Source of the DNA: a virus | Virus record (IMG/VR): IMGVR_UViG_3300032326_000687 | Span: 1 to 64,000 of that record | Strand: one strand, 5' to 3' | DNA length: 64,000 nt | Shown: in pieces, positions 1-64,000 of the stretch | Position numbering within the stretch: the stretch's first letter is position 1 | Layout of the letters: each line of letters begins with the position of its first letter | Program-made: the position numbers and the translations under genes | Notes under the pieces: generated by a model | The model's input: only the letters and a program-made list of their open reading frames with translations | Databases searched by the model: none | Told to the model about the DNA's origin: nothing

Positions 1-681
1 AAAGATAAGTATGTAACAATCGTTGTGGATTCAGTAGCAGCAGCATCAACTGAAAAGGAGATGGAAGCTGATTATGGTAAAGATGGTTACGCTACGGATA
101 AAGCAATTATCATTTCCAAAGCAATGCGTAAAATTACTAACTTAATTGGTAGACAGAAAATCACTTTGGTTTTCACAAATCAATTAAGACAGAAGATGAA
201 CGCAATGCCTTTCTCTGACCCTTGGACTACATCGGGTGGTAAAGCAATTGCTTTCCACGCTTCAGTTCGTTTGAGATTAAAGAGTATGGGAACAATTAAG
301 GCTAAAGAAAATGGTAACGAAAGAATCGTAGGTATTAAAGTTCGTTGTCAAGTAGTAAAAAATCGTATGGGACCACCGTTACGTTCCGCTGATTTTGATA
401 TCTTCTTTGACAGAGGAATTGATAACTATGGAGCTTGGTTAGGTATGATGAAAGAAAATTCAATCGTAAAACAATCAGGAGCTTGGTATGAATATATTGA
501 TATTGATTCAGGCGAAGTGATTAAGTTTCAAGCGAAAGATTTCCCTTCTACATTAGAAAATAATCAAGAAGTAAAAGAGCAAATCTATAAGAGGATTTGT
601 GAAGCAACAATTTTACAATACAAAAAAGATTCATTGGATACTGATAGTTTGGTGACAGACTCAGAAGTAATCGGTGATTAA
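1..681 (+). CDS. uvsX: RecA/UvsX-type recombinase, C-terminal part (5' end outside window)
   Basis: The reading frame is open from base 1, so the gene begins upstream of the window. The visible part starts in the Walker B strand (YVTIVVDSVAAAS) and continues through KITNLI, the loop region VFTNQLRQKM and TTSGGKAIAFHASVRLRLK, which match the RecA core. These proteins coat single-stranded DNA and drive strand exchange. In T4-like phages UvsX serves recombination-dependent replication. The acidic C-terminal tail (DSLDTDSLVTDSEVIGD) resembles RecA tails. The exonuclease gene follows after 4 nt, consistent with one operon. The core is closer in feel to bacterial RecA than to T4 UvsX, so the symbol is a functional label. 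Confidence 0.9.
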   Translation, partial: KDKYVTIVVDSVAAASTEKEMEADYGKDGYATDKAIIISKAMRKITNLIGRQKITLVFTNQLRQKMNAMPFSDPWTTSGGKAIAFHASVRLRLKSMGTIKAKENGNERIVGIKVRCQVVKNRMGPPLRSADFDIFFDRGIDNYGAWLGMMKENSIVKQSGAWYEYIDIDSGEVIKFQAKDFPSTLENNQEVKEQIYKRICEATILQYKKDSLDTDSLVTDSEVIGD

Positions 682-685
682 TTAA

Positions 686-1744
686 ATGTTACAAAAAAAT
701 ATGAAAGACTTATACAAAAAATTACTCAATGAAGTAGAATCTGAACATGAATCTAATGCCCAAAGGGTAAGGAATGGTAGAGTTCTTATCATAGATGGAC
801 TGAATACCTTCATCCGTAGTTGGACTACTAACCCCATTATGAATGAGGATGGTGAACATACGGGTGGAGTTATTGGTTCATTAAATTCAATCGGATATCA
901 AATCCGCCAATTCAATCCAACCAGAGTTATCTTAACCTTTGATGGTAAGGGTGGTTCAAAAGGCAGGAAAGAATTATTTGAAGGATATAAAGCTGATAGA
1001 GGTAAGAATCGTTTTAGAGTAAATCGTCAGTATCCTGAAATGATGACTCAAGAAGATGAACAAATTTCAATGAAAAGACAATTTGTGTGGTTAGTAGACC
1101 TGTTAGATAGTTTACCAATTACAACAATGATATATGATGGTATAGAGGCAGATGATGTAATCGGACATATTGCTAAGCATGTGCTTGGTGAAGATGAAGA
1201 ATGTTATATTGTTTCTACCGATAAAGATTTCTTACAATTAGTAGATGAAAAGACTTTTGTTTTTTCACCAACTAAAAAGAAACTTTACAATAGAGAATTA
1301 GTTAAAGAAGAATGGGGAATGTATCCGCAAAATCTTTTACTATTCAGAACATTGGATGGAGATAATTCGGATAATGTACCTGGTGTAAAAGGATGTGGAT
1401 TAAAGACTGTTCTTAAAAGATTTCCTGAATTATCGGAAGATAGAGAAATAACTTTTGATGAGTTCTTTCAAATATGTGAAGATAGGCGGAAGGAAGCTAA
1501 AATCTATGAAGATATACTTGCAGCTAAAGATGATGTTTTGAGAAATAGACAAATCATGCAATTGCAAGAACCACATATCAATACAAATACAAAGTTGAAA
1601 ATAAATGACCGTTTTGCTGAACCAAACAAAAAGTTTGATAAGATGGAATTTATCAGAGCCGCTATGAAGTATAAAATTCTTCAAAATTGGAAAGATATAA
1701 ACGATTGGCTAAAATCAACATACACAAATATTATAGTAAAATAA
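686..1744 (+). CDS. 5'-3' exonuclease / flap endonuclease (T4 RNase H-like)
   Basis: The 352-residue protein has the metal-binding motifs of the PIN-like FEN family. These are DGLNTFIRS near residue 38, FDGKGGSKGRK near 95, GIEADDVIGHIAKH near 155, STDKDFLQLV near 180 and the helix-hairpin-helix segment GDNSDNVPGVKGCG near 228. Such enzymes remove RNA primers and 5' flaps during lagging-strand synthesis. It lies between the recombinase and the replicative helicase, as expected for a replication operon. An alternative in-frame ATG lies 15 nt downstream of the chosen start. Confidence 0.92.
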   Translation: MLQKNMKDLYKKLLNEVESEHESNAQRVRNGRVLIIDGLNTFIRSWTTNPIMNEDGEHTGGVIGSLNSIGYQIRQFNPTRVILTFDGKGGSKGRKELFEGYKADRGKNRFRVNRQYPEMMTQEDEQISMKRQFVWLVDLLDSLPITTMIYDGIEADDVIGHIAKHVLGEDEECYIVSTDKDFLQLVDEKTFVFSPTKKKLYNRELVKEEWGMYPQNLLLFRTLDGDNSDNVPGVKGCGLKTVLKRFPELSEDREITFDEFFQICEDRRKEAKIYEDILAAKDDVLRNRQIMQLQEPHINTNTKLKINDRFAEPNKKFDKMEFIRAAMKYKILQNWKDINDWLKSTYTNIIVK

Positions 1745-1776
1745 TTTGGTGGTATCACTAAATTGTTGTATATTTG
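1745..1776 (+). promoter_or_regulatory. Bacteroidota-type promoter for the helicase gene
   Basis: TTTG (1745-1748) is followed after 20 nt by TATATTTG (1769-1776), matching the Bacteroidota -33/-7 consensus TTTG/TAnnTTTG. The helicase ATG is 17 nt downstream. It shares the extended TTTGGT start seen in the other promoters of this window. Confidence 0.8.
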
Positions 1777-1793
1777 TAAACCAATAAAGATAA

Positions 1794-3188
1794 ATGCAGA
1801 GCGAAGACACACTTTCAAAATACGGACAATCATTTCAAACCAAAGTAATATCTGCTTTGCTTACCGATGATAGAATGATGAATACATTATCAGATGTTAT
1901 TCATAAAAAATTCTTTGAATCGGAAGCAAATAAGTGGATAGTGGATGAGATTGTATCGCATCATAAAGATTACAATAAAGTGCCTTCGTTGGACGTATTC
2001 AAAGTTCAGGTATCTAAAATTGATAATCAATCTTTACAAAAAACAATTGTAGGACAACTTAAAGAAATATATGGACAAATCGGTAATACTGATTTTGAAT
2101 ATATCAAAGATGAGTTTACTTCATTTTGTATCAATCAAAATTTAAAAAATGTAATCGTACAATCTATTGACTTGTTGAAATCAGGTAACTATGATAAAAT
2201 CAAAGACTTGGTTGATAAGGCAATGAAGGTTGGTGTTGATGCCGATTTGGGTATGGATTACCTTATTGATTTTGAAAAAAGGTATGATGAAACAAAAAGA
2301 GATACTGTTGGTACTGATTGGGAATGTATCAATGAACTTATGAATGGTGGATTAGGACCTGGCGAATTGGGGGTTGTAGTTGCACCATCCGGTGTTGGTA
2401 AGACTTGGGTATTATGTGCTTTGGGAGCTGCAGCTGTAAGAGCTGGAAAGACTGTTGCACATTATTCATTGGAATTATCACAAGAATATGTTGGTTTACG
2501 ATATGATACTGTATTTTCACACATACCATCACATGAATTGGTTGATAAGAAAGAAGAAGTATTAACATCTCTGAAAAAATTAAGAGGTAAACTTAAAATT
2601 AAATACTTCCCACCAAAAGGTGCATCTTCAAAAACAATTCAATCTCATCTAGAAAAGATGATAGCAGCCGGTAATAAGCCCGATTTAGTTATTGTGGATT
2701 ACGCTGATTTGTTATTATCACATTCAAACAAAACCGATAGTACATACGCTGAACAAGGTGGAGTGTATATTGATTTAAGAGGAATGAGTGGTGAGTTAGG
2801 AATACCAATTTGGACAGCATCACAAACAAATCGTTCAGCAATTGATAGTGAGGTTATTGAAGCTGATAAAATTGCAGATTCATACGCTAAAGTAATGAAC
2901 GCTGACTTTATTATGAGTTTGAGTAGAAAAGCTAAAGATAAGTTGAGTAACACTGCAAGAGTGCATGTTATGAAAAACCGATTTGGACAAGATGGTATAA
3001 CATTCCCAGCTAAAATGAATACAACCGATGGTACATTGGAAGTATATACAGCATCATCAACCGATGGGGTATTAGCACAAAAGGCTAGTGCAAATGGGAA
3101 TGAAATAGAAAGACAACTATTACATAAGAAATATGTTGAAAGTATGCCGGTTGGAAACAAACCGCAACTGGTTACGGGATTAGGATAA
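1794..3188 (+). CDS. Replicative DNA helicase, DnaB/gp41-like
   Basis: The 464-residue protein has a helical N-terminal half and a RecA-fold C-terminal half with Walker A APSGVGKT near residue 200 and Walker B LVIVDYADLL near residue 300. It also has the DnaB-type segments HYSLELS and SQTNRSAID. It would be the hexameric helicase that unwinds the fork, the equivalent of T4 gp41. No separate primase or loader was recognised in the window. The gene has its own promoter 17 nt upstream of the start codon and is followed by a small H1-like gene. Confidence 0.9.
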   Translation: MQSEDTLSKYGQSFQTKVISALLTDDRMMNTLSDVIHKKFFESEANKWIVDEIVSHHKDYNKVPSLDVFKVQVSKIDNQSLQKTIVGQLKEIYGQIGNTDFEYIKDEFTSFCINQNLKNVIVQSIDLLKSGNYDKIKDLVDKAMKVGVDADLGMDYLIDFEKRYDETKRDTVGTDWECINELMNGGLGPGELGVVVAPSGVGKTWVLCALGAAAVRAGKTVAHYSLELSQEYVGLRYDTVFSHIPSHELVDKKEEVLTSLKKLRGKLKIKYFPPKGASSKTIQSHLEKMIAAGNKPDLVIVDYADLLLSHSNKTDSTYAEQGGVYIDLRGMSGELGIPIWTASQTNRSAIDSEVIEADKIADSYAKVMNADFIMSLSRKAKDKLSNTARVHVMKNRFGQDGITFPAKMNTTDGTLEVYTASSTDGVLAQKASANGNEIERQLLHKKYVESMPVGNKPQLVTGLG

Positions 3189-3207
3189 CAATTAAAAAAC
3201 AAAAACT

Positions 3208-3381
3208 ATGGCAACAAGTCAAGAATTATTTGAGCAAATCAAAGGACATTTTACAACCTTTGAAACAGAACACAATGGTACTAAAAAAGTAAACAAATCA
3301 AGAGCTAGAAAAGCAATTGGTGAGTTGAAGAAATTAGTAACCGCTTATAAGAAAGCTTCAACAGAAGAAGGAAAAGCGTAA
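3208..3381 (+). CDS. Small histone H1-like protein (Hc1-like)
   Basis: This is a 57-residue ORF with ATG at 3208 and stop TAA at 3379-3381. The pattern of an amphipathic N-terminal helix followed by a Lys/Arg/Ala stretch (VNKSRARKAIGELKKLV) and a final KKAS resembles the short histone H1-like proteins common in Bacteroidota. These are thought to bind DNA non-specifically. Here it could compact phage DNA or act on the host nucleoid. It sits 19 nt after the helicase gene and just before a strong hairpin terminator, so it closes that transcription unit. The similarity is by eye only. Confidence 0.65.
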   Translation: MATSQELFEQIKGHFTTFETEHNGTKKVNKSRARKAIGELKKLVTAYKKASTEEGKA

Positions 3382-3387
3382 TATGAT

Positions 3388-3407
3388 AGGGGGGCTACGG
3401 CTCCCCT
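3388..3407 (+). terminator. Hairpin terminator after helicase/H1-like unit
   Basis: Arms AGGGGGGC (3388-3395) and GCTCCCCT (3400-3407) pair over 8 bp with one G-U pair around a TACG tetraloop. The sequence after it is T-rich but not a pure T tract. It lies 7 nt after the stop codon of the H1-like gene. Confidence 0.7.
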
Positions 3408-3571
3408 CTTATATGTTATAATAGACACCTATTTTAACAAATAAAAATATTTTAAAAAAAGTGGATTTTTTATCCACAAACGTGTATTGTTTAGTCAGAC
3501 AACCCATATTTATATTTTCATTTTGGGGTTTTCCTGAAAAAAATTATTAAACAATCAAATCACAAAAAATT
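3408..3571 (+). other. Non-coding leader before ribonucleotide reductase, with a perfect hairpin
   Basis: No gene was found in these 164 nt. The stretch is very AT-rich and contains a perfect 6-bp hairpin GTGGAT/ATCCAC at 3461-3477 with a T5 loop. No clear TTTG/TAnnTTTG promoter pair is visible, so transcription of the reductase gene may start from a different promoter type here. The hairpin could be a leader structure or a weak terminator. Confidence 0.4.
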
Positions 3572-5428
3572 ATGGACATTTCAACACGAATTTTATCGGA
3601 CATTACAGTATATATGAAATATGCGAAGTATGTACCGGAATTAAACAGAAGAGAAACATGGGAAGAATTAGTTACTCGTAATATGGATATGCATATTAAG
3701 AAGTTCCCAAAATTAGAAAACGAAATTAGAGAGAACTACAAATTCGTGTATGATAAAAAGGTATTACCATCAATGCGTTCAATGCAGTTTGCTGGTAAAC
3801 CAATTGAAATTTCACCAAATAGAATTTACAATTGTGCATTCGCACCAGCAGATGATTGGAGAGTGTTTTCAGAAATTATGTTTCTTTTATTAGGTGGAAC
3901 GGGTGTAGGTTACTCTGTTCAAAAACATCACGTTGATGCTTTACCTGAAATTAGAAAACCAAATGCAGATAAGACAAGAAGATTTCTTATTGGTGATTCT
4001 ATTGAAGGATGGGCAGATGCTGTGTTAGTATTAATGAAAGCATACTTCTTTGGTGGAAGTAAACCACAATTTGATTTCAGAGATATTAGACCAAAGGGTG
4101 CAAGATTAATCACTTCAGGTGGTAAAGCACCTGGACCTCAACCACTTAAAGAGTGTTTGATTAAAGTAGAAGGTATATTAGATGCACACAAAGACGGTGA
4201 TAAATTAGAACCAATTGAAGTACATGATATTATTTGTCATATTGCAGATGCAGTATTGGCAGGTGGTATTCGTAGAGCAGCACTTATTTCATTATTTTCA
4301 GCAACCGATGAAAAAATGATTAGTTGTAAGAGTGGTGCATGGTGGGAAACAAATCCGCAAAGAGGTAGAGCAAATAACTCTGCGGTATTAATGAGACATA
4401 AAATCACAAAAGATTATTTTATGGACTTATGGAAAAGAATTGAAGCAAGTGGAGCCGGTGAACCTGGTATCTATTTAAGTAATGATAAAGATTGGGGAAC
4501 TAATCCTTGTTGTGAAATTGCATTAAGACCTTATCAATTCTGTAACTTATGTGAAGTAAACGTAAGTGATATTATAGACCAAACTGATTTGGAAGAAAGA
4601 GTTAAAGCAGCATCGTTCATTGGAACATTGCAAGCTGGATATACTGACTTCCATTATTTAAGACCAATTTGGCAAAGAACAACCGAAAAGGATGCGTTGA
4701 TTGGAATATCTATGACTGGTATCGGAAGTGGTGCTATTTTAAAGCATGATATGAAGGCAGCGGCTAAAATTGTTAAAGAAGAAAATAAAAGAGTAGCTGA
4801 TTTAATGGGAATCAACGCTTCGGCAAGATGTACAACTGTAAAGCCTGCCGGAACAACATCATTAACTTTGGGTACATCTTCTGGAATTCACGCTTGGCAC
4901 AATGATTACTACATTCGTAGAGTAAGAGTTGGTAAGAATGAATCAATTTATTCTCATTTAGTATTACATCATCCTGAATTGGTTGAAGATGAATATTTCA
5001 GACCACATGATACTGCCGTAATTGGTATTCCACAAAAGGCACCAGCAGATGCAATCTTTAGAACTGAATCTCCAATTCAATTATTAGAGAGAGTTAAGAG
5101 AGTACATAGCGAGTGGGTTAAGCCTGGTCATAGAAGCGGTAACAATACACACAACGTATCTGCAACTGTTTCTATTAGAGAGCATGAGTGGAAAGCAGTT
5201 GGTGAGTGGATGTGGGAAAACAAAGAATTCTATAATGGTCTTTCAGTATTACCGTACGATGGTGGAACTTATATCCAGGCTCCATTTGAAGATTGTACAA
5301 AAGAAAAATACGAAGAACTTATGAAAACATTGCACGATGTTGATTTAAGTAAAGTTATAGAATTAGAAGATACAACTGACTTAAGTGGTGAGTTGGCATG
5401 TGCGGGTGGTGCGTGTGAAGTTAAGTAA
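3572..5428 (+). CDS. nrdJ: Adenosylcobalamin-dependent (class II) ribonucleotide reductase, monomeric type
   Basis: The 618-residue protein follows the monomeric class II reductase of Lactobacillus type. The active-site block is NPCCE at residues 311-315, and the second redox cysteine C324 lies 11 residues after C313, the spacing of C408/C419 in the Lactobacillus enzyme. An N-terminal IYNCAF gives C88, the first of the redox pair. VKPAGTTSLTLGTSSGIH forms the phosphate-binding loop. The C-terminal CAGGAC (C610/C615) is the swinging dithiol used for re-reduction. It makes deoxynucleotides from ribonucleotides with a cobalamin-generated thiyl radical, so no NrdB subunit is needed and none is seen. 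A thioredoxin gene lies just downstream. It is shorter than the about 740 residues of the Lactobacillus enzyme. Confidence 0.9.
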   Translation: MDISTRILSDITVYMKYAKYVPELNRRETWEELVTRNMDMHIKKFPKLENEIRENYKFVYDKKVLPSMRSMQFAGKPIEISPNRIYNCAFAPADDWRVFSEIMFLLLGGTGVGYSVQKHHVDALPEIRKPNADKTRRFLIGDSIEGWADAVLVLMKAYFFGGSKPQFDFRDIRPKGARLITSGGKAPGPQPLKECLIKVEGILDAHKDGDKLEPIEVHDIICHIADAVLAGGIRRAALISLFSATDEKMISCKSGAWWETNPQRGRANNSAVLMRHKITKDYFMDLWKRIEASGAGEPGIYLSNDKDWGTNPCCEIALRPYQFCNLCEVNVSDIIDQTDLEERVKAASFIGTLQAGYTDFHYLRPIWQRTTEKDALIGISMTGIGSGAILKHDMKAAAKIVKEENKRVADLMGINASARCTTVKPAGTTSLTLGTSSGIHAWHNDYYIRRVRVGKNESIYSHLVLHHPELVEDEYFRPHDTAVIGIPQKAPADAIFRTESPIQLLERVKRVHSEWVKPGHRSGNNTHNVSATVSIREHEWKAVGEWMWENKEFYNGLSVLPYDGGTYIQAPFEDCTKEKYEELMKTLHDVDLSKVIELEDTTDLSGELACAGGACEVK

Positions 5429-5469
5429 GATGCACGATAACTTGGTACAAAATATAGTAAACGGAATAT

Positions 5470-5670
5470 ATGGCTCGATTCGCGGAAACCGATAAGAACC
5501 TATATTACTTTGAAGGTAGTAGGGTAGTGTTTACACCAGAATACCACATAGAGCGTGGATATTGTTGTGGAAATGGGTGTAGACACTGTCCTTACGAACC
5601 TAAACACATAAAGGGAAATATAGAATTAGAAAAAATATATAAAAAAGAAAACGATGAGTGTAGTAGTTAA
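5470..5670 (+). CDS. DUF5522-like cysteine-rich small protein
   Basis: This 66-residue protein contains FTPEYHIERGYCCGNGCRHC, a block typical of small cellular proteins of unknown function in Bacteroidota (DUF5522 by memory). Four clustered cysteines suggest metal or Fe-S binding. Its 3' end overlaps the thioredoxin gene by 17 nt, implying translational coupling and possibly a redox-related role with thioredoxin and the reductase. Confidence 0.7.
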   Translation: MARFAETDKNLYYFEGSRVVFTPEYHIERGYCCGNGCRHCPYEPKHIKGNIELEKIYKKENDECSS

Positions 5671-5923
5671 AAAATTTGGAGCAGCGTGGTGTGGTCCTTG
5701 TAGAGCATTGGCACCTGTATTAGAGGGGATTAAAAAAGAGTTTGAAGGTAAAGCAACGTTTGTTGAATATGATGTTGATAATTCTCCAGAAGAATCAGAA
5801 CAATATAATGTTACATCTATTCCATTGGTAATAATTGAAAAAGATGGTGTAGTTTTAGAAAGATTTCAAGGTTTAGCAGCTAAAGTAGCATATATAAATG
5901 CTATTAATGAGGCTATAAAATAA
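5654..5923 (+). CDS. trxA: Thioredoxin
   Basis: The 89-residue thioredoxin-fold protein has the active site WCGPC at residues 12-16, the cis-proline segment SIPLVIIEKDG and the C-terminal helix. Its position right after the class II reductase suggests it re-reduces the CAGGAC dithiol of that enzyme. It is slightly shorter than the usual ~105 residues because the first strand/helix is trimmed. A promoter for the next gene starts at its stop codon. Confidence 0.92.
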   Translation: MSVVVKKFGAAWCGPCRALAPVLEGIKKEFEGKATFVEYDVDNSPEESEQYNVTSIPLVIIEKDGVVLERFQGLAAKVAYINAINEAIK

Positions 5924-5924
5924 A

Positions 5925-5956
5925 TTTGGTAATATCCAAAAAGTTTCGTAAATTTG
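5925..5956 (+). promoter_or_regulatory. Bacteroidota-type promoter placed directly on the asparagine synthetase start codon
   Basis: TTTG (5925-5928), a 20-nt spacer and TAAATTTG (5949-5956) fit the -33/-7 consensus. Only 4 nt separate the -7 box from the ATG at 5961. With the usual start site a few bases after the box, the transcript would be leaderless or nearly so. Confidence 0.75.
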
Positions 5957-5960
5957 TTAT

Positions 5961-7418
5961 ATGTGTGGAATAATAGGCGGTAATTGGTTTACTTCTAGTA
6001 AGCAGACCCATACCCATTTACAAAAAATAATTCATAGAGGTAGAGATGCTTCTATTGTAGACGAGATAGACAGTGTCTTTGTTGGACACAATCGTCTTTC
6101 AATTCAAGATTTATCTTCAACAGCAAACCAACCAATGTGGAATGGTGATAAGACTGTATGTATTGTATATAATGGAGAGTTGTGGGATAGTAATTACACA
6201 AAAGAATTAAAAGATAAAATTACAATTCCATTTAAAACAAAATCTGATACTGAAATAATTCTTAATGCTTATTGTGAATTTGGAACTGATTCATTCAAAG
6301 ATTTGGATGGGATGTTTTCATTTGCAATAGTTGATACCAAAATTAATAAAATATTTGTAGTTAGAGATTACGTTGGTGAGTTACCTTTATGGTATGCAAT
6401 TGATAACGATGGTAAAATGGTATTTTGTTCTGAAAAGAAAGGATTACCAATATCAGAACTTTATGAAAAGCAAGTAAAGGCAATTTATCCAGGGACTTAT
6501 TTAGAATACAACTATAAAACATTAGAACATTCAATACAAACTTATTATAAACTTCCAAATGAAATAATAAATGATGATAGAGAAACTATCGTTACGAATA
6601 TTAGAACAATGTTGGAAGAAGCTGTAAAAGTCAAAATGATATCAGATGTTCCTATTTGTACTATTCTTAGTGGTGGTATTGATTCCGTTATCACTACATA
6701 TATTCTTTCTAAAATTAAACCTGATATTGAAGCATTCGTTGTATCAATGGGAGATGGTGATACTAAAAATGATGATATAAAATATGCTAGAATTGCTGCA
6801 AAAGAATTTGGAGTAAAATTGCATGAAATTATTCTAACCGAACAGGATGTTGAAGATGCGGTTAAAGAAACTCTTTATGTTATTGAGCAAGGTAGATGGC
6901 AAAACGTTGGTAGTGCAATTGCACAAATAGCACTATCTAAAAAGATAAATGAGTTAGGATTCAAAGTTGTATTTAGTGGTGACCTATCTGATGAAATATG
7001 GGGTAGTTATGGACACATCCAAGCGTTCCATTACAAACCCGAAGATTACGATAAGGCCAGAAGAAAGTTAGTAGAAGATGTACATAAGACAAACTTCTTA
7101 ACAACAAACCAATCTATTATGTGGGGTGGAACCGTTGAGGTAAGAACTCCGTATAGTTGGAGACCGTTTGTTGAATATACTTTGAATATTCCACCATTAT
7201 ATCAAAAAGAAGGTGGACATATGAAACCTTTATTAAGGGCTGCATTCAAAGGTGAGATTTCCGATGAACTATTATATAGACCTAAAGTTTACTTCGCAAA
7301 AGGATGTAGGACAGGTGATATGATGGAAGCTAAAAAAGATATTTTGAAATCTCAATTAAAATCCTTATATTTGTATAAAGACGAACTAAACTTAAATAAA
7401 TTCTTTCAATATGCTTAA
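5961..7418 (+). CDS. asnB: Asparagine synthetase (glutamine-hydrolysing)-like amidotransferase
   Basis: The 485-residue protein begins MCGIIGG, so Cys2 is the N-terminal nucleophile of a class II glutamine amidotransferase. This fixes the start codon. The N-terminal domain has HRGRDAS, GHNRLSIQD and YNGELW. The C-terminal ATP-pyrophosphatase domain has the PP-loop LSGGIDSV near residue 236 and FSGDLSDEIWGSYGH near 340. The family amidates aspartate or other carboxylates with ammonia from glutamine. In a phage it could supply asparagine or amidate a non-amino-acid substrate such as a modified base or sugar. It overlaps the following GNAT gene by 8 nt and heads a unit with the methyltransferases. 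Confidence 0.9.
   Translation: MCGIIGGNWFTSSKQTHTHLQKIIHRGRDASIVDEIDSVFVGHNRLSIQDLSSTANQPMWNGDKTVCIVYNGELWDSNYTKELKDKITIPFKTKSDTEIILNAYCEFGTDSFKDLDGMFSFAIVDTKINKIFVVRDYVGELPLWYAIDNDGKMVFCSEKKGLPISELYEKQVKAIYPGTYLEYNYKTLEHSIQTYYKLPNEIINDDRETIVTNIRTMLEEAVKVKMISDVPICTILSGGIDSVITTYILSKIKPDIEAFVVSMGDGDTKNDDIKYARIAAKEFGVKLHEIILTEQDVEDAVKETLYVIEQGRWQNVGSAIAQIALSKKINELGFKVVFSGDLSDEIWGSYGHIQAFHYKPEDYDKARRKLVEDVHKTNFLTTNQSIMWGGTVEVRTPYSWRPFVEYTLNIPPLYQKEGGHMKPLLRAAFKGEISDELLYRPKVYFAKGCRTGDMMEAKKDILKSQLKSLYLYKDELNLNKFFQYA
7343..7373 (+). promoter_or_regulatory. Possible internal promoter before the GNAT gene
   Basis: TTTG (7343-7346), 19 nt and TATATTTG (7366-7373) lie inside the end of the amidotransferase gene, 37 nt upstream of the GNAT start. 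It matches the core consensus but lacks the extended TTTGGTA and TTCG bases of the other promoters. Confidence 0.4.
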
Positions 7419-7932
7419 TTTTGTAAAAGCTGAAAAAGGTACAACTGAAATGATTGAAGCTGTAAATCAGGCTTCAACTATTATTGATTTGTATCCTGAA
7501 ATATTTCCACACTTATATAAGCAAGGCTTTAAGTTGGAAAAGTATATTGAAAAAGGTGGTATGATACTGCAAGACGGTGTTGTTATCACTTTTGGAAAAT
7601 ATAAATCTCATGGTAGAATGAGTAAAAATGCTACCACATATAAAAAGAAAGGAGATTATATTCTTCATCAAATTGCAACAAATCACTCTAAAACAAATGC
7701 TTCAAAAGAAGTATTAGATGAGTTTGTGGAATATTGTAAATCACAACATGCAGAGAATCTATTCTTAACCGTTAGGGCATTCAATTATAGAGCCGTATTA
7801 TTTTATGAGAGATATGGTTTTGTAAAAGATAGTGATATAACTTGGACTAGTAAAAAAGACGGAGTTATAAATGGTATAGTATTCAGATTGAGATTGGTTG
7901 CAAACAAAAATATAGAAACAGTATGTATTTAG
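7411..7932 (+). CDS. GNAT-family N-acetyltransferase
   Basis: The 173-residue protein has the C-terminal GNAT signature. ILHQIATN forms the central strand, LFLTVRAFNYRAVLFYERYGF is the N-R-A-x-x-x-Y-x-x-x-G-F acceptor helix, and the final strand is IVFRLRLV. The canonical Q/RxxGxG/A pyrophosphate loop is not obvious, so the acyl donor is uncertain. It overlaps the asparagine synthetase gene by 8 nt and the first methyltransferase by 10 nt. It may belong to a DNA-base or sugar modification unit. Mom of phage Mu, which modifies adenine, also has a GNAT-like fold, but I see no specific sequence link. Confidence 0.75.
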   Translation: MLNFVKAEKGTTEMIEAVNQASTIIDLYPEIFPHLYKQGFKLEKYIEKGGMILQDGVVITFGKYKSHGRMSKNATTYKKKGDYILHQIATNHSKTNASKEVLDEFVEYCKSQHAENLFLTVRAFNYRAVLFYERYGFVKDSDITWTSKKDGVINGIVFRLRLVANKNIETVCI

Positions 7933-9152
7933 AATATTTTGATAAATTTAAAGGTATGCAGCCATACCTATATATAAATTCAGAAGAATGGACTTATATT
8001 AAAAAAACATTTGATGTTAATGATGTTAAAGAATCATTAGCAGAAGTGTGTATGGCATACGAATTGCCTTTTGCTGAAATAAGTGAGGATGATGCTAGAA
8101 AAGAATATCTTGCATTAAAAGGTATTCGTTGGAATGAATTATTTACCGAAGGTGAATGGTTTCCAAGAAAGGCATCAGATTTTAGATACTCTTTAGATTT
8201 TCAAGGTAAACCACAATACATTCGTAGATTAAATACCGGAAATGATGCATCAAATCATTTTCAACAAGCAAATCGTTGGAGTGTAGATGGAACGGTATCA
8301 CCTGGACCTTCTAGAACTTGGGCAAGTAAAGAATTTATGACAACTCTAATGGGTGGGTTATATACTCTTAAATTTGATGAAGTTGGTAGAAACCAATTAA
8401 GAGTGTGTTTAAGTTTGAGAAAATATATTTGTTCTCAATTTAAACCAAATGCAGCAAAAGTATTGTATGATTTTTATGGAGCTAAAAATGTATTAGATAT
8501 ATCAGCGGGATGGGGTGATAGATTATGTGGATTCTTTGCATCTGAAAATGGTGAACATTATGTAGGAATAGACCCTAGAAAAGAAAATCATCCAATATAT
8601 CGTAAACAGGCCGAATTCTATACTAAACACAATTCATTCTTTGAAACTGAAAAGAAAGCTGATTTTATAGAATCACCGGCGGAAGATGCAGATTTAACTC
8701 AATATAAAGAGCACTTTGATATTGTATTTAGTTCACCACCGTATTTCAACGTAGAGAGATATTCTTACGATGATACTCAAAGTTGGGTTAGATATAAAAA
8801 TATTGATGCTTGGAATAAAGAGTTTTTACATAAAACAATTGCAAACGTTTGGCCTACTTTAAAGAAAGGTGGTATCCTCGCAGTTAATATTGCAGATGTA
8901 TATGCAAGTTCCAAAGGAGATGGTAAAGGTTATAAAGAGATATGTAATCCAATGAATGATTTTATTCAAACATTAGGTGCAGAATACGAAGGATGTTTGG
9001 GAATGGAAATGGCGAAAAGACCTGGTAGTGCTGGAGCGGGTTCTATCATAGAAGGAGATGAGGAAAGATATAGCGAAGAAGCTTTGAAAAAGGCGGAAGA
9101 AGCCGGTGATAAAACATTTTGTGAACCTATTTGGATTTGGAAAAAATTATGA
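7923..9152 (+). CDS. SAM-dependent methyltransferase with SPPY motif, copy 1
   Basis: The 409-residue protein carries motif I-like VLDISAGWGDRLCGFF near residue 189, then YVGIDPR, and the catalytic SPPYF near residue 272 followed by NVERYSYDDTQSW. SPPY is typical of DNA amino-methyltransferases (N4-cytosine or N6-adenine). A unique ~180-residue N-terminal domain could recognise the substrate. The next gene encodes a close paralogue that begins with the same KFxGMxPYL segment, pointing to tandem duplication. It overlaps the GNAT gene by 10 nt. Methylation of phage DNA against host restriction is the simplest role, but RNA or sugar substrates are not excluded. Confidence 0.8.
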   Translation: MYLEYFDKFKGMQPYLYINSEEWTYIKKTFDVNDVKESLAEVCMAYELPFAEISEDDARKEYLALKGIRWNELFTEGEWFPRKASDFRYSLDFQGKPQYIRRLNTGNDASNHFQQANRWSVDGTVSPGPSRTWASKEFMTTLMGGLYTLKFDEVGRNQLRVCLSLRKYICSQFKPNAAKVLYDFYGAKNVLDISAGWGDRLCGFFASENGEHYVGIDPRKENHPIYRKQAEFYTKHNSFFETEKKADFIESPAEDADLTQYKEHFDIVFSSPPYFNVERYSYDDTQSWVRYKNIDAWNKEFLHKTIANVWPTLKKGGILAVNIADVYASSKGDGKGYKEICNPMNDFIQTLGAEYEGCLGMEMAKRPGSAGAGSIIEGDEERYSEEALKKAEEAGDKTFCEPIWIWKKL

Positions 9153-10363
9153 TAAAAGAATACTTCAAAAAATTTTATGGAATGGAGCCGTATCTTCGTA
9201 TTGAAAAAGACGAATGGCAAACTATTCTCAAAACTTATACGAAAGAAGAAATCATAGATGAACTTTCAGAAGTATTGCATACATACCCACCACCAATACC
9301 AACTATCACAGAAGAAGATACGTTAGATGCTTATAAAAAATTAAAAGGAACTTGGTGGCCTGATATTTTAGTAGAAGGTAAATGGTTTCCGCGTAATGAA
9401 AGAGTATCAAAGTATCCATTAACTTATGATGGTTCTGAATATTATTTTAGAAGAACTAATGTAGGTAATAATGCATCCAATCCATTTCATATAGAAAATC
9501 GTTGGAAGGTTGATTGGGTTAGAACACCATCGGGTTGGAAAACTTGGCAAACGGTAGAAGGTATTAAAACAATCGTAAGAGCATACTTTACTTTGGATAA
9601 AATGTTATTGGATGTAAATTTGGAAACTCTTAAAATGGCAACTACATTAAGAAAGTATGTTGCATCACAATTTAAGCCAGTTATAGCAAAAGCATTCTAT
9701 GATAAGTTTCAAAGTAAAAATGTTATGGATTTTTCAGCGGGATGGGGTGACCGTTTAGCTGGATTCTTTGCCGGAGAAACTACAAAGTTTTACTTAGGCA
9801 TTGACCCAAATAGTAGTAATCATCCTAACTATCAAAAACAAATTGAGTTCTATAAAAAACATACAACATTCTTTGAAGAAGATAAAGATGCAAAGATGTT
9901 GCAAGCGGCGGCTGAAGATGTAGATTATTCAGAGTATGAAAACTTCTTTGATACAATCTTTACTTCACCACCGTATTTTAATACGGAAAGATACAGCTTT
10001 GATGATACTCAAAGTTGGATTAGATATAAAAAGTTTGATGATTGGAACAAAGGGTTCTTTCATACAACATTAGACAAAATTATACCAACCTTAAAAAAAG
10101 GTGGAATACTGGCAATCAATATTGCGGATGTATTTTCTGCACCTGATAAGGGGTATGTGGACATAGTTAATTCTATGAACGATTTCCTTCAATCCAGAGG
10201 GTTAATTTATAAAGGGTGTATTGGTATGGAAATGACAAAAAGACCCAATAGTGGGGGTGCTGGGATGGCTGTATCGGAATATTACTCCGATGAGTTGAAG
10301 GAAAAGGCTGAAGAAACAAAAAACCACGCATTTGGAGAACCAATATGGATTTGGGAAAAATAA
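9149..10363 (+). CDS. SAM-dependent methyltransferase with SPPY motif, copy 2
   Basis: This is a paralogue of the preceding gene with the same layout: KFYGMEPYL at the N terminus, VMDFSAGWGDRLAGFF near residue 190 and SPPYFNTERYSFDDTQSW near 275. I chose ATG 9149 because it makes a 4-nt ATGA overlap with the upstream stop and aligns with the start of copy 1. An in-frame start at 9131 would add six residues. The two proteins differ widely outside the motifs, so the duplication is old. The downstream promoter separates it from the clamp gene. Confidence 0.8.
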   Translation: MIKEYFKKFYGMEPYLRIEKDEWQTILKTYTKEEIIDELSEVLHTYPPPIPTITEEDTLDAYKKLKGTWWPDILVEGKWFPRNERVSKYPLTYDGSEYYFRRTNVGNNASNPFHIENRWKVDWVRTPSGWKTWQTVEGIKTIVRAYFTLDKMLLDVNLETLKMATTLRKYVASQFKPVIAKAFYDKFQSKNVMDFSAGWGDRLAGFFAGETTKFYLGIDPNSSNHPNYQKQIEFYKKHTTFFEEDKDAKMLQAAAEDVDYSEYENFFDTIFTSPPYFNTERYSFDDTQSWIRYKKFDDWNKGFFHTTLDKIIPTLKKGGILAINIADVFSAPDKGYVDIVNSMNDFLQSRGLIYKGCIGMEMTKRPNSGGAGMAVSEYYSDELKEKAEETKNHAFGEPIWIWEK

Positions 10364-10364
10364 A

Positions 10365-10396
10365 TTTGGTAGATTCAATAAAATATCGTATATTTG
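10365..10396 (+). promoter_or_regulatory. Bacteroidota-type promoter for the sliding clamp
   Basis: TTTG (10365-10368), 20 nt and TATATTTG (10389-10396), with the clamp ATG 32 nt downstream. A 36-nt stretch covering the whole promoter (10363-10398) is identical to 39813-39848 near the DUF4494-like gene. Confidence 0.88.
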
Positions 10397-10428
10397 TATT
10401 CACAATTTAAAATTTAAACATAAACAAA

Positions 10429-11148
10429 ATGAACAAAGCAAAATTAACAAGATTTATCCAAAAGTATAGTTTGGGTGGATTAGTAGAATCAGTTGCATGG
10501 AAAACGGAAGATAACAAATTAGTTACTCGTTTCATATCCGATGACAAAACTGTATTGGGTGAAATTCAATTAGATAATTTCACATTTAGTGCACCTGATT
10601 TAGGAGTGTACACAACATCGGCATTATCAAAATTACTTTCGGTAGTTGGTGAAGATATTGAGTTGGAAGCACAAGAAATTGAAGGTAAAGCTGTAAACCT
10701 TTTCGTTAAAAGCGAAAACACAAAGGTTCAGTTTCAATTGGCAGATTTGGCAGTTATTCCAAATGTACCAGATTTGAAAAAACTTCCTGATTTTGATGTT
10801 GATATTAATTTTGATGGTGCGTTTATTGATAAATTTATCAAAGCTAAAAACGCATTGAGTGATGTTGATACATTTACTATTCTTACTGAAAAGAAAGAAT
10901 TAAAAGTTGTATTGGGTTATTCAAATATTAACTCAAATAGAGTTGTGTTCGTAGTTGATAAAGCGTATGCAGGTGATGTTAAACCAATTTCTTTCTCAGC
11001 AAAGTATTTGAAAGAAATCTTAACTGCAAATAAAGAGGCAACTGCGGTTGTACTTAAAGTATCAACACAAGGTATTTCGCACGTTGAATTTAAAATTGAT
11101 GATTTCACTGCAAAATATTACCTAGTAGAACAACAATTAACTGCATAA
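10429..11148 (+). CDS. DNA polymerase sliding clamp (gp45/PCNA-like)
   Basis: The 239-residue protein has the alternating strand pattern of the T4 gp45 clamp family. Its position, directly ahead of a third methyltransferase and the family B polymerase and near gp44 and gp62 homologues, supports the call. It would form a trimeric ring tethering the polymerase and could also be a platform for late transcription as in T4. The stop codon overlaps the next start as TAATG. Sequence identity to T4 gp45 is low, so the assignment relies on fold pattern and context. Confidence 0.85.
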   Translation: MNKAKLTRFIQKYSLGGLVESVAWKTEDNKLVTRFISDDKTVLGEIQLDNFTFSAPDLGVYTTSALSKLLSVVGEDIELEAQEIEGKAVNLFVKSENTKVQFQLADLAVIPNVPDLKKLPDFDVDINFDGAFIDKFIKAKNALSDVDTFTILTEKKELKVVLGYSNINSNRVVFVVDKAYAGDVKPISFSAKYLKEILTANKEATAVVLKVSTQGISHVEFKIDDFTAKYYLVEQQLTA

Positions 11149-12719
11149 TGAGTTTTAATTACAAAAAAAAATATTTCTACGAAAAGAATGACTGGTTGTA
11201 CGAACCGGAAGTAAACTTATTATATGAAGATGTTCTTAAAATGCCATTCGCCGATTTTGAAAGGTGGGTGGCATTTTTTAGAGAACTTGCAGTAAGAGTT
11301 TGGAATGAAACCGGAGCACCACCGAGAATCGGTGTTGATGAAGGTGAAATGATTGAACAATTTTCTAAACTACAAACTTACAAAGTAGAAAAGTTTGAAG
11401 AAAAAGATGATGACGGAAACGAAGTCATCTTTAACTTCAATAAGTTTGCAACACCAGTTAATCAATTCTTTCCTGCGATGTATAAGACGGGAATCGGTGG
11501 TTCGGCGTATGATAAGCCAAAACCATCAATCTACGATGTATTTGCAGATGATGCCTATTTGCCAGAATTTGTAAAACAAATGAGAAGATTAACTAGGCAA
11601 GATGGTATGTATCGTTTTTCTAAAACCTTACATTTAGATAATCCAGAATTTCATAATTCACATATCCAAAGTGGTAAAGAGTGGATTGAAAAATGGGCAG
11701 CGGGTAATAAGAAAGAAGGATATGGATTTTGTTTATCACAAGCGGATAGCAAAGTTCCATCACCACCAATTACTGCGCAAGAAGTTAAAGACCTTTATGC
11801 AGCCGGTATATTGAAGTATGAAAACATATCTTCATTAAAAACTGCGGATTGGGGTGAGAATATTGATAATTTAGTTGATGTTCCAAAACAACCAATTCAG
11901 ATTAAAATATATCCATTAGGACAAAGAATATTTCCTGAAGCAACTGCTGCATTTCGTATCGGTATGGGTACACAGGCGGTTGTAAACTTCCCACCACTTA
12001 CTGCAAAATATCTTTATAAAAGATTTACGGAACATATTAAAGAACAGGATGTAATTAACATCTATGACCCATCAGCGGGTTGGGGTGGTAGGATATTAGG
12101 AGCATTAAGTCTTGATGATAGAAATATCCATTACATAGGAAATGACCCTAATACCGAAAACTACATTTCAGAAATCGGTAAGACTCGTTATGAGTATCTT
12201 GCGGAGTTCTTTAATAATAAAGTACCGGGTGCGGCTAATCCTTTTTGGGGACACGCTAATACATACGAAATCTTTACAACTGGTTCTGAAATTATTAAAG
12301 ATGACCCGAGATTTCAAAAGTATAAAGGTAAATTAGATTTTGCATTTACTTCTCCACCATACTTTGATAGAGAAAGATATTCCGATGATGATACACAATC
12401 ATTTAAGAAATTTGGTAACTATGAAAGTTGGAGAGATGGATTTTTAAGACCAACATTAGAAACTATATATGAGTATCTTCGTAATGACCGTTATGTATGT
12501 TGGAATATTGCTGATATTAAAGTTGGTCCTGATAAGTTTTATCCATTGGAGCAAGATAGTATTGATATACTTACTCAATTAGGATGTGAGTATAAAGGCA
12601 AATTAAGAATGACAATGAGTCCAATGACAGGAATGGATTTATCTAAAGCGAAAAATTGTATGCAGATTGAAGGGCAATTTTATAAGTACGAACCAATTTT
12701 TATATTTTATAAACCATAA
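11148..12719 (+). CDS. SAM-dependent methyltransferase with SPPY motif, copy 3 (longer)
   Basis: The 523-residue protein shares IYDPSAGWGGRILGAL near residue 306 and TSPPYFDRERYSDDDTQSF near residue 400 with the two methyltransferases at 7923-10363. It has a longer, different N-terminal domain. It is inserted between clamp and polymerase genes, overlapping the clamp stop codon. This position suggests that it acts on replicating phage DNA. Three distinct copies may have different target sequences or catalyse different steps. Confidence 0.78.
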   Translation: MSFNYKKKYFYEKNDWLYEPEVNLLYEDVLKMPFADFERWVAFFRELAVRVWNETGAPPRIGVDEGEMIEQFSKLQTYKVEKFEEKDDDGNEVIFNFNKFATPVNQFFPAMYKTGIGGSAYDKPKPSIYDVFADDAYLPEFVKQMRRLTRQDGMYRFSKTLHLDNPEFHNSHIQSGKEWIEKWAAGNKKEGYGFCLSQADSKVPSPPITAQEVKDLYAAGILKYENISSLKTADWGENIDNLVDVPKQPIQIKIYPLGQRIFPEATAAFRIGMGTQAVVNFPPLTAKYLYKRFTEHIKEQDVINIYDPSAGWGGRILGALSLDDRNIHYIGNDPNTENYISEIGKTRYEYLAEFFNNKVPGAANPFWGHANTYEIFTTGSEIIKDDPRFQKYKGKLDFAFTSPPYFDRERYSDDDTQSFKKFGNYESWRDGFLRPTLETIYEYLRNDRYVCWNIADIKVGPDKFYPLEQDSIDILTQLGCEYKGKLRMTMSPMTGMDLSKAKNCMQIEGQFYKYEPIFIFYKP

Positions 12720-12727
12720 CATAATAG

Positions 12728-15280
12728 ATGTATCAAAACATTTTCTTTGAAAGAAATAGAAACTTAATTCATTTGTGGGATGACACTTTAGGGTATCGCA
12801 CATTTCCATATAAAAAATATGCATATGTTAAAGACCCAAATGGGGAATATCAATCTATGCATGGTGACCGTTTAAGTAAAGTATTTAAATGGGAAAAAGA
12901 TAGTGGTGAGGAATTATTTGAATCAGATGTACCGGAAACCACCAGAGTATTAGTTGACCTATATGGAGATGATACTCCATCTAAAGGTCATATTGTTTTA
13001 ACTTTTGATATTGAGGTAGAAATGATAACAGGACTTCCAAACATTGAAAAAGCTGAAAACGAAATTACTTCAATAGCGGCATATGATGATGCTACAAAAG
13101 AGTATCATGTATTCGTTGTAGATAAAAAAGGTAAGGTAAACGGTAAATCGTTTCAAAAAGATGGTAGAGATGTGCATGTTCATATCTTTGGTAGTGAGCG
13201 TGAATTGTTGATGAAATACTTAACTTATGTTGAAAGTGTAAACGCAACGATTTGGACGGGATGGAATATTGATTTCTTTGACGTTCCATATCTTTATAAT
13301 CGTATTAAGAATGTATGTGGCGAAAATCAAGCCAATCGTTTATCTTGTATAGGTAAAACATATTGGTCACCTTATCGTAATCGTTATAGTATTGCGGGTG
13401 TGAGTATTATGGACTATATTGGTTTGTATAAACGATACAACTTTGGTTTAGAGAGTTCATATACTCTTAATCATATCGCTATGAAAGAATTGGGTAGAGG
13501 TAAGGTTGAATATGAGGGAAGTTTGGATGACTTATTTGAGGATGATTTAGAAAAATTTATTGAATATAACATTACTGACGTTGAGTTGGTGGTATCATTG
13601 GATACCAAACTTCAATTTATTGAATTAAGTAGAGCGATTTGTCATTCTGGATTTACACCATATGAAGATTACATTTTCTCATCAAAGTATTTGGAAGGAG
13701 CTTGTTTAGCTTATCTTAAAAAGAAAGGATTGGTAGCACCTAATAAACCAAAGAATCACAAAGATAAACTTGCAGAACAGGCTGAAGCTGGTGAAGAAAA
13801 ATTTATTGGGGCATATGTTAAAGAACCAATTGTTGGTAAGTATGATTGGATTTATGACTTGGACTTAACATCTCTATATCCATCAATCATTATGACCTTA
13901 AATATTTCACCTGAAACAAAGGTTGGTAAGATTTCAAATTGGGATCCTGAATCTTGGGTTAGAGGCGAAGATAGACAATATACGATTGTTGGTAAAACAA
14001 AAGAGTTTACATATAATAGAAAAGAATTAGAAGAAGTAATTAGAGATAATCAATTAGGTGTTGCTGCAAATGGTGTGTTATATACACAAAAGAAACCTGG
14101 TTTGATTGCAGATATTTTAGATACTTGGTTTAAACAAAGGGTTGAGTTCAGAAAGTTGGAGAAGAAGTATGGTGAGGCGGGTGATACTGAAAAATATGAA
14201 TTCTATGGTAAGAGGCAGTTGGTACAAAAGATTCTTTTGAACTCAATGTATGGTGTGTTAGGACTTGTTGCATTTAGATTCTATGATATTGATAATGCAG
14301 AAGCAGTAACGATTACCGGTCAAACTGTAATTAAGAAAACTGCCGAAATGGCAAATCTTAAATACCAAAAAGAGTTGGGTACAAAAGACGATTATAATGT
14401 TTACATTGATACCGATTCAATTTATATGATGGCAGAACCTTTGGTTAAATTTAGGTATCCTGAATATAAAACATTTGACCAAACTAGAATGGCATCTGAA
14501 GTTAATATCGTTGCAGAAGAAACTCAAGCATTCTTAAATTCATTTTATAACTTACTAGCGGAAAGATTCTTTTGTATTCCAAAAGAGAAACACCGCTTTG
14601 AGATTAAGAAAGAGTATATCAGTAAAGCAGGATTTTGGGTAGCAAAGAAGCGATACGCACAATGGATGATTTTGAAGAATGGAATTCCTTGTGATAAATT
14701 GGATGTAAAAGGATTGGATGTAGTACGTTCATCGTTTCCAAAAGCATTTCAGGAGTTTATGGCTAAAATGTTAAAAGACATTCTAATGGGTAAAACCAAT
14801 GAAGAAATAAATGAATCTCTTTTAGAATTTAAAAAGAGTATCTATACACTTCCGATAAATAAAATCGCAAAAGGTGGAGCTATTAAAGAATTGAGTAAAT
14901 ACGATAAAGGTAAGTGGAGAAAAGATAGTGGATTGGCGATTGCTAATTTTGAGAAAGGAACACCTGCACACGTTAAGGCTGGAATTGCGTATAATAGATT
15001 ACTTAAATTCTTTGAATGTCCGTTTAAACATGAACCTATTAGAGATGGTGAAAAAGTTAAATGGGTATATCTTAAAAGTAATCCATTGGGAATAGATACT
15101 TTGGCATTCAAAGATTATAATGACCCAAAGGATGTATTGGATTTCATTGATAAGTACATAGATAGAGATGAAATATATAAAGCAGAATTAGAAAATAAAC
15201 TAAATGACTTCTTCGGTGCTCTCAAATGGGAAATGGCATCGGTAGAATCACAAAACGCAAAAAAGTTTTTTGAATTCTAA
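12728..15280 (+). CDS. Family B DNA polymerase (gp43-like)
   Basis: The 850-residue protein has the 3'-5' exonuclease motifs FDIEVE near residue 93, GWNIDFFDVPYLYNR and YNITDVELV. The polymerase motifs are DLDLTSLYPSI near 377, KILLNSMYGVLG near 500 and YIDTDSIYM near 558. The catalytic aspartates of motifs A and C are present. It is the replicative polymerase, the equivalent of T4 gp43. The C terminus ends with KKFFEF, a plausible clamp-binding tail. It is immediately downstream of the clamp and the third methyltransferase. Confidence 0.97.
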   Translation: MYQNIFFERNRNLIHLWDDTLGYRTFPYKKYAYVKDPNGEYQSMHGDRLSKVFKWEKDSGEELFESDVPETTRVLVDLYGDDTPSKGHIVLTFDIEVEMITGLPNIEKAENEITSIAAYDDATKEYHVFVVDKKGKVNGKSFQKDGRDVHVHIFGSERELLMKYLTYVESVNATIWTGWNIDFFDVPYLYNRIKNVCGENQANRLSCIGKTYWSPYRNRYSIAGVSIMDYIGLYKRYNFGLESSYTLNHIAMKELGRGKVEYEGSLDDLFEDDLEKFIEYNITDVELVVSLDTKLQFIELSRAICHSGFTPYEDYIFSSKYLEGACLAYLKKKGLVAPNKPKNHKDKLAEQAEAGEEKFIGAYVKEPIVGKYDWIYDLDLTSLYPSIIMTLNISPETKVGKISNWDPESWVRGEDRQYTIVGKTKEFTYNRKELEEVIRDNQLGVAANGVLYTQKKPGLIADILDTWFKQRVEFRKLEKKYGEAGDTEKYEFYGKRQLVQKILLNSMYGVLGLVAFRFYDIDNAEAVTITGQTVIKKTAEMANLKYQKELGTKDDYNVYIDTDSIYMMAEPLVKFRYPEYKTFDQTRMASEVNIVAEETQAFLNSFYNLLAERFFCIPKEKHRFEIKKEYISKAGFWVAKKRYAQWMILKNGIPCDKLDVKGLDVVRSSFPKAFQEFMAKMLKDILMGKTNEEINESLLEFKKSIYTLPINKIAKGGAIKELSKYDKGKWRKDSGLAIANFEKGTPAHVKAGIAYNRLLKFFECPFKHEPIRDGEKVKWVYLKSNPLGIDTLAFKDYNDPKDVLDFIDKYIDRDEIYKAELENKLNDFFGALKWEMASVESQNAKKFFEF

Positions 15281-15299
15281 ACTTTTTTTCGTATATTTG
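15260..15299 (+). promoter_or_regulatory. Promoter overlapping a weak A/T hairpin terminator
   Basis: TTTG (15269-15272), 19 nt and TATATTTG (15292-15299) make a promoter 19 nt before the next ATG. The same DNA holds the inverted repeat AAAAAGTTT (15260-15268) / AAACTTTTT (15279-15287) followed by more T residues. This could end polymerase transcription, so stop and start signals share bases. Confidence 0.6.
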
Positions 15300-15318
15300 T
15301 AAAACAAAATAAAATAAT

Positions 15319-15711
15319 ATGGCAAAGGCTAAAAAAACAAAAAAAGAAGAAGTAGTTGAAATAGAACCAATTGGTGAAGTTAAACTAGAGCAAAAAAAAT
15401 ATGAAGATTGTGAATGGTGTTTCCAATTTGACGAAGATGAGCCACAAGTGTTTGCTTGGACTGATCCTGAAATTAGTGCAGATGAGAATCCTAAAATCAT
15501 TTTTGAAATAACAAATGGAGAAAATTCATATATCACATTCACAAATGGTAAATCAGGAAAAACATTTAAAATTTACGCTAGAGAAATTTCAGATGCTGGA
15601 AAAGAAATGAGAGAAGCTCAAAGAGAGGCCTTTAAAAACTTTCAAGCCGATTTAGAAAACTTTGATAAAAACATGGAAGATTATGCAAGTGAAAATAAAG
15701 AAACTGAATAG
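15319..15711 (+). CDS. Acidic hypothetical protein
   Basis: I do not recognise this 130-residue protein. It starts with a short basic stretch (MAKAKKTKKEE), has an aromatic CEWCFQF segment, and ends in a charged predicted helix rich in Glu, Lys and Asn. It has no signal peptide or membrane segment. Its own promoter lies just upstream, and its 3' end overlaps the dUTPase gene. The context suggests a replication or nucleotide-metabolism accessory. Confidence 0.6.
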   Translation: MAKAKKTKKEEVVEIEPIGEVKLEQKKYEDCEWCFQFDEDEPQVFAWTDPEISADENPKIIFEITNGENSYITFTNGKSGKTFKIYAREISDAGKEMREAQREAFKNFQADLENFDKNMEDYASENKETE

Positions 15712-16147
15712 TAACGCAGTAATTCCAACATACGCAAAAGATGGCGATGCTGGAATGGATTTAGTAGCAACTGAAATCCTTAAAGATACACCTGAACAAA
15801 TCACATACGGTACAGGATTGGCAATGGAAATTCCTAAAGGATTTGTAGGATTAGTATTTCCTCGTTCATCAATCAGAAAAACTGGTTTACAATTAAGTAA
15901 TTCGGTTGGTGTAATTGATAGTGGGTATAGAGGTGAACTACAAGCTACCTTTAATAAAATATTTGGTGGTGAAGGGTTTTATGATGAAACGGTAGAAACT
16001 AAAGTTCCTGTTAATGACTTTTATAAAGTAGGTGACCGTATAGCACAAATTATGATTATTCCACACCCACCAATTGAGTTTAATGAAGTAGAGGAATTAT
16101 CAAATACAGAAAGAGGTGAAGGTGGTTTCGGCTCAACTGGAAATTAA
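15683..16147 (+). CDS. dut: Deoxyuridine 5'-triphosphate nucleotidohydrolase
   Basis: The trimeric dUTPase motifs appear in order: DAGMDL, PRSSIRK, GVIDSGYRGEL, GDRIAQIMI and the C-terminal Gly-rich RGEGGFGSTG arm. The enzyme hydrolyses dUTP to dUMP, keeping uracil out of DNA and feeding thymidylate synthesis. I chose ATG 15683 over an in-frame TTG at 15662 because it begins directly with the first strand (MQVKIKKL). It overlaps the preceding gene by 29 nt and precedes the clamp loader. Confidence 0.95.
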   Translation: MQVKIKKLNSNAVIPTYAKDGDAGMDLVATEILKDTPEQITYGTGLAMEIPKGFVGLVFPRSSIRKTGLQLSNSVGVIDSGYRGELQATFNKIFGGEGFYDETVETKVPVNDFYKVGDRIAQIMIIPHPPIEFNEVEELSNTERGEGGFGSTGN

Positions 16148-16158
16148 AAAATAAAAAT

Positions 16159-17100
16159 ATGTTTGAATTTAAAGAAGAAGAACAAATAAATCATTCACTT
16201 TGGGTAGAAAAATATCGCCCATCTAAATTGGATGATTATGTTGGTAATGAACATTTAAAAAATAAAGTAGCAGGTTATATAGAAACCGAAGATGTACCAC
16301 ATCTTTTGTTCTTTGGAAAAGCCGGTACTGGTAAAACAACATTGGCAAAATTGATTATCAAATCAATTGATTGTGATTATATGATTCTAAACGCATCGGA
16401 TGAGAATAATGTTGAAACAGTACGAACAAAGGTAAAGAACTTTGCATCATCTATGGGATTCAAAAAGTATAAAATTATTATACTTGATGAGTTTGATTAT
16501 ATGACTCCAAACGCACAAGCGATTTTGAGAAACTTAATGGAAACATTTAGTAAACATTGCCGATTCATTTTAACGTGTAACTATGTTGAAAAAATCATTG
16601 AACCTATTCAAAGCCGTTGTCAAACTTTTCAAATAACTCCACCTACTAAAAAAGATGTAGCTATTCAGATGAGTAAGATTTTAAGAGCAGAAGATGTTCA
16701 GTTTGACCCGAAAGATTTAGTTCCAATTATTGATTCATCTTATCCAGATATTCGTAAGATTATCAATACTTGTCAATTAAACTCTCTTAAAGGTAAATTG
16801 CAAGTAGATGTTCAAAATCTTTTAGAGAATGATTACAAAATGAAAGTTTTGGAAATTCTTAAATCAAAAGATGATAAGAGAAATAAATATATGAATGTTA
16901 GACAGGCTATTTTAGATTCAAAGGCAACTGATTTTTCTGACCTTTATACATTACTATATGATAAGGTTGATGAGTATGCGGGAGAAAATACAGCAAACGT
17001 TATTCTTGTATTAGGAGATGGCGTAGCTAAATCGGCGGTGGCAATAGATAAAGAAATTATTGCAGCGGCAACATTAATTCAAATTTTAAATTTAATATAA
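16159..17100 (+). CDS. Clamp loader ATPase subunit (gp44/RFC-like)
   Basis: The 313-residue AAA+ protein has Walker A FGKAGTGKT near residue 52, Walker B ILDEFD near 106, the arginine-finger SRC motif in QSRCQ near 151, and the RFC-type start WVEKYRPSKLDDYVG. It loads the gp45-like clamp onto primed DNA. It sits two genes before the gp62-like partner, with a small Zn-ribbon protein between them. Confidence 0.93.
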   Translation: MFEFKEEEQINHSLWVEKYRPSKLDDYVGNEHLKNKVAGYIETEDVPHLLFFGKAGTGKTTLAKLIIKSIDCDYMILNASDENNVETVRTKVKNFASSMGFKKYKIIILDEFDYMTPNAQAILRNLMETFSKHCRFILTCNYVEKIIEPIQSRCQTFQITPPTKKDVAIQMSKILRAEDVQFDPKDLVPIIDSSYPDIRKIINTCQLNSLKGKLQVDVQNLLENDYKMKVLEILKSKDDKRNKYMNVRQAILDSKATDFSDLYTLLYDKVDEYAGENTANVILVLGDGVAKSAVAIDKEIIAAATLIQILNLI

Positions 17101-17101
17101 T

Positions 17102-17413
17102 ATGGCAAACATTATTGGACAAGGTGAAGTTCCACAAATGCCTCAACCTAAAGTAGATATTTCACAATCGTTACCTATGGTATGTGAAAATTGTGGATAT
17201 GATAAATTTATATCAACCATAAAAGTAAGAAGATTATCAAAATTATCATTTGGTGGAGCACAGGATATGGTTATTCCATTTGATTTGGTTATATGTGGAA
17301 GTTGTGGCGAAGAATTTGAACCACTTAAACCTCTTGAATTAAGAGCATTAGAACAAAAAGATAAATTAACCGCAGCGGAAACTCGCTCATTAGATTTAGA
17401 TACAAATGCCTAA
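17102..17413 (+). CDS. Small zinc-ribbon protein
   Basis: The 103-residue protein has two CxxC knuckles, CENCGYD near residue 33 and CGSCGEE near residue 63, which fit a zinc ribbon. No family was recognised. It lies between the two clamp-loader genes and overlaps the gp62-like gene by 8 nt, so a role at the fork or in late transcription is plausible but inferred only from position. Confidence 0.6.
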   Translation: MANIIGQGEVPQMPQPKVDISQSLPMVCENCGYDKFISTIKVRRLSKLSFGGAQDMVIPFDLVICGSCGEEFEPLKPLELRALEQKDKLTAAETRSLDLDTNA

Positions 17414-17855
17414 AGGATTATTTGACCATATCAACGCAATTACAAAAGACCAGGACCCAAAGTATTGGGATAAGCTAGATGATGCTGATAAAAAGACTTG
17501 GAGTAACTGGTTAATTCTTCGCTATATGTCTATGAATCCTGATTGGATAGAGATGATAGCAGAAATACAACCCTATATTCAAGAAGCACCACCAAAAGCA
17601 GTTTATAAAGCACTTATTGGTGTTATACCAAAGGGTAAAACTTATCTTCGTTATATGAAGGGCAAATCGGTAAAAGATTATGAACAATGGATTATTGATT
17701 TGGTAGCTAAATGGTACGAAGTTTCTACAAAAGAAGCATCTGAATATCTTGATATATTATATGAAAGTACCACCGGTAGAGAAGAAATCAAAAGAATTGC
17801 TGAAGCATATGGTACAGAACCCAAGTTAATTACCAAGTTAAAACTAAAAGTTTAA
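17406..17855 (+). CDS. Clamp loader small subunit (gp62-like)
   Basis: The 149-residue protein resembles T4 gp62 in two places: IPKGKTYLRYMKGKS corresponds to the VPRGKRYGKWAK segment, and LVAKWYEVSTKEASEYLD corresponds to LLAKRYQVNTNDAINY. The clamp loader of T4-like phages is a gp44(4):gp62(1) complex. The position two genes after the gp44-like gene agrees. Confidence 0.8.
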   Translation: MPKGLFDHINAITKDQDPKYWDKLDDADKKTWSNWLILRYMSMNPDWIEMIAEIQPYIQEAPPKAVYKALIGVIPKGKTYLRYMKGKSVKDYEQWIIDLVAKWYEVSTKEASEYLDILYESTTGREEIKRIAEAYGTEPKLITKLKLKV

Positions 17856-17887
17856 TTTGGTAATATCACCATTTTTTCGTATCTTTA
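17856..17887 (+). promoter_or_regulatory. Promoter (TATCTTTA variant) for the PD-(D/E)XK nuclease
   Basis: TTTG (17856-17859), 20 nt and TATCTTTA (17880-17887), with ATG 14 nt downstream. It has the extended TTTGGTAATATC and TTCG bases. The -7 box ends in A instead of G, as at 48089 and 59970. Confidence 0.75.
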
Positions 17888-17901
17888 TATAAATAAAACA
17901 A

Positions 17902-18768
17902 ATGGCAAAAGTATCATTTTCGCAGTACTCAATGTGGAGTAGCTGTCCCCAACAATATAAGTTAAATTACATAGATAAATTGGGTGAAAGTTCTGGTAAC
18001 ATTCACACAATCTTTGGTACAGGAATGCATGAAACAATTCAACATTACCTTTCGGTTATGTATGGTGTTTCTAAAAAGCAGGCAGATGAAATTGATTTGG
18101 ATAAACTTCTTTTAGAAAAAATAAAAGATGCATTTACCAAAGAGAAGCAGGCGCTTAGTGAAGGAACTCCTTGTACTCAAATAGAGTTAGAAGAATTCTA
18201 TGGAGATGGTAGACGTATATTAACTTGGTTTAAGAAATATTGTAGTAAATTTTATTCTAAAAGTGGATATGAATTAGTTGGTATTGAAATTCCTTTAAAT
18301 GCAACTGTTAAAAACGGTGTACACTTTATTGGATTTATTGATATCGTATTGAGAGATTTGGCAGAAAACTCAATTATAATTGTTGACCTTAAAACTTCAA
18401 CAATGGGGTGGAATCAATATCAAAAAGCCGATAGATTAAAAAACTCTCAAATCCTTTTATATAAAAAATATTATTCGGAATTATTTAATATTCCGATGAC
18501 CAAAATCAAAGTGGAATATCAGATAATGAGAAGAAAACTTCCTGAAGATTCTGCATTTCCAATTCCTTATATATCAAAGCACATTCCTGCAAACGGAACA
18601 CCATCAGTAAATAAAGTATATGATGAATTTATGGAATTTATCAATACCGTTTTTGATGATGAAGGAAATTTTAGAGATATACCATATCCAAAAGTACCTG
18701 GACAAAACAAAAAAAATTGTAAATGGTGTGAATTTAAGAGTAGAGGGATATGTGATGGCAAACCTTAA
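17902..18768 (+). CDS. PD-(D/E)XK nuclease with Fe-S cysteines (Cas4/AddB-like)
   Basis: The 288-residue protein starts with SFSQYSMWSSCPQQYKLNY and has GTGMHETIQHYL, FIGFIDIVL, and the catalytic IIIVDLKTS. It ends with CKWCEFKSRGIC. The four cysteines (C15, C273, C276, C284) are placed as in the Fe-S cluster of Cas4, AddB and related RecB-like nucleases. It would be an exonuclease for DNA ends, recombination or host DNA degradation. No CRISPR array or other cas gene is present. It has its own promoter and closes the replication block. Confidence 0.88.
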   Translation: MAKVSFSQYSMWSSCPQQYKLNYIDKLGESSGNIHTIFGTGMHETIQHYLSVMYGVSKKQADEIDLDKLLLEKIKDAFTKEKQALSEGTPCTQIELEEFYGDGRRILTWFKKYCSKFYSKSGYELVGIEIPLNATVKNGVHFIGFIDIVLRDLAENSIIIVDLKTSTMGWNQYQKADRLKNSQILLYKKYYSELFNIPMTKIKVEYQIMRRKLPEDSAFPIPYISKHIPANGTPSVNKVYDEFMEFINTVFDDEGNFRDIPYPKVPGQNKKNCKWCEFKSRGICDGKP

Positions 18769-18789
18769 TTTTCGTTTTTTTATTTTTTA

Positions 18790-18798
18790 TATACTTAT
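18790..18798 (+). promoter_or_regulatory. AT-rich promoter-like motif TATACTTAT
   Basis: TATACTTAT is embedded in a run of alternating A/T (18788-18812), 28 nt before the next ATG. The motif TATA[T/C]TTAT recurs before several other genes of the window and may mark a second, phage-specific promoter class. Confidence 0.45.
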
Positions 18799-18826
18799 AT
18801 ATACAAATATATAAAACGATATTACA

Positions 18827-19027
18827 ATGAATCAAGAAAACACAAAGCTAACAACTGTGAAAATCTTGAAAGATGTATATTCATCATTTAAAAAAGTATC
18901 TTTTGATTCCGATGTAACTCTTCAAAAGTTGGTAAACCGAACTGTTGAGAGATATGTTTCTGACGAAGAATTTAGACAAGAAATGAACGAATATTTAAAA
19001 TTACAAATTTCAGGTTCACAGTTTTAA
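18827..19027 (+). CDS. Small ribbon-helix-helix-like protein
   Basis: The 66-residue protein has a beta strand (TTVKILKDVYSSFKKVS) followed by two predicted helices (TLQKLVNRTVERYVSD and EEFRQEMNEYL), the layout of Arc/CopG regulators. It could bind DNA as a dimer and control nearby phage transcription. It follows an AT-rich promoter-like motif and precedes the first glycosyltransferase by 15 nt. Confidence 0.55.
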   Translation: MNQENTKLTTVKILKDVYSSFKKVSFDSDVTLQKLVNRTVERYVSDEEFRQEMNEYLKLQISGSQF

Positions 19028-19042
19028 GAAATAAAATAAGTT

Positions 19043-20428
19043 ATGGCAAAAAAGAAAAAAATTCTATTACTTTCGGATGATTTAAGAATGGCAAGTGGTA
19101 TAGCCACAATGTCAAAAGAATTCGTATTAGGCACGATACACAAATACGATTGGTATCAAGTTGGAGCCGCAATTAACCATCCTGAACAAGGTAAGGTGTT
19201 GGATGTTAGCGAAGATATTCAAAAAAATTATGGAATAGCAGATGCTAGTTTAAAAATACTTCCTTGGAATGGATATGGGAACGCAGATTTGTTAAGACAA
19301 CTTATCAATGCAGAACAACCAGATGCAATCTTACACTTTACTGACCCTCGTTATTGGACATGGTTGTATGATATTGAGCATGAAATAAGACAAAATATTC
19401 CAATTCTATTCTACGCAATTTGGGATGATTTACCAGACCCTCTATACAATAGAGATTACTACGAAAGTTGTGATTGGATTGGATGTATTTCAAGACAAAC
19501 ATATGGTATTATAAAGAGAATTACTTCTAGAACTGATAAAGTAACATGGAGAACTTTAAATGATTGGCAAGTAAAATATGTACCACATGGTATTAATACC
19601 GATATTTACAAACCAACCGAAGTACCTGCCGAATATCGTAATGAGATTTTAGGTGGTAAAGAATATGATTTTGTATTGTATTGGAGTAATAGAAATATCC
19701 GTAGAAAACAGCCGGCCGATGTAATAATGGCATATAAAAGATTTTGTGAGATTATTGGTAAAGATAAAGCAGATAAATGTCTTTTATTAATGCATACACA
19801 ACCTGTTGATGAAAATGGAACTGACCTATATGCTGTAATTGAAGAACTTGCACCTAATGTTAATATCCGTTTTTCTGAAAAAAGAAGAGTTCAACAAGAA
19901 TTGAATTGGAACTATAATATAGCAGATGTAACAATCAATATTGCTAACAACGAAGGATTTGGATTAGCAACCGCAGAATCGGTAATGGCTGGAACACCAA
20001 TCATTGTAAACGTAACCGGTGGATTGCAAGACCAATGTGGATTTAAAGTTGAAGGTAATGTATTAGTTGCAGATGATTATATTAAGATTGGTTCACTACA
20101 CCAATGGAGAGAGTGGGAAGGTAAAGCAGAACCTGGTCCTTGGGCATATCCTGTATGGAGTAGAGCTATGGCATTAGCGGGTTCAGTTCCTACACCTTAT
20201 ATTTGGGATGATAGAGTTGATATAGAAGATGTTGCACAAGCAATTGTTAAAACATACAATACACCAAAAGAAGAAAGAAAAGCAAACGCATTAGTTGGTA
20301 GAGAATTTTTTATCAATGAAGCAGGATTAACACATACCAATATGGCCCAACAATTAATAGATGGGATTGAAGATGTGTTTGAAAATTGGAAACCAAGAAA
20401 AAGATTTGAAGTGTTCAAAATTAAATAA
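19043..20428 (+). CDS. Glycosyltransferase, GT4-like (GT-B fold)
   Basis: The 461-residue protein has an N-terminal LLLSDDLRMASGIA sugar-acceptor start, VPHGINTDIYKP at the domain junction near residue 180, and the nucleotide-sugar motif NEGFGLATAE (E-x7-E) near residue 306. The family moves a sugar from an activated donor to an acceptor, retaining configuration. It is the first of a long series of glycosyltransferases around the fibre gene and is followed after 3 nt by another of the same fold. Confidence 0.88.
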   Translation: MAKKKKILLLSDDLRMASGIATMSKEFVLGTIHKYDWYQVGAAINHPEQGKVLDVSEDIQKNYGIADASLKILPWNGYGNADLLRQLINAEQPDAILHFTDPRYWTWLYDIEHEIRQNIPILFYAIWDDLPDPLYNRDYYESCDWIGCISRQTYGIIKRITSRTDKVTWRTLNDWQVKYVPHGINTDIYKPTEVPAEYRNEILGGKEYDFVLYWSNRNIRRKQPADVIMAYKRFCEIIGKDKADKCLLLMHTQPVDENGTDLYAVIEELAPNVNIRFSEKRRVQQELNWNYNIADVTINIANNEGFGLATAESVMAGTPIIVNVTGGLQDQCGFKVEGNVLVADDYIKIGSLHQWREWEGKAEPGPWAYPVWSRAMALAGSVPTPYIWDDRVDIEDVAQAIVKTYNTPKEERKANALVGREFFINEAGLTHTNMAQQLIDGIEDVFENWKPRKRFEVFKIK

Positions 20429-20431
20429 GTT

Positions 20432-21736
20432 ATGAGTAAACCAACATTAGTATTTCAGGGACCTATTTTTACGAGAAGTGGATATGGGGACCATTGTAGA
20501 GATTTGATGAAATCACTACGCAAAATGGATAAATATGATATTAAGATTATCCCACTTCGTTGGGGTAACACTCCACAAAATCAAGTAACTGACCAGGATG
20601 AATTTGGTAGATGGATGCTTGAGAGAGTTACAGGAGTAGTGGAGCAAAAGCCTGATGTGTTTATGCAGGTTTCTGTAGCAAATGAATTTGAACCAAAGGG
20701 ACACTATAATATTGGTGTAACTGCCGGTGTTGAAACTACAATTTGTCCAAAAGATTTTATTGATGGTTCTAACAAAATGGATTTAGTATTAGTACCATCT
20801 CATTTTACAAGACAAAATTTAGGTGGAACCGTTTACCAACAAAAAAATCAACAAACCGATGAAATAGTTGGTGAAATTAAAGTTGTAAAACCAATTGAAG
20901 TACTTTTTGAAGGAGTTGATACCAATATATTTGAATCATCAGTACCCTCTAAAAACAATACTGATATTTTAGAAAATGTAAAAGAAGATTTTTGTTTTTT
21001 AGTTGTTGGACATTGGTTAAAAGGAGATTTAGGACAAGATAGAAAAGATATTGGTATGGCAATTAAAACATTTGCAACCGTATTCCAATATACCAAAGAA
21101 AACAAACCAGCTCTTGTAATAAAGACATCGCATGCTGGGTTTAGTGTAATGGATAGAGAAGCTACTAGAAAGAAAATTGAAGAAGTTATAAAGAGTTTTG
21201 GCGATAAGTGTCCACCTATTTATTTACTTCATGGTGATATGGAAGAAAGTGATATGAGTAATTTATACCACCATCCAAAAGTTAAAGCAATGGTATCATT
21301 TGCTAAAGGTGAAGGATATGGCAGACCAATGGCTGAATTTAGTTTGACTGGTAAACCAATTATAGCAAGTGGTTGGAGTGGACATACTGACTTTTTACCA
21401 AAAGAACACGCAGTTTTATTAGAGGGTTCGTTGACAAATGTACATGAATCGGCGGCAGACCAATTTTGTATGAAAGAAGCTCAATGGTTTACTGTAAATT
21501 ATTCAAATGCGGCAAATAAATTATATGATGTATATAAAAACTATAACACATATAAGGCACAATCTGTTGGGTTAAGAGAAAATACTCTTAAAAGTTTTAC
21601 TCTAGAAAAAATGACAGAAAGATTTGAGGAAATACTTAATACTTATGTAAAAAGAGCACCTCAAGTAGTTCCATTTAAAGCTCCTACGGTAAATAGTCAA
21701 AAGATAGAATTACCAAAACTTAAAAAAATAGGTTAA
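20432..21736 (+). CDS. Glycosyltransferase, GT4-like (GT-B fold)
   Basis: The 434-residue protein has FQGPIFTRSGYGDH at the N terminus, VLFEGVDTNIF at the linker near residue 160 and GEGYGRPMAEFSLTGKPII near residue 290, the E-x7-E donor-binding motif. It shares the layout of the preceding enzyme but is clearly diverged. The next start codon overlaps its stop as TAATG, tying it to the small protein ahead of the fibre gene. Confidence 0.87.
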   Translation: MSKPTLVFQGPIFTRSGYGDHCRDLMKSLRKMDKYDIKIIPLRWGNTPQNQVTDQDEFGRWMLERVTGVVEQKPDVFMQVSVANEFEPKGHYNIGVTAGVETTICPKDFIDGSNKMDLVLVPSHFTRQNLGGTVYQQKNQQTDEIVGEIKVVKPIEVLFEGVDTNIFESSVPSKNNTDILENVKEDFCFLVVGHWLKGDLGQDRKDIGMAIKTFATVFQYTKENKPALVIKTSHAGFSVMDREATRKKIEEVIKSFGDKCPPIYLLHGDMEESDMSNLYHHPKVKAMVSFAKGEGYGRPMAEFSLTGKPIIASGWSGHTDFLPKEHAVLLEGSLTNVHESAADQFCMKEAQWFTVNYSNAANKLYDVYKNYNTYKAQSVGLRENTLKSFTLEKMTERFEEILNTYVKRAPQVVPFKAPTVNSQKIELPKLKKIG

Positions 21737-22254
21737 TGCCATACGGAAACTTATATAATAGGCTGATACAAAGAGAATCCATAGTTCCTAAAACAAAACT
21801 AACTCCAAGACGAATTTATAAAATAGTTTCGTATGAGTATGTTGGTGGAAAACTTACTTCGTTTAATGGGCCTCAAAGTGCTATTATTTTTTTAATTAGT
21901 ATTACACCTGATAAAGTACTACATTGTATAAAGATAAGTGAAGCGCGACCTGAAAAATTCTTTCATTGGCTAAGATTAAATTTAAAAAGGGGATTGAAAT
22001 ACGATGAAATTAAAGAAATTGCAGAAAAAAATACTTTAGATGAGTTGTTATCACCCGATAATAAGATTGGTTCAAAAACATTTCAAGAATTAAAAAGACA
22101 TGGAATATACGAACATCAGCCTGGTACATATAGGACCTATTTACTTAATAATGTGAAATCCATAAAGGAAGTTAAGTTTATTACTGATGAGTTTTTAAAG
22201 TTTCTTAAGATACCAAAACCAAAGCAATCTACCCCTAAACCGGAAAATCCTTAA
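21736..22254 (+). CDS. Hypothetical protein before the fibre gene
   Basis: I do not recognise this 172-residue protein. It is basic and has mixed alpha/beta character without membrane segments, and ends in a Pro/Lys-rich tail (KIPKPKQSTPKPENP). It contains ISITPDKVLHCIKISEARPEKF. It overlaps the upstream glycosyltransferase and is followed by the fibre promoter region. A structural or fibre-assembly role is possible but not shown. Confidence 0.6.
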   Translation: MPYGNLYNRLIQRESIVPKTKLTPRRIYKIVSYEYVGGKLTSFNGPQSAIIFLISITPDKVLHCIKISEARPEKFFHWLRLNLKRGLKYDEIKEIAEKNTLDELLSPDNKIGSKTFQELKRHGIYEHQPGTYRTYLLNNVKSIKEVKFITDEFLKFLKIPKPKQSTPKPENP

Positions 22255-22278
22255 AAGTGTTTATTTCTTCCATTTATT

Positions 22279-22301
22279 TATATTTATTTGTGTAATTACA
22301 C
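22279..22301 (+). promoter_or_regulatory. AT-rich promoter-like motif plus 12-bp palindrome before the fibre gene
   Basis: TATATTTAT (22279-22287) is followed immediately by the perfect palindrome GTGTAATTACAC (22290-22301), 17 nt before the fibre ATG. The first part matches the second promoter class. The palindrome could be an operator or the base of a hairpin in the 5' leader. Confidence 0.55.
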
Positions 22302-22318
22302 ACAAGTAGAATAAAACC

Positions 22319-25300
22319 ATGGCAATAATAAAAAGAATACCAAAGGGTAGTCCCTTATCGGCAGCAGAAATGGATGCCAACTTGACGATTTTAGAAAACG
22401 TATCAAGTTCCGTAAATACATTATATACTACAACTGATAATTTAAATTCAACATTAACATCAGTATCTTCATCCGTATCCAATCTATCAACTTTGAGTGG
22501 ACAACTAAGCGGACAGTTTACCGGTAGTGTTTTAATTTCTGGTAGTTTAAGATTTGATAATATATCAACTGATGCGGTTGCAAACGAAGTATTGGTTTAC
22601 AATAGTTCTACAAAAACAATAGGAAAAACAACTTCAATAGCTAGTGGACCTGCTGGTACTGCTGGTAGTGGTGGTTCTTCTGGTACTTCCGGTAAAGATG
22701 GCACATCAGGAAGTTCAGGTACATCCGGTTCTTCTGGTACATCTGGTAAAGACGGTACATCTGGAAGTAGTGGTTCATCTGGTACTTCTGGAAGTAGTGG
22801 TTCTTCTGGAACATCTGGAGAGAGTGGAACTTCTGGTTCATCTGGTACTTCGGGTAGTAGTGGCTCATCTGGTACATCTGGTAAAGATGGTACATCTGGT
22901 TCATCGGGTTCATCTGGAACTTCTGGACAAAATGGTGATAGATTTTCATCAACATCAAGTTCTCCAAACGATATAAGCACTGGTTCTAAAAATTTCACAA
23001 TAGGAACTGGATTACAATGGACTCCTGGACAGGCTATTATTATTTCTGAAAATGCATCAAATGTATTAGAAGGAACTGTAACATCTTACAACAGTGGTAC
23101 AGGTGATTTGGTGGTTAATATAACAACTACATCAGGTAGTGGTACTGGTATAACTTCATGGTATATAAATACGGCAGGTGCACCTGGTCAAAGTGGTTCA
23201 TCTGGAACTTCTGGAAGCTCTGGTTCATCTGGAACTTCTGGTTCATCTGGTACATCTGGAAGTAGTGGTAGTTCTGGAACATCTGGTTCAAGTGGGTCTT
23301 CTGGTACATCCGGTAAAGATGGTACAACCGGTGTAGATGGCACTAGTGGTTCATCTGGAACTTCTGGTTCATCTGGAACTTCTGGTAGTTCTGGTTCATC
23401 TGGTACATCTGGAATAAGTGGAACTGCAGGAACTTCTGGTTTAACAACAACTGTATTCCCTTACACTGGTTCTGCACTTATTAGTGGTTCTTTACATATG
23501 ACCGGTTCTATAAAAATTGGTAAAACACAATATGGTGGTGCATTGTATGGTCCCACAATTCAGTTTTTAGATTTAGGTTCTGATTCAAGAGGAGTAGATG
23601 AAGTTACATCGTTTTTATGGTGGACTGATAAAAATGGCAATAATAAAGGTGAATTAGAAACAACTGCGGGGGCTACTGGTTTTCATAAATTGGCTATTAA
23701 AGAATTTGAAGAAATAAAGTTGAGTCCTTCCAACGCGATTACAATGACGAAATCGGTTGGTATTACTGGTTCATTATTTGTAAGTACATCTTTAAGTGCA
23801 TCTTTAAGAGAAGGATATGCTTGGGTAGGTGGTCCTAATAATAGAACAATTTTAGTAGCAACATCTTCATTTGGTAGTGCTGGTAGTGGTACTGGAATAT
23901 TTGCGGCAACCGGTTCGGTATTCGCAACAACAAACAATATACAAATCACAGGTTCTCTACAAGTAAGTGGACCTTTATCTGCTTCACTTCCACAAGGATA
24001 TGCTTGGGTTGGTGGGGTTAATGATATATCTAGAATAATAGCTACATCTTCATTTGGAGCGATAACGGTATCTCAACAAGGTGGTAGTTCGTTTGGTTCG
24101 GTTCGTACAATACGATTTAACGGAGGTGTTGTTTCGGATGATGGTGGTGGACAAGTAACTATAACAACCGGCGGTGGTGGCGGTGGACTTACAATTAATA
24201 GTGGTTCATTCTCCGCAGCAGCAACAACCACAATAACATTGGATAATACAATTCGTGCTACTAATAGTGGTGGTGGTAATGTTGCACTTACTGTAGCGGC
24301 TGGAGTAGGTGGTGGTGGTTCAAACGGTACTTCCGGTACATCTGGTAAAGATGGTGGTGGTACATCCGGTTCATCTGGAGTATCTGGTACATCTGGTAAA
24401 GATGGTACTTCTGGTAAAGATGGAGTTGGAACATCGGGTTCATCTGGTACATCTGGTATAAACGGTATTGGTGCACCTGGTACAAATGGTACTTCTGGTA
24501 TATCGGGTACAAATGGTACGGGCGAGTCCGGAACATCTGGTTCATCTGGTACCGCTGGTACATCTGGTTCATCTATCTCATTAACAGTAAATGATACTGT
24601 TGGTCCTACATCTGTTAGTGGTGTAACTCAAATAACATTCACCGGTGGTGCGGAAGTAACCAACACACCGGGTAGTGGACATATAACAATCACAGCCGGT
24701 ACTGGTGGTGGTAGTGGTTCTCCTGGAACATCTGGTAAAGATGGTACATCCGGTACATCTGGTAAAGATGGAACATTTGTTGGTTCATCTGGTACATCCG
24801 GTACATCTGGTTTTGGTAAAGATGGTACTTCTGGATCAAGTGGAGTTAATGGTACGAATGGTACATCTGGATTATCCGGGTTTATAGGTTCATCTGGTAC
24901 ATCCGGTGTTGATGGAACGTTTGTTGGTTCATCTGGTACATCCGGTGTTGATGGTTCATTTGGTTCATCTGGAACTTCTGGTAAAGATGGCACATCTGGT
25001 TCATCTGGTACAAGTGGTGTAAGTGGTACAAATGGCGTTTCTGGTAGTAATGGTTTAAATGGTGGAAATGGTTCGGATGGTACATCTGGTTCATCTGGTA
25101 AAAATGGTTTAGATGGTACTGCATTTGGTTCATCTGGTACAAGTGGTGTAAGTGGTACAAATGGTGTGGCTGGTACAAGTGGTACAAATGGCACATCTGG
25201 AACTTCTGGTGTTGCATCTTTATTAGCGGTAACCGGAAGTGTAAATAATGGATTAGTTAGGTATGAAAATGCACCTGAAAGATTATTTGTAAGTAACACA

Positions 25301-25594
25301 CTTACATTTGATGGAGCACAAATGAAATTAACAGGCTCTATGTTTGTTAGTGGTGCAATTAGTGCATCTGCATTTAACATATACGCAACGGGTACACCTG
25401 AAATAACATCAGCAACCAACTTAAATTTAACAGCTGGTACTGCGGTAATTGTAACACAATCACCAATGAGAATGGCAACGTTTACTGATGCACAAACTGG
25501 AAGTTTAACTCCTGCAAATGGAGATATGATATACAATTCAACTACTCATAAATTTATGGGATACGCGAATGGAGTTTGGGTACAATTGCATTAA
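22319..25594 (+). CDS. Collagen-like Gly-Thr-Ser-rich fibre protein
   Basis: The 1091-residue protein starts with IKRIPKGSPLSAAEMDANLT, a start typical of phage tail-fibre and structural proteins. Four collagen-like blocks of Gly-X-Y triplets (mainly GTS, GSS, GKD) cover about residues 110-206, 287-374, 668-751 and 799-965. They are separated by beta-rich, Gly/Thr/Ser-rich globular parts. A module of about 36 residues containing GYAWVGG and ATSSFG is duplicated near 484-519 and 545-580. The C terminus (SLTPANGDMIYNSTTHKFMG) resembles ends of trimeric fibres. It probably forms a trimeric fibre used in host attachment. The abundant Ser/Thr and nearby glycosyltransferases make O-glycosylation plausible. 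A subtilisin-like gene follows after 6 nt. Confidence 0.85.
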   Translation: MAIIKRIPKGSPLSAAEMDANLTILENVSSSVNTLYTTTDNLNSTLTSVSSSVSNLSTLSGQLSGQFTGSVLISGSLRFDNISTDAVANEVLVYNSSTKTIGKTTSIASGPAGTAGSGGSSGTSGKDGTSGSSGTSGSSGTSGKDGTSGSSGSSGTSGSSGSSGTSGESGTSGSSGTSGSSGSSGTSGKDGTSGSSGSSGTSGQNGDRFSSTSSSPNDISTGSKNFTIGTGLQWTPGQAIIISENASNVLEGTVTSYNSGTGDLVVNITTTSGSGTGITSWYINTAGAPGQSGSSGTSGSSGSSGTSGSSGTSGSSGSSGTSGSSGSSGTSGKDGTTGVDGTSGSSGTSGSSGTSGSSGSSGTSGISGTAGTSGLTTTVFPYTGSALISGSLHMTGSIKIGKTQYGGALYGPTIQFLDLGSDSRGVDEVTSFLWWTDKNGNNKGELETTAGATGFHKLAIKEFEEIKLSPSNAITMTKSVGITGSLFVSTSLSASLREGYAWVGGPNNRTILVATSSFGSAGSGTGIFAATGSVFATTNNIQITGSLQVSGPLSASLPQGYAWVGGVNDISRIIATSSFGAITVSQQGGSSFGSVRTIRFNGGVVSDDGGGQVTITTGGGGGGLTINSGSFSAAATTTITLDNTIRATNSGGGNVALTVAAGVGGGGSNGTSGTSGKDGGGTSGSSGVSGTSGKDGTSGKDGVGTSGSSGTSGINGIGAPGTNGTSGISGTNGTGESGTSGSSGTAGTSGSSISLTVNDTVGPTSVSGVTQITFTGGAEVTNTPGSGHITITAGTGGGSGSPGTSGKDGTSGTSGKDGTFVGSSGTSGTSGFGKDGTSGSSGVNGTNGTSGLSGFIGSSGTSGVDGTFVGSSGTSGVDGSFGSSGTSGKDGTSGSSGTSGVSGTNGVSGSNGLNGGNGSDGTSGSSGKNGLDGTAFGSSGTSGVSGTNGVAGTSGTNGTSGTSGVASLLAVTGSVNNGLVRYENAPERLFVSNTLTFDGAQMKLTGSMFVSGAISASAFNIYATGTPEITSATNLNLTAGTAVIVTQSPMRMATFTDAQTGSLTPANGDMIYNSTTHKFMGYANGVWVQLH
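22646..22936 (+). repeat. Coding triplet repeat, collagen block 1
   Basis: 9-nt units reading Gly-Thr-Ser or Gly-Ser-Ser (variants of GGTACATCT and GGTTCATCT) occur in tandem with GKD interruptions. Codon choice varies between units, which limits but does not exclude slippage. Confidence 0.9.
23177..23440 (+). repeat. Coding triplet repeat, collagen block 2
   Basis: Tandem Gly-Ser-Ser/Gly-Thr-Ser units encode about residues 287-374 of the fibre. This is the most regular of the four blocks. Confidence 0.9.
24320..24571 (+). repeat. Coding triplet repeat, collagen block 3
   Basis: Gly-X-Y units with more GKD, GTN and GIN triplets encode about residues 668-751 of the fibre. Confidence 0.85.
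24713..25213 (+). repeat. Coding triplet repeat, collagen block 4 (longest)
   Basis: Gly-X-Y units with short interruptions such as TFVG, SFG and TAFG encode about residues 799-965 of the fibre. Interruptions in collagen-like regions usually give bends or flexible points. Confidence 0.85.
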
Positions 25595-25600
25595 TAAAAT

Positions 25601-27166
25601 ATGAGAGAATATAACGTTATCTTAAAAAAGGATGTAGATTACGATGGGTTTTGGAATGATATAGAAAGTGATACCGATGGTGGCAAACTTTACATTCCAA
25701 ATCGTAGAGTAGAGTTTACAAACGAAAGACCTACATCTTTACGTCAATGTTGGTACATGCTGACAGATGAAGAAGCTGAGCAATTAAAATTAGATGATAG
25801 AGTGCTAGCTGTGGAGATTCCACCTGAGCATAGAACTGATATCCAAATAGGACATCATGCAATTCAACCGGGAGATTATACAAAAACAACATCCGATAGC
25901 GGTGTATTTTTAAATTGGGGATTAATTCGTTGTAATTCTACTTCAAATGTATATGGTAGTGGGACAACTACTAATTTAAATTATAACTATACATTAACGG
26001 GTGACGGAGTGGATGTAGTAATTCAGGATAGTGGATTACAAGTAGACCATCCAGAATTTCAAGATGAAAATGGAGTATCTAGAGTAGAGCAAATTAACTG
26101 GTCAACCGCAAGTGGTGTTTCATTTACACAAAATGCAAATCATTATAGAGATTTTGATGGTCATGGTACACATTGTGCTGGTATAGCTGCAGGTAAAACA
26201 TATGGATGGGCTAAAAAAGCAAGAATATATGCACAAAAAATAAGTGGATTAGAAGGTACTGGTGATAGTGGTACTGGTATTTCTACAACAAACGCATTTG
26301 ATGCGATTAAAGGTTGGCATAATAATAAATCATTAAATTCATTAACCGGTGTAAAAAGACCAACCGTAGTTAATATGAGTTGGGGATATTATAGTTCATT
26401 TGGAGCATTAACCGAAATCAATTATAGAGGAACATCATATACCGGAGCATCTATTGATACGAGTACCGAAAGAATAAATAATTTTGGATTAATGTCAGCA
26501 GCATCACTTATATCAAACGTAAGAATTGCATCGGTTGATACTGATATTCAGGAAATGATTGATGCCGGTATAATAGTATGTATAGCAGCGGGTAATCGTT
26601 CTCATAAAATTGATGTTCCTAGTGGTGCAGATTATAATAATTATTATAACGATGGTACTGGTGCAACTTATTATCATAGAGGTTCTTCTCCGTTTGATGA
26701 TGAAGCGTTTATCGTTGGTAATATTGATAGTACGGTTTATGATACAAATAATGACCAAAAATCAACATCATCCGAAACTGGTCCCGGTGTAACGATATAC
26801 GCACCTGGTACAGATATTATGAGTGCGTGTTCAACTACAAATAGATTTAGTGGACAATCTTATTATTTAAATTCATCATATAGACAATGTAATATTAGTG
26901 GCACATCAATGGCATCACCACAGGTAGCAGGTGTGTGTGCTTTATTTTTAGAAGCAAATCCTAGATTAACACCTGCGCAATTAAAATCGGCAATATTGGC
27001 TAATGCAGGTACTGCGATATACGATACCGGTGTGAACAACGATTGGACAAATTATAGAAGTTTAAAGGGTGGTAGTTTAAAGGTGTTATATAATAAGTTT
27101 AATTCTGAAAAAACATTTTCTGCTACAAACATATCATTTTCTGGTATTGGGTTTAAAATACGATAA
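25601..27166 (+). CDS. Subtilisin-like serine protease (S8 family)
   Basis: The 521-residue protein has the complete S8 catalytic triad: D143 in VVIQDSGLQVDHPEF, H188 in FDGHGTHCAGIAAG and S436 in ISGTSMASPQVAG. The oxyanion Asn is N332 in CIAAGN. About 100 N-terminal residues precede the catalytic domain, possibly an inhibitor-like or virion-anchoring part. No signal peptide is visible, so it is likely made in the cytoplasm and may be packed with the virion. Its position 6 nt after the fibre gene suggests that it processes the fibre or attacks host surface protein. It ends with FKIR and lacks a secretion domain. Confidence 0.92.
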   Translation: MREYNVILKKDVDYDGFWNDIESDTDGGKLYIPNRRVEFTNERPTSLRQCWYMLTDEEAEQLKLDDRVLAVEIPPEHRTDIQIGHHAIQPGDYTKTTSDSGVFLNWGLIRCNSTSNVYGSGTTTNLNYNYTLTGDGVDVVIQDSGLQVDHPEFQDENGVSRVEQINWSTASGVSFTQNANHYRDFDGHGTHCAGIAAGKTYGWAKKARIYAQKISGLEGTGDSGTGISTTNAFDAIKGWHNNKSLNSLTGVKRPTVVNMSWGYYSSFGALTEINYRGTSYTGASIDTSTERINNFGLMSAASLISNVRIASVDTDIQEMIDAGIIVCIAAGNRSHKIDVPSGADYNNYYNDGTGATYYHRGSSPFDDEAFIVGNIDSTVYDTNNDQKSTSSETGPGVTIYAPGTDIMSACSTTNRFSGQSYYLNSSYRQCNISGTSMASPQVAGVCALFLEANPRLTPAQLKSAILANAGTAIYDTGVNNDWTNYRSLKGGSLKVLYNKFNSEKTFSATNISFSGIGFKIR

Positions 27167-27191
27167 TTTTTATCGTTTTCTCTTTTTACTT

Positions 27192-27258
27192 TATATTTAT
27201 ATATACAAATATATTACCGAAATAGATTTGGTAATTTAGAAAAAAATTGTTATATTTG
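27192..27258 (+). promoter_or_regulatory. Two stacked promoters before a glycosyltransferase
   Basis: The AT-rich motif TATATTTAT (27192-27200) is followed by a Bacteroidota-type promoter, TTTG (27227-27230), 20 nt and TATATTTG (27251-27258). The ATG at 27264 is only 5 nt after the -7 box, so transcripts from the second promoter would be leaderless or nearly so. Confidence 0.7.
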
Positions 27259-27263
27259 TATCT

Positions 27264-27893
27264 ATGATAAATGTTACATATGCCATTACAGTTTGTAATG
27301 AAATAAATGAAATCACAACTTTAGTTGATTTCCTACAACCTAGGATAAAATCCGAAGATGAAATACTGGTTCAGTATGATTCCGATTCTGCAACATCGCA
27401 GATAAAAGATTATTTAAATATAATCTCACAAATACATAAGAATATAAGAGTAATTTCATTTCCTCTTAATAAAGATTTTGCATCATTTAAGAATAATTTA
27501 AAAAATAATGCAAACGGTATTTTTATTTTCCAAATTGATGCAGATGAAATGCCATCCGAATATTTGGTTGAAAATATTCACAACTTTTTAGATTATAATA
27601 AAGATGTAGACCTTTTCTTCGTACCTAGAATTAATACGGTGAATGGTTTAACTGCCGAACATATTAAGAAATGGGGATGGAAAGTTAATGAAAACGGTTG
27701 GGTAAATTTTCCTGACTATCAAACTCGTATTTATAGAAGAACTTCTGAAATAGAATGGAGTGGTAAGGTACATGAAAGAATAGCAGGATATAATACATTA
27801 TCAATATTACCTCAGGAAGAAATTTATTGTTTGTATCATCATAAGCAAATTGAAAGACAAGAAAAACAAAACGCTTTATATGATACAATCTAA
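27264..27893 (+). CDS. Glycosyltransferase, GT2-like (GT-A fold)
   Basis: The 209-residue protein begins with VTYAITVCNEINEI, followed by the donor-binding region and QIDADEMPSEYL (a D-x-D type motif) near residue 95. YQTRIYRRTSEIEWSGKVHERI is typical of small GT2 enzymes acting in polysaccharide synthesis. It begins a block of eight or so glycan genes and overlaps the next gene by 14 nt. Confidence 0.85.
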   Translation: MINVTYAITVCNEINEITTLVDFLQPRIKSEDEILVQYDSDSATSQIKDYLNIISQIHKNIRVISFPLNKDFASFKNNLKNNANGIFIFQIDADEMPSEYLVENIHNFLDYNKDVDLFFVPRINTVNGLTAEHIKKWGWKVNENGWVNFPDYQTRIYRRTSEIEWSGKVHERIAGYNTLSILPQEEIYCLYHHKQIERQEKQNALYDTI

Positions 27894-28887
27894 AATAGCC
27901 TTCCTTACTGAAATGGGGTTTATTGGTAAAATACCGGCACATCATCCAAATATGAGAACCGAATTTGCTTGGATGCACGCTTTAGATGCAGACCATTATA
28001 ACATTCATCTATTTGGTGCGGATAAAAATTTGATTAACTATGACCACATCTTTATAATATTTCCAAAAGGTAAAGTATTTTTAAGTGCAGAAGGGAGTAA
28101 AATTATAGATGGTATTAATCCATTTTCGGAATTACTACAACAAGATATAGTTGGTAAATTGAAGGAAAGAGGTAATAAAAAAGTACATTATATCCAAGAA
28201 GGACCTCATTGGTGGTATAACGATTATAGTATATCAGACCAAGTTTATTTTTATAATTTCTTAGCAAGTTGTGATTCAATATTCACACACAACGATTCGG
28301 ATGTATATTACTACAAAGGATTGCTTCCAAACAAACCTGTAAGACCTATTGGTACATTAATGATTGATACTTTAATCAAAGATATTGTACCTACAAAAGA
28401 AGATAAAGCAATAATAGGTGGTAACTTTGCAAGATGGTATGGTGGATTTGAAAGTTATATGATAGCTGGTAATTTTGAAGTTCCTATTTGGGCTCAAACA
28501 TCACATGCTATGAGAGAGAATGAAGATGTAATTGATAATTTAACTCACTTACCAAGATTAATGTGGAGTGAATGGATGCAAAATTTATCAACATTCAAAT
28601 ACGCAGTTCATATGATGCCAACGGTAGCAGCTGGTACGTTTGCCCTAAATTGTGCATACTTTGGTATCCCTTGTATTGGAAATCAAGATGTAGATACTCA
28701 ATTACTTTGTCACCCATCTTTATCGGTAGCTGTAAATGATTTAGAAAGTGCAAGAGAATTGGCAATACAATTGAGAGATGATAAAGAGTTTTATAATCAA
28801 TGTTCAGAAATGGCAAAAGATAATTATGAAGCTTGTTTCTCAAAAGAAATTTGGTTAAGAAATATAAAAAGAGAATTGGGTATATGA
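27880..28887 (+). CDS. Probable glycosyltransferase (GT-B-like)
   Basis: The 335-residue protein starts IQSKIAFLTEMGFIGKI; I chose ATG 27880 over an in-frame TTG at 27850. The second half has IIGGNFARWYGGFESYMIA and TVAAGTFALNCAYFGIPCIG, then a DLESARELA helix. This is the layout of the donor-binding domain in GT-B enzymes. No precise family was recognised. It overlaps the upstream GT2 gene and the downstream small gene, so it is co-translated with them. Confidence 0.65.
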   Translation: MIQSKIAFLTEMGFIGKIPAHHPNMRTEFAWMHALDADHYNIHLFGADKNLINYDHIFIIFPKGKVFLSAEGSKIIDGINPFSELLQQDIVGKLKERGNKKVHYIQEGPHWWYNDYSISDQVYFYNFLASCDSIFTHNDSDVYYYKGLLPNKPVRPIGTLMIDTLIKDIVPTKEDKAIIGGNFARWYGGFESYMIAGNFEVPIWAQTSHAMRENEDVIDNLTHLPRLMWSEWMQNLSTFKYAVHMMPTVAAGTFALNCAYFGIPCIGNQDVDTQLLCHPSLSVAVNDLESARELAIQLRDDKEFYNQCSEMAKDNYEACFSKEIWLRNIKRELGI

Positions 28888-29039
28888 TTAAGGCACTAAA
28901 AAGCAGATTGACAATGAAGCCAACTGGTGCATCTTTTATGGATGTTGTAACTTGGGATTTAGTTCAGTATTGGGAAGATTGCTACGGAGATAAATGGATG
29001 GCGGTATCTAAATGGGGAACTAGAATTAAAATAGATTAA
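28884..29039 (+). CDS. Small hypothetical protein
   Basis: This is a 51-residue ORF whose ATG at 28884 overlaps the preceding stop. It contains MKPTGASFMDVVTWDLVQYWEDCYGDK-type aromatic and acidic residues. Nothing similar was recognised. The tight spacing on both sides (overlap upstream, 3 nt downstream) supports that it is real. Confidence 0.55.
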   Translation: MIKALKSRLTMKPTGASFMDVVTWDLVQYWEDCYGDKWMAVSKWGTRIKID

Positions 29040-29042
29040 ATT

Positions 29043-29813
29043 ATGATAACAGTTATATTAAATGGTTACAAAAGAGCGGAAAATCTTAATGAACAATTGG
29101 AGGCATTAAGAAACCAAACGGTTCAACCGGATGAAATACTTTTTTGGTATAATAATCCTGGTGATAATGATTTGATTAATTACGATATTGGTGCTGAAAT
29201 ACCAGGAGCATATTGTAATTACAACTTCGGTGTATGGGCACGATTTGCTTTTGCATTTATGGCTAAAAATCCATATGTTTGTATTTTTGATGATGATACT
29301 ATACCTGGTTCAAAATGGTTAGAGAATTGCATGAATACAATGAAAACGAATGAAGGACTATTGGGTACGGTTGGATTAATTTATCCACAACCACTTCCAC
29401 CGGAACAATCATCATACTACGAACCATATGCTAGAGTTGGTTGGCCTGAAGGTGGAAATAATGAACATACATTAGAAGTTGATTTGGTTGGGCATAGTTG
29501 GTTCTTTAAAAAGGAATGGTTATCTCATATGTGGAGAGAACAACCTGAATCTAAATATAATACCTGTGGTGAAGATATGCACTTCTCATATATGTTGCAG
29601 AAGTATGCGGGAATTAAAACATTTGTACCACCACATCCAAAGAATGATAAACAAATGTGGGGAAGTATAAAAGGAGCACAATATGGTGGTGATGCTAACT
29701 CACTATGGGAATCAAATCAGAGAAGTGTGGAAGGTGTACCATTTAGAGCATTAATGAATGAGTATTTTCATAATCAAAGAATAAAAGGTTGGAAATTAGT
29801 ATATGAAAAGTAA
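29043..29813 (+). CDS. Glycosyltransferase, GT2-like (GT-A fold)
   Basis: The 256-residue protein begins ITVILNGYKRAENLNEQLEA and has a DDD metal motif in CIFDDDTIPGSKWLE near residue 85, followed by the acceptor-side DLVGHSWFFKKEWL and CGEDMHFSYMLQKY. This matches the GT2 pattern. It overlaps the 2-epimerase gene by 11 nt. Confidence 0.87.
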   Translation: MITVILNGYKRAENLNEQLEALRNQTVQPDEILFWYNNPGDNDLINYDIGAEIPGAYCNYNFGVWARFAFAFMAKNPYVCIFDDDTIPGSKWLENCMNTMKTNEGLLGTVGLIYPQPLPPEQSSYYEPYARVGWPEGGNNEHTLEVDLVGHSWFFKKEWLSHMWREQPESKYNTCGEDMHFSYMLQKYAGIKTFVPPHPKNDKQMWGSIKGAQYGGDANSLWESNQRSVEGVPFRALMNEYFHNQRIKGWKLVYEK

Positions 29814-30807
29814 AGACCCAATATTAATATGTTTTGGTACTAGACCAGAATGGTTGAAAGTAAAACCATTGATTGATATTATGGATAAGAAAGAATATAA
29901 ACTCTTATTCACAGGTCAACATGAAGATTTACTTAAAGATGTGCGAGTTGATTTTACAGTTAAGATAGAAGAAACGTTTCGTCATACTAGATTAGATTCT
30001 ATTATGATTGGTTGTATGGAATATTTTCCAAATTATAAATTTAGTGGTGTGTTGGTGCAAGGTGATACGGCTTCCGCTTTTGCATGTGCATTAGCAGCTT
30101 ATCATAGAGGTATTAAGATATATTATATGGAAGCTGGTTTAAGGAGTTACGATTTAGAAAACCCATATCCTGAAGAAGGGTATAGGCAGATGATAGCTCG
30201 TTTAGCAGATATTAATTTTGCACCAACACAACTATCTGCTGAAAATTTAGATGCTGAAAGAGTAAAAGGTGATATTCATATTGTTGGAAATACCGTATTG
30301 GATAATCTTATGAAATATGAGAAGGGTGATTATGGTGATACTATTTTGGTAACAATGCATCGTAGAGAAAATCATCATTGGTTAGACGAATGGTTTAACG
30401 ATATTAATCAGTTAGCAATTGATTATCCACAATACAAATTCATATTACCCATCCATCCAAATCCAAATGTACAAAAGCACAAACATTTACTAACGAGCAT
30501 AAATGTTGTAGAACCTTTAACACACGATGAAACAATTAACATTCTTAAAGATTGTAAGTTGGTAATAACCGATAGTGGAGGTCTGCAAGAAGAAGGTTCA
30601 TTCTTTAATAAGAAAGTAATTGTATGCAGAAAAACAACGGAAAGACCTGAAGGTATCCAAACGGGACATCTTTATATGTGCGAAGAGCCAATCAAACTTA
30701 AACAATTATTTGGTGAGTTGGAAAAGAATTCGTATATTTGTAAACCGTGTCCATATGGAGACGGTAGAGCGGCAGAAAAAATTAAAAAGATATTAGATGC
30801 AGAATAA
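29803..30807 (+). CDS. wecB: UDP-N-acetylglucosamine 2-epimerase-like
   Basis: The 334-residue protein has FGTRPEWLKVKPLI at the N terminus, VQGDTASAFACALAA, MEAGLRSYDLENPYPEE, VTMHRRENHHW, and DSGGLQEEGSFFNKKVIV. These are hallmarks of the non-hydrolysing UDP-GlcNAc 2-epimerase that makes UDP-ManNAc. It would supply a donor sugar for the surrounding glycosyltransferases. It is slightly shorter than bacterial WecB (about 375). A full promoter lies inside its 3' end. Confidence 0.88.
   Translation: MKSKDPILICFGTRPEWLKVKPLIDIMDKKEYKLLFTGQHEDLLKDVRVDFTVKIEETFRHTRLDSIMIGCMEYFPNYKFSGVLVQGDTASAFACALAAYHRGIKIYYMEAGLRSYDLENPYPEEGYRQMIARLADINFAPTQLSAENLDAERVKGDIHIVGNTVLDNLMKYEKGDYGDTILVTMHRRENHHWLDEWFNDINQLAIDYPQYKFILPIHPNPNVQKHKHLLTSINVVEPLTHDETINILKDCKLVITDSGGLQEEGSFFNKKVIVCRKTTERPEGIQTGHLYMCEEPIKLKQLFGELEKNSYICKPCPYGDGRAAEKIKKILDAE
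30709..30740 (+). promoter_or_regulatory. Internal Bacteroidota-type promoter
   Basis: TTTG (30709-30712), 20 nt and TATATTTG (30733-30740), with the extended TTTGGT and TTCG bases, lie inside the 3' end of the 2-epimerase gene. They are 56 nt ahead of the next start codon. Confidence 0.65.
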
Positions 30808-31519
30808 ATTTCAAACAGATTTTGAATATTATACCAATCTTATAAAATCAGATACAAATTTTGCTTATGCAAGATATGCTGACGGTGAAGTTGGTTTGAT
30901 GAAAGGTAACGCAATTGGTACTAATTCGCAGGCATTTGCAGTTGATAGATGGACTACTCCAATTGGATTAAATAAAGTTGGTGAAGGTTTATTAAAATCA
31001 TTGGAACATACCGAAACCAATTACCATTATGCAATATCAGCTCATTCAGATAGCATTGATGATTATACCTTCTTATCAGATAGAATTCAAAACTCAAATA
31101 AAACTTTTGCAAATCTTTGGATAAATTCAAATTATCAAAAGATGTATGAGTTTTATAAAACATTGGATAAGAGTGTATATGTTATATGTAACCATAGAGC
31201 TAGGAAAGAAAATTTTCCATTTAAAGTAAATGAAATATTTCCATTTCCAGATGATTGTATAAGATATTGGTTAGATTATGGTGAGGACTATATTACACAA
31301 CTAATTGAATATGTATCCCAGTTAGAGAATCAAACATTTTTTGTATCTGCCGGCCCTGTTTCTGAAATACTAATAGATGAGATGTATAGAGCTAATCCAA
31401 ATAACCAATATGTAGATGTTGGTTCTTCTATTGATGAATTTACACATGGTAGAAAAACAAGACCTTATATGGACTCATCTTCACAATACTCAAAAGAAAT
31501 ATCTTATTTTTATGAATAA
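30797..31519 (+). CDS. Possible GT-D-type glycosyltransferase (DUF1792-like)
   Basis: The 240-residue protein has ARYADGEVGLMKGN near residue 26, ICNHRARKENFP in the middle and FVSAGPVSEILIDEM followed by YVDVGSSIDEF near residue 205. A D-G-E motif early and a VDVGSS strand late resemble the GT-D fold of DUF1792 glycosyltransferases. The match is by pattern only. It overlaps its neighbours by 11 and 8 nt inside the glycan block. Confidence 0.55.
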   Translation: MQNKFQTDFEYYTNLIKSDTNFAYARYADGEVGLMKGNAIGTNSQAFAVDRWTTPIGLNKVGEGLLKSLEHTETNYHYAISAHSDSIDDYTFLSDRIQNSNKTFANLWINSNYQKMYEFYKTLDKSVYVICNHRARKENFPFKVNEIFPFPDDCIRYWLDYGEDYITQLIEYVSQLENQTFFVSAGPVSEILIDEMYRANPNNQYVDVGSSIDEFTHGRKTRPYMDSSSQYSKEISYFYE

Positions 31520-32207
31520 ATTACCGTTAGTAATATACACACATACCGATATGAAAGATGTGTGGCCGTCTTTTTTTGGGCAATTAAATAAATTTATGCC
31601 TGATTATAAACTCTATGTATGTGTTAATGAGCTTGATAAGGCACTTCCAGAAAATTGCTTACAAATCACATATGATGATTCTAAAAAATATACAAATCGT
31701 ATTTTAGAATGTTTGGATAAAATAAATGAAGATGTGATATTATTTTTTCACGAAGACATGATTTTGTATTCTAGTCCACTTCACAATTATTTGGAAAAAT
31801 ATTACGAGCATGTTTTAACCGATAAAGCTAATAGTATAAAATTATTATACGCTGGCTCAGGCGGAATAAAATCCGAATTTGAAGATACATTGGTTCAAAA
31901 TGATTTATCTAAATTTTCGGTACAACCAACTATTATTAAAATTAAAGCATTTAGAGAGTTAATAGAAAATCATTTAGAATTAACAATTTATGAATTTGAA
32001 GATTCTATAAAATTGAATGATAAAGATTTTTCAGCAACAAATGGTAGTGAGAAAAAAAGAGGAATATTCCATTATGATAGTTTTGTATTTCCATATATAG
32101 CAACTGCAATTAATAAAGGTAAATGGAACTTAACTGAATATCAAAATGAATTAAATCCTATATTTGAAGAATATGGTATAAATCCATTTGATAGAGGAAT
32201 TTGGTAA
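31512..32207 (+). CDS. Probable glycosyltransferase
   Basis: The 231-residue protein begins NKLPLVIYTHTDMKDVWP; ATG 31512 overlaps the preceding gene by 8 nt. LFFHEDMILYSS near residue 75 can serve as the metal/donor motif of a GT-A enzyme, and FHYDSFVFPYIATAINKGKW near the C terminus resembles acceptor regions. No family name can be given with certainty. The context is strongly glycan-related. Confidence 0.55.
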   Translation: MNKLPLVIYTHTDMKDVWPSFFGQLNKFMPDYKLYVCVNELDKALPENCLQITYDDSKKYTNRILECLDKINEDVILFFHEDMILYSSPLHNYLEKYYEHVLTDKANSIKLLYAGSGGIKSEFEDTLVQNDLSKFSVQPTIIKIKAFRELIENHLELTIYEFEDSIKLNDKDFSATNGSEKKRGIFHYDSFVFPYIATAINKGKWNLTEYQNELNPIFEEYGINPFDRGIW

Positions 32208-32217
32208 ATTTTTAAAT

Positions 32218-33582
32218 ATGACAAAATTAATTATCTTTGACTTAGATGGTGTGCTAGTTGAAGCAAAACAAATACACTACGATACATTAAATCAAGCTCT
32301 AAAAGAAGTTGGTAACGAATATGTTATTACGGAGGCAGAACATCTTTCAACTTATGATGGATTGAAAACAAATCAAAAGTTGGATATGCTAACTAAAGCA
32401 AAAGGATTACCAAAAGATGTTCATGAACAGGTTTGGAATAGAAAACAACACTTAACAATTGAAGCAATATCCCAATTACAAACCAATCACGTATTGGTTT
32501 CAGTATTTAAAGAATTGAGAGATAGAGGTTATCAATTAGCATGTGCTTCAAACTCAATTAGAAGGTCTGTATTGGTTATGTTATCAAAGATAGGTCTTAT
32601 TGAGTATATGGATTTAATCATCTCTAATGAGGATGTAAAGAACTCTAAACCACATCCTGAAATGTATTGGAAGGCTATGAGTATGATGGGAGTATTGCCG
32701 GAAGAAACTCTTATTGTAGAAGATTCTCCACATGGCTTATTAGCAGCAAGTAGAAGTAGAGCAAATGTATTGAGAGTGGATAACCCACATGATTTGACAT
32801 TAGAAAAAATAACAAACAAATTAAACGAAAATAAAATTATGAGTATTCCAAAATGGCAAGGTGGTAAGATGAATGTTCTTATCCCAATGGCAGGAGCGGG
32901 AAGTAGATTCCAAGCGGCAGGTTATACGTTTCCAAAACCACTAATTGATGTAGAAGGTAAACCAATGATTCAGGTTGTGGTTGATAACTTAAATATAGAT
33001 GCTACATACATTTATGTAGTGCAAAAAGAGCATAGAGCAAAATACAATTTAGATACATTATTAAATCTAATCACACCTAATTGTAAGATTGTAGAAGTAG
33101 ATGGTTTAACCGAAGGAGCGGCGTGTACAACTTTATTAGCAAAGGAATTTATTGATAACGATGCACCATTGGTTATGGCAAATTCTGACCAATTTGTAGA
33201 GTGGGATTCCAATGAGTTTATGTATAAGATGATTGAACAAAAAGTGGATGGTGGTATTGTAACATTTACGGCAACACATCCTAAATGGTCATTCGCTAAA
33301 GTAGATGAGTATGGATATGTTACCGAAGTAGCAGAGAAGAATCCAATTTCGGATATTGCAACTGTTGGTGTTTACTATTGGGCTAAAGGTTCTGATTATG
33401 TAAAGTATGCAGAACAAATGATTAGTAAGAATATTAGAACCAACAATGAGTTCTATACTTGCCCAACTTTTAACGAAGCAATTGGAGATGGTAAAAAAAT
33501 TAAAACATTTAACATTGATAAGATGTGGGGATTGGGTACACCTGAAGATTTAAAATATTATTTAGAAAATTACAATAAATAA
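32218..33582 (+). CDS. HAD phosphatase/phosphomutase fused to sugar nucleotidyltransferase
   Basis: The 454-residue protein has two domains. Residues 1-210 form a HAD hydrolase of beta-phosphoglucomutase type, with FDLDGVLVEAK, ACASNSIRRS and EDSPHGLLAA. Residues 225-454 form a nucleotidyltransferase, with VLIPMAGAGSRFQAAGYTFPKPLIDV and NSDQFVEW. Fusion suggests that one protein carries out consecutive steps from a sugar phosphate to an NDP-sugar. I chose ATG 32218; an in-frame start 30 nt upstream is less likely. Confidence 0.85.
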   Translation: MTKLIIFDLDGVLVEAKQIHYDTLNQALKEVGNEYVITEAEHLSTYDGLKTNQKLDMLTKAKGLPKDVHEQVWNRKQHLTIEAISQLQTNHVLVSVFKELRDRGYQLACASNSIRRSVLVMLSKIGLIEYMDLIISNEDVKNSKPHPEMYWKAMSMMGVLPEETLIVEDSPHGLLAASRSRANVLRVDNPHDLTLEKITNKLNENKIMSIPKWQGGKMNVLIPMAGAGSRFQAAGYTFPKPLIDVEGKPMIQVVVDNLNIDATYIYVVQKEHRAKYNLDTLLNLITPNCKIVEVDGLTEGAACTTLLAKEFIDNDAPLVMANSDQFVEWDSNEFMYKMIEQKVDGGIVTFTATHPKWSFAKVDEYGYVTEVAEKNPISDIATVGVYYWAKGSDYVKYAEQMISKNIRTNNEFYTCPTFNEAIGDGKKIKTFNIDKMWGLGTPEDLKYYLENYNK

Positions 33583-33594
33583 AACTTATAAACT

Positions 33595-34287
33595 ATGATG
33601 TTAGATTTTAACCAATTGTTAGAAAAATACAATATTAAAATAAATGGTGTTCTCCATGTTGGTGCACACGAAGGCGGGGAAACATTAGCATATGTAAAAG
33701 CTGGTATAAAGGATGTAATACTTGTTGAGGCAAATCCATTTAGATTCAGTAATTTAACTGAATCATTGAATACCGGTAGATATGTTACTTGGTGTTCACC
33801 ATTGACATATGCGCAATTTAATAGTAGTGAGGCTCAAATTCTAAAAGGTTATAAAGCATATAACTACGCAGTTAGTGATAAAGAGGATGGTAGTATTACT
33901 TTTAATTTGAGTAACTACGATGGTGGTACTGATTCTATTTTTAAAATCAATGAGTGGGGTAGAGATTCATCTTGGGTACCGTATGAACATATTGCTGAAA
34001 TTGAAGTACCAACTATTACATTAGATAAATTGGTTGAAAATAAAGATACTTACAATTTCTTAAATATGGATGTTGAAGGAGCTGAATTGATTGTTTTAAG
34101 TGGAGCTACAGAAGTATTAAAACATTTGGATTGTATTATGTTAGAAACACAGGATAAAATAAGATTTGAAGGTTCTTGTACTAGAGAACAATTGGTTGAA
34201 TTTTTAAAACCACATGGATTTGAACTTAAAGAGTATCATGATACTGGTAAAGAGTGGGGTGATTGTCTTTTTTTAAAAAATAAATAA
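33595..34287 (+). CDS. FkbM-family methyltransferase
   Basis: The 230-residue protein has the SAM motif VLHVGAHEGGETLAYVKAG near residue 20, VILVEANPFRFSNL, and the FkbM signature FLNMDVEGAELIVLSGA near 158. Members O-methylate sugars and other small molecules, often in polysaccharide clusters. Here it may cap or modify the phage glycan. Its last base overlaps the next start codon. Confidence 0.88.
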   Translation: MMLDFNQLLEKYNIKINGVLHVGAHEGGETLAYVKAGIKDVILVEANPFRFSNLTESLNTGRYVTWCSPLTYAQFNSSEAQILKGYKAYNYAVSDKEDGSITFNLSNYDGGTDSIFKINEWGRDSSWVPYEHIAEIEVPTITLDKLVENKDTYNFLNMDVEGAELIVLSGATEVLKHLDCIMLETQDKIRFEGSCTREQLVEFLKPHGFELKEYHDTGKEWGDCLFLKNK

Positions 34288-35447
34288 TGAACAGAAAAAT
34301 TACATTTTGCATACCATCTAAAAATAATCTTCGTTATCTTAAAAATAGTATCCAATCTATTAAAGCAAATAGTTTACATCAAAACGAGATTATAGTATAT
34401 GTGGATGCGGATAATGATGGTACAAAAGAATGGTTAGATGCAAATGGCATAAAGTATTTAGTTAATGATACGGATATACCAAAGGGAATTGCATATGGGT
34501 ACAATAGATGTATAGAAGCAGCAACTACACCGATAGTGTGTATGTTTCATGCCGATATGTATATGGGACAGTGGTTTGATGATGCTATATTAAAACATCT
34601 AAAACCACTTTCGGTTGTTAGTGGCACTCGTATTGAACCACCATTACATCCAAAGGGATTGGAAAAGATTGTAGAAGATTTTGGAATGTATCCTGAAGAT
34701 TTCAAAAAGGCGGAGTTTGATAAATTCGTTTATGAAATGCGATATGTAAATGAGGGCAAAACAACCAAAGGAATATTTGCACCTTGGGCAATTTATAAAG
34801 AAGATATTACTTCAATTGGTATGCATGATGAGAGATTTCATTCTTATCACGAAGACTCTGATATATTTAATCGTTTTATTTTGAATGGGTATGAGATAAT
34901 TCAAACATGGGAAGCTTTAGTATATCATCTGACATGTAGAGGTGGGCAATTTCAAGATGGAATTGAACAAGTAACTAAAGATGAGGCATTTCACAAAATG
35001 AAAAATAGTGCATTTAAAAACTATATTAGGAAATGGGGACATTTTGTTAAAAACGATGAATATCAACATCCAATTATACCACATAAATACGATGTATGTT
35101 TTAACATAAAAAATACAAAAATAGAAGCATTGGATTTTTTAGAACCTTGGTGTTCAAATATTAAAACAGATTTATCACAAGAAAAAATAAATGAATTTAT
35201 CTCAAAACAACAGGATGGTTGTATGATATCATTGGTTGATAAAATAAACAACGCAAATGAAAGCGATATTGAAATTGAATTTGATATAAATCAAATTACA
35301 CAAGAAGCAATAAATTTTATAGTTGACTTGAGTTTAATTTTAGATGATAATCAATTAGAAAAAGGAGAATATCAGTTTGGTATTTTCAAATTCAAAGTAA
35401 ATAGAATTTATCATATGGAAACCGAACTAATAAAATATAATATCTAA
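34287..35447 (+). CDS. Glycosyltransferase, GT2-like
   Basis: The 386-residue protein starts ITFCIPSKNNLRYLKNSIQSI, followed by IIVYVDADNDGTKEWL and MFHADMYMGQWFDDAIL near residue 95. FHSYHEDSDIFNRFILNGY is the catalytic acidic region. The C-terminal ~120 residues are separate in character and unknown. It overlaps both neighbours by one base. Confidence 0.83.
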   Translation: MNRKITFCIPSKNNLRYLKNSIQSIKANSLHQNEIIVYVDADNDGTKEWLDANGIKYLVNDTDIPKGIAYGYNRCIEAATTPIVCMFHADMYMGQWFDDAILKHLKPLSVVSGTRIEPPLHPKGLEKIVEDFGMYPEDFKKAEFDKFVYEMRYVNEGKTTKGIFAPWAIYKEDITSIGMHDERFHSYHEDSDIFNRFILNGYEIIQTWEALVYHLTCRGGQFQDGIEQVTKDEAFHKMKNSAFKNYIRKWGHFVKNDEYQHPIIPHKYDVCFNIKNTKIEALDFLEPWCSNIKTDLSQEKINEFISKQQDGCMISLVDKINNANESDIEIEFDINQITQEAINFIVDLSLILDDNQLEKGEYQFGIFKFKVNRIYHMETELIKYNI

Positions 35448-36325
35448 TGAAGACTACTTTATTTTGTATGCATGTGATGCCACATGAAATTGAAATGCTT
35501 GAAAGATTTATGGTACAATATCGTAAGGCTCTTTCTTATTTAGATGCAAATGACAACTTTACAATGAAAGTTAGTCTTAATTTAAATCCAGAATTAACTG
35601 ATTGGGAAGCTAGTGAATTAAAACAAGATTATTTTATTGAAAAATTTAATCCATTATTTGATGGTATAAAAAATATAAATGAAATAATCACCGATAATTC
35701 ATTGTGGGGAACTACTCAACAAAAACGAGAAAGTATCAAACTATATTATGACCAATTTATATTCTGCGATGCTGATATACTTTTACATGAACATCTACTA
35801 AAGCATCAGTTAAATTTATCATATCAGTTAAATAATATGTATATAGTATCACCTTCAATACCACGATGGTGGGATGATAGTTGGGATGTAATTGTGCATA
35901 AAAACATGTTAGATACTAGATTAGGATATGCACACAGTGAAGAATCTATATCAAATGCATATACACAGGATGTAAATGATATATCGGTTAGAGTTGTTCC
36001 TTCTGCAAAATTCGGTTGTGGTATGCATACTTTGTATTCAAGAAGTTTTTGGAATTTCACAGGCATTCCTGATTCGTTTGGTGGATATGGTCCAGAAGAT
36101 ACATATGCTATGAATTGCACCGATGTTGCACGTAAATATGGACATGAGATAGTTCAGGTTCTTCTTGATGGTATATACATAACCGAAGATTATATTAATA
36201 ACAAACCATCTTTTATAGATAAAATTGTAAGAATTGATAAGAAAAAAGAGTTTTATGATAAAGCACATGCTTTAGGTAGAGATGAGTTATTAAAATTTGC
36301 AAAGCGAATACTGAATTTAGGGTAA
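35447..36325 (+). CDS. Glycosyltransferase, GT-A-like
   Basis: The 292-residue protein has FIFCDADILLHEH near residue 105 (D-x-D) and FGGYGPEDTYAMNC near residue 208, resembling the GWGxEDxD region of galactosyltransferase-type enzymes. A basic C-terminal part follows. It ends the central glycan block. An AT-rich promoter-like motif comes next. Confidence 0.75.
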   Translation: MKTTLFCMHVMPHEIEMLERFMVQYRKALSYLDANDNFTMKVSLNLNPELTDWEASELKQDYFIEKFNPLFDGIKNINEIITDNSLWGTTQQKRESIKLYYDQFIFCDADILLHEHLLKHQLNLSYQLNNMYIVSPSIPRWWDDSWDVIVHKNMLDTRLGYAHSEESISNAYTQDVNDISVRVVPSAKFGCGMHTLYSRSFWNFTGIPDSFGGYGPEDTYAMNCTDVARKYGHEIVQVLLDGIYITEDYINNKPSFIDKIVRIDKKKEFYDKAHALGRDELLKFAKRILNLG

Positions 36326-36337
36326 TTCTTTAAAAAT

Positions 36338-36346
36338 TATATTTAT
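36338..36346 (+). promoter_or_regulatory. AT-rich promoter-like motif TATATTTAT
   Basis: The motif TATATTTAT lies in the 40-nt gap, 19 nt before the next ATG. No TTTG/TAnnTTTG pair is present in the gap. Confidence 0.5.
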
Positions 36347-36365
36347 ATCTATAATTTTAGGTAAA

Positions 36366-36695
36366 ATGGCAAACATTAAAGATACGATTAGAAAAATCAT
36401 AAGAGAAAATTTCATAAAAGAGATGGGTAAGAATGATATGCACCTTAAAGCTATTATGAAATATTATGATAAAGGTACTCCATCTACAAAAAAGCAAGTG
36501 GCAATTGTAGTTTCTGGTAGTAAAACTGCAAATAGAGGTATGATTCTAAATGACCTTATGGATATGGATTATCACGAAATTTTGGATGTGGAAAAGAAAT
36601 TAAAGTATGTAAAAGAATACTTTGATAAGAAGGGAAATGAAAGAGTTGCAGCAGCGTTACCTCAAACCGAAGAAGAACCACAAAAAGAAATCTAA
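36366..36695 (+). CDS. Small hypothetical protein
   Basis: The 109-residue protein begins ANIKDTIRKIIRENFIKEMG, a start seen in small virion-associated proteins of T4-like phages that often carry a short prohead-protease-type N-terminal helix. That comparison is tentative. It is basic, helical, and ends EEEPQKEI. It is followed after 1 nt by a membrane-anchored coiled-coil protein. Confidence 0.55.
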   Translation: MANIKDTIRKIIRENFIKEMGKNDMHLKAIMKYYDKGTPSTKKQVAIVVSGSKTANRGMILNDLMDMDYHEILDVEKKLKYVKEYFDKKGNERVAAALPQTEEEPQKEI

Positions 36696-36696
36696 A

Positions 36697-37011
36697 ATGG
36701 AAAATATATACTCAGTACTTATTACAGCAATTACGGTATTAGGTAGTGCAGCAGCATTTCGTTTCTATGAGAAGAAATCAATTAGAAAGGAAAGAGATGA
36801 GGAATTTATCAGACATGACTGTAGAGATAGAATATCAAAATTAGAAGCCCTTTTAGTAGCATCATCAAAAGAGAAAGATGAAATGCGTAAAATGATTATA
36901 GAGATGACATCAAAAGTTGCTGAATTAACTGTAAAAGTTGAGTATCTAACGAAAGAAAACGATAAGTTAGAAAAAGCACTTCCAAAAGCTAAAAGACAAT
37001 TAAACGGATAA
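36697..37011 (+). CDS. Membrane-anchored coiled-coil protein
   Basis: The 104-residue protein has one N-terminal membrane segment (YSVLITAITVLGSAAAFRFY) and a long charged coiled coil (RISKLEALLVASSKEKDEMR and onward). The layout is like an inner-membrane spanin or a small phage membrane adaptor, but no partner gene or lysis cassette is visible, so function is open. I chose ATG 36697, one base after the preceding stop codon. Confidence 0.6.
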   Translation: MENIYSVLITAITVLGSAAAFRFYEKKSIRKERDEEFIRHDCRDRISKLEALLVASSKEKDEMRKMIIEMTSKVAELTVKVEYLTKENDKLEKALPKAKRQLNG

Positions 37012-37544
37012 TGCCAATATCAAGAACATTATTTATGGAAAATAAAAAATTAAGAGTATTTGATTTTGACGATACACTTGTCAAAACAACTTCTTTTATA
37101 TATGTAACTCATAAAGACGGAAAAAAATCAACATTAACTCCGGGTGAATATGCAGTTTATACTGAAAAACCTGGTGATGTTTTTGACTATTCTGATTTTC
37201 AAAAAATAAATGAACCCAAATTGATTAAAGGATATGTTGAATTATTAAAAAGAATGTCAGCATCTAATAGCGGTAGAACGATTTATATTCTAACTGCACG
37301 TTCTGCATATAAACCAATTCATCAATTTATCAAAGATTTGGGAATTCGTAATTTGTATGTAGTTGCATTGGGTGATGCTAATCCAGAAAAGAAAGCAGAT
37401 TGGATAGAAGCAAAAGTAAAAGATGAAGGATACGATGATGTATTTTTTGTAGATGATTCTCTTAAAAATGTGGAAGCGGTTAGAAAAAGACTTAAAGCAT
37501 ATCCAAACGTAAAACAAAAAATACAACACATAAAACATTCATAG
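37011..37544 (+). CDS. HAD-like phosphatase domain protein
   Basis: The 177-residue protein has the HAD motif I RVFDFDDTLVKT near residue 17, motif II IYILTARSAYKP near 90 and motif IV DDVFFVDDSLKN near 143. The substrate is unknown. Small HAD proteins of phages can be nucleotidases or act on nucleic-acid ends. The start overlaps the preceding stop (TAATG). Confidence 0.78.
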   Translation: MPISRTLFMENKKLRVFDFDDTLVKTTSFIYVTHKDGKKSTLTPGEYAVYTEKPGDVFDYSDFQKINEPKLIKGYVELLKRMSASNSGRTIYILTARSAYKPIHQFIKDLGIRNLYVVALGDANPEKKADWIEAKVKDEGYDDVFFVDDSLKNVEAVRKRLKAYPNVKQKIQHIKHS

Positions 37545-37547
37545 TAT

Positions 37548-37814
37548 ATGGGCGTAGCAATCGTTATAGTAGACTGTACAAAACAGGATATCAATAAGGC
37601 TCTAAAAGAATTCAAAAGAAAGGTAATCAAATCCGGACACATTATGGAATTGAGAGACCGAAAAGAATATACAAAACCCACAACTGAAAAAAGGGAACAA
37701 AAACAAAAAGCTATTAGAAAGAGCCAGAGGGATGTTATATTAGATAAAATAGCCGCTGGAATTTTACCAACATCTACATTAAGCGGAAAGACAAAAAAAT
37801 CAAATAATTTTTAA
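37548..37814 (+). CDS. rpsU: Ribosomal protein bS21-like (phage-encoded)
   Basis: The 88-residue basic protein carries the bS21 core INKALKEFKRKVIKSGHI followed by ELRDRKEYTKPTTEKREQKQ, closely following the bacterial pattern (ALRRFKR.. G...E.R.R..Y.KPT..R). The C terminus extends about 20 residues beyond usual Bacteroidota bS21. bS21 sits near the 16S rRNA 3' end. In Bacteroidota it helps hide the anti-Shine-Dalgarno sequence. A phage copy could replace host bS21 and bias initiation toward phage messages. The next gene has a rare purine-rich Shine-Dalgarno-like sequence. Confidence 0.88.
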   Translation: MGVAIVIVDCTKQDINKALKEFKRKVIKSGHIMELRDRKEYTKPTTEKREQKQKAIRKSQRDVILDKIAAGILPTSTLSGKTKKSNNF

Positions 37815-37818
37815 TCAA

Positions 37819-37840
37819 TATACTTATTTCTAAAAGGAAG
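37819..37840 (+). promoter_or_regulatory. AT-rich promoter motif and an unusual Shine-Dalgarno-like site
   Basis: TATACTTAT (37819-37827) is followed by AAGGAAG (37834-37840), whose last base is 2 nt from the ATG at 37843. Purine-rich SD-like sequences are almost absent elsewhere in the window, so this site directly after the bS21 gene stands out. Confidence 0.5.
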
Positions 37841-37842
37841 TT

Positions 37843-38313
37843 ATGATATATTGGTTTACAGGACAACCGGGTGCCGGAAAAACTATTCAGGCTACAAAAC
37901 TTAGAGAATTTCTTCAAACTGAAAAACGTAATTGGAGAAAGGATGTATTTCACATTGACGGTGATGATTTGAGAGAATTGACACTTAATAAAGATTATTC
38001 AGAAACAGGTAGAGTGCAAAATATAAAGAACGCACAATTAATTGCTTTTTTCTTAAATGCAAAAGGATGTGATGTTGTTGTATCACTGGTATCACCGTAC
38101 AAGGAATTAAGAGAAGAATTTAAAACCGAATGTGGAGAGAATATTGTTGAGATATATGTACACACAACTCGTAAAAGAGGTAGAGAAGAATTCAAAGTAC
38201 AGGAGTATGAAGCACCTGAAGTGAATTTCTTTGATATGAATACTACATCGGAAACTCCAATACAATCCTTCACCAAATTAATACATTTTTTGAAAGATAC
38301 AAATAAGTTATAG
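37843..38313 (+). CDS. cysC: Adenylylsulfate (APS) kinase-like
   Basis: The 156-residue P-loop protein has FTGQPGAGKTIQATKL near residue 5, FHIDGDDLREL near 37, TGRVQNIKNAQLIAFFL near 52 and VVVSLVSPYKELRE near 75. These are the APS-kinase landmarks (DGDxxR, GR..N..R.., SPY..R). The enzyme makes PAPS, the sulfate donor for sulfotransferases. It is shorter than the usual ~200 residues, and some landmarks are loose, so a related nucleotide or sugar kinase is possible. A sulfotransferase-like gene occurs at 44875. Confidence 0.75.
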   Translation: MIYWFTGQPGAGKTIQATKLREFLQTEKRNWRKDVFHIDGDDLRELTLNKDYSETGRVQNIKNAQLIAFFLNAKGCDVVVSLVSPYKELREEFKTECGENIVEIYVHTTRKRGREEFKVQEYEAPEVNFFDMNTTSETPIQSFTKLIHFLKDTNKL

Positions 38314-38314
38314 T

Positions 38315-38614
38315 ATGAATAAAATAGTTGAAATATTTAAAGCGTGGGGTATCGCTTTTAATCCAGATGATAAGCAAGTTGATTTAGCTGCTAAAAGAAT
38401 GGAAGTATGTGATGGGTGTGAGAATAAAAAAACTTCACCTGTAATTCATTGTGGGTTGTGTGGATGTGCTTTAAAAGGAAAAATATATTCACCTGTAAAT
38501 GGTGCATGTCCAGCTGGAAAATGGAATCGTATAGATAATGATTATTTTCAAGCTATATATCAATACGAAAGGGCAAAAAAATTAGAACAAGAACAAAATA
38601 ATTCAAATAAATAG
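38315..38614 (+). CDS. Cysteine-rich small protein
   Basis: The 99-residue protein has CDGCENKK, then CGLCGCALKGKIYSP and GACPAGKW, giving two metal-binding knuckles. Proteins of this pattern occur widely in large phages with unknown function. The start is 1 nt after the APS-kinase-like stop codon, and the next gene starts 2 nt after its own stop. Confidence 0.65.
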   Translation: MNKIVEIFKAWGIAFNPDDKQVDLAAKRMEVCDGCENKKTSPVIHCGLCGCALKGKIYSPVNGACPAGKWNRIDNDYFQAIYQYERAKKLEQEQNNSNK

Positions 38615-38616
38615 TT

Positions 38617-39024
38617 ATGAAAAAATATGCACTATTCATCGGAAGATGGCAGACATGGCACAAAGGACATGAGTGGTTAATCAATCAACAATTAACAAAG
38701 GGTAAAAACGTTTGGGTAGCAATTAGAGATGTTGAAACCGATGAGAAAAATCCAAAATCAGCCCATAAAGTTATGATGGATTTAATGGAAGAACCATTCT
38801 TTCAAGAAAACATAGATAGAATCCTAATCAGTATTATTCCTGATATTGAAAGTGTAAACTATGGTAGAGGTGTAGGATATGACGTTATATATCACCAACC
38901 ACCAACTGATATTGAAGCTATAAGTGGTACAGGTATTAGACAAGGGTATATAGATACAAATGGCGATATAATTGTTTACAACGTAGATAAAAATGATAGT
39001 ACAGCGAAAGAGACACATAGCTAA
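38617..39024 (+). CDS. Nucleotidyltransferase, NMN/cytidylyltransferase-like
   Basis: The 135-residue protein has the HIGH-type motif FIGRWQTWHKGHEWLI near residue 7 and the distal ISGTGIRQGY near residue 103. This fits the NadM/cytidylyltransferase superfamily, which adenylylates or cytidylylates small phosphates. NMN adenylyltransferase (NAD synthesis) is the closest by motif. In a run with APS-kinase-like and DUF2061 genes, a sulfurylase-like role can be considered but is less likely because true ATP sulfurylase is much larger. Confidence 0.72.
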   Translation: MKKYALFIGRWQTWHKGHEWLINQQLTKGKNVWVAIRDVETDEKNPKSAHKVMMDLMEEPFFQENIDRILISIIPDIESVNYGRGVGYDVIYHQPPTDIEAISGTGIRQGYIDTNGDIIVYNVDKNDSTAKETHS

Positions 39025-39202
39025 AACCATCTCGTATCGTATTTTAAGTACTTTAATTGGATTTATTATAATGTGGTGGGTAAGTGGTTCAATTAAAATT
39101 GGCGCCGCATTTGGGGTAGCAGAATTGATTTACAAACCTATTCAATATTACATCCATGAAAGAATTTGGTATAAATGGATAAAATACGGTCTGAAAAAAT
39201 AA
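38993..39202 (+). CDS. DUF2061-like membrane protein
   Basis: The 69-residue protein begins RKRHIAKTISYRILSTLIGF and has one to two membrane segments, then SIKIGAAFGVAELIYKPIQYYIHERIW. This matches the DUF2061 pattern, which in Bacteroidota often lies next to or is fused with sulfate-assimilation genes. It overlaps the nucleotidyltransferase gene by 32 nt. Confidence 0.75.
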   Translation: MIVQRKRHIAKTISYRILSTLIGFIIMWWVSGSIKIGAAFGVAELIYKPIQYYIHERIWYKWIKYGLKK

Positions 39203-39208
39203 AATTGA

Positions 39209-39217
39209 TATACTTAT
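39209..39217 (+). promoter_or_regulatory. AT-rich promoter-like motif TATACTTAT
   Basis: The motif TATACTTAT lies 33 nt upstream of the next ATG, in a 48-nt gap lacking a TTTG/TAnnTTTG pair. Confidence 0.5.
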
Positions 39218-39250
39218 ATAAAGAAATTAAATTAGTATATCAAAATTGTT

Positions 39251-39814
39251 ATGGAAGAACAAAAAGAATTTAAGGAGTTTACAAACTTTGACCCTACAAA
39301 GGATTTATCACTAGCTCCACAAAGAAGAACAAAGAGAGGATTGGGTGCAAGGCCTTTATTAGAATCTGAAATAAAGGATATTCAAAAGAAAGCACGTTCA
39401 GCGGCTGAAGCTGCTAAATTATTGGGGGTATCATACAATACCTACAAAAAATACGCAAAAGAATATAAAGTATTTGAGGATTTAAAAAATCCGCATGGCA
39501 TAGGAATCCGTAAAGGTTCTCAAAGTGTGCATGGGTATCATTCGTTGGATGATATTATTGCTGGAAAATATCCAAAATATCCGGTATGGAAATTAAAAAG
39601 AAGATTATTGCTTAGTGGGTATATGGAAGAAAAATGCTGTAATTGTGGGTTTGAAGAAAGACGGATTACTGACCATAGAGTTCCATTGGTACTTGATTTC
39701 ATAGATGGTGATAAAAAGAACCATAAATACGATAATTTAAGGATGTTGTGTTTCAATTGTTCGTTCTTAATTAACGGAAACCTATCAGGTCCTAAAAAAG
39801 AATATGAATATTAA
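39251..39814 (+). CDS. HNH-endonuclease-like protein with helix-turn-helix
   Basis: The 187-residue protein has a helix-turn-helix-like segment SAAEAAKLLGVSYNTYKKY near residue 50. Near residue 128 a CCNCGF knuckle is followed by ITDHRVPLVLDFIDGDKKNH and LRMLCFNCSF. The C-x2-C, D-H, N-H and C-x2-C order is like HNH/endonuclease VII-type nucleases. It could be a homing endonuclease or a packaging or junction nuclease. It stands alone between two promoters, which fits a mobile homing gene. Confidence 0.7.
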   Translation: MEEQKEFKEFTNFDPTKDLSLAPQRRTKRGLGARPLLESEIKDIQKKARSAAEAAKLLGVSYNTYKKYAKEYKVFEDLKNPHGIGIRKGSQSVHGYHSLDDIIAGKYPKYPVWKLKRRLLLSGYMEEKCCNCGFEERRITDHRVPLVLDFIDGDKKNHKYDNLRMLCFNCSFLINGNLSGPKKEYEY

Positions 39815-39846
39815 TTTGGTAGATTCAATAAAATATCGTATATTTG
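39815..39846 (+). promoter_or_regulatory. Bacteroidota-type promoter, exact copy of the clamp promoter
   Basis: TTTG (39815-39818), 20 nt and TATATTTG (39839-39846). The 36 nt at 39813-39848 equal 10363-10398 base for base, spacer included. The ATG of the next gene is 25 nt downstream. Confidence 0.88.
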
Positions 39847-39871
39847 TAATTAAACATTAAAAACATAAATT

Positions 39872-40093
39872 ATGGCAAAGTATTTTGAAGTTACAGTGAC
39901 CGTACAGCACGAAGTAGATGGTGGTAAAGGCGGTACAAAGATTAAGAAAGTTAAAGAAAACTATTTAGTAGATGCGATGACAGTTACTGAAGCAGAAGCT
40001 AGAGTAGTTAAGGAATTTGAAGATGCGGGTATCCAATTGGATTACGAAGTAACATCTGCAAAAGAATCTAAAATTTTACAAGTTATCAAGTAA
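39872..40093 (+). CDS. DUF4494-like small protein
   Basis: The 73-residue protein has FEVTVTVQHEVDGGKG, KKVKENYLVDAMTVTEAEAR and a final two-strand segment. The YLVDAxxxTEAEAR core is typical of a small Bacteroidota family (DUF4494 by memory) of unknown function. It overlaps the next start codon by one base. Confidence 0.65.
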   Translation: MAKYFEVTVTVQHEVDGGKGGTKIKKVKENYLVDAMTVTEAEARVVKEFEDAGIQLDYEVTSAKESKILQVIK

Positions 40094-40350
40094 TGGCATT
40101 TGAAACTAAAATAGAAGAAATTAAAGAAGTTGTATTAAAGAGAGTACCACCGGGTGACAGATGGCAACCAGTTGATTCTCCTTCTACAATTTTGGAATCT
40201 CTGACAGATGGTTTAGAGTATCATTTCCAACAAACTGGACAAACGGAATTCTTCCTATCAGCTCGTAAAGGGACGGTAGAAGTAATCTATAAAGAGGAAG
40301 TAAAGGTAGAAAAACCTATTACAAAATACTCTTTATATGGTGAAGATTAA
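40093..40350 (+). CDS. Small hypothetical protein
   Basis: The 85-residue protein has no recognised family. It contains VVLKRVPPGDRWQPVDSPST and a C-terminal beta stretch TEFFLSARKGTVEVIYKEEV. It is co-translated with the DUF4494-like gene through a one-base overlap. Confidence 0.55.
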   Translation: MAFETKIEEIKEVVLKRVPPGDRWQPVDSPSTILESLTDGLEYHFQQTGQTEFFLSARKGTVEVIYKEEVKVEKPITKYSLYGED

Positions 40351-40371
40351 CGTTTGTTTACAAAAAAACTA

Positions 40372-40380
40372 TATATTTAT
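40372..40380 (+). promoter_or_regulatory. AT-rich promoter-like motif TATATTTAT
   Basis: The motif TATATTTAT is 23 nt upstream of the next ATG, in a 53-nt gap. Confidence 0.5.
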
Positions 40381-40403
40381 AGATAAACCTTAAAACAAAA
40401 ATT

Positions 40404-40661
40404 ATGACTACATTATTAATTATTGTGGCTGTTCTTGCAATCGGTGGAACATTTGCATACTTTGGTATGAAATCTGGTAAGATTGAAGATAAGAACAACA
40501 ATAACATTCCTGACGCTATTGAAGAAAAAATAGAAGAAGTTAAGGAAGTTGCAGTTAAAGTAAAGAAAGTAGCTGATAAAGCTAAAAAAGTTGCTAAAAC
40601 TGTTGTTGTTGAAAAGAAAAAGCCAGCAGCTAAGAAACCAGCTGCAAAGAAGACTAAGTAA
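40404..40661 (+). CDS. Membrane-anchored Lys/Ala-rich protein
   Basis: The 85-residue protein has an N-terminal membrane segment (LLIIVAVLAIGGTFAYFGM), a DKNNNNIPDAIEE stretch like a thrombospondin type 3 calcium loop, and a tail of VKKVADKAKKVAKT and KKPAAKKPAAKK repeats resembling histone H1 tails. The basic tail could bind DNA or phosphate-rich surfaces near the membrane. Function is unknown. Confidence 0.6.
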   Translation: MTTLLIIVAVLAIGGTFAYFGMKSGKIEDKNNNNIPDAIEEKIEEVKEVAVKVKKVADKAKKVAKTVVVEKKKPAAKKPAAKKTK

Positions 40662-40664
40662 TCA

Positions 40665-41456
40665 ATGAAGAATCTTATATCCGAACTATCTACTATCCAA
40701 AAAGAGATTAAGGAAATCAGAAACAAACTATTCGCTGAAATAATCACCGAAGGAGTTGATGATCCTGGTATTCTTAAATGTATCTTTTTGGCTGGTGGAC
40801 CGGGTAGTGGTAAATCCTACACTGCAAAAGAAATCTTTGGTGTAGGTAAGGGTGATATTGAAACCGTATCGGCGGGTGGATTAAAACTCATCAGTTCAGA
40901 TACGGCATTTGAGCAAGCTCTTAAAAAGAATGGTATTAATCCAAAAGATTTAGCGGATATAGAAAAGAATGACCCTAACTTCTGGGCTTATATAGCCGGA
41001 GAAGAAGGTGATTCAATTCGTAACAAAGCTAAAGCCGTTACACAAAAACAACAAGCATTTTACGAAGCTGGGAGATTAGGAATGATAATTGACGGAACAG
41101 GAGATGAAGTTCTTAAAATCCGTAACAAAATGGATAAAGCTGAAAAGCTAGGATACGATTGTTATATGGTATTCGTAAACACCTCGTTGGAAGTTGCAAT
41201 TAAAAGAAATGCTGAAAGAAGTAGAAGTTTACCCGAATCTTTGGTTAAAGAAATCTGGAGTAAGTGCCAGGAAAATATGGGTAAATTTCAAGGTATGTTT
41301 GGTAATAACTTTATTATAGTTGATAATACTGAATATCAACCTGTAAATCGCTCAGTACAAAAACAAGTTGATGCTTTTTTAAGAAAACCAGTCCAAAACC
41401 CAATCGGTAAGAAGTGGATTTTGGGTGCTAGATTAATTAAGAAGCATTTTAAATAG
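40665..41456 (+). CDS. Zeta-toxin-like P-loop kinase
   Basis: The 263-residue protein has Walker A FLAGGPGSGKSYTAKEIFG near residue 41, SSDTAFEQAL, and MIIDGTGDEVLKIRNKM near residue 140, followed by VFVNTSLEVAIKRNAERSR. This is the layout of zeta-toxin/polynucleotide-kinase-like ATPases found in many large phages. No antitoxin gene is adjacent, so a toxin-antitoxin role is unlikely. It starts 3 nt after the preceding stop codon. Confidence 0.78.
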   Translation: MKNLISELSTIQKEIKEIRNKLFAEIITEGVDDPGILKCIFLAGGPGSGKSYTAKEIFGVGKGDIETVSAGGLKLISSDTAFEQALKKNGINPKDLADIEKNDPNFWAYIAGEEGDSIRNKAKAVTQKQQAFYEAGRLGMIIDGTGDEVLKIRNKMDKAEKLGYDCYMVFVNTSLEVAIKRNAERSRSLPESLVKEIWSKCQENMGKFQGMFGNNFIIVDNTEYQPVNRSVQKQVDAFLRKPVQNPIGKKWILGARLIKKHFK

Positions 41457-41492
41457 GTTACGTTACAATTTACAATAAAAATGTAACAACAA

Positions 41493-41618
41493 ATGGCAAA
41501 GTCAGTAGGTTCGGCAAACAAAGTATCTTTTGGTAAAAGAAAAAGCAATCCAAACGGTAAAAAATCTTATGGTCCAAAAGCGCAAGCACCTAAAAAGTAT
41601 AGAGGACAGGGTAGATAA
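41493..41618 (+). CDS. Very small basic protein
   Basis: This 41-residue ORF (ATG 41493, TAA 41616-41618) is rich in Lys, Gly, Ser and Pro, with SFGKRKSNPNGKKSYGPKAQ. The strong basic charge suggests nucleic-acid or ribosome binding. It lies in a close run of genes, which supports that it is real. Confidence 0.5.
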   Translation: MAKSVGSANKVSFGKRKSNPNGKKSYGPKAQAPKKYRGQGR

Positions 41619-41627
41619 AATGGGTTT

Positions 41628-41789
41628 ATGAAAAACGAAAAAGCTTATCTGAAAAAGTTTGTGTATAATGAAATTGATGAAGAAGAATTATACATAAAAG
41701 AGAAAGGCAAAGTTAAGAAACTAAAACCAAAGAAGAAAGATTCTAAACCAGTAAAAGGTAAAAAGAGTTTTTCGGAAGATTGGGATTAA
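41628..41789 (+). CDS. Very small charged protein
   Basis: This 53-residue ORF (ATG 41628, TAA 41787-41789) has YLKKFVYNEIDEEELYIKEK and a Lys-rich second half. No family was recognised. It sits between another small basic ORF and a DUF454-like gene. Confidence 0.5.
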   Translation: MKNEKAYLKKFVYNEIDEEELYIKEKGKVKKLKPKKKDSKPVKGKKSFSEDWD

Positions 41790-41800
41790 AATATAGAGTT

Positions 41801-42214
41801 ATGAATAAATGGTTATGGAGAGCGCTCGGCTTACTTTTTGTAGGTTGTGCATACATAGGAGCTATTGTACCAGGTATACCTATGACAACTTTTGTGGTAC
41901 TAGCGGCGTGGGCATTTGCTAAAAGCTCACCGGCATTAAATCATTGGCTACACACACATCCAACATTTTCACCACACTTAATAAGATGGGAAACTAAAAG
42001 TATTTATCCAACAAAAGTAAAATGGATAATGCTTGTAACTATGGTTATTAGTTATACTATTTTACTATTTACACTTTCACATAAACCATTTGCACTAATT
42101 GGAATAGCATTGTTTATGTTATTTTGGTTAGTATGGGCGTGGAGATATCCAGGTTCGGAAGAAGAATATGAACGTAGAGTAAAAGCTGGAGAAAAAATTG
42201 GATGGAGAAAATAA
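41801..42214 (+). CDS. DUF454-like (YbaN) inner-membrane protein
   Basis: The 137-residue protein has about four membrane segments and the DUF454 landmarks LWRALGLLFVGCAYIGAIVP, GIPMTTFVVLAAWAFAKSSP and ALNHWLHTHPTFSPHL. The family is widespread in bacteria with unknown function. I chose ATG 41801 rather than an in-frame TTG 21 nt upstream. Acquisition from a host is likely. Confidence 0.82.
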   Translation: MNKWLWRALGLLFVGCAYIGAIVPGIPMTTFVVLAAWAFAKSSPALNHWLHTHPTFSPHLIRWETKSIYPTKVKWIMLVTMVISYTILLFTLSHKPFALIGIALFMLFWLVWAWRYPGSEEEYERRVKAGEKIGWRK

Positions 42215-42234
42215 TATAATGTATAGTTATAGTG

Positions 42235-43005
42235 ATGGAAGATGTTACGGTTATTATTCAAGGAAGATTACTACCTGAATGTTATGAATTTTGGATAAAA
42301 AATTATAAAGATTGTCCTGTCATACTTTCAACTTGGGTAGATACTGAAATAGATTTTAAAAATTTACCTGAAAACTTTACCGTATTACTCAGTCCATATC
42401 CTTTTGATTTTGGTGCACAAAATCTCAACCTTCAACTAATATCAACTTTAACTGCATTAAAACGGGTTGAAACAAAATATGTTATAAAATTAAGAGGAGA
42501 TGAATATTACTCCAATTTACAATATATTAGAAATTCTATATTAGTTGAACCGCACAAAATACACACATCACCTATATTTTTTAGAGCATGGGAATATGCG
42601 GAATACCACATATCAGACCATATTGTTGCGGGAACTTTGGAAAATATGTTAGTTATGTTTGGTGAAACTAAATATAATTTTGATACTGGTAAAGTAAATA
42701 TTTCTAAATGGAAAGTGGATGGTAAATTTCATAAATGGGTTACCACACATGCGCCGGAAGAAAGAATTACTAAATCATATTTAAATGCAAAAGAACCATT
42801 TAGATTTGAGAAAGTTGATGGTAGAATTATAATGATGGAGCATTTTAATATTTTAGATATTGAATTACTTCATCCTTATAAAATTAAAGCAAATCTATTT
42901 AGAAAAGAATGGACGAGTGGATTTATACCTGAAAGAAATTTTAGTATATCTAGAATAGAACAACTATTTGCAGATGACCCTTATAAAAGAAATGACGAGA
43001 AATGA
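42235..43005 (+). CDS. WavE-like glycan synthesis protein
   Basis: The 256-residue protein begins EDVTVIIQGRLLPECYEFW, then VILSTWVDTEI, NLNLQLISTLTALKRVETKY and VIKLRGDEYYSNLQY near residue 85. This order matches the WavE lipopolysaccharide-synthesis family, a probable glycosyltransferase. A second, more distant member is at 53485. It overlaps the next gene by 4 nt. Confidence 0.75.
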   Translation: MEDVTVIIQGRLLPECYEFWIKNYKDCPVILSTWVDTEIDFKNLPENFTVLLSPYPFDFGAQNLNLQLISTLTALKRVETKYVIKLRGDEYYSNLQYIRNSILVEPHKIHTSPIFFRAWEYAEYHISDHIVAGTLENMLVMFGETKYNFDTGKVNISKWKVDGKFHKWVTTHAPEERITKSYLNAKEPFRFEKVDGRIIMMEHFNILDIELLHPYKIKANLFRKEWTSGFIPERNFSISRIEQLFADDPYKRNDEK

Positions 43006-43469
43006 TTTATATATCACATAGAGGAAACGTAAACGGAAAAATAGAAGAAGCTGAAAATAAGCCAGAATATATTGATGATGCACTTCAAATGGGATTTGAT
43101 GTTGAGGTTGATGTTTGGTACATAGATGGTAAATGGTGGCTGGGGCATGATGGTCCGCAATACGAAATAGATTTTAATTGGATAGACGATAGAAGTGCTA
43201 GAGTATGGGTACATTGTAAGAATAAGCAGGCTGTTGAATACCTTACTGAAAACGATTATGAGGCGGCTAATATTAATTGGTTTTGGCATGAGGAAGATAC
43301 AATGACTTTGACATCGTTTAATTATGTTTGGGTTTATCCTGGTAAACAACCGATTAAGAAAAGTATAGCCGTAATGCCTGAAATATACAACGATGATGTT
43401 TCCAAATGCAGCGGAATATGTTCAGATTATATTCAAAAATACAAAGATGAGAATTTATCCACCAAATAA
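43002..43469 (+). CDS. Glycerophosphodiester phosphodiesterase-like, short
   Basis: The 155-residue protein begins YISHRGNVNGKIEEAENKPE and has MGFDVEVDVWYIDGKWWLGH, the two active-site blocks of the GDPD/PLC-like barrel (HRG and E-x-D...GHD). It is shorter than normal GDPD enzymes (about 240), so the barrel may be trimmed. It lies among glycan genes and may act on a phosphodiester-linked sugar or lipid. Confidence 0.72.
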   Translation: MIYISHRGNVNGKIEEAENKPEYIDDALQMGFDVEVDVWYIDGKWWLGHDGPQYEIDFNWIDDRSARVWVHCKNKQAVEYLTENDYEAANINWFWHEEDTMTLTSFNYVWVYPGKQPIKKSIAVMPEIYNDDVSKCSGICSDYIQKYKDENLSTK

Positions 43470-43848
43470 AATTTATATTTCAAAAAGTCCTGTACATGGA
43501 TATGGTATATTCGCAAATGAAATAATAGATGCGAATGAAATTATAGAAGAATGCCCTATATATGATTTAAAAATTCAAAAAGGAGAAATGAGTCCCTTAA
43601 TGAATGATTATAGGTTCAACTGGCCTCAAGGTAGTGGAGCTAATTGGGATAAGCAAGTTTTAGCATGGGGATATGGTTCTTTATATAATCATTCTGAAAA
43701 TGCAAATGCTTATTGGCGTTCTAATTTGGAAAACGAAACATTTGAATTCGTTTCCAATAGGCGAATTGAAAAAGATGAAGAAATATTTGTTTGGTATGGT
43801 GGTGTAAGTTATTGGCAAGATGGTAGAACTAATACGAATGTAATATGA
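43447..43848 (+). CDS. SET-domain methyltransferase-like protein
   Basis: The 133-residue protein has SPVHGYGIFANEIIDANEII at the N terminus, YGSLYNHSENANAYW near residue 80 (the NHS motif of SET domains) and VSNRRIEKDEEIFVWYGG near residue 105. These are the three core SET segments. SET enzymes methylate lysine side chains in proteins. ATG 43447 overlaps the GDPD-like gene by 23 nt. The target in a phage is unknown. Confidence 0.82.
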   Translation: MRIYPPNKIYISKSPVHGYGIFANEIIDANEIIEECPIYDLKIQKGEMSPLMNDYRFNWPQGSGANWDKQVLAWGYGSLYNHSENANAYWRSNLENETFEFVSNRRIEKDEEIFVWYGGVSYWQDGRTNTNVI

Positions 43849-44660
43849 GAGTAGCGTTATGTTTTTCAGGTCATATGAGAGACCTAAATGAAACTAAAAA
43901 TTTCTGGACAGAACTTATTAAGAAGTATGATATAGATGTATATGCTTCGTTTTGGGATATTGAAAATCCTGAACTAGGTGATACTATAAAAGAATTTGAA
44001 AAAGTATATACCCCTAAACGTTTGGAAGTAGAGAGCTATGATATCTTCAAACAAACCACACAGGATTTCGCATCCATGCACATTCAATCACCAACAAATA
44101 TAGATTTGCTTTTTCAGAATACAACTAAAGCGTTTGGACAACTATCTATGTACTATAAAGTTTGGAGAGCAAATATGTTATCTAAACAATTGGGAATTGA
44201 ATATGATTTAGTTATACGAACTCGTATTGATATTGTATTAGATGAAAATTTTGAACTTCAATTAAATGATTATTTAAACGTACCTATGGGTAGAGTACAA
44301 TCTTATAGTTGGTCAAATAATTTTGGAATCAATGATTGTTTTGCATATGGTAGGCCAAAAATAATGGATTACTATTCTTTTATATTTTTACAAATGATGG
44401 AATACCTAAAACAAGGACACTACGCATTTCCACCAGAACATTTTTTATCGGTACATTTTAGTAAGATAAAAATAGAAATAAGAGAATTTCCAAATTATAT
44501 GATTATAACTAGGATATCCAAAGGAACTCAACATGAAGTGTATAACAAATTTATATCACCACCTAGAGAAGAAATTCTATGGAGTGATAGGACTGAATTT
44601 TTACCGGACCCAAATGGTAGTTTTAAAAAGAGTTCTATAAAAGATGATTTTAACGTTTAA
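43845..44660 (+). CDS. Probable glycosyltransferase
   Basis: The 271-residue protein begins RVALCFSGHMRDLNETKNFW, then IDVYASFWDIENPEL and a late YDLVIRTRIDIVLDENFEL near residue 125 (R-x-D-x type site). This pattern is common in glycosyltransferase-like proteins of large phages and viruses. It overlaps the SET gene by 4 nt. Confidence 0.62.
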   Translation: MRVALCFSGHMRDLNETKNFWTELIKKYDIDVYASFWDIENPELGDTIKEFEKVYTPKRLEVESYDIFKQTTQDFASMHIQSPTNIDLLFQNTTKAFGQLSMYYKVWRANMLSKQLGIEYDLVIRTRIDIVLDENFELQLNDYLNVPMGRVQSYSWSNNFGINDCFAYGRPKIMDYYSFIFLQMMEYLKQGHYAFPPEHFLSVHFSKIKIEIREFPNYMIITRISKGTQHEVYNKFISPPREEILWSDRTEFLPDPNGSFKKSSIKDDFNV

Positions 44661-44672
44661 TTCAACAATGAT

Positions 44673-44681
44673 ATATTTAAT
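44673..44681 (+). promoter_or_regulatory. Weak AT-rich promoter-like motif TATATTTAA
   Basis: TATATTTAA differs at the last base from the TATA[T/C]TTAT motif and lies 20 nt before the next small ORF. Confidence 0.3.
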
Positions 44682-44701
44682 CAAAATATAGTATTATGAA
44701 T

Positions 44702-44863
44702 ATGGAAAATAAAATTAAAGACATAATAGAAATGCTAGAAGATGCTATTTCATTTGAAGATTGGCGTAGAGTAGAAGATGCTAGAAAAGAATTAACATTT
44801 TTGTTTGAAGAAATTGAGTCATCATTTCCAATGGATGAATGGGATAATGAAGAACTTGATTAA
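44702..44863 (+). CDS. Very small acidic protein
   Basis: This 53-residue ORF (ATG 44702, TAA 44861-44863) forms two predicted acidic helices (IKDIIEMLEDAISFEDWRRV and ARKELTFLFEEIESS). No family was recognised. Confidence 0.5.
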   Translation: MENKIKDIIEMLEDAISFEDWRRVEDARKELTFLFEEIESSFPMDEWDNEELD

Positions 44864-44874
44864 TACATGAAATT

Positions 44875-45621
44875 TTGAAAAAAACAAAAATATTAGTTAC
44901 AGGCTTTCCACATACTGGTACATCTATTCTTAAATCTAAATTGGGAGAATGTTCCAATTTATATGAAGTGCCTTTTGAAACCCCATTTGTAAGACCAGAA
45001 GATATACATTATTCTGGTGATAGAGAAAATATTTTAATTAAACATCCTGTATTACCGGTCGATATTCGTGCTGGTGGTATAGCCTATACACGTCATCCTG
45101 ATTCTAGATATTATGACTATAAAATTATTATGGTGATTAGAAATCCTTGGAACGTATATACTGGATTAATTAAAGGTGGGGTAAATCCATTGACTAATTT
45201 AACGGTTGATGGGGGCAATCCAGCATACCATACAAAAGTTCAAGAATATTTAGTTACTGCTGATTTTTTCAGACAAGTTAGAGATAACAACTATCCAAAT
45301 ATATACGCAATTAGATATGAGGATTTTTTTCCTAATAACTTTGAAAAATTACGCGAACTTATGGATATGTTAGAGTTGGATTATACGGAAGAAATTTTTA
45401 CAAATCGTACAAAAGATTATATTCATTGGCCTAACAAGCATTATGCTAATATAAAAGACGATGAAACCTATAAATCCGATAGGTACGCATATAGAACTTG
45501 GCAGATAAACCAACCGTTTCAAAATATGAATGGTGAAGTTGATATTCCAGAAGAACTTAATAAAATTCTAACGGAATCCGATATAATAAAGGAGCTGGGA
45601 TATTCGGACCCGCGTAACTAA
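44875..45621 (+). CDS. Sulfotransferase-like protein (TTG start)
   Basis: The 248-residue protein starts KKTKILVTGFPHTGTSILKS, the 5'-phosphosulfate loop of sulfotransferases. IIMVIRNPWNVYTGLIKGG near residue 83 matches the 3'-phosphate-binding site, and IYAIRYEDFF is a typical third motif. It would transfer sulfate from PAPS to a sugar or protein. The only in-frame start near the P-loop is TTG at 44875. It may use PAPS made with help of the APS-kinase-like protein at 37843. The substrate could be the phage glycan. Confidence 0.78.
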   Translation: MKKTKILVTGFPHTGTSILKSKLGECSNLYEVPFETPFVRPEDIHYSGDRENILIKHPVLPVDIRAGGIAYTRHPDSRYYDYKIIMVIRNPWNVYTGLIKGGVNPLTNLTVDGGNPAYHTKVQEYLVTADFFRQVRDNNYPNIYAIRYEDFFPNNFEKLRELMDMLELDYTEEIFTNRTKDYIHWPNKHYANIKDDETYKSDRYAYRTWQINQPFQNMNGEVDIPEELNKILTESDIIKELGYSDPRN

Positions 45622-45690
45622 TTGATTTTCAATGACTTATGTAACTCATTGATTTCCAACGTATTATAACTTATTGATTTCCAATGACTT
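45614..45690 (+). repeat. Three tandem copies of a TTGATTTYCAA-type repeat
   Basis: Units [G/A]TAACT-NATTGATTT[T/C]CAA[T/C]G start at 45614, 45641 and 45666, spaced 27 and 25 nt. The core ATTGATTTTCAAT is a dyad. The array overlaps the end of the sulfotransferase gene and lies 21 nt before the next promoter. Related copies lie at 47984-48050 and 55876-55927. Confidence 0.75.
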
Positions 45691-45710
45691 AAAAAATATT
45701 TCAAAAAATA

Positions 45711-45742
45711 TTTGGTGGTCTGAAAACTTCTTTGTATATTTG
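45711..45742 (+). promoter_or_regulatory. Bacteroidota-type promoter for the CobT/VWA gene
   Basis: TTTG (45711-45714), 20 nt and TATATTTG (45735-45742). The ATG at 45774 is 31 nt downstream. The longer frame that starts inside this promoter at 45732 is therefore rejected. Confidence 0.82.
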
Positions 45743-45773
45743 GGTATATTCATTCAAAATTAAACCCCTTTAT

Positions 45774-47987
45774 ATGAGTTGGTACACAGATTTTAAGAAA
45801 GGTACAAAAGACCACCTAGTTAGTGGCAAATCTAAAAAAAGTAAATCATATAGTTCTTATGGTAAATCTTCTTGGTGGATGGATGATTGGGATTATTCTG
45901 CTCCCGTATATTCATCTTATTCCACAAAGGAATTGGCTACAAAGAACTTGTATAAGTTAGCTGCACATCGTAGAGCGATTGCTAACTTCGTATCTATTGT
46001 AACAGGTCAATCTATACCTGTTAAGTTTTCTACCAAAGGTGATTCTTATACCGATGGTAAGGTAGTAACTATTTCCGCTAACATCGCTGAACCAAAGGAG
46101 TTTGACCCGGCGGTGGGTTTGGCACTTCACGAAGGTTCACACATTAAACTTTCCAACTTTGACATATTGAGAGATTTGGAAATGGTAATCATTAGAATTA
46201 TTGGTATTGAAGAATCCAAGCGTTTAGATGAAATTTCAAACCAAAAGGGTGTTACATATTTTGCAGGTGTTGTGAAAGACATATTGAACTATGTAGAAGA
46301 TAGAAGGATTGATAACTTCATCTACAAATCGGCACCCGGTTATAGAGATTACTATCGTTCAATGTATGACAAGTACTTCAATGACCCTGCTATTGATAGG
46401 GGTATGAAATCGGATGAATTCACCGAAGAAAACTTTGAATCATATATGTTCCGTTTGATTAACTTACATTCAAAGTTCAGTAAACCAAACGCGTTGAAAC
46501 GTATGCCAGAAATTGCTAGGATTATTAAACTTAATGAGATTAGTAGATTGAAAACAACCGAAGATGCACTTAAAATAGCATTAGAAGTTTACGCTATTCT
46601 TATTGACGCAATCGAACCACTTACTCCACAACAACAACAAAAAGGACAAGGACAGGGTAGTGGTAATGGGCAAGCCGGTGAAGGTGAGCAAGAGGCCGGT
46701 GAAGATGATATTGAAGTTGATATGAGTGGTGATGATGGTGATAGTGAGAATGGTGATAATGAGAATGGTAGTGGTGATGATGGTGATATGAGTGGTGATG
46801 GTAACGAACCTGCCGAAGATGGTAAAGGTGTGAAGGGTAAGATTGTTATTAAACCTGGTAAAGGTAATGGTAAGCCAGCGGAAGGACGTTTATCTCAAAG
46901 ACAGATTGATATTATTCGTAAGAAGATAGAAAAACAAAAAGAGTTCTTACGTGGTAAGATTAAGAAAACCAAAGTATCATCAACCGAAGCAAAACAATTG
47001 GAATCAATTGAAGAAGCTGGTGCAGAGATGAAAGTTGTAGCACAGGATTATTATGGTAATGGTAATTCATTCAAAGGCATTGAGTGTGTTGTGGTTAAGA
47101 AGATGACTCGTAACCTAATGGAGCAAGATAACTTCCCACTTACATCTAAACGCTATAATAAGACCGAAGATACAATGTATGACCAATACTCCAAAGAAGT
47201 TGCCGAAGGTATTCGTATCGGTACATTGTTGGGTAAGAAAATGCAAGTTAGAGGTGAGAGTAGAGAAACTATCTTTAATCGTCAGCTTGTAGGTAAGATG
47301 GATAAGAGAATGGTATCATCGTTGGGTTATGGTAATGAACACGTATTCTATACTAGAGAGATTGATATGTTTAAAAAAGCTAATCTACATATTTCGGTAG
47401 ATGCGAGTGGTTCAATGGGTGGTGAGAAGTGGAGAAAAACTATGACTAACATCGTAGCATTGGCTAAGGCAGTGGATATGATTCCTAACCTTAATATTCA
47501 GATTAGTTTCCGTACAACAACCGGTGAGCTACCTTACATTGTATTGGCTTACGATAGTAGAGTTGATAAGTTTATGAAGGTTAAACAATTGTTTGGTTAC
47601 TTACATCCAAACGGAACTACACCTGAAGGATTGTGTTTTGAGGCAGTGATGAAACAAATGGTAGGTAGTAATGGTGAAGTTGATTCATACTTCCTAAACA
47701 TATCGGATGGTGAACCTTACTTTCATGGAAAGGGTATGAGTTATAGTGGTAGTAATGCAGCTAAACATACTCGTAAGATGATGAAATCAATTGAAGGTAT
47801 GGGTATCAAAGTATTGAGTTATTTCGTTAGTGATAGTAGTTACGATATGGATGAAAATAGTAGTGGTTCAGCTAGAACGTTCAAAGAGTGTTATGGACCG
47901 GCTGCTAGTTATATTAACGTAACAAATGTAAATGAAGTAGCTCGTACAATGAACCGATTATTTATGAGCAAACCACAAAATTCATAA
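45774..47987 (+). CDS. CobT-like/VWA-domain protein
   Basis: The 737-residue protein starts MSWYTDFKKG. LALHEGSHIKLSNFDILRDLE near residue 120 is a zincin-like HExxH-type helix (HEGSH). A low-complexity acidic Gly/Asp/Asn/Glu stretch lies near residues 310-360. The C-terminal von Willebrand A domain has the metal site VDASGSMGGEKW near residue 543. The layout resembles the CobT-like proteins of marine T4-like phages, partners of the MoxR/CobS ATPase encoded next. Such pairs remodel protein complexes or insert metals, but the phage versions have no proven substrate. Confidence 0.8.
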   Translation: MSWYTDFKKGTKDHLVSGKSKKSKSYSSYGKSSWWMDDWDYSAPVYSSYSTKELATKNLYKLAAHRRAIANFVSIVTGQSIPVKFSTKGDSYTDGKVVTISANIAEPKEFDPAVGLALHEGSHIKLSNFDILRDLEMVIIRIIGIEESKRLDEISNQKGVTYFAGVVKDILNYVEDRRIDNFIYKSAPGYRDYYRSMYDKYFNDPAIDRGMKSDEFTEENFESYMFRLINLHSKFSKPNALKRMPEIARIIKLNEISRLKTTEDALKIALEVYAILIDAIEPLTPQQQQKGQGQGSGNGQAGEGEQEAGEDDIEVDMSGDDGDSENGDNENGSGDDGDMSGDGNEPAEDGKGVKGKIVIKPGKGNGKPAEGRLSQRQIDIIRKKIEKQKEFLRGKIKKTKVSSTEAKQLESIEEAGAEMKVVAQDYYGNGNSFKGIECVVVKKMTRNLMEQDNFPLTSKRYNKTEDTMYDQYSKEVAEGIRIGTLLGKKMQVRGESRETIFNRQLVGKMDKRMVSSLGYGNEHVFYTREIDMFKKANLHISVDASGSMGGEKWRKTMTNIVALAKAVDMIPNLNIQISFRTTTGELPYIVLAYDSRVDKFMKVKQLFGYLHPNGTTPEGLCFEAVMKQMVGSNGEVDSYFLNISDGEPYFHGKGMSYSGSNAAKHTRKMMKSIEGMGIKVLSYFVSDSSYDMDENSSGSARTFKECYGPAASYINVTNVNEVARTMNRLFMSKPQNS

Positions 47988-48050
47988 CTGATTGATTATC
48001 AACGAGTTACGAAAATCACTCCTAACTCGTTGATTTTCAACCACTTATAA
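47984..48050 (+). repeat. Two copies of the TTGA-TCAA dyad repeat
   Basis: Copy 1 (47984-48010) is nearly a full palindrome around TTGATTATCAA, with TAACT and AGTTA ends. Copy 2 (48022-48050) has GTTGATTTTCAAC. They lie between the VWA gene and the promoter of the MoxR gene. Confidence 0.75.
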
Positions 48051-48064
48051 CCCCAAAAAATAAA

Positions 48065-48096
48065 TTTGGTAGATTCAAAAAGATTTCGTATCTTTA
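48065..48096 (+). promoter_or_regulatory. Promoter (TATCTTTA variant) for the MoxR/CobS gene
   Basis: TTTG (48065-48068), 20 nt and TATCTTTA (48089-48096). The spacer start GGTAGATTCAA is shared with the clamp promoter. The ATG is 57 nt downstream, the longest leader of this promoter class. Confidence 0.78.
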
Positions 48097-48153
48097 CATA
48101 GTAAGATTGATAAGAAAGAAACATTTATTATTATATATTAAAACCCCTTAATT

Positions 48154-49359
48154 ATGGCAAAGCCTAATGTAGACAAAATGAGTAAACAAATCTTTAAAGT
48201 TGTAAAGATTGGCTCACATTTCAAACTAGCAAATACTGCTGGTAAAATAGTAGGTACACAAGGAATTGGTACTCCTACTCGTAAAAAAGCTTATGAAGCA
48301 GGTAAAGCACTTCGTAAGGTAGTTGGTAGTGGTGGTAAGATTCAATACCGCTTAACCGATATGACTGAATTTGATAACTTGGTTGCTCCATTGAAAAGTA
48401 ACGCCGAAGTTAATGTAGAGAAGTTGGATAATCATAAAGAGATTACCGATTTTATCCATAACGAATCGGTTAAACTTAAACCTGAAGGATTGGTTATTTC
48501 TGACTTAAAGTGGAAATACCTTATTCGTTCAGCTGTTAGAGCTAAGAATATTATGATGACAGGACCGGCTGGTTGTGGTAAGACATTAGCGGCTAAAGCA
48601 CTTACCAAAGGCTTAAAGAGACCTGATTTCTATTTCAACCTTGGTGCAACGCAAGATGCGAGAGCAACCCTAATTGGTAACACACACTTTGATAGTAAGA
48701 AAGGTACATTCTTCGCTGAATCTGCTTTCGTAAAAGCAATTAGTACTCCAAACGCTGTTATCCTATTGGATGAGTTGAGTAGAGCACATCCTGACGCTTG
48801 GAATATTCTAATGACTGTATTGGATTTGGGACAACGTTACCTTCGTTTAGATGAGGCTGTTGATTCTCCAATTGTTAAAGTAGCGGATGGTGTTACCTTT
48901 ATCGCTACCGCTAACATTGGTGGTGAATATACTTCAACTAGAGTATTGGATAGGGCGATATTAGACCGTTTCACTACAATTGAAATGGATGTGTTGAATG
49001 ATGAGCAAGAATTGAACTTGTTAAAGTATATGTATCCTTCGGTTAGTGAAGAAGATTTGAAAGCAGTTGCTGAAATTGCTACTCACACTCGTGATATTGC
49101 AAAGACAGGTGATGGTAAACTTTCAACCGGTGTTTCAACTCGTGCTAGTGTAGAAACTGCTGGGTTGTTATACGATGGTTTCAGTTTGTTTGAAGCAGCT
49201 GAAATTAGTATGTTCCCATTCTTCTCTAACGATGGTGGTGTAGATAGTGAAAGAACGTATGTGAAGCAGTTGGTTCAAAAGTATATTAAGGATGATAAAG
49301 CTGATGAGGCATTATTCACCGAACCAACCGAAGATGATAGTGAGAAGATTGTTTGGTAA
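48154..49359 (+). CDS. CobS/MoxR-type AAA+ ATPase
   Basis: The 401-residue protein has an N-terminal part of about 100 residues and an AAA+ core. The core has Walker A MMTGPAGCGKTLAAKAL near residue 132, Walker B AVILLDELSRAHPDAWN near 205 and FIATANIGGEYTSTRVLD near 248. The pattern matches MoxR/CobS ATPases, including the copies in T4-like cyanophages. It is the motor partner of the VWA protein encoded upstream. A strong terminator follows, so the pair is isolated. Confidence 0.87.
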   Translation: MAKPNVDKMSKQIFKVVKIGSHFKLANTAGKIVGTQGIGTPTRKKAYEAGKALRKVVGSGGKIQYRLTDMTEFDNLVAPLKSNAEVNVEKLDNHKEITDFIHNESVKLKPEGLVISDLKWKYLIRSAVRAKNIMMTGPAGCGKTLAAKALTKGLKRPDFYFNLGATQDARATLIGNTHFDSKKGTFFAESAFVKAISTPNAVILLDELSRAHPDAWNILMTVLDLGQRYLRLDEAVDSPIVKVADGVTFIATANIGGEYTSTRVLDRAILDRFTTIEMDVLNDEQELNLLKYMYPSVSEEDLKAVAEIATHTRDIAKTGDGKLSTGVSTRASVETAGLLYDGFSLFEAAEISMFPFFSNDGGVDSERTYVKQLVQKYIKDDKADEALFTEPTEDDSEKIVW

Positions 49360-49384
49360 TTTAAGGGGTTAAATCCAGACATAA

Positions 49385-49415
49385 GGTGGGTGGCTTCGGC
49401 CATCCACCATTTTTT
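49385..49415 (+). terminator. Strong rho-independent terminator
   Basis: Arms GGTGGGTGGC (49385-49394) and GCCATCCACC (49399-49408) pair over 10 bp with one G-U pair around a TTCG tetraloop, followed by A and six T (49410-49415). It ends the MoxR/CobS transcript. Confidence 0.92.
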
Positions 49416-49443
49416 GTAAATCCCAAACCTTAAAAATAAAAAA

Positions 49444-49617
49444 ATGAAAAAATTTAGTATAAGCGAAATGCTTATTTTGGTGGTATGTGTAGTGTGTATA
49501 TTCGTAAGTGAATACATCTACCTAGTTCAAGACAATGTATTAAAAGCAATCTTTATAGGTTTATGGCCACCAACTATATTAGGATTGTTAAACTTTATCA
49601 ATATCAAAAGAAAATAA
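49444..49617 (+). CDS. Small membrane protein
   Basis: This 57-residue ORF (ATG 49444, TAA 49615-49617) has two hydrophobic segments (MLILVVCVVCIFVSEYIYLV and AIFIGLWPPTILGLLNFI). It is followed after 1 nt by another membrane protein. A holin-like role is possible but unsupported. Confidence 0.55.
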   Translation: MKKFSISEMLILVVCVVCIFVSEYIYLVQDNVLKAIFIGLWPPTILGLLNFINIKRK

Positions 49618-49618
49618 A

Positions 49619-49975
49619 ATGGAAAATTTAGATATAATAATTCTTACATCTATTGTTTCAACATTGTTCATTGTATTTGGTATTACTATGTATAAGGAAT
49701 TAAAAAACGCACCTGACCAAAGTAAGGATTTGTATGAAAGAAGTCCTAGAGCAAATATGATTAGGTTCGTTGGTTCTATATTTGATGATAATACAATTTC
49801 TAAAAAAGAGAAAAAAGTAATTTACAAAGCAGTAAAACGAACTATTTCCGATATGGAAAGTGATGGAATGTATTTTCCGGAAGAAGTGAAAGAAAGATTA
49901 CAAGAATATAGAGAAGAAATGCATTGTGAATATAGTGGATTACCTTCACCAAAAGCATACGAAAATGTTAAATAA
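49619..49975 (+). CDS. Single-pass membrane protein
   Basis: The 118-residue protein has one N-terminal membrane segment (IIILTSIVSTLFIVFGITMY) and a charged cytoplasmic helical part (SKKEKKVIYKAVKRTISDME). No family was recognised. It overlaps folE by 11 nt. Confidence 0.6.
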   Translation: MENLDIIILTSIVSTLFIVFGITMYKELKNAPDQSKDLYERSPRANMIRFVGSIFDDNTISKKEKKVIYKAVKRTISDMESDGMYFPEEVKERLQEYREEMHCEYSGLPSPKAYENVK

Positions 49976-50591
49976 AGCAAACGAAAACGAAGTAATAGAT
50001 AAGTTCGAAAAGGGTAAGAGATTAGAATCTGCAGCTAAGTACTATGGCCTATTTTTAGAGTCATTGGGATTTAATTATGAAGCTGACCCTCAAACGATAG
50101 ATACCCCAAAGAGAGTAGCTAAAGCTTGGTTGGATGACTTGATTAAAGGTAGTGTAACAAAAGAACCTGATATTACCGTATTTCCAAATGAGGAAGGATA
50201 TAATGGTGTAGTTATTCAGACCGGTATTAAAGTTAATTCAATGTGCGCACATCATAACTTACCTTTCTACGGGTATGCAGCTGTGGCATACATACCAAAA
50301 GAGAATGTAATTGGATTGAGTAAGTTGAATAGGATTGTAGAATGGTTCAGTAGGAGACCTCAAATGCAAGAATCCCTAACGGCTCAGATACATAAATTCG
50401 TTAGTGATAAATTGCAGTGTGATGATGTGGCAGTTTCTATTAGTGGACATCATCTTTGTTGTGGTATGAGAGGTGTACAACATCCTGATAGTATAATGAC
50501 TACTAACAAATTTAGTGGGGCATTTGTAGAGAAGGATAATTTAGTAAGACAAGAATTTCTACACGCAATTAAAATGAATAATTTAAAATAA
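49965..50591 (+). CDS. folE: GTP cyclohydrolase I
   Basis: The 208-residue protein has the zinc site and catalytic blocks of FolE: SMCAHHNLPFYGYAAVAYIP near residue 85, VIGLSKLNRIVEWFSRRPQM near 110 and SISGHHLCCGMRGVQHPDS near 155. It converts GTP to dihydroneopterin triphosphate, the first step to folate and to 7-deazaguanines. It could support thymidylate synthesis. No other queuosine or preQ0 genes are visible in the window. ATG 49965 was chosen because the core begins soon after. Confidence 0.93.
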   Translation: MLNKANENEVIDKFEKGKRLESAAKYYGLFLESLGFNYEADPQTIDTPKRVAKAWLDDLIKGSVTKEPDITVFPNEEGYNGVVIQTGIKVNSMCAHHNLPFYGYAAVAYIPKENVIGLSKLNRIVEWFSRRPQMQESLTAQIHKFVSDKLQCDDVAVSISGHHLCCGMRGVQHPDSIMTTNKFSGAFVEKDNLVRQEFLHAIKMNNLK

Positions 50592-50595
50592 TAAT

Positions 50596-50838
50596 ATGAA
50601 AGTAAATTTAAGCTTACTTAGCAAGATGAGGTCATTCATCGGATTTGAAATTGGACATAGTGGTTATTTAAAGAAAAACGATGATGGATATCCTGTATTA
50701 GTAAGAACCATTGAATTCAGTTTGGGATTTCTATTCGGATGGGTATCATTTGAATTTAATAGTGGAAGACAAATTAATTTAGATGAAATAAATCAACAAT
50801 TAAGAGAAGAAGTATTAAAAGGTAAAAAAATCGGATAA
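50596..50838 (+). CDS. Small hypothetical protein
   Basis: The 80-residue protein starts VNLSLLSKMRSFIGFEIGHS and has an aromatic hydrophobic stretch FSLGFLFGWVSFEFNSG. No family was recognised. It is packed 4 nt after folE and 1 nt before the next gene. Confidence 0.55.
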   Translation: MKVNLSLLSKMRSFIGFEIGHSGYLKKNDDGYPVLVRTIEFSLGFLFGWVSFEFNSGRQINLDEINQQLREEVLKGKKIG

Positions 50839-50839
50839 T

Positions 50840-51004
50840 ATGAATAAGGATACAACAAAAGATTGGATGGATAAGTTAGTGAAAAATTATCGCATACCAG
50901 AAGAACAGCCAAAAGAAAAGAAAGAACCTGTAAAGTTACTCAAAGAGTCCCAACTTCGTATCATTATGGAGAGGGATAAAAAAGATTTGGTTAATAAGAA
51001 ATAA
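50840..51004 (+). CDS. Very small charged protein
   Basis: This 54-residue ORF (ATG 50840, TAA 51002-51004) is rich in Lys and Glu, with RIPEEQPKEKKEPVKLLKES. A promoter for the next gene lies in its 3' end. Confidence 0.5.
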   Translation: MNKDTTKDWMDKLVKNYRIPEEQPKEKKEPVKLLKESQLRIIMERDKKDLVNKK

Positions 51005-51017
51005 TTTCGTATATTTG
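50986..51017 (+). promoter_or_regulatory. Bacteroidota-type promoter
   Basis: TTTG (50986-50989), 20 nt and TATATTTG (51010-51017), with TTCG just before the -7 box. ATG 51033 follows after 15 nt. The in-frame TTG inside the -7 box is therefore not the start. Confidence 0.78.
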
Positions 51018-51032
51018 TATAAATTGATTAAG

Positions 51033-51296
51033 ATGAAAACATTTAAAGATTTGGAATTTAATCCGCACCCTAATCACTTGGGTGGTGTTCAAGCTCGTAT
51101 CACATTTGATAATGGATATGGTGCTAGTGTTGTTAAAACTCCATATACCTACGGTGGTGATATGGGATTGTATGAGTTAGCTGTGTTTGGTAAAGATGGG
51201 CACATAACATACGATACACCAGTTACTAATGATGTGGAAGGTTATTTGAGTGAAGATGATGTAACAAAATTATTGGAACAAATTCAAGAACTATAA
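51033..51296 (+). CDS. Small hypothetical protein
   Basis: The 87-residue protein has PHPNHLGGVQARITFDNGYG and a C-terminal EGYLSEDDVTKLLEQI helix. It resembles small T4-like phage proteins of unknown role only in style. It is the first gene after its promoter and leads a packed run of small genes up to 53438. Confidence 0.6.
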   Translation: MKTFKDLEFNPHPNHLGGVQARITFDNGYGASVVKTPYTYGGDMGLYELAVFGKDGHITYDTPVTNDVEGYLSEDDVTKLLEQIQEL

Positions 51297-51297
51297 C

Positions 51298-51714
51298 ATG
51301 AAGTTATACAAAAATAATGATATGAGATTTGCAGGAACTAAAAGACAACAATATACATCGGAGAGAGTTCGTAAAATGAGAATGGAACGAGCGCTTGTTA
51401 AGGCTAAGAAAGATGGTGTGAGTGATTCACAGGTACAAATGTATTTAGGTAAGTTACAAGCTGCCGGACATATGAAAGTGAATGGTTTTAAGAAAATGAG
51501 TATTGATAGTAAACCAATGGGTATAGGTGTTCAACCTGATACTGCATATCTTAAAACTATGAATGTGGAATTTGAGATGTATAATCAGCAGGGCATGAAC
51601 GATAGACCGCATTTTGCAGGTTATCTTCGTTCAGCATCGGAATCAGATAAACAATATCAATTAAAAGGATGGTTCAATGAAGATGGAACAATCCGATTAG
51701 AATTAGTAAATTAA
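51298..51714 (+). CDS. Hypothetical protein
   Basis: The 138-residue protein has a basic helical N-terminal half (ERVRKMRMERALVKAKKDGV) and a beta-rich second half. No family was recognised. It starts 1 nt after the preceding stop codon and ends 1 nt before the next gene. Confidence 0.6.
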   Translation: MKLYKNNDMRFAGTKRQQYTSERVRKMRMERALVKAKKDGVSDSQVQMYLGKLQAAGHMKVNGFKKMSIDSKPMGIGVQPDTAYLKTMNVEFEMYNQQGMNDRPHFAGYLRSASESDKQYQLKGWFNEDGTIRLELVN

Positions 51715-51715
51715 T

Positions 51716-52057
51716 ATGGATAAGTTAGAAGCATATAAAACGTTAATAAGTGCGGCATTTGATATTCAGATGAACGCTAACGATTACTTTCATTATGCAT
51801 GTGCTCAAATGGTAACGATAGTTAGTGAAGATGTGTGGTGGGTACTTGAACATATAGAGAAATATGGCGATGAAGGTATGTATTCGGCTATGGCATATAT
51901 CCAAAACGAAGAACCAATTCCACCACATAGAAACGATGCGTTTAATGAAGCTCTAATGGAGTTGGTAGATAGAAAGCAGGAAGTGCATGGTGATATTGAT
52001 TGGGAATTTCACTATTATAATGATAAAGGACCTTATAGAACAATAAATAAAGACTAA
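51716..52057 (+). CDS. Hypothetical protein
   Basis: The 113-residue protein is acidic and helical, with DYFHYACAQMVTIVSEDVWW and a C-terminal DIDWEFHYYNDKGPYRT. No family was recognised. Confidence 0.58.
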   Translation: MDKLEAYKTLISAAFDIQMNANDYFHYACAQMVTIVSEDVWWVLEHIEKYGDEGMYSAMAYIQNEEPIPPHRNDAFNEALMELVDRKQEVHGDIDWEFHYYNDKGPYRTINKD

Positions 52058-52060
52058 GTT

Positions 52061-52255
52061 ATGGCACAATGTAAATGTTGCAAAAGAGAAAAAGATTTAA
52101 GAATGGGTTATTGCTTTGATTGTGTTGAAGCAGAATCTATTATTCAAACTGGATTGGATATGTATGATGATGAAATCAAAAAAGTAGATGAACTTACAAC
52201 CGGAATGAGTAAGTTACAACATATTCTTAAAAATTATATAACTATTAATAAATAG
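52061..52255 (+). CDS. Small zinc-finger-like protein
   Basis: The 64-residue protein begins AQCKCCKREKDLRMGYCFDC: two knuckles (C-x-C-C and C-x2-C) give a compact zinc site, followed by an acidic helix. No family was recognised. Confidence 0.6.
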   Translation: MAQCKCCKREKDLRMGYCFDCVEAESIIQTGLDMYDDEIKKVDELTTGMSKLQHILKNYITINK

Positions 52256-52258
52256 ATT

Positions 52259-52750
52259 ATGGGATATAATCCTTATAGATGGTGGACTAAAGGTAGACCT
52301 AACAAACCACTTAAAGCTGAAGCACCCTTATTGTTGAAGATACGAAATGGTGACTTTGACTATTCGTATATGTTTAGTGAGGCTAAAGGAATGAGAGATA
52401 CTTCACAAATGGTTTATGAACAAACATATAAGAACTATGGTGGTACTGATGAGAAGAATCGTAAAGAGGCTGCATTAGAAGCTAGTAGAATGAAAAGGGT
52501 AAAAGCTATTAAGTTGGAATTGGAAGCAGCTAAAGATGAGGAAATGATATTGTGGAAATTGAGAATGGAATTGAAGAAGGAATTCGGAAGGGATTTGTGG
52601 GATAAAGCAATGGAAAGACAGAGAGGTAAGGGAACATTGGAAGATTTATACGAATGGTATCGTAAGAATAGCAGAGTAAAGAATCCACAATCCTATCAGG
52701 ATATTCAGTTGAGAAAACCGAATACCAAAGGGTTAGAATATTTATTCTAA
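52259..52750 (+). CDS. Hypothetical protein
   Basis: The 163-residue protein is highly charged and helical, starting with GYNPYRWWTKGRPNKPLKAE. The central part is a likely coiled coil (LEASRMKRVKAIKLELEAAK). No family was recognised. Confidence 0.58.
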   Translation: MGYNPYRWWTKGRPNKPLKAEAPLLLKIRNGDFDYSYMFSEAKGMRDTSQMVYEQTYKNYGGTDEKNRKEAALEASRMKRVKAIKLELEAAKDEEMILWKLRMELKKEFGRDLWDKAMERQRGKGTLEDLYEWYRKNSRVKNPQSYQDIQLRKPNTKGLEYLF

Positions 52751-52763
52751 ACGAAACGTTAAT

Positions 52764-52964
52764 ATGAAAAATTTAATAAAGTTAGATTCTATCAACGTAT
52801 GGGCTGGACCGTTAGGTATTATGAACTGTGATGATAATGGTTTACCAATATTAGAAGAATCAAAAAGTTGGGATAATATTGAACCGGAATGGTTTCAACA
52901 ATTATCCAATGAAGATAAAGAAAAAATAAACACAATTATTAATAACAAAAACAACAAAGACTAG
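52764..52964 (+). CDS. Small hypothetical protein
   Basis: The 66-residue acidic protein has SINVWAGPLGIMNCDDNGLP and an Asn/Lys-rich end. No family was recognised. Confidence 0.5.
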   Translation: MKNLIKLDSINVWAGPLGIMNCDDNGLPILEESKSWDNIEPEWFQQLSNEDKEKINTIINNKNNKD

Positions 52965-52966
52965 TT

Positions 52967-53245
52967 ATGGAAATCGTAAAGAGCAGATTCGGACAAGAAA
53001 GAAGTATTGAAAGAATCAATCTAAACAAAGTGAGAGTTTTAGGTGAATCACAATTTGTTCGTAAATCAACAAATAGAAATGGTGATGTGACCTTATTTGA
53101 TTTTGAAGGTGGACCTGCTTACACGTTAGGTGGTAAGTTATCATTTGAAAAAATGTTATGGAAAATCAATTATATAGAACCAATGGAAAGTGGTTATAAA
53201 GATTTATATGAAGTGAATCTTCATATAGAACCAATTTGGAGATAA
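52967..53245 (+). CDS. Small hypothetical protein
   Basis: The 92-residue protein is beta-rich with VRVLGESQFVRKSTNRNGDV and FDFEGGPAYTLGGKLSFEKM. No family was recognised. It is spaced 1-2 nt from both neighbours. Confidence 0.55.
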   Translation: MEIVKSRFGQERSIERINLNKVRVLGESQFVRKSTNRNGDVTLFDFEGGPAYTLGGKLSFEKMLWKINYIEPMESGYKDLYEVNLHIEPIWR

Positions 53246-53246
53246 T

Positions 53247-53438
53247 ATGGAATTAGACCCGATACAACAAGCGGAGTTGGACAGATTGAATAAAGCATTA
53301 GAAAACCAATCCATTCAGCCCGAAGATAAGAAGAAACTTACTCAAAAGAAATTCAATCCTAAAACAGGTGAATTGCAACTATTTGTTGATAATGGTAAGG
53401 GTGGTGTAAAAATGGCATCGGTGAATATTTTTGAATAA
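53247..53438 (+). CDS. Small hypothetical protein
   Basis: The 63-residue protein begins ELDPIQQAELDRLNKALENQ and ends in a beta stretch ELQLFVDNGKGGVKMASVNI. No family was recognised. It is the last of the small-gene run. Confidence 0.53.
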   Translation: MELDPIQQAELDRLNKALENQSIQPEDKKKLTQKKFNPKTGELQLFVDNGKGGVKMASVNIFE

Positions 53439-53484
53439 CGAAATCCGAAGGATGAGTCGTAAAGGGAAAAATTTTTGATAGTAA

Positions 53485-54114
53485 ATGAGTCACACAAGCG
53501 AGTATAAAGGATGTGTTGTTATACAAGGTCCCATCAATACTGAAATATTAAATGATATACGAAGGGGGTGGGATGGATATAAGTTGATATTCTCCACTTG
53601 GCCGGGTGTTGATTTAGATAAGTTTTATCCAAATGAAACCGTTTTGGTATCCGAAATACCTGAGCATAAGGGTATGATGAATTTCCAATTACAAAAAGTA
53701 TCTACTATTGCTGGTATGTGGCATGCAAAGGCGTTGGGATGGAAAAGAGCCGTTAAGTGGAGAAGTGATATGATACCGGTGGGTGATGAATCTTTTTGGA
53801 ATTTATTTGATGGTGAACGTCTTAACTTCTATATGTGGGCCGATGTTAATGGTGGATATCTAACTGATTACTTTATGGAAGGGGATATAGATGATATAAT
53901 TAATTTGTTTGATGTTACAACAGAAGGCCCGTTTCCGGAGTGGAATATAACACATAGAGCTAGAGATTTGGGAATGTGGGATAGATTAAATTGTATAGGT
54001 AATAATTTGAATGGTAAGATGGATGTGAGATGGGTATCCAAAGGATTTTCGTTATCTACCAATTTAAACAACAATTTATTTACACACAATATTCCTGAAA
54101 ATTGGGGATTGTGA
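53485..54114 (+). CDS. WavE-like glycan synthesis protein, second copy
   Basis: The 209-residue protein has GCVVIQGPINTEILNDIRRG at the N terminus, LIFSTWPGVDLDK and GWKRAVKWRSDMIPVGDESF near residue 87. This repeats the order of the WavE-like protein at 42235 (QGP, STW, R-x-D). The C-terminal part differs. Here it stands alone among small genes and Fe-S genes. Confidence 0.68.
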   Translation: MSHTSEYKGCVVIQGPINTEILNDIRRGWDGYKLIFSTWPGVDLDKFYPNETVLVSEIPEHKGMMNFQLQKVSTIAGMWHAKALGWKRAVKWRSDMIPVGDESFWNLFDGERLNFYMWADVNGGYLTDYFMEGDIDDIINLFDVTTEGPFPEWNITHRARDLGMWDRLNCIGNNLNGKMDVRWVSKGFSLSTNLNNNLFTHNIPENWGL

Positions 54115-54125
54115 TAATTATTGGT

Positions 54126-54221
54126 ATGAAAATACTAATACTAAAGATTGAGGCGGCCTTAATTACTTTTGGAATAGCGATGTACGAATATTTCAAAGGT
54201 GGTAATAGGCCTTGGTATTAA
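54126..54221 (+). CDS. Very small membrane-like peptide
   Basis: This 31-residue ORF (ATG 54126, TAA 54219-54221) has a hydrophobic ILILKIEAALITFGIAMYEY segment. It fits the gap before the IscU gene. It may be real but cannot be proven by sequence alone. Confidence 0.35.
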   Translation: MKILILKIEAALITFGIAMYEYFKGGNRPWY

Positions 54222-54241
54222 GAAACTAAAAATACAATAAT

Positions 54242-54652
54242 ATGGCATACGGAGAAAAGGTAATAGACCATTACCAAAACCCGCGCAATGTTGGTACGTT
54301 GGATAAAAGTAAATCAACGGTGGGGACAGGGTTAGTTGGAGCACCTGAATGTGGTGATGTGATGAGACTCCAAATAGAGATTGAAGATGGAATCATAACC
54401 GATGCGAAATTTAAAACGTTTGGATGTGGTTCGGCAATTGCTGCATCTTCCCTAGCAACTGAATGGTTAAAGGGTAAGAGTGTGGATGAGGCGGCAAAGT
54501 TAGATAATATGGATTTGGTTGAGGAATTATCTCTACCACCTGTTAAGATACATTGTTCGGTTCTTGCACAAGATGCGGTTCAAGCTGCTATTAACGATTA
54601 TAGAACAAAGAATGGTTTAGAGCCATTACAATTTGAAGAAAAACTACACTAA
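54242..54652 (+). CDS. iscU: Fe-S cluster scaffold IscU
   Basis: The 136-residue protein has all three cluster-binding cysteines: C37 in GAPECGDVM, C62 in FGCGSAIAASS and C105 in KIHCSVLA, plus D39. The LPPVK motif (residues 98-102) that binds the HscA chaperone is intact. IscU assembles [2Fe-2S] clusters on the scaffold from IscS sulfur. The complete set of functional residues suggests it works. Phage copies are rare. An A-type carrier lies two genes downstream. Confidence 0.95.
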   Translation: MAYGEKVIDHYQNPRNVGTLDKSKSTVGTGLVGAPECGDVMRLQIEIEDGIITDAKFKTFGCGSAIAASSLATEWLKGKSVDEAAKLDNMDLVEELSLPPVKIHCSVLAQDAVQAAINDYRTKNGLEPLQFEEKLH

Positions 54653-54840
54653 TGAGAAGATTGTTTAGAAGCCGTTATGAGAAGAAGATAGCTGGTATAT
54701 GTGGTGGATTGGCACTTTATACGAATAGTGACCCATCGGTTTGGAGAATCATTTTTCTAACCCTAATATTTGCGCCTGTACCTGTTATTATGTTTTACTT
54801 TATAGCTTGGGCGATAATACCTAAACATCACGCATTATAA
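54652..54840 (+). CDS. PspC-domain membrane protein
   Basis: The 62-residue protein has KKIAGICGGLALYTNSDPSV followed by a long hydrophobic segment, the full PspC domain. In bacteria PspC acts in envelope stress responses. It overlaps the iscU stop codon. A role in keeping the host membrane intact during infection is plausible. Confidence 0.85.
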   Translation: MRRLFRSRYEKKIAGICGGLALYTNSDPSVWRIIFLTLIFAPVPVIMFYFIAWAIIPKHHAL

Positions 54841-54850
54841 AATAAGAGAT

Positions 54851-55150
54851 ATGAAAGAGTTTATTCAAAAATACCAAAAGGCAATCGTTGGAACTGGCGC
54901 CGTAGCTGTGTTAGTACTATGTTACTTTCAACAAAAAGAACTGGCTAAATTAAGAAGTGAGCACGTAGAGGTATCAACCGTACCATATGTGATTGATTCT
55001 ATACAACACGTAGTAGATAGTTTGGAAGATGAATTATTTATTAAACACATTACAAACGGAAGATACGAATTAACATTTGAGCACCTAAAAGAAGTGAATC
55101 CGAAATTGGGTCAAGAGATGGAAGATTGGATGTCTCACAATACTGAATAA
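54851..55150 (+). CDS. Single-pass membrane protein with coiled coil
   Basis: The 99-residue protein has an N-terminal membrane segment ([18 protein letters not shown]) and a helical acidic part ([20 protein letters not shown]). No family was recognised. It lies between PspC and the A-type carrier. Confidence 0.6.
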
Positions 55151-55152
55151 CT

Positions 55153-55485
55153 ATGGTAACACTACAACCTAAAGCATTAGAGCATGTAATTGAATTAATG
55201 GTGGAAGGTGGTTTAACACCTGATACGCATAACTTACGAGTTGGTGTGAAGGGTGGTGGATGTAGTGGATTATCTTACACAATGGATTTTGATGATAAGA
55301 TAGAACCAACCGATGAAGTAGTTCAGGTGGATGGTGGATTGAAAGTAGTAATTGATAGAAAGAGTTTACTATACCTTTATGGTACTCAATTAACATATTC
55401 AGATGGATTAAATGGTAAAGGATTCCAATGGGAAAATCCAAACGCAAGTAGAACGTGTGGATGTGGTGAATCATTCTCTTTATGA
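55153..55485 (+). CDS. A-type Fe-S carrier protein (IscA/ErpA-like)
   Basis: The 110-residue protein has the three conserved cysteines: C37 in [12 protein letters not shown] and C102, C104 in [10 protein letters not shown]. The family carries Fe-S clusters or iron to target proteins. Together with iscU it gives the phage two steps of cluster assembly. It overlaps the next small membrane gene by 4 nt (ATGA). Confidence 0.94.
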
Positions 55486-55604
55486 TAAAACAAATACTAT
55501 ATCTAATATTAGGAGTTGGTTTTACTTTCTTATTTGCATTTGGTATAGTCTATTTAGCTATTAAATTAAACGATTGGTTGCAGAATGAAAAAATGGATTC
55601 CTAA
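55482..55604 (+). CDS. Very small membrane protein
   Basis: This 40-residue ORF (ATG 55482 overlapping the preceding stop, TAA 55602-55604) has one hydrophobic segment ([20 protein letters not shown]). The 4-nt overlap supports translation. Confidence 0.55.
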
Positions 55605-55776
55605 AATATTAGCCATTATAGTTATGATACCGGTATTTTTTATTGGTATTACGGTAGGTATTATCTGGAATCTATACCTGATTGCAAATTACATATCGTT
55701 TAGATTAAAAAGAAAGTGGAAAGCGGGTATAAAAGAGGTTAAAAAACACCACCAAGAACCCAAAAATAAGGGGTAA
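55585..55776 (+). CDS. Small membrane protein
   Basis: The 63-residue protein has one membrane segment (ILAIIVMIPVFFIGITVGII) and a basic tail (RLKRKWKAGIKEVKKHHQ). It overlaps the preceding gene by 20 nt. A nested hairpin spans its stop codon. Confidence 0.55.
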   Translation: MKKWIPKILAIIVMIPVFFIGITVGIIWNLYLIANYISFRLKRKWKAGIKEVKKHHQEPKNKG

Positions 55777-55800
55777 TTTGAGGGAAGTCCCCTAACCCCT
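55769..55800 (+). other. Nested hairpins over a stop codon, possible terminator
   Basis: Outer arms AGGGGT (55769-55774) and ACCCCT (55795-55800) enclose an inner AGGG/CCCT hairpin (55781-55784 with 55790-55793). No T tract follows, so intrinsic termination is uncertain. The following non-coding DNA up to 55979 (about 200 nt) holds the dyad repeats and a promoter listed separately. Confidence 0.4.
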
Positions 55801-55875
55801 ATAAAGATATCCAAAACCTTGCATGCCATCCAAGAAACCCCCAAGAAATCGTTCTGGTGGGGTAATTCAACAACC

Positions 55876-55927
55876 ATAACCCATTGAAAATCAACTGATT
55901 ATAAGTCATTGAAAATCAATGGGTTAT
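55876..55927 (+). repeat. Inverted dyad repeats upstream of the HAD/AAA unit
   Basis: ATAACCCATTGA (55876-55887) is the exact reverse complement of TCAATGGGTTAT (55916-55927). Inside are two TTGAAAATCAA cores, the inverse form of the cores at 45614-45690 and 47984-48050. It lies 3 nt before a Bacteroidota-type promoter. Confidence 0.78.
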
Positions 55928-55930
55928 TTA

Positions 55931-55962
55931 TTTGGTAGAATCGGTAAAATTTCGTATATTTG
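55931..55962 (+). promoter_or_regulatory. Bacteroidota-type promoter for the HAD/AAA unit
   Basis: TTTG (55931-55934), 20 nt and TATATTTG (55955-55962), with extended TTTGGTAGAATC and TTCG. The ATG is 17 nt downstream. The inverted repeat lies directly upstream. Confidence 0.86.
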
Positions 55963-55979
55963 TATATAAATAAAAAGTT

Positions 55980-56498
55980 ATGAGACGTAAGATTATTTTC
56001 ATTGATGTAGATGGACCATTGGCATGGGGAACGTGGGGCGATGGTAGAGTTACTTTGAATGAAGCAACTAAAACTTTTACGATACCATACCCTTGGGTTG
56101 AAGAAGATTGTCAAGCACTTCAAAAGATTTGTAACGAAACCAATGCAAGTTTGGTAGTAAGTTCTGATTGGAAAAAACATTTTACTTTTATTCAATTAAG
56201 GCGTATATTTCAATACTATGGAATTACTGCACCAATCGTAGATATAACCACACATCAGGACCTTTGGAATAAAATGAGCCGTCCTGGTATTGAATGGGAA
56301 AGAGCAGCTGAAATTAAAAAGTGGGCAAAGGATAATAAAATCAGTAATTGGATTGCCATTGATGATATGAGATTGAATAAAGAATTCAAATGGATGAAAG
56401 TTCCACAATGGAGACACGTTCAGGTTGATGGTGATTTTGGAGTTGGTGGACGATTAAGAGATAAAATTGACGAATGTATTAATAAACTAAACCGATAA
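55980..56498 (+). CDS. HAD-like phosphatase (nucleic-acid-repair type)
   Basis: The 172-residue protein begins KIIFIDVDGPLAWGTWGDGR (HAD motif I), then LVVSSDWKKHFTFIQLRRIF (motif II) and SNWIAIDDMRLNKEF (motif IV). The VVSSDW pattern resembles the HAD domain of so-called Swiss-army-knife RNA-repair proteins. It could remove phosphates from nucleic-acid ends. An AAA ATPase follows after 2 nt. Confidence 0.75.
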   Translation: MRRKIIFIDVDGPLAWGTWGDGRVTLNEATKTFTIPYPWVEEDCQALQKICNETNASLVVSSDWKKHFTFIQLRRIFQYYGITAPIVDITTHQDLWNKMSRPGIEWERAAEIKKWAKDNKISNWIAIDDMRLNKEFKWMKVPQWRHVQVDGDFGVGGRLRDKIDECINKLNR

Positions 56499-56500
56499 AA

Positions 56501-57775
56501 ATGAGTAAAAGACAGCAAGTTTTAGAAAATGAAAGAAAACTTATTGAGAAGTTGCAAAGTAATATGTTGGATGAATTGGATTTGGAATTGGATGGAGATA
56601 TGCCTGAAGAACTTCTTGAAGCAATTAGAAATGCTCACGATGAGACGGTTAGTAGTGGTGGTGGTGAACATATTACCACTGGACAACCATATCGTTTAAG
56701 TGATTCGGATGATTTCCCATTTGGTACTTATATTCAAAACAAAACTGGAAAGATTATCACAAAGCATTTCCGAATTAGTGATGAGTATCAAATCAAACAA
56801 GAACCATTCCTTAAAATGGTTAAAGATATGGGATTCAATAGAATATTCGTTAGGGAGTATTATGGTCACAATAACTATGGGGCTACTGAAGTGTGGGAAA
56901 AGAGAGTTGGTGGGACAACTACTCTAATTAATATATCAAATGTAATCCGTAAGTGGACTGGTAAAGTTAAGAAATCATTCAAAGATGGTATTGGTGTAGA
57001 TGTTCAGTTATATTCAAATGATGAATCTGAATTATATACCGAATTGGTTGATAAGATTATCGGATTGGGTAAGAGAAGAAAGCATGAGAGTAACAACATT
57101 GCTTTAGTTATTCAAACTCCAAGAGGATATGATACAACAACGTTTGAATTGCCTGACCAAAAGTTAGATATTGAGTTGGGATATGGTAAAGCATTCAAAC
57201 CTGTCCACGAAAAGATTATCAATACACTTAATAAGAAGAATGGTAAGGGATTGGTTCTTCTACATGGTACGCCGGGTACTGGAAAGACTCACTATCTAAA
57301 GTATATAGCAAGTAAGATTAAAGATAAGAGAGTTCTATTCATTCCACCATACTTAGCGGACTTCATTACATCACCGGAGATGACTCCATTCCTAATTCAG
57401 AATAGTAATTCAATTCTATTCATTGAAGATGCGGAAAGAGTAATTACGGATAGAAACAATGGTGGGGCAAATGGTGTATCTAACATCCTTAATATTACGG
57501 ATGGTATCCTAAGTGATATTCTAAAGATTCAGATTGTGGCAACATTCAATATGGATAAAGCTAAGATTGATTCGGCGTTATTGAGAAAAGGTAGATTGAT
57601 TGCAGAGCATAAGTTCGATGCCTTACCTATTGATGATGCTAATAACCTATTGAAACACTTAGGTAAAGATTATGTGACAACCAAACCAATGACATTAACT
57701 GAAATATATAACATCGGAGAGGAAGAATACAAATCAGAGGACAAGTATTCACCAATCGGATTCAATCGTTATTAA
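56501..57775 (+). CDS. AAA-family ATPase
   Basis: The 424-residue protein has an N-terminal part of about 230 residues and an AAA core. The core has Walker A LVLLHGTPGTGKTHYLKYIA near residue 250, Walker B ILFIEDAERVITDRNNGG near 307 and ATFNMDKAKIDSALLRKGRL near 347. The last segment is typical of classic AAA proteins. The target is unknown. It overlaps the next start codon by one base and has a promoter preceded by the shared dyad repeats. Confidence 0.85.
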   Translation: MSKRQQVLENERKLIEKLQSNMLDELDLELDGDMPEELLEAIRNAHDETVSSGGGEHITTGQPYRLSDSDDFPFGTYIQNKTGKIITKHFRISDEYQIKQEPFLKMVKDMGFNRIFVREYYGHNNYGATEVWEKRVGGTTTLINISNVIRKWTGKVKKSFKDGIGVDVQLYSNDESELYTELVDKIIGLGKRRKHESNNIALVIQTPRGYDTTTFELPDQKLDIELGYGKAFKPVHEKIINTLNKKNGKGLVLLHGTPGTGKTHYLKYIASKIKDKRVLFIPPYLADFITSPEMTPFLIQNSNSILFIEDAERVITDRNNGGANGVSNILNITDGILSDILKIQIVATFNMDKAKIDSALLRKGRLIAEHKFDALPIDDANNLLKHLGKDYVTTKPMTLTEIYNIGEEEYKSEDKYSPIGFNRY

Positions 57776-58101
57776 TGAAAGGATATTATGCAATATATAA
57801 TCATCAAAAAAATGCTTGGTGGACACAAGGGAATTGGTGGTTAGGGGATACACCATACGAATCTCATCAGATGCCAACAAATTATCAATTGACAAAATGG
57901 TGGACTGCTGATGGTGATGAGAAATACGAATTACAAAAGAATGATTTGAAAGATGTTCTTATTTTAAATCGTAATAAGGAAAAGAATCCATATAATATAT
58001 TTGTATTTGAAACACTTAAAGAAGCGGAAGATTATCTTTTAAATGGTGGTATATATAAAGAACATAATGATTATTTCACAATTCGTAAAATATACTATTG
58101 A
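57775..58101 (+). CDS. Trp/Tyr-rich hypothetical protein
   Basis: The 108-residue protein is rich in Trp and Tyr, starting with KGYYAIYNHQKNAWWTQGNW and WWLGDTPYESHQ. No family was recognised. It overlaps the AAA gene stop. Confidence 0.55.
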   Translation: MKGYYAIYNHQKNAWWTQGNWWLGDTPYESHQMPTNYQLTKWWTADGDEKYELQKNDLKDVLILNRNKEKNPYNIFVFETLKEAEDYLLNGGIYKEHNDYFTIRKIYY

Positions 58102-58114
58102 TAAAACATAAACA

Positions 58115-58762
58115 ATGACAGAAGTATTAATTTTCTTAAACATTATGATACTAGAGATAGTATTGAGTATTGATAACGCAGCCGTATTAGCAGCGATGGT
58201 AAAAGAACTACCAAAGAATGAACAAAAGAAAGCCTTAACATATGGTATTGCTGGTGCGTATCTATTTAGAGGATTGGCATTACTATTCGCATCTCTATTA
58301 GTACAATTAGTGTGGTTAAAAGTAGTAGGTGGGCTATACCTAATTTATTTGGCATATAAAGCCCTATTCGGAAAATCGGAAAATGGTGATAGTGGTATGA
58401 ATGTAAAGATAGGTTGGTTATCACCACTTTGGTCTACAATCGTAGCAATTGAGATGATGGATTTGGTATTTAGTATTGATAATGTATTCGCCGCAGTGGC
58501 ATTCACTCCCAATCTCTGGTTGATATGTGGTGGTGTGTTTGTTGGTATCCTTGCTATGAGATTCGCAACAACAAAGTTTGTGAAAGTATTAGAGAAGAAT
58601 CCTATATTAGAGAAAGTAGCATATTGGGTAATTGGGGCATTGGGATTGAAGTTAGTATCATCATATTGGTTACATGATTTGAATACTGAAAGTATTGACG
58701 CAGTATTTTCAATCTTAACCTTATTAGCATTTATAATACCTTTAATAATAAAAAAGAAATAA
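58115..58762 (+). CDS. TerC-family membrane protein
   Basis: The 215-residue protein has about seven membrane segments and the two TerC blocks: EIVLSIDNAAVLAAMVKELP near residue 13 and MMDLVFSIDNVFAAVAFTPN near 113. The repeated SIDN motifs with acidic residues are typical of TerC/YkoY proteins linked to metal (manganese) export. In a phage it may alter metal levels or membrane protein folding of the host. Confidence 0.9.
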   Translation: MTEVLIFLNIMILEIVLSIDNAAVLAAMVKELPKNEQKKALTYGIAGAYLFRGLALLFASLLVQLVWLKVVGGLYLIYLAYKALFGKSENGDSGMNVKIGWLSPLWSTIVAIEMMDLVFSIDNVFAAVAFTPNLWLICGGVFVGILAMRFATTKFVKVLEKNPILEKVAYWVIGALGLKLVSSYWLHDLNTESIDAVFSILTLLAFIIPLIIKKK

Positions 58763-58765
58763 GTT

Positions 58766-59029
58766 ATGCATAACCCCTTTTGTTATATCGGTTGTCACAA
58801 CTGGGAATACCGAAAAGAAAAACATCAATGTACCAATCATCCACAAAATAGGGATGTTATTAGAGTCATTGTTAGAGAATGTAAATGGTGTGGACATAGA
58901 GAGCACCACTCACTTCCAAGAATTGGACGTAAGTTTACTCTATGGAAACCCTTTGATGATATTGGTAAAGACGATTGTGTAGATATTAAAAGATTAATAG
59001 ATGATATTCAGAACGAGAAAATTAATTAA
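58766..59029 (+). CDS. Small Cys/His-rich phage protein
   Basis: The 87-residue protein has CYIGCHNWEYRKEKHQC and ECKWCGHREHHSLPRIG, two Cys/His groups that fit zinc binding, as in DUF1660-like phage proteins. It overlaps the thioesterase gene by 29 nt. Confidence 0.65.
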   Translation: MHNPFCYIGCHNWEYRKEKHQCTNHPQNRDVIRVIVRECKWCGHREHHSLPRIGRKFTLWKPFDDIGKDDCVDIKRLIDDIQNEKIN

Positions 59030-59393
59030 GCCAGAAGATTTAAATGCCAGAGGTACACTATTTGGTGGACAGGTATTGAAGTGGATAGATGAGGAAGCAT
59101 CCATATTTACAATTTGCCAATTGGGTGAACGTAGTATTGTTACAAAGGCAATGAGTGAAATCAACTTTGTATCATCCGCCAAAACAGGTGATATTATTGA
59201 GATAGGCTGTGAGTTAGTACAATTTGGTACAACATCAGTAACTATAAGTTGCGAAGTACGAAACAAAGATACCAAACAAACAATTATTAAAATTGATAAA
59301 ATTGTATTTGTTGCAGTAGATGAAAACGGAAGACCAAAGCCACACAATAAACCATCCGATGAAGATGATTTAAGATTTGAAACATATAATTAA
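59001..59393 (+). CDS. Acyl-CoA thioesterase (hotdog fold, YciA-like)
   Basis: The 130-residue protein has LNARGTLFGGQVLKWIDEEA, the hotdog catalytic helix with D and E, then VTKAMSEINFVSSAKTGDII and CEVRNKDT. This is the hexameric acyl-CoA thioesterase pattern. It hydrolyses acyl-CoA and could alter host lipid supply. The start at 59001 lies inside the upstream gene and begins directly before the conserved helix. Confidence 0.88.
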   Translation: MIFRTRKLIKPEDLNARGTLFGGQVLKWIDEEASIFTICQLGERSIVTKAMSEINFVSSAKTGDIIEIGCELVQFGTTSVTISCEVRNKDTKQTIIKIDKIVFVAVDENGRPKPHNKPSDEDDLRFETYN

Positions 59394-59395
59394 TA

Positions 59396-59953
59396 ATGAA
59401 AAAAGAATGGGTATGTAGTAAATGTGGTCAATCAACTTTGGCTGTTGATATAGATTATCTTATAGGATATGACCATATTTCATGTCTATTAAAAGCGGGG
59501 TTGCCTAAATTACAAAATTGGAATAAGTTAGAAGGGCAAGAATTTGATGTAATGGGAGTCTCTATGAGAATGCAAAATGCCGAAGTTGATATTGAGATTG
59601 ATAGATACACAGTTTGGTTAATTGATAAGGAAGTAACAACCGAACCACTAATGAGAGTTGATATGTATTTGGCTGATAAAGAAATTGATATTAAAACATT
59701 CAGACCAGATACAATTTCACCACCATTTCATACTCGTAAGCAAATAACCAAAGACCATATTAAAGACCCATCTATCTTTATGCAAACAATTGGAATGATG
59801 ATGATGGGTGACCCTGAGATAAGAAAGGTTTTGGATTATCTATCGGAAATGAATGGTAATGTTGGTGCAAGAAGTGGAATGAGAGGTGGAATTGTGAATC
59901 ACGTACTAAATGGTGGAAATACTAAAACATTTGGTTCAGCAAGTCTTTGGTAA
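59396..59953 (+). CDS. Hypothetical protein with Cys knuckle
   Basis: The 185-residue protein begins KKEWVCSKCGQSTLAVDIDY, one CxxC that may pair with the later C at HISCLLKAGLP. The middle is beta-rich (VDIEIDRYTVWLIDKEV) and the end is Gly/Asn-rich. No family was recognised. A promoter for the next gene lies at its stop codon. Confidence 0.55.
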   Translation: MKKEWVCSKCGQSTLAVDIDYLIGYDHISCLLKAGLPKLQNWNKLEGQEFDVMGVSMRMQNAEVDIEIDRYTVWLIDKEVTTEPLMRVDMYLADKEIDIKTFRPDTISPPFHTRKQITKDHIKDPSIFMQTIGMMMMGDPEIRKVLDYLSEMNGNVGARSGMRGGIVNHVLNGGNTKTFGSASLW

Positions 59954-59977
59954 TATCAATAATTTTTCGTATCTTTA
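59946..59977 (+). promoter_or_regulatory. Promoter (TATCTTTA variant) placed directly on the start codon
   Basis: TTTG (59946-59949), 20 nt and TATCTTTA (59970-59977). The ATG at 59982 is 4 nt downstream, so the message is probably leaderless. The upstream half matches the promoter at 17856. Confidence 0.75.
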
Positions 59978-59981
59978 CATT

Positions 59982-60320
59982 ATGAATTTATTAATAGGGT
60001 TTCTTTATGGATTAGTGGCACAGGTATTGACCTTTTTACAATTACAGGGTAGTATCAAATATGGTTGGTATGCAAAATATCCAATCATAATAATTTTAGC
60101 ATCCATACCATCAGGTTGGTTGTTTCTAAAATCGGTACAACATTTTGTATTGGCATTTGGTGGTGAAATCTGGCCATCTCGTCTTTTGGGATATGGTATT
60201 GGTGTTATAGTATTTACCCTAATGAGTTGGCAGATGTTTGGGGAGCAACTTAGTCCTAAAACATTGGTTTGTTTGGGATTGAGTGTAGCGATAATATTGA
60301 TACAAATACTTTGGAAATGA
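59982..60320 (+). CDS. Small multi-pass membrane protein (EamA/SMR-like pattern)
   Basis: The 112-residue protein has about four membrane segments (LLIGFLYGLVAQVLTFLQ, YPIIIILASIPSGWLFL, LLGYGIGVIVFTLMSW, TLVCLGLSVAIILIQIL). The final segments recall half of an EamA or small multidrug transporter. I chose ATG 59982 because it follows its promoter. The next gene overlaps by 4 nt. Confidence 0.65.
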   Translation: MNLLIGFLYGLVAQVLTFLQLQGSIKYGWYAKYPIIIILASIPSGWLFLKSVQHFVLAFGGEIWPSRLLGYGIGVIVFTLMSWQMFGEQLSPKTLVCLGLSVAIILIQILWK

Positions 60321-60559
60321 TAATTAATATTCTACCGGAAGAATTAGAACCGGAATTTGTAAATAGTTGGAAGATGGGAGTTTTAAAAGAACCATCAATT
60401 GATTACGCTACAAATGCTATACATTGTTGGTTCGAAGGTAATGATGTAATTATCTTTAGATTTGATAAGTATGGTTGGATAAACGATAACAAATATAATA
60501 AATATTTTGTAAACGCTGGGCCAGCGGGTATAACAATAAGAATAGAAAAAACGGCATAG
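60317..60559 (+). CDS. Small hypothetical protein
   Basis: The 80-residue protein begins with an ATGA overlap of the upstream stop codon. It has IINILPEELEPEFVNSWKMG and a beta-rich second half. No family was recognised. Confidence 0.55.
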   Translation: MIINILPEELEPEFVNSWKMGVLKEPSIDYATNAIHCWFEGNDVIIFRFDKYGWINDNKYNKYFVNAGPAGITIRIEKTA

Positions 60560-60560
60560 T

Positions 60561-61409
60561 ATGAATATAATAGTAACAGGTGGAGTTGGTTTCGTAGGAA
60601 CTAATTTAGTAAAAAGATTAAAAGAAGAAGGACATAAAGTTATTGTAATAGATGATTATTCTACCGGTAAAGTAGAGAATCAAATTGAAGGTGTACGATA
60701 CCTACCAATGAATGTTGAGCAAATAGAGTACATCAGCGGAGAAGAAGTTGATATATGTTTTCATTTAGCAGGATTGAGTAGAATTCAACCATCATTTGAA
60801 ACTCCATCGCAGTTCTTTAGAGTTAATACATCTGGAACCGAAGCCGTATGTGAGTGGGCTAGAAAATGGAATGTAAAGGTAGTATATTCGGGTTCATCTT
60901 CACAATGGCATGACCCATATCAATCACCATATGCTATGTATAAAAAGTTAGGTGAAGATATTTGTAAGATGTATCGTAAAGTATTTGGTACAAAGATTGA
61001 AATTGCCAGATTTTATAATGTTTACGGTCCAACGGAAATAACCGAAGGTGAGTGGGCTGCTGTAATTGGATTATGGAGAGGACAGATTGCAGAAGGTAAA
61101 TCAATTACAATTGTGGGTGATGGTGAACAAAGGAGAGATTTTACACATGTCAATGATATTGTGGATGGATTAATTAGAATCGGATTTGGTACTGAAACCC
61201 ACGAAGATGCTTGGGAATTGGGAACTGGATTTAATTATTCAATTAACGAAGTGGCCGATATCTTTGTGAAAAAATTTGGATGTGAAAAGGTTTATGTAGA
61301 TAATCAAAAAGGAAATTATAGAGAGACTCGCAGAGAGAATGATGATGCATTGAATAGACTTGGTTGGAAACCAAAAGATGTATTACGAGAGTATATTGAA
61401 AATTTATAA
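60561..61409 (+). CDS. NAD-dependent sugar epimerase/dehydratase (extended SDR)
   Basis: The 282-residue protein has the Rossmann motif IIVTGGVGFVGTNLVKRLKE at the N terminus, VIDDYSTGK, YSGSSSQWHD and the catalytic Y-x3-K in SPYAMYKKLGED near residue 125, then ARFYNVYGPTE near residue 150. It resembles UDP-glucose 4-epimerase and related nucleotide-sugar enzymes. The product sugar would feed the phage glycosyltransferases. It is shorter than typical GalE (about 330). Confidence 0.9.
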   Translation: MNIIVTGGVGFVGTNLVKRLKEEGHKVIVIDDYSTGKVENQIEGVRYLPMNVEQIEYISGEEVDICFHLAGLSRIQPSFETPSQFFRVNTSGTEAVCEWARKWNVKVVYSGSSSQWHDPYQSPYAMYKKLGEDICKMYRKVFGTKIEIARFYNVYGPTEITEGEWAAVIGLWRGQIAEGKSITIVGDGEQRRDFTHVNDIVDGLIRIGFGTETHEDAWELGTGFNYSINEVADIFVKKFGCEKVYVDNQKGNYRETRRENDDALNRLGWKPKDVLREYIENL

Positions 61410-61420
61410 AAACAATAATT

Positions 61421-61570
61421 ATGAGTACAATTGAAATTATCGGTCTTTTTATGGTGGTCAGTAGTCTTTACATCGCATTTGAAATGTGGAGAGCACCTAT
61501 GATGGATGAACGAACTGGCAAAATAATAAAGGACGGTAAAAAATTATCAGACCTCTTTAAGAAAAAATAA
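61421..61570 (+). CDS. Very small membrane-anchored protein
   Basis: This 49-residue ORF (ATG 61421, TAA 61568-61570) has one hydrophobic segment (IEIIGLFMVVSSLYIAFEMW) and a basic tail. It sits 11 nt after the epimerase and 3 nt before the next gene. Confidence 0.55.
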   Translation: MSTIEIIGLFMVVSSLYIAFEMWRAPMMDERTGKIIKDGKKLSDLFKKK

Positions 61571-61573
61571 GTT

Positions 61574-62146
61574 ATGAAAGTAGAATTTAAAGACTCATTC
61601 TTTGAGAGCTTAGAGAAATTGGTATGGTATGATACGAACCTATGGAAAGTTTGGTCTGCTATAAGATATGATATTCCCCTATTCTTTAAGAATGTGTGGA
61701 GATTCAGAAAGGAGTTATATAATCATCAATGGTGGGACTATCGTTTCACTTTGGAAATGTTATATCGTTCTTTGAGTATTATGGCAGTTAAGTTGGAAAA
61801 AGATGGAATTGAGGAAGATTTCAGCAGAGGTAAGAAAGTGGCTAAGATTAAGAGAGCATTGGAACTACTTAAACACAAATTGGATGATGATTATGTTGAG
61901 AGAGCAGAGGCTGAGTTGGGTAAGATAAATCATAGTGAATTTGAGTTTGAAAAAACAGAAGATGGAAATTATAGATTGATAGATAACGATACACCAGCTG
62001 ACAAGAAGCATGCTAGGAAAGTATATAAGAGAGCAAGAGTTATAGAAGATAAAGAGTGGAAAGAATTATGGGACATCTTCAAAGGGAAAAAATTTACTAC
62101 TATTGATGATTTTGATGGTAGTGATTTAAGAGGATGGTGGGACTAG
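61574..62146 (+). CDS. Hypothetical protein (Trp-rich, charged)
   Basis: The 190-residue protein is rich in Trp, Lys and Glu, starting with KVEFKDSFFESLEKLVWYD and ending with DFDGSDLRGWWD. RKELYNHQWWDYRFTLEMLY is the most distinct stretch. I recognise the style of a conserved large-phage protein but no function. Confidence 0.6.
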   Translation: MKVEFKDSFFESLEKLVWYDTNLWKVWSAIRYDIPLFFKNVWRFRKELYNHQWWDYRFTLEMLYRSLSIMAVKLEKDGIEEDFSRGKKVAKIKRALELLKHKLDDDYVERAEAELGKINHSEFEFEKTEDGNYRLIDNDTPADKKHARKVYKRARVIEDKEWKELWDIFKGKKFTTIDDFDGSDLRGWWD

Positions 62147-62182
62147 AAGTCCAATAGAGAGGTAAACAAACAAAAACAATAT

Positions 62183-62383
62183 ATGGTGGGGATTATTATT
62201 TTTGTTGTTGCCGCAACAGCGTTACTAAGCTGGTCATGGGTAAGAGGAATTGACTACATGAAAAAGAATCATCCTGATTACAAAGGAGAAGATTTTTTGG
62301 ACTGGGGAGATGATGATGTGACTAAAACCGCAGGTAGAGATGGTTGGGATGACAACATTGTACACACAGAAGGGGATTTTTAG
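62183..62383 (+). CDS. Small membrane-anchored acidic protein
   Basis: The 66-residue protein has one N-terminal membrane segment (VGIIIFVVAATALLSWSWVR) and an acidic, Asp/Gly-rich tail. The 79-nt gap after it has no clear promoter and only a 15-codon ORF that I do not call. Confidence 0.55.
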   Translation: MVGIIIFVVAATALLSWSWVRGIDYMKKNHPDYKGEDFLDWGDDDVTKTAGRDGWDDNIVHTEGDF

Positions 62384-62462
62384 TATCAACTAAATCAATT
62401 CATTTAGGTTATGTTTAGACATGACAAGGCAGAGTATTATCTAAAAATTAAATTATAAAAAT

Positions 62463-63026
62463 ATGTTACCATTAAAAGAAGCCATAGCTGAAAAGCACTC
62501 TTTGGCAGAAAAGATGACATTCAATCAAAGAATGTTTAAAGGAGAATTATCAAACGAAGAATACGTTTTATATTTGTGTCAGCAATTGGCAATATTTGAT
62601 GCAATTGAAGTACATGAATTACCACACCCAGCTTTAGATAGAGCTGGTAAGGTATTTGAGGATATTAAAGAGTTGATGGGAGAAACTCAAATTCAAATTA
62701 CACCATTGGTAGCAACGAATGAATATCGTAAATACCTTCGTACATTGAGTAAAGAAGAAATACTTCCACATGTTTACCTAAACTACTTAGCAATTATGTT
62801 TGGTGGACAGATGATGAAAAAGAATGTACCTGGTAGTGGTAAGATGTATGAGTTTGAGGGTGATGTTAGAGAAATTGCCGGAACGATTAGAGCAATTCAA
62901 AAAGATGAATGGGCAGATGAAGCAAACAAGGCATTGGATTACAACATAAACATATTAGATGAATTACAAAGAGTATCTGAATCAGCTAGCGTGGACATTG
63001 AAGGAGATGGTGGAGAAGGCGCCTAA
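62463..63026 (+). CDS. hemO: Heme oxygenase (biliverdin-forming)
   Basis: The 187-residue helical protein has the proximal heme ligand H12 in EKHSLAEKMTF, then FKGELSNEEYVLYLCQQLAI (the usual EYxxYL helix) and the distal helix HVYLNYLAIMFGGQMMKK near residue 107. The layout is that of biliverdin-producing heme oxygenases, which open heme to biliverdin, CO and iron using ferredoxin electrons. The distal helix differs from the common GDLSGG form: it reads AIMFGG, so the Gly and Asp of the classic motif are replaced by Ala and Ile. The next gene is a bilin reductase that would use the biliverdin. The 68-nt overlap implies coupled translation. Confidence 0.87.
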   Translation: MLPLKEAIAEKHSLAEKMTFNQRMFKGELSNEEYVLYLCQQLAIFDAIEVHELPHPALDRAGKVFEDIKELMGETQIQITPLVATNEYRKYLRTLSKEEILPHVYLNYLAIMFGGQMMKKNVPGSGKMYEFEGDVREIAGTIRAIQKDEWADEANKALDYNINILDELQRVSESASVDIEGDGGEGA

Positions 63027-63588
63027 TTGCCAACCATTAGAAACCGAAGATTATGGATGGGATAACTTTAGATATGAATCAAAGTTATTTCGTATGGCTC
63101 ACGTGGAAAGATATGGTGATGGTAAAATAGAAGTACTACACTTTACAACATTCCCACATAAAGATTCACCAGAGCCTATTTTTGGATTTGATGTTATATC
63201 AACTGAAAAAATGGTAACGGGTGCATATATGGATTTGAGTCCTGGTCTTAAAACATATCCTTTTGATAATGGTATGGATTTTAAAGAAAGGAAAAAAATA
63301 CCTGAATGGGCTACTGTATTCTCTGACCGTTTTATTATGTTAAAACCTGAATCCGATGAGGAATTGGTTCGTTTTTGTAATTGGGTAGTGGACAAATACG
63401 ATTGGTATCTCAATTCATTACTTTGGCTAGAGAATAAAACTGATAATATTGAAGGTGTAATAGAGAAACAAAATATTTATTGTCAAATACAGGCTACTAA
63501 TCCAAGAACGTTTTCGGCATTGAAAGCTCTAATTGGTGAAGAAAAGGCTCGTTACTTTATGGAAAACATTTTATTCCCAAAGATATGA
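62959..63588 (+). CDS. Ferredoxin-dependent bilin reductase (PcyA/PebS/PcyX superfamily)
   Basis: The 209-residue protein has IEVLHFTTFPHKDSPEPIFG then FDVISTEKMVTGAYMDLSPG (residues 77-96) with the conserved Asp D78, WATVFSDRFIMLKP near 117 and the closing YCQIQATNPRT (174-184) with LIGEEKARYFMENILFP. This matches the FDBR family, which reduces biliverdin IXalpha to phycobilins with ferredoxin electrons. It lies directly after heme oxygenase, as in the phage hemO-pebS and hemO-pcyX pairs. The exact product (phycoerythrobilin, phycocyanobilin or an intermediate) cannot be read from this. Start 62959 overlaps hemO by 68 nt; an in-frame ATG at 63010 is an alternative. It is shorter than many FDBRs (about 230-250). 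Confidence 0.85.
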   Translation: MNYKEYLNQLAWTLKEMVEKAPNCQPLETEDYGWDNFRYESKLFRMAHVERYGDGKIEVLHFTTFPHKDSPEPIFGFDVISTEKMVTGAYMDLSPGLKTYPFDNGMDFKERKKIPEWATVFSDRFIMLKPESDEELVRFCNWVVDKYDWYLNSLLWLENKTDNIEGVIEKQNIYCQIQATNPRTFSALKALIGEEKARYFMENILFPKI

Positions 63589-63959
63589 CACCAAAAAGAA
63601 TATACATAGATTTTGGAACACCCATAGAACAATGGGCAGATGCGAATAAGGGAGTGATAATGGATTCAATATACTCCAATGTATTTGATTTTCTTCAATC
63701 AGATGAAGATGATAGAGTAATATTGCAAGTTACTCCTAAATTGGCACAAAAACCAAAAGCACCAAGAACATTTGAACCACCTATTAATGTTGATTTTATA
63801 ATATCAAAAGATGATATAGATTTAACCTTAAAGAAAATGATGGATTATTATATTGAGGTTGAAGAATATGAAAAATGTGCAGAAATACTTAAACTGCAAA
63901 ATGAGAAAGATAATCCAAAACCAAAGAAAAAAAGAGGAAGAAAACCTAAAAATATTTAA
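63585..63959 (+). CDS. Hypothetical protein with basic AT-hook-like tail
   Basis: The 124-residue protein begins TPKRIYIDFGTPIEQWADAN and ends with PKPKKKRGRKPKNI, which contains an AT-hook-like RGRKP core that binds AT-rich DNA in known proteins. The overlap with the bilin reductase stop codon (4 nt) suggests the same operon. Function is unknown. Confidence 0.6.
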   Translation: MTPKRIYIDFGTPIEQWADANKGVIMDSIYSNVFDFLQSDEDDRVILQVTPKLAQKPKAPRTFEPPINVDFIISKDDIDLTLKKMMDYYIEVEEYEKCAEILKLQNEKDNPKPKKKRGRKPKNI

Positions 63960-63961
63960 AT

Positions 63962-63970
63962 TATATTTAT
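63962..63970 (+). promoter_or_regulatory. AT-rich promoter-like motif at the right end
   Basis: The motif TATATTTAT is followed by ATACACAAATAAATAAAG, and an ATG at 63997 starts a likely next gene that continues beyond the window. It has the same layout as the motif before the fibre gene. Confidence 0.5.
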
Positions 63971-64000
63971 ATACACAAATAAATAAAGTTTAAATAATGT

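Follow-up and report, generated by a model that had tools for sequence, protein, structure and literature searches.

The window analyzed here (64,000 nucleotides; bases 1-64000 of a 67,863-base IMG/VR virus record) carries overlapping genes for a heme oxygenase (HO) and a ferredoxin-dependent bilin reductase (FDBR), and the two genes are a conserved unit under purifying selection in the window's phage lineage, group A, whose hosts are probably Bacteroidota. We propose, with about even confidence, that these large phages carry a two-enzyme unit for heme breakdown, of which the release of iron is the likeliest benefit. HO would open host heme to give biliverdin, Fe2+, and CO, and FDBR, drawing electrons from host ferredoxin, would convert biliverdin most likely to phycocyanobilin. 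The infecting phage would gain a full route of heme breakdown with its iron freed, and removal of biliverdin by FDBR would keep HO turning over. Withdrawal of biliverdin would relieve product hold-up of HO.

Results

The HO and FDBR genes of the window

In Pfam profile searches, both proteins score above the cut-offs of their families: HO matches PF01126 (E 8.3e-15, 55.6 bits, cut-off 23), and FDBR matches PF05996 (E 3.6e-22, 79.6 bits, cut-off 31). FDBR also matches PHROG 7278, annotated as "ferredoxin oxidoreductase" (E 1.5e-22), and the sole PHROG for HO is a weak one, phrog_17328 (E 2.9e-4). The AlphaFold2 model of HO (mean pLDDT 90.7) has Synechocystis HO-1 as its top match in the PDB (1we1, TMq 0.81, E 3.6e-8). 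That of FDBR (mean pLDDT 88.6) has PcyA (2g18, TMq 0.85, E 1.9e-13), followed by PcyX, PebB, PebA, HY2-type enzymes, and PebS; among solved FDBRs, PcyX 5owg comes closest in sequence. With these Pfam, PHROG, and fold matches, an assignment by chance can be rejected. A preliminary description of this DNA had already read the overlapping genes as HO and FDBR and had named, beforehand, profile and structure tests by which the second assignment should be judged; the protein exceeds its profile cut-off, and its predicted fold is that of PcyA.

The two genes overlap by 68 nt in different frames, and the start of FDBR is conserved in near relatives (MNYKEYLN, MNYNEYLN, MNYTEYLD). Among the matches listed, a homologue of the 124-aa gene that comes next (Table 1) directly follows FDBR in L003, L004, L008, and L010 and lies one gene further away in L005 and L009. 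Promoter-like sites around the pair are at chance level (15 versus 12.4 in shuffled sequence), and no terminator was found there. Two genes upstream of the pair are retained in several relatives; one encodes a membrane protein (58115-58762) that matches phrog_7180 and by eye resembles TerC, and the other a thioesterase-superfamily protein (59001-59393; PF03061). Elsewhere, at 22319-25594, the window encodes a 1091-aa collagen-repeat protein (PF01391). ARAGORN found neither tmRNA nor tRNA in window positions 1-64000.

Table 1. Features of the window and of related phage records, with the evidence for each
Feature	Position	Strand	Evidence and remarks
HO	62463-63026	+	187 aa; PF01126, HO-1 1we1 model match, residues
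FDBR	62959-63588	+	209 aa; PF05996, PcyA 2g18 model match, residues
124-aa protein	63585-63959	+	start overlaps FDBR stop; no Pfam match over cut-off
IscU/NifU-like Fe-S scaffold	54242-54652	+	phrog_8429, E 9.6e-43; PF01592
IscA-like Fe-S protein	55153-55485	+	PF01521, 59.9 bits, cut-off 26.3
bS21-like ribosomal protein (host clue)	37548-37814	+	PF01165, 45.2 bits, cut-off 27
TonB-dependent receptor	L012:8749-12009 (G002 28749-32009)	+	CarboxypepD_reg and Plug domains
TonB-dependent receptor	G006 29891-32263; G007 19524-21872		

Linkage and selection in group A

Group A comprises 30 contigs (L117-L140 and L176-L181), some of them near-identical, that reach 274 kb. The 273,997-base contig has a terminase match, and its FDBR is 98% identical to that of the window. 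HO overlaps FDBR in all 30 contigs, by 4-68 nt in L117-L140, and the pair is constant while the flanking genes differ across the group. In L131-L133, L138, and L139 it lies between genes that by eye resemble thymidylate synthase and GroES/GroEL, an arrangement unlike that of the window. An IMG/VR scan with the HO query gave 37 viral loci, 36 of which have FDBR; the contig of the exception, L152, stops 25 nt past HO. Every group A FDBR found with FDBR queries was accompanied by its HO, and the four FDBR loci at which no HO was detected (L187, L195, L199, and L201) are PcyX-like and lie on pieces shorter than 6 kb. A search of plasmids for FDBR gave no match. Estimates of dN/dS, made for 11 pairs from 12 sequences per gene with the overlap region excluded, range from 0.05 to 0.18 for FDBR and from 0.05 to 0.22 for HO, and are rough because many dS values exceed 1.

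Some other genes of these contigs deserve mention. In L136, a superoxide-dismutase-like gene (by eye; 1784-2431) lies two genes upstream of HO. In the 274-kb relative G002, ARAGORN reports 26 tRNA genes (L015:5230-12009) and a tmRNA with an unusual tag (L019:11074-11460), both downstream of the pair's region, and the structural region of G002 contains open frames of 3069-4184 aa.

FDBR active site and predicted product

Catalysis by Synechocystis PcyA needs Glu76, His88, and Asp105, according to the available passages of PMC10151467. The window FDBR has Glu50, His61, and Asp78 at these places, and therewith Glu in place of the PcyX-type Asp (Asp55 of PcyX). The Glu-His-Asp set is present in 24/24 group A representatives and in 6/6 cyanobacterial or cyanophage PcyA rows, and Asp-His-Asp in 19/19 rows of the PcyX branch, to which Mosig and 5owg belong. 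Three of the 53 representatives have Lys-His-Asp, and PebS has Val-Asn-Asp.

The preliminary description had called for an FDBR tree that includes PebS, PcyA, and PcyX, and in the trees built here group A forms its own branch beside PcyX. After the 87-aa fragment L218 was dropped, removal of rows at least 95% identical left 53 of 104 rows, a set that excludes alphaproteobacterial PcyA, pre-PcyA, and CB_2. Group A is a single branch (96/99; 86/97, unstarred, under a mixture model), and its split from cyanobacterial PcyA is supported at 95/96. The PcyX rows likewise form their own branch (99/97 and 97/95), with the window FDBR outside it. The node that makes group A sister to the PcyX and Lys rows is weak (86/62 and 94/70) and is a point at which long branches join.

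Because group A FDBR keeps the Glu-His-Asp set of PcyA, and because the enzyme of phage CB_2, in which the PcyX Asp is likewise missing, yields phycocyanobilin according to the accessible text of PMC11480375, we predict that the group A product is phycocyanobilin. This stays a prediction since the enzyme adjoins PcyX, not cyanobacterial PcyA, in the tree. A separate branch (100/100) consists of FDBRs that have Lys in place of Glu76 (L141, L143-L151, and L153); at these loci HO is followed by small genes and then by FDBR, and the HOs read GELHGGQ.

A heme oxygenase without the distal acid

The proximal His12 is invariant among 22 aligned phage HOs. The distal helix of the window HO reads NYLAIMFGGQ and lacks the canonical Asp. 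AIMFGGQ or a near variant is found in this helix in all 30 group A HOs, which have Ala at the Gly139 place and Ile or Leu at the Asp140 place, whereas the latter place is Asp in 34 and Glu in 12 of the 46 other phage HO loci; near-copies were kept within both sets of this count, and the repeat contigs L003-L010, L169-L175, and L182 were left out. The distal Asp is also missing from five host-family HOs. As reported in the parts of PMC7948506 at hand, Asp140His reduces the activity of human HO-1, and plant HO, which has neither Asp140 nor Arg136, is functional through a different hydrogen-bond path. Since the Asp-less plant enzyme works and five host-family HOs share the loss, group A HO is likely to be an active enzyme.

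In the HO tree, group A is one branch (100/100) separate from host HOs, the latter represented by the five of 12 host-family HO loci tried that match the phage HO profile. Recent capture of a host phytochrome-linked HO can be rejected on this ground. PcyX-associated HOs and Lys-type HOs each do not form a single branch.

Host assignment

Shine-Dalgarno-like sites precede 1/71 genes in the window (3.5 in shuffled sequence), 13/237 in the 274-kb relative (11.5), and 4/49 in Cellulophaga phage phi38:1 (2.3), versus 61/197 in Microcystis phage Mel-JY01 (21.9), 17/54 in cyanophage P-SSM4 (7.4), and 25/56 in pelagiphage Mosig (9.7); the controls phi38:1, P-SSM4, and Mosig are one phage each, at 50 kb apiece. 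The fraction of A at -12/-11 is 0.75/0.63 in the window, 0.70/0.65 in the 274-kb relative, and 0.61/0.69 in phi38:1, versus 0.36-0.48 in Mel-JY01, P-SSM4, and Mosig. Five further group A records, analyzed in part, gave 3/69 (5.0 shuffled), 5/58 (4.0), 7/62 (4.0), 6/30 (2.3), and 5/70 (3.8), with counts somewhat raised in G598 and less so in G596 and with A fractions of 0.49-0.78. The Lys-type phage records have a Shine-Dalgarno excess (29/56 versus 12.3 shuffled and 22/38 versus 7.8; A 0.34-0.37).

TonB-dependent receptors (PF25183; Table 1) are encoded in three of nine records, G002, G006, and G007. By title, 73 of the best 80 of 136 related stretches are from Bacteroidota, and the others are from Gemmatimonadota (4), Acidobacteriota (1), Aminicenantes (1), and Williamsia (1); within these 80, the top identities are 54-50%, with Ferruginibacter among them. 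The Williamsia label of G009 is doubtful, as G009 is placed in the same family as the Ferruginibacter genome. An outer-membrane receptor is an odd gene for a phage to carry, and it might serve for receptor swapping or superinfection exclusion; in G002 the gene runs opposite to most others.

Signal peptides ending in xQ are typical of Bacteroidota. In five group A sets, signal-peptide-like starts of this kind number 5, at least 6, 5, 5, and at least 6, including two or more false ones; the Lys-type sets have 1 and 0. The bS21-like gene on which the preliminary description drew is real (Table 1), and the nearest solved chains to its product are 9i5v and 7jil, the latter presumably from Flavobacterium johnsoniae, with others close (the E-value of 7qg8 is of the order of that of 7jil). 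A counter-clue is the Tyr54 place of bS21, which in the window is apparently Arg (by eye).

Taken together, these data suggest a Bacteroidota host for group A, as the preliminary description had supposed; it had also named evidence for a cyanobacterium as what would speak against its reading, and the evidence favors Bacteroidota. The missing Shine-Dalgarno excess and the TonB receptors are better host evidence than the promoters that it had relied on. The motif TAnnTTTG is enriched upstream of genes in the window (12/60 versus 2.6 shuffled) but does not discriminate, since it is enriched in Mel-JY01 as well (20/155 versus 7.7). Mel-JY01 (PP395634.1), the recorded host of which is Microcystis elabens, has the Bacteroidota-like group A lineage as its closest kin by DNA polymerase. 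It carries bS21, and no photosynthesis gene was seen in its annotation; a literature search found no paper naming this phage.

Genes of the host family and of the phage records

PF05996 was found in 0/395 Bacteroidota genomes sampled across the phylum, with a positive Synechococcus control, and in 0/195 sampled genomes of the Ferruginibacter family. The pair therefore does not copy a pathway of the host, and phycocyanobilin would, as far as sampled, be foreign to host cells. Within the Ferruginibacter family, PHY is present in 32/195 genomes, HO in 33/195, and both in 30. The 19 phage records have no match to PHY, to the 2Fe-2S ferredoxin family PF00111, or to 5-aminolevulinate synthase (alaS, TIGR01821), many of these records being fragments. 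An IscU-like gene is present in 10/19 (G000-G003, G005-G008, G594, and G595); none was found in 6/16 group A records (G004, G592, G593, and G596-G598) or in 3/3 Lys-type records, and here too many records are fragments.

Discussion

Breakdown of heme for its iron is the purpose that best fits these observations, and the prediction is strengthened by the IscU- and IscA-like proteins that the phage also encodes. Counting against it are the lost distal Asp of the 30 group A HOs, the records in which no IscU-like gene was found (many of them fragments), the lack of a PF00111 ferredoxin match in the 19 records, and the place of FDBR beside PcyX. The reading has to be weighed against four others. 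A cyanobacterial host in which the pair serves phycobilisomes, as it does in cyanophages, is extremely improbable. The idea draws on Mel-JY01, which is the nearest isolate by DNA polymerase (47.8% over 850 aa) and has a similar order of replication genes; however, the difference in Shine-Dalgarno usage leads us to reject a host assignment through this kinship, Mel-JY01 is absent from the phage records that match FDBR or HO, the TonB receptors have mostly Bacteroidota relatives, and FDBR lies outside the cyanobacterial branch. A role in light sensing, in which phycocyanobilin is given to a host phytochrome or biliverdin is withdrawn from it and signaling is altered, is quite unlikely and is the least supported of the three roles that the preliminary description had offered (chromophore supply, iron release, and antioxidant). 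The three host-family phytochromes read have no Cys at the phycocyanobilin-binding GAF place, and the N terminus of the L156 phytochrome is of the biliverdin type. A PHY match is missing in 163/195 Ferruginibacter-family genomes, which makes phytochrome supply unlikely as a general reason, and no PHY match was found in the 19 phage records. The 30 genomes of this family with both PHY and HO would nonetheless offer a target, and CB_2 phage PcyA was able to supply a phytochrome in Escherichia coli, as related in the accessible part of PMC11480375.

The remaining two readings concern the enzymes themselves. It is unlikely, in our judgment, that group A HO is non-canonical, giving another product or mainly binding heme, while the substrate of FDBR is a different tetrapyrrole or biliverdin made by the host. 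The replacement of Asp140 in every group A HO, at a place that is acidic in all 46 other phage loci, and the weakening of human HO-1 by Asp140His (PMC7948506, in part) argue for such a reading; the working plant HO, the five host-family HOs with the same loss, the invariant proximal His, and the purifying selection on the gene argue against it. Rather unlikely, too, is that the reduced bilin is itself the point, as an antioxidant or in another infection-specific use in a heterotroph. Retention of the reductase in 30/30 group A contigs exceeds what iron release alone would need, and a superoxide-dismutase-like gene (by eye) lies by the pair in L136, but no bilin-binding partner was found in a search for PHY only. 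A combined outcome is possible though doubtful, namely a complete heme-to-phycocyanobilin route new to a phylum lacking FDBR, begun by an HO with a rebuilt, acid-free distal pocket and ending in a reduced bilin that, in addition to the iron, would serve infection of a heterotroph in some way other than light harvesting.

If the host assignment is right, phage bilin genes extend beyond the viruses of cyanobacteria and proteobacteria. Since the pair is present in every group A contig seen, FDBR was found in none of 395 genomes sampled from the phylum, and most genomes of the best candidate host family have no phytochrome, phycobilisomes can be set aside as the reason for it, and the release of iron, removal of heme, or a novel use of bilin become testable. 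The Asp-less HO offers a natural test of oxygen activation in HO. The CB_2 paper (PMC11480375, accessible text) does not settle the reason for bilin synthesis in phages of non-photosynthetic bacteria.

Comparison with known systems

The FDBR of cyanophages is in part similar, in that phage PcyA has the same Glu-His-Asp set, but cyanophage PcyA and PebS form a separate branch, serve photosynthetic hosts, and are 25-29% identical to the window FDBR among the matches listed. The bS21 phages of freshwater Bacteroidetes resemble group A in size (to 331 kb), in bS21, and in their predicted hosts, and differ at the Tyr54 place, which is aromatic in those phages (PMC9723584, as far as available) and by eye apparently Arg in the window; "heme" and "bilin" are both absent from the main text of that paper. 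An HO transcript from a Lake Baikal virus fraction is listed, with no host given, in the portion of PMC9611531 at hand. Searchable passages of the open-licence PMC literature yielded no paper on an HO/FDBR pair in Bacteroidota phages.

Pelagibacter phage Mosig is the top match of the window FDBR among 50,697 phage records (34.3%) and one of three for HO (29.1%), and, as in other marine phages with HO and PcyX, its two genes are adjacent. Its PcyX has Asp at the Glu76 place, where group A has Glu; its HO reads GDLSGGQ, compared with AIMFGGQ; and its host is Shine-Dalgarno-using, whereas the window has no excess of such sites. Another close system is vHemO/vPcyA of CB_2, again an HO encoded together with an FDBR by a large phage whose host is non-photosynthetic (PMC11480375, in part), in this case a freshwater phage with Methylocystis as predicted host (PMC7674155, in part). 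Its measured activities lead from heme to biliverdin to phycocyanobilin, and its FDBR, compared here by description, lacks the PcyX Asp like that of group A (both from the available text of PMC11480375). CB_2 also carries alaS, as far as its published description is available, and the published hemO-pcyA/X-alaS cassette has three genes, whereas alaS is found in none of our 19 records, many of which are fragments. With the Mosig and CB_2 pairs in print (PMC11480375, accessible text), the earlier proposal of a new host phylum for bilin synthesis stands, but group A would not be the first lineage with a host that lacks phycobilisomes. HO/FDBR pairs of cyanophages, Mosig, and CB_2 are already published; to these group A adds a host phylum that is probably new, a branch of FDBRs that lie beside phage PcyX but have the active site of PcyA, and a lineage of HOs in which the distal acid is missing.
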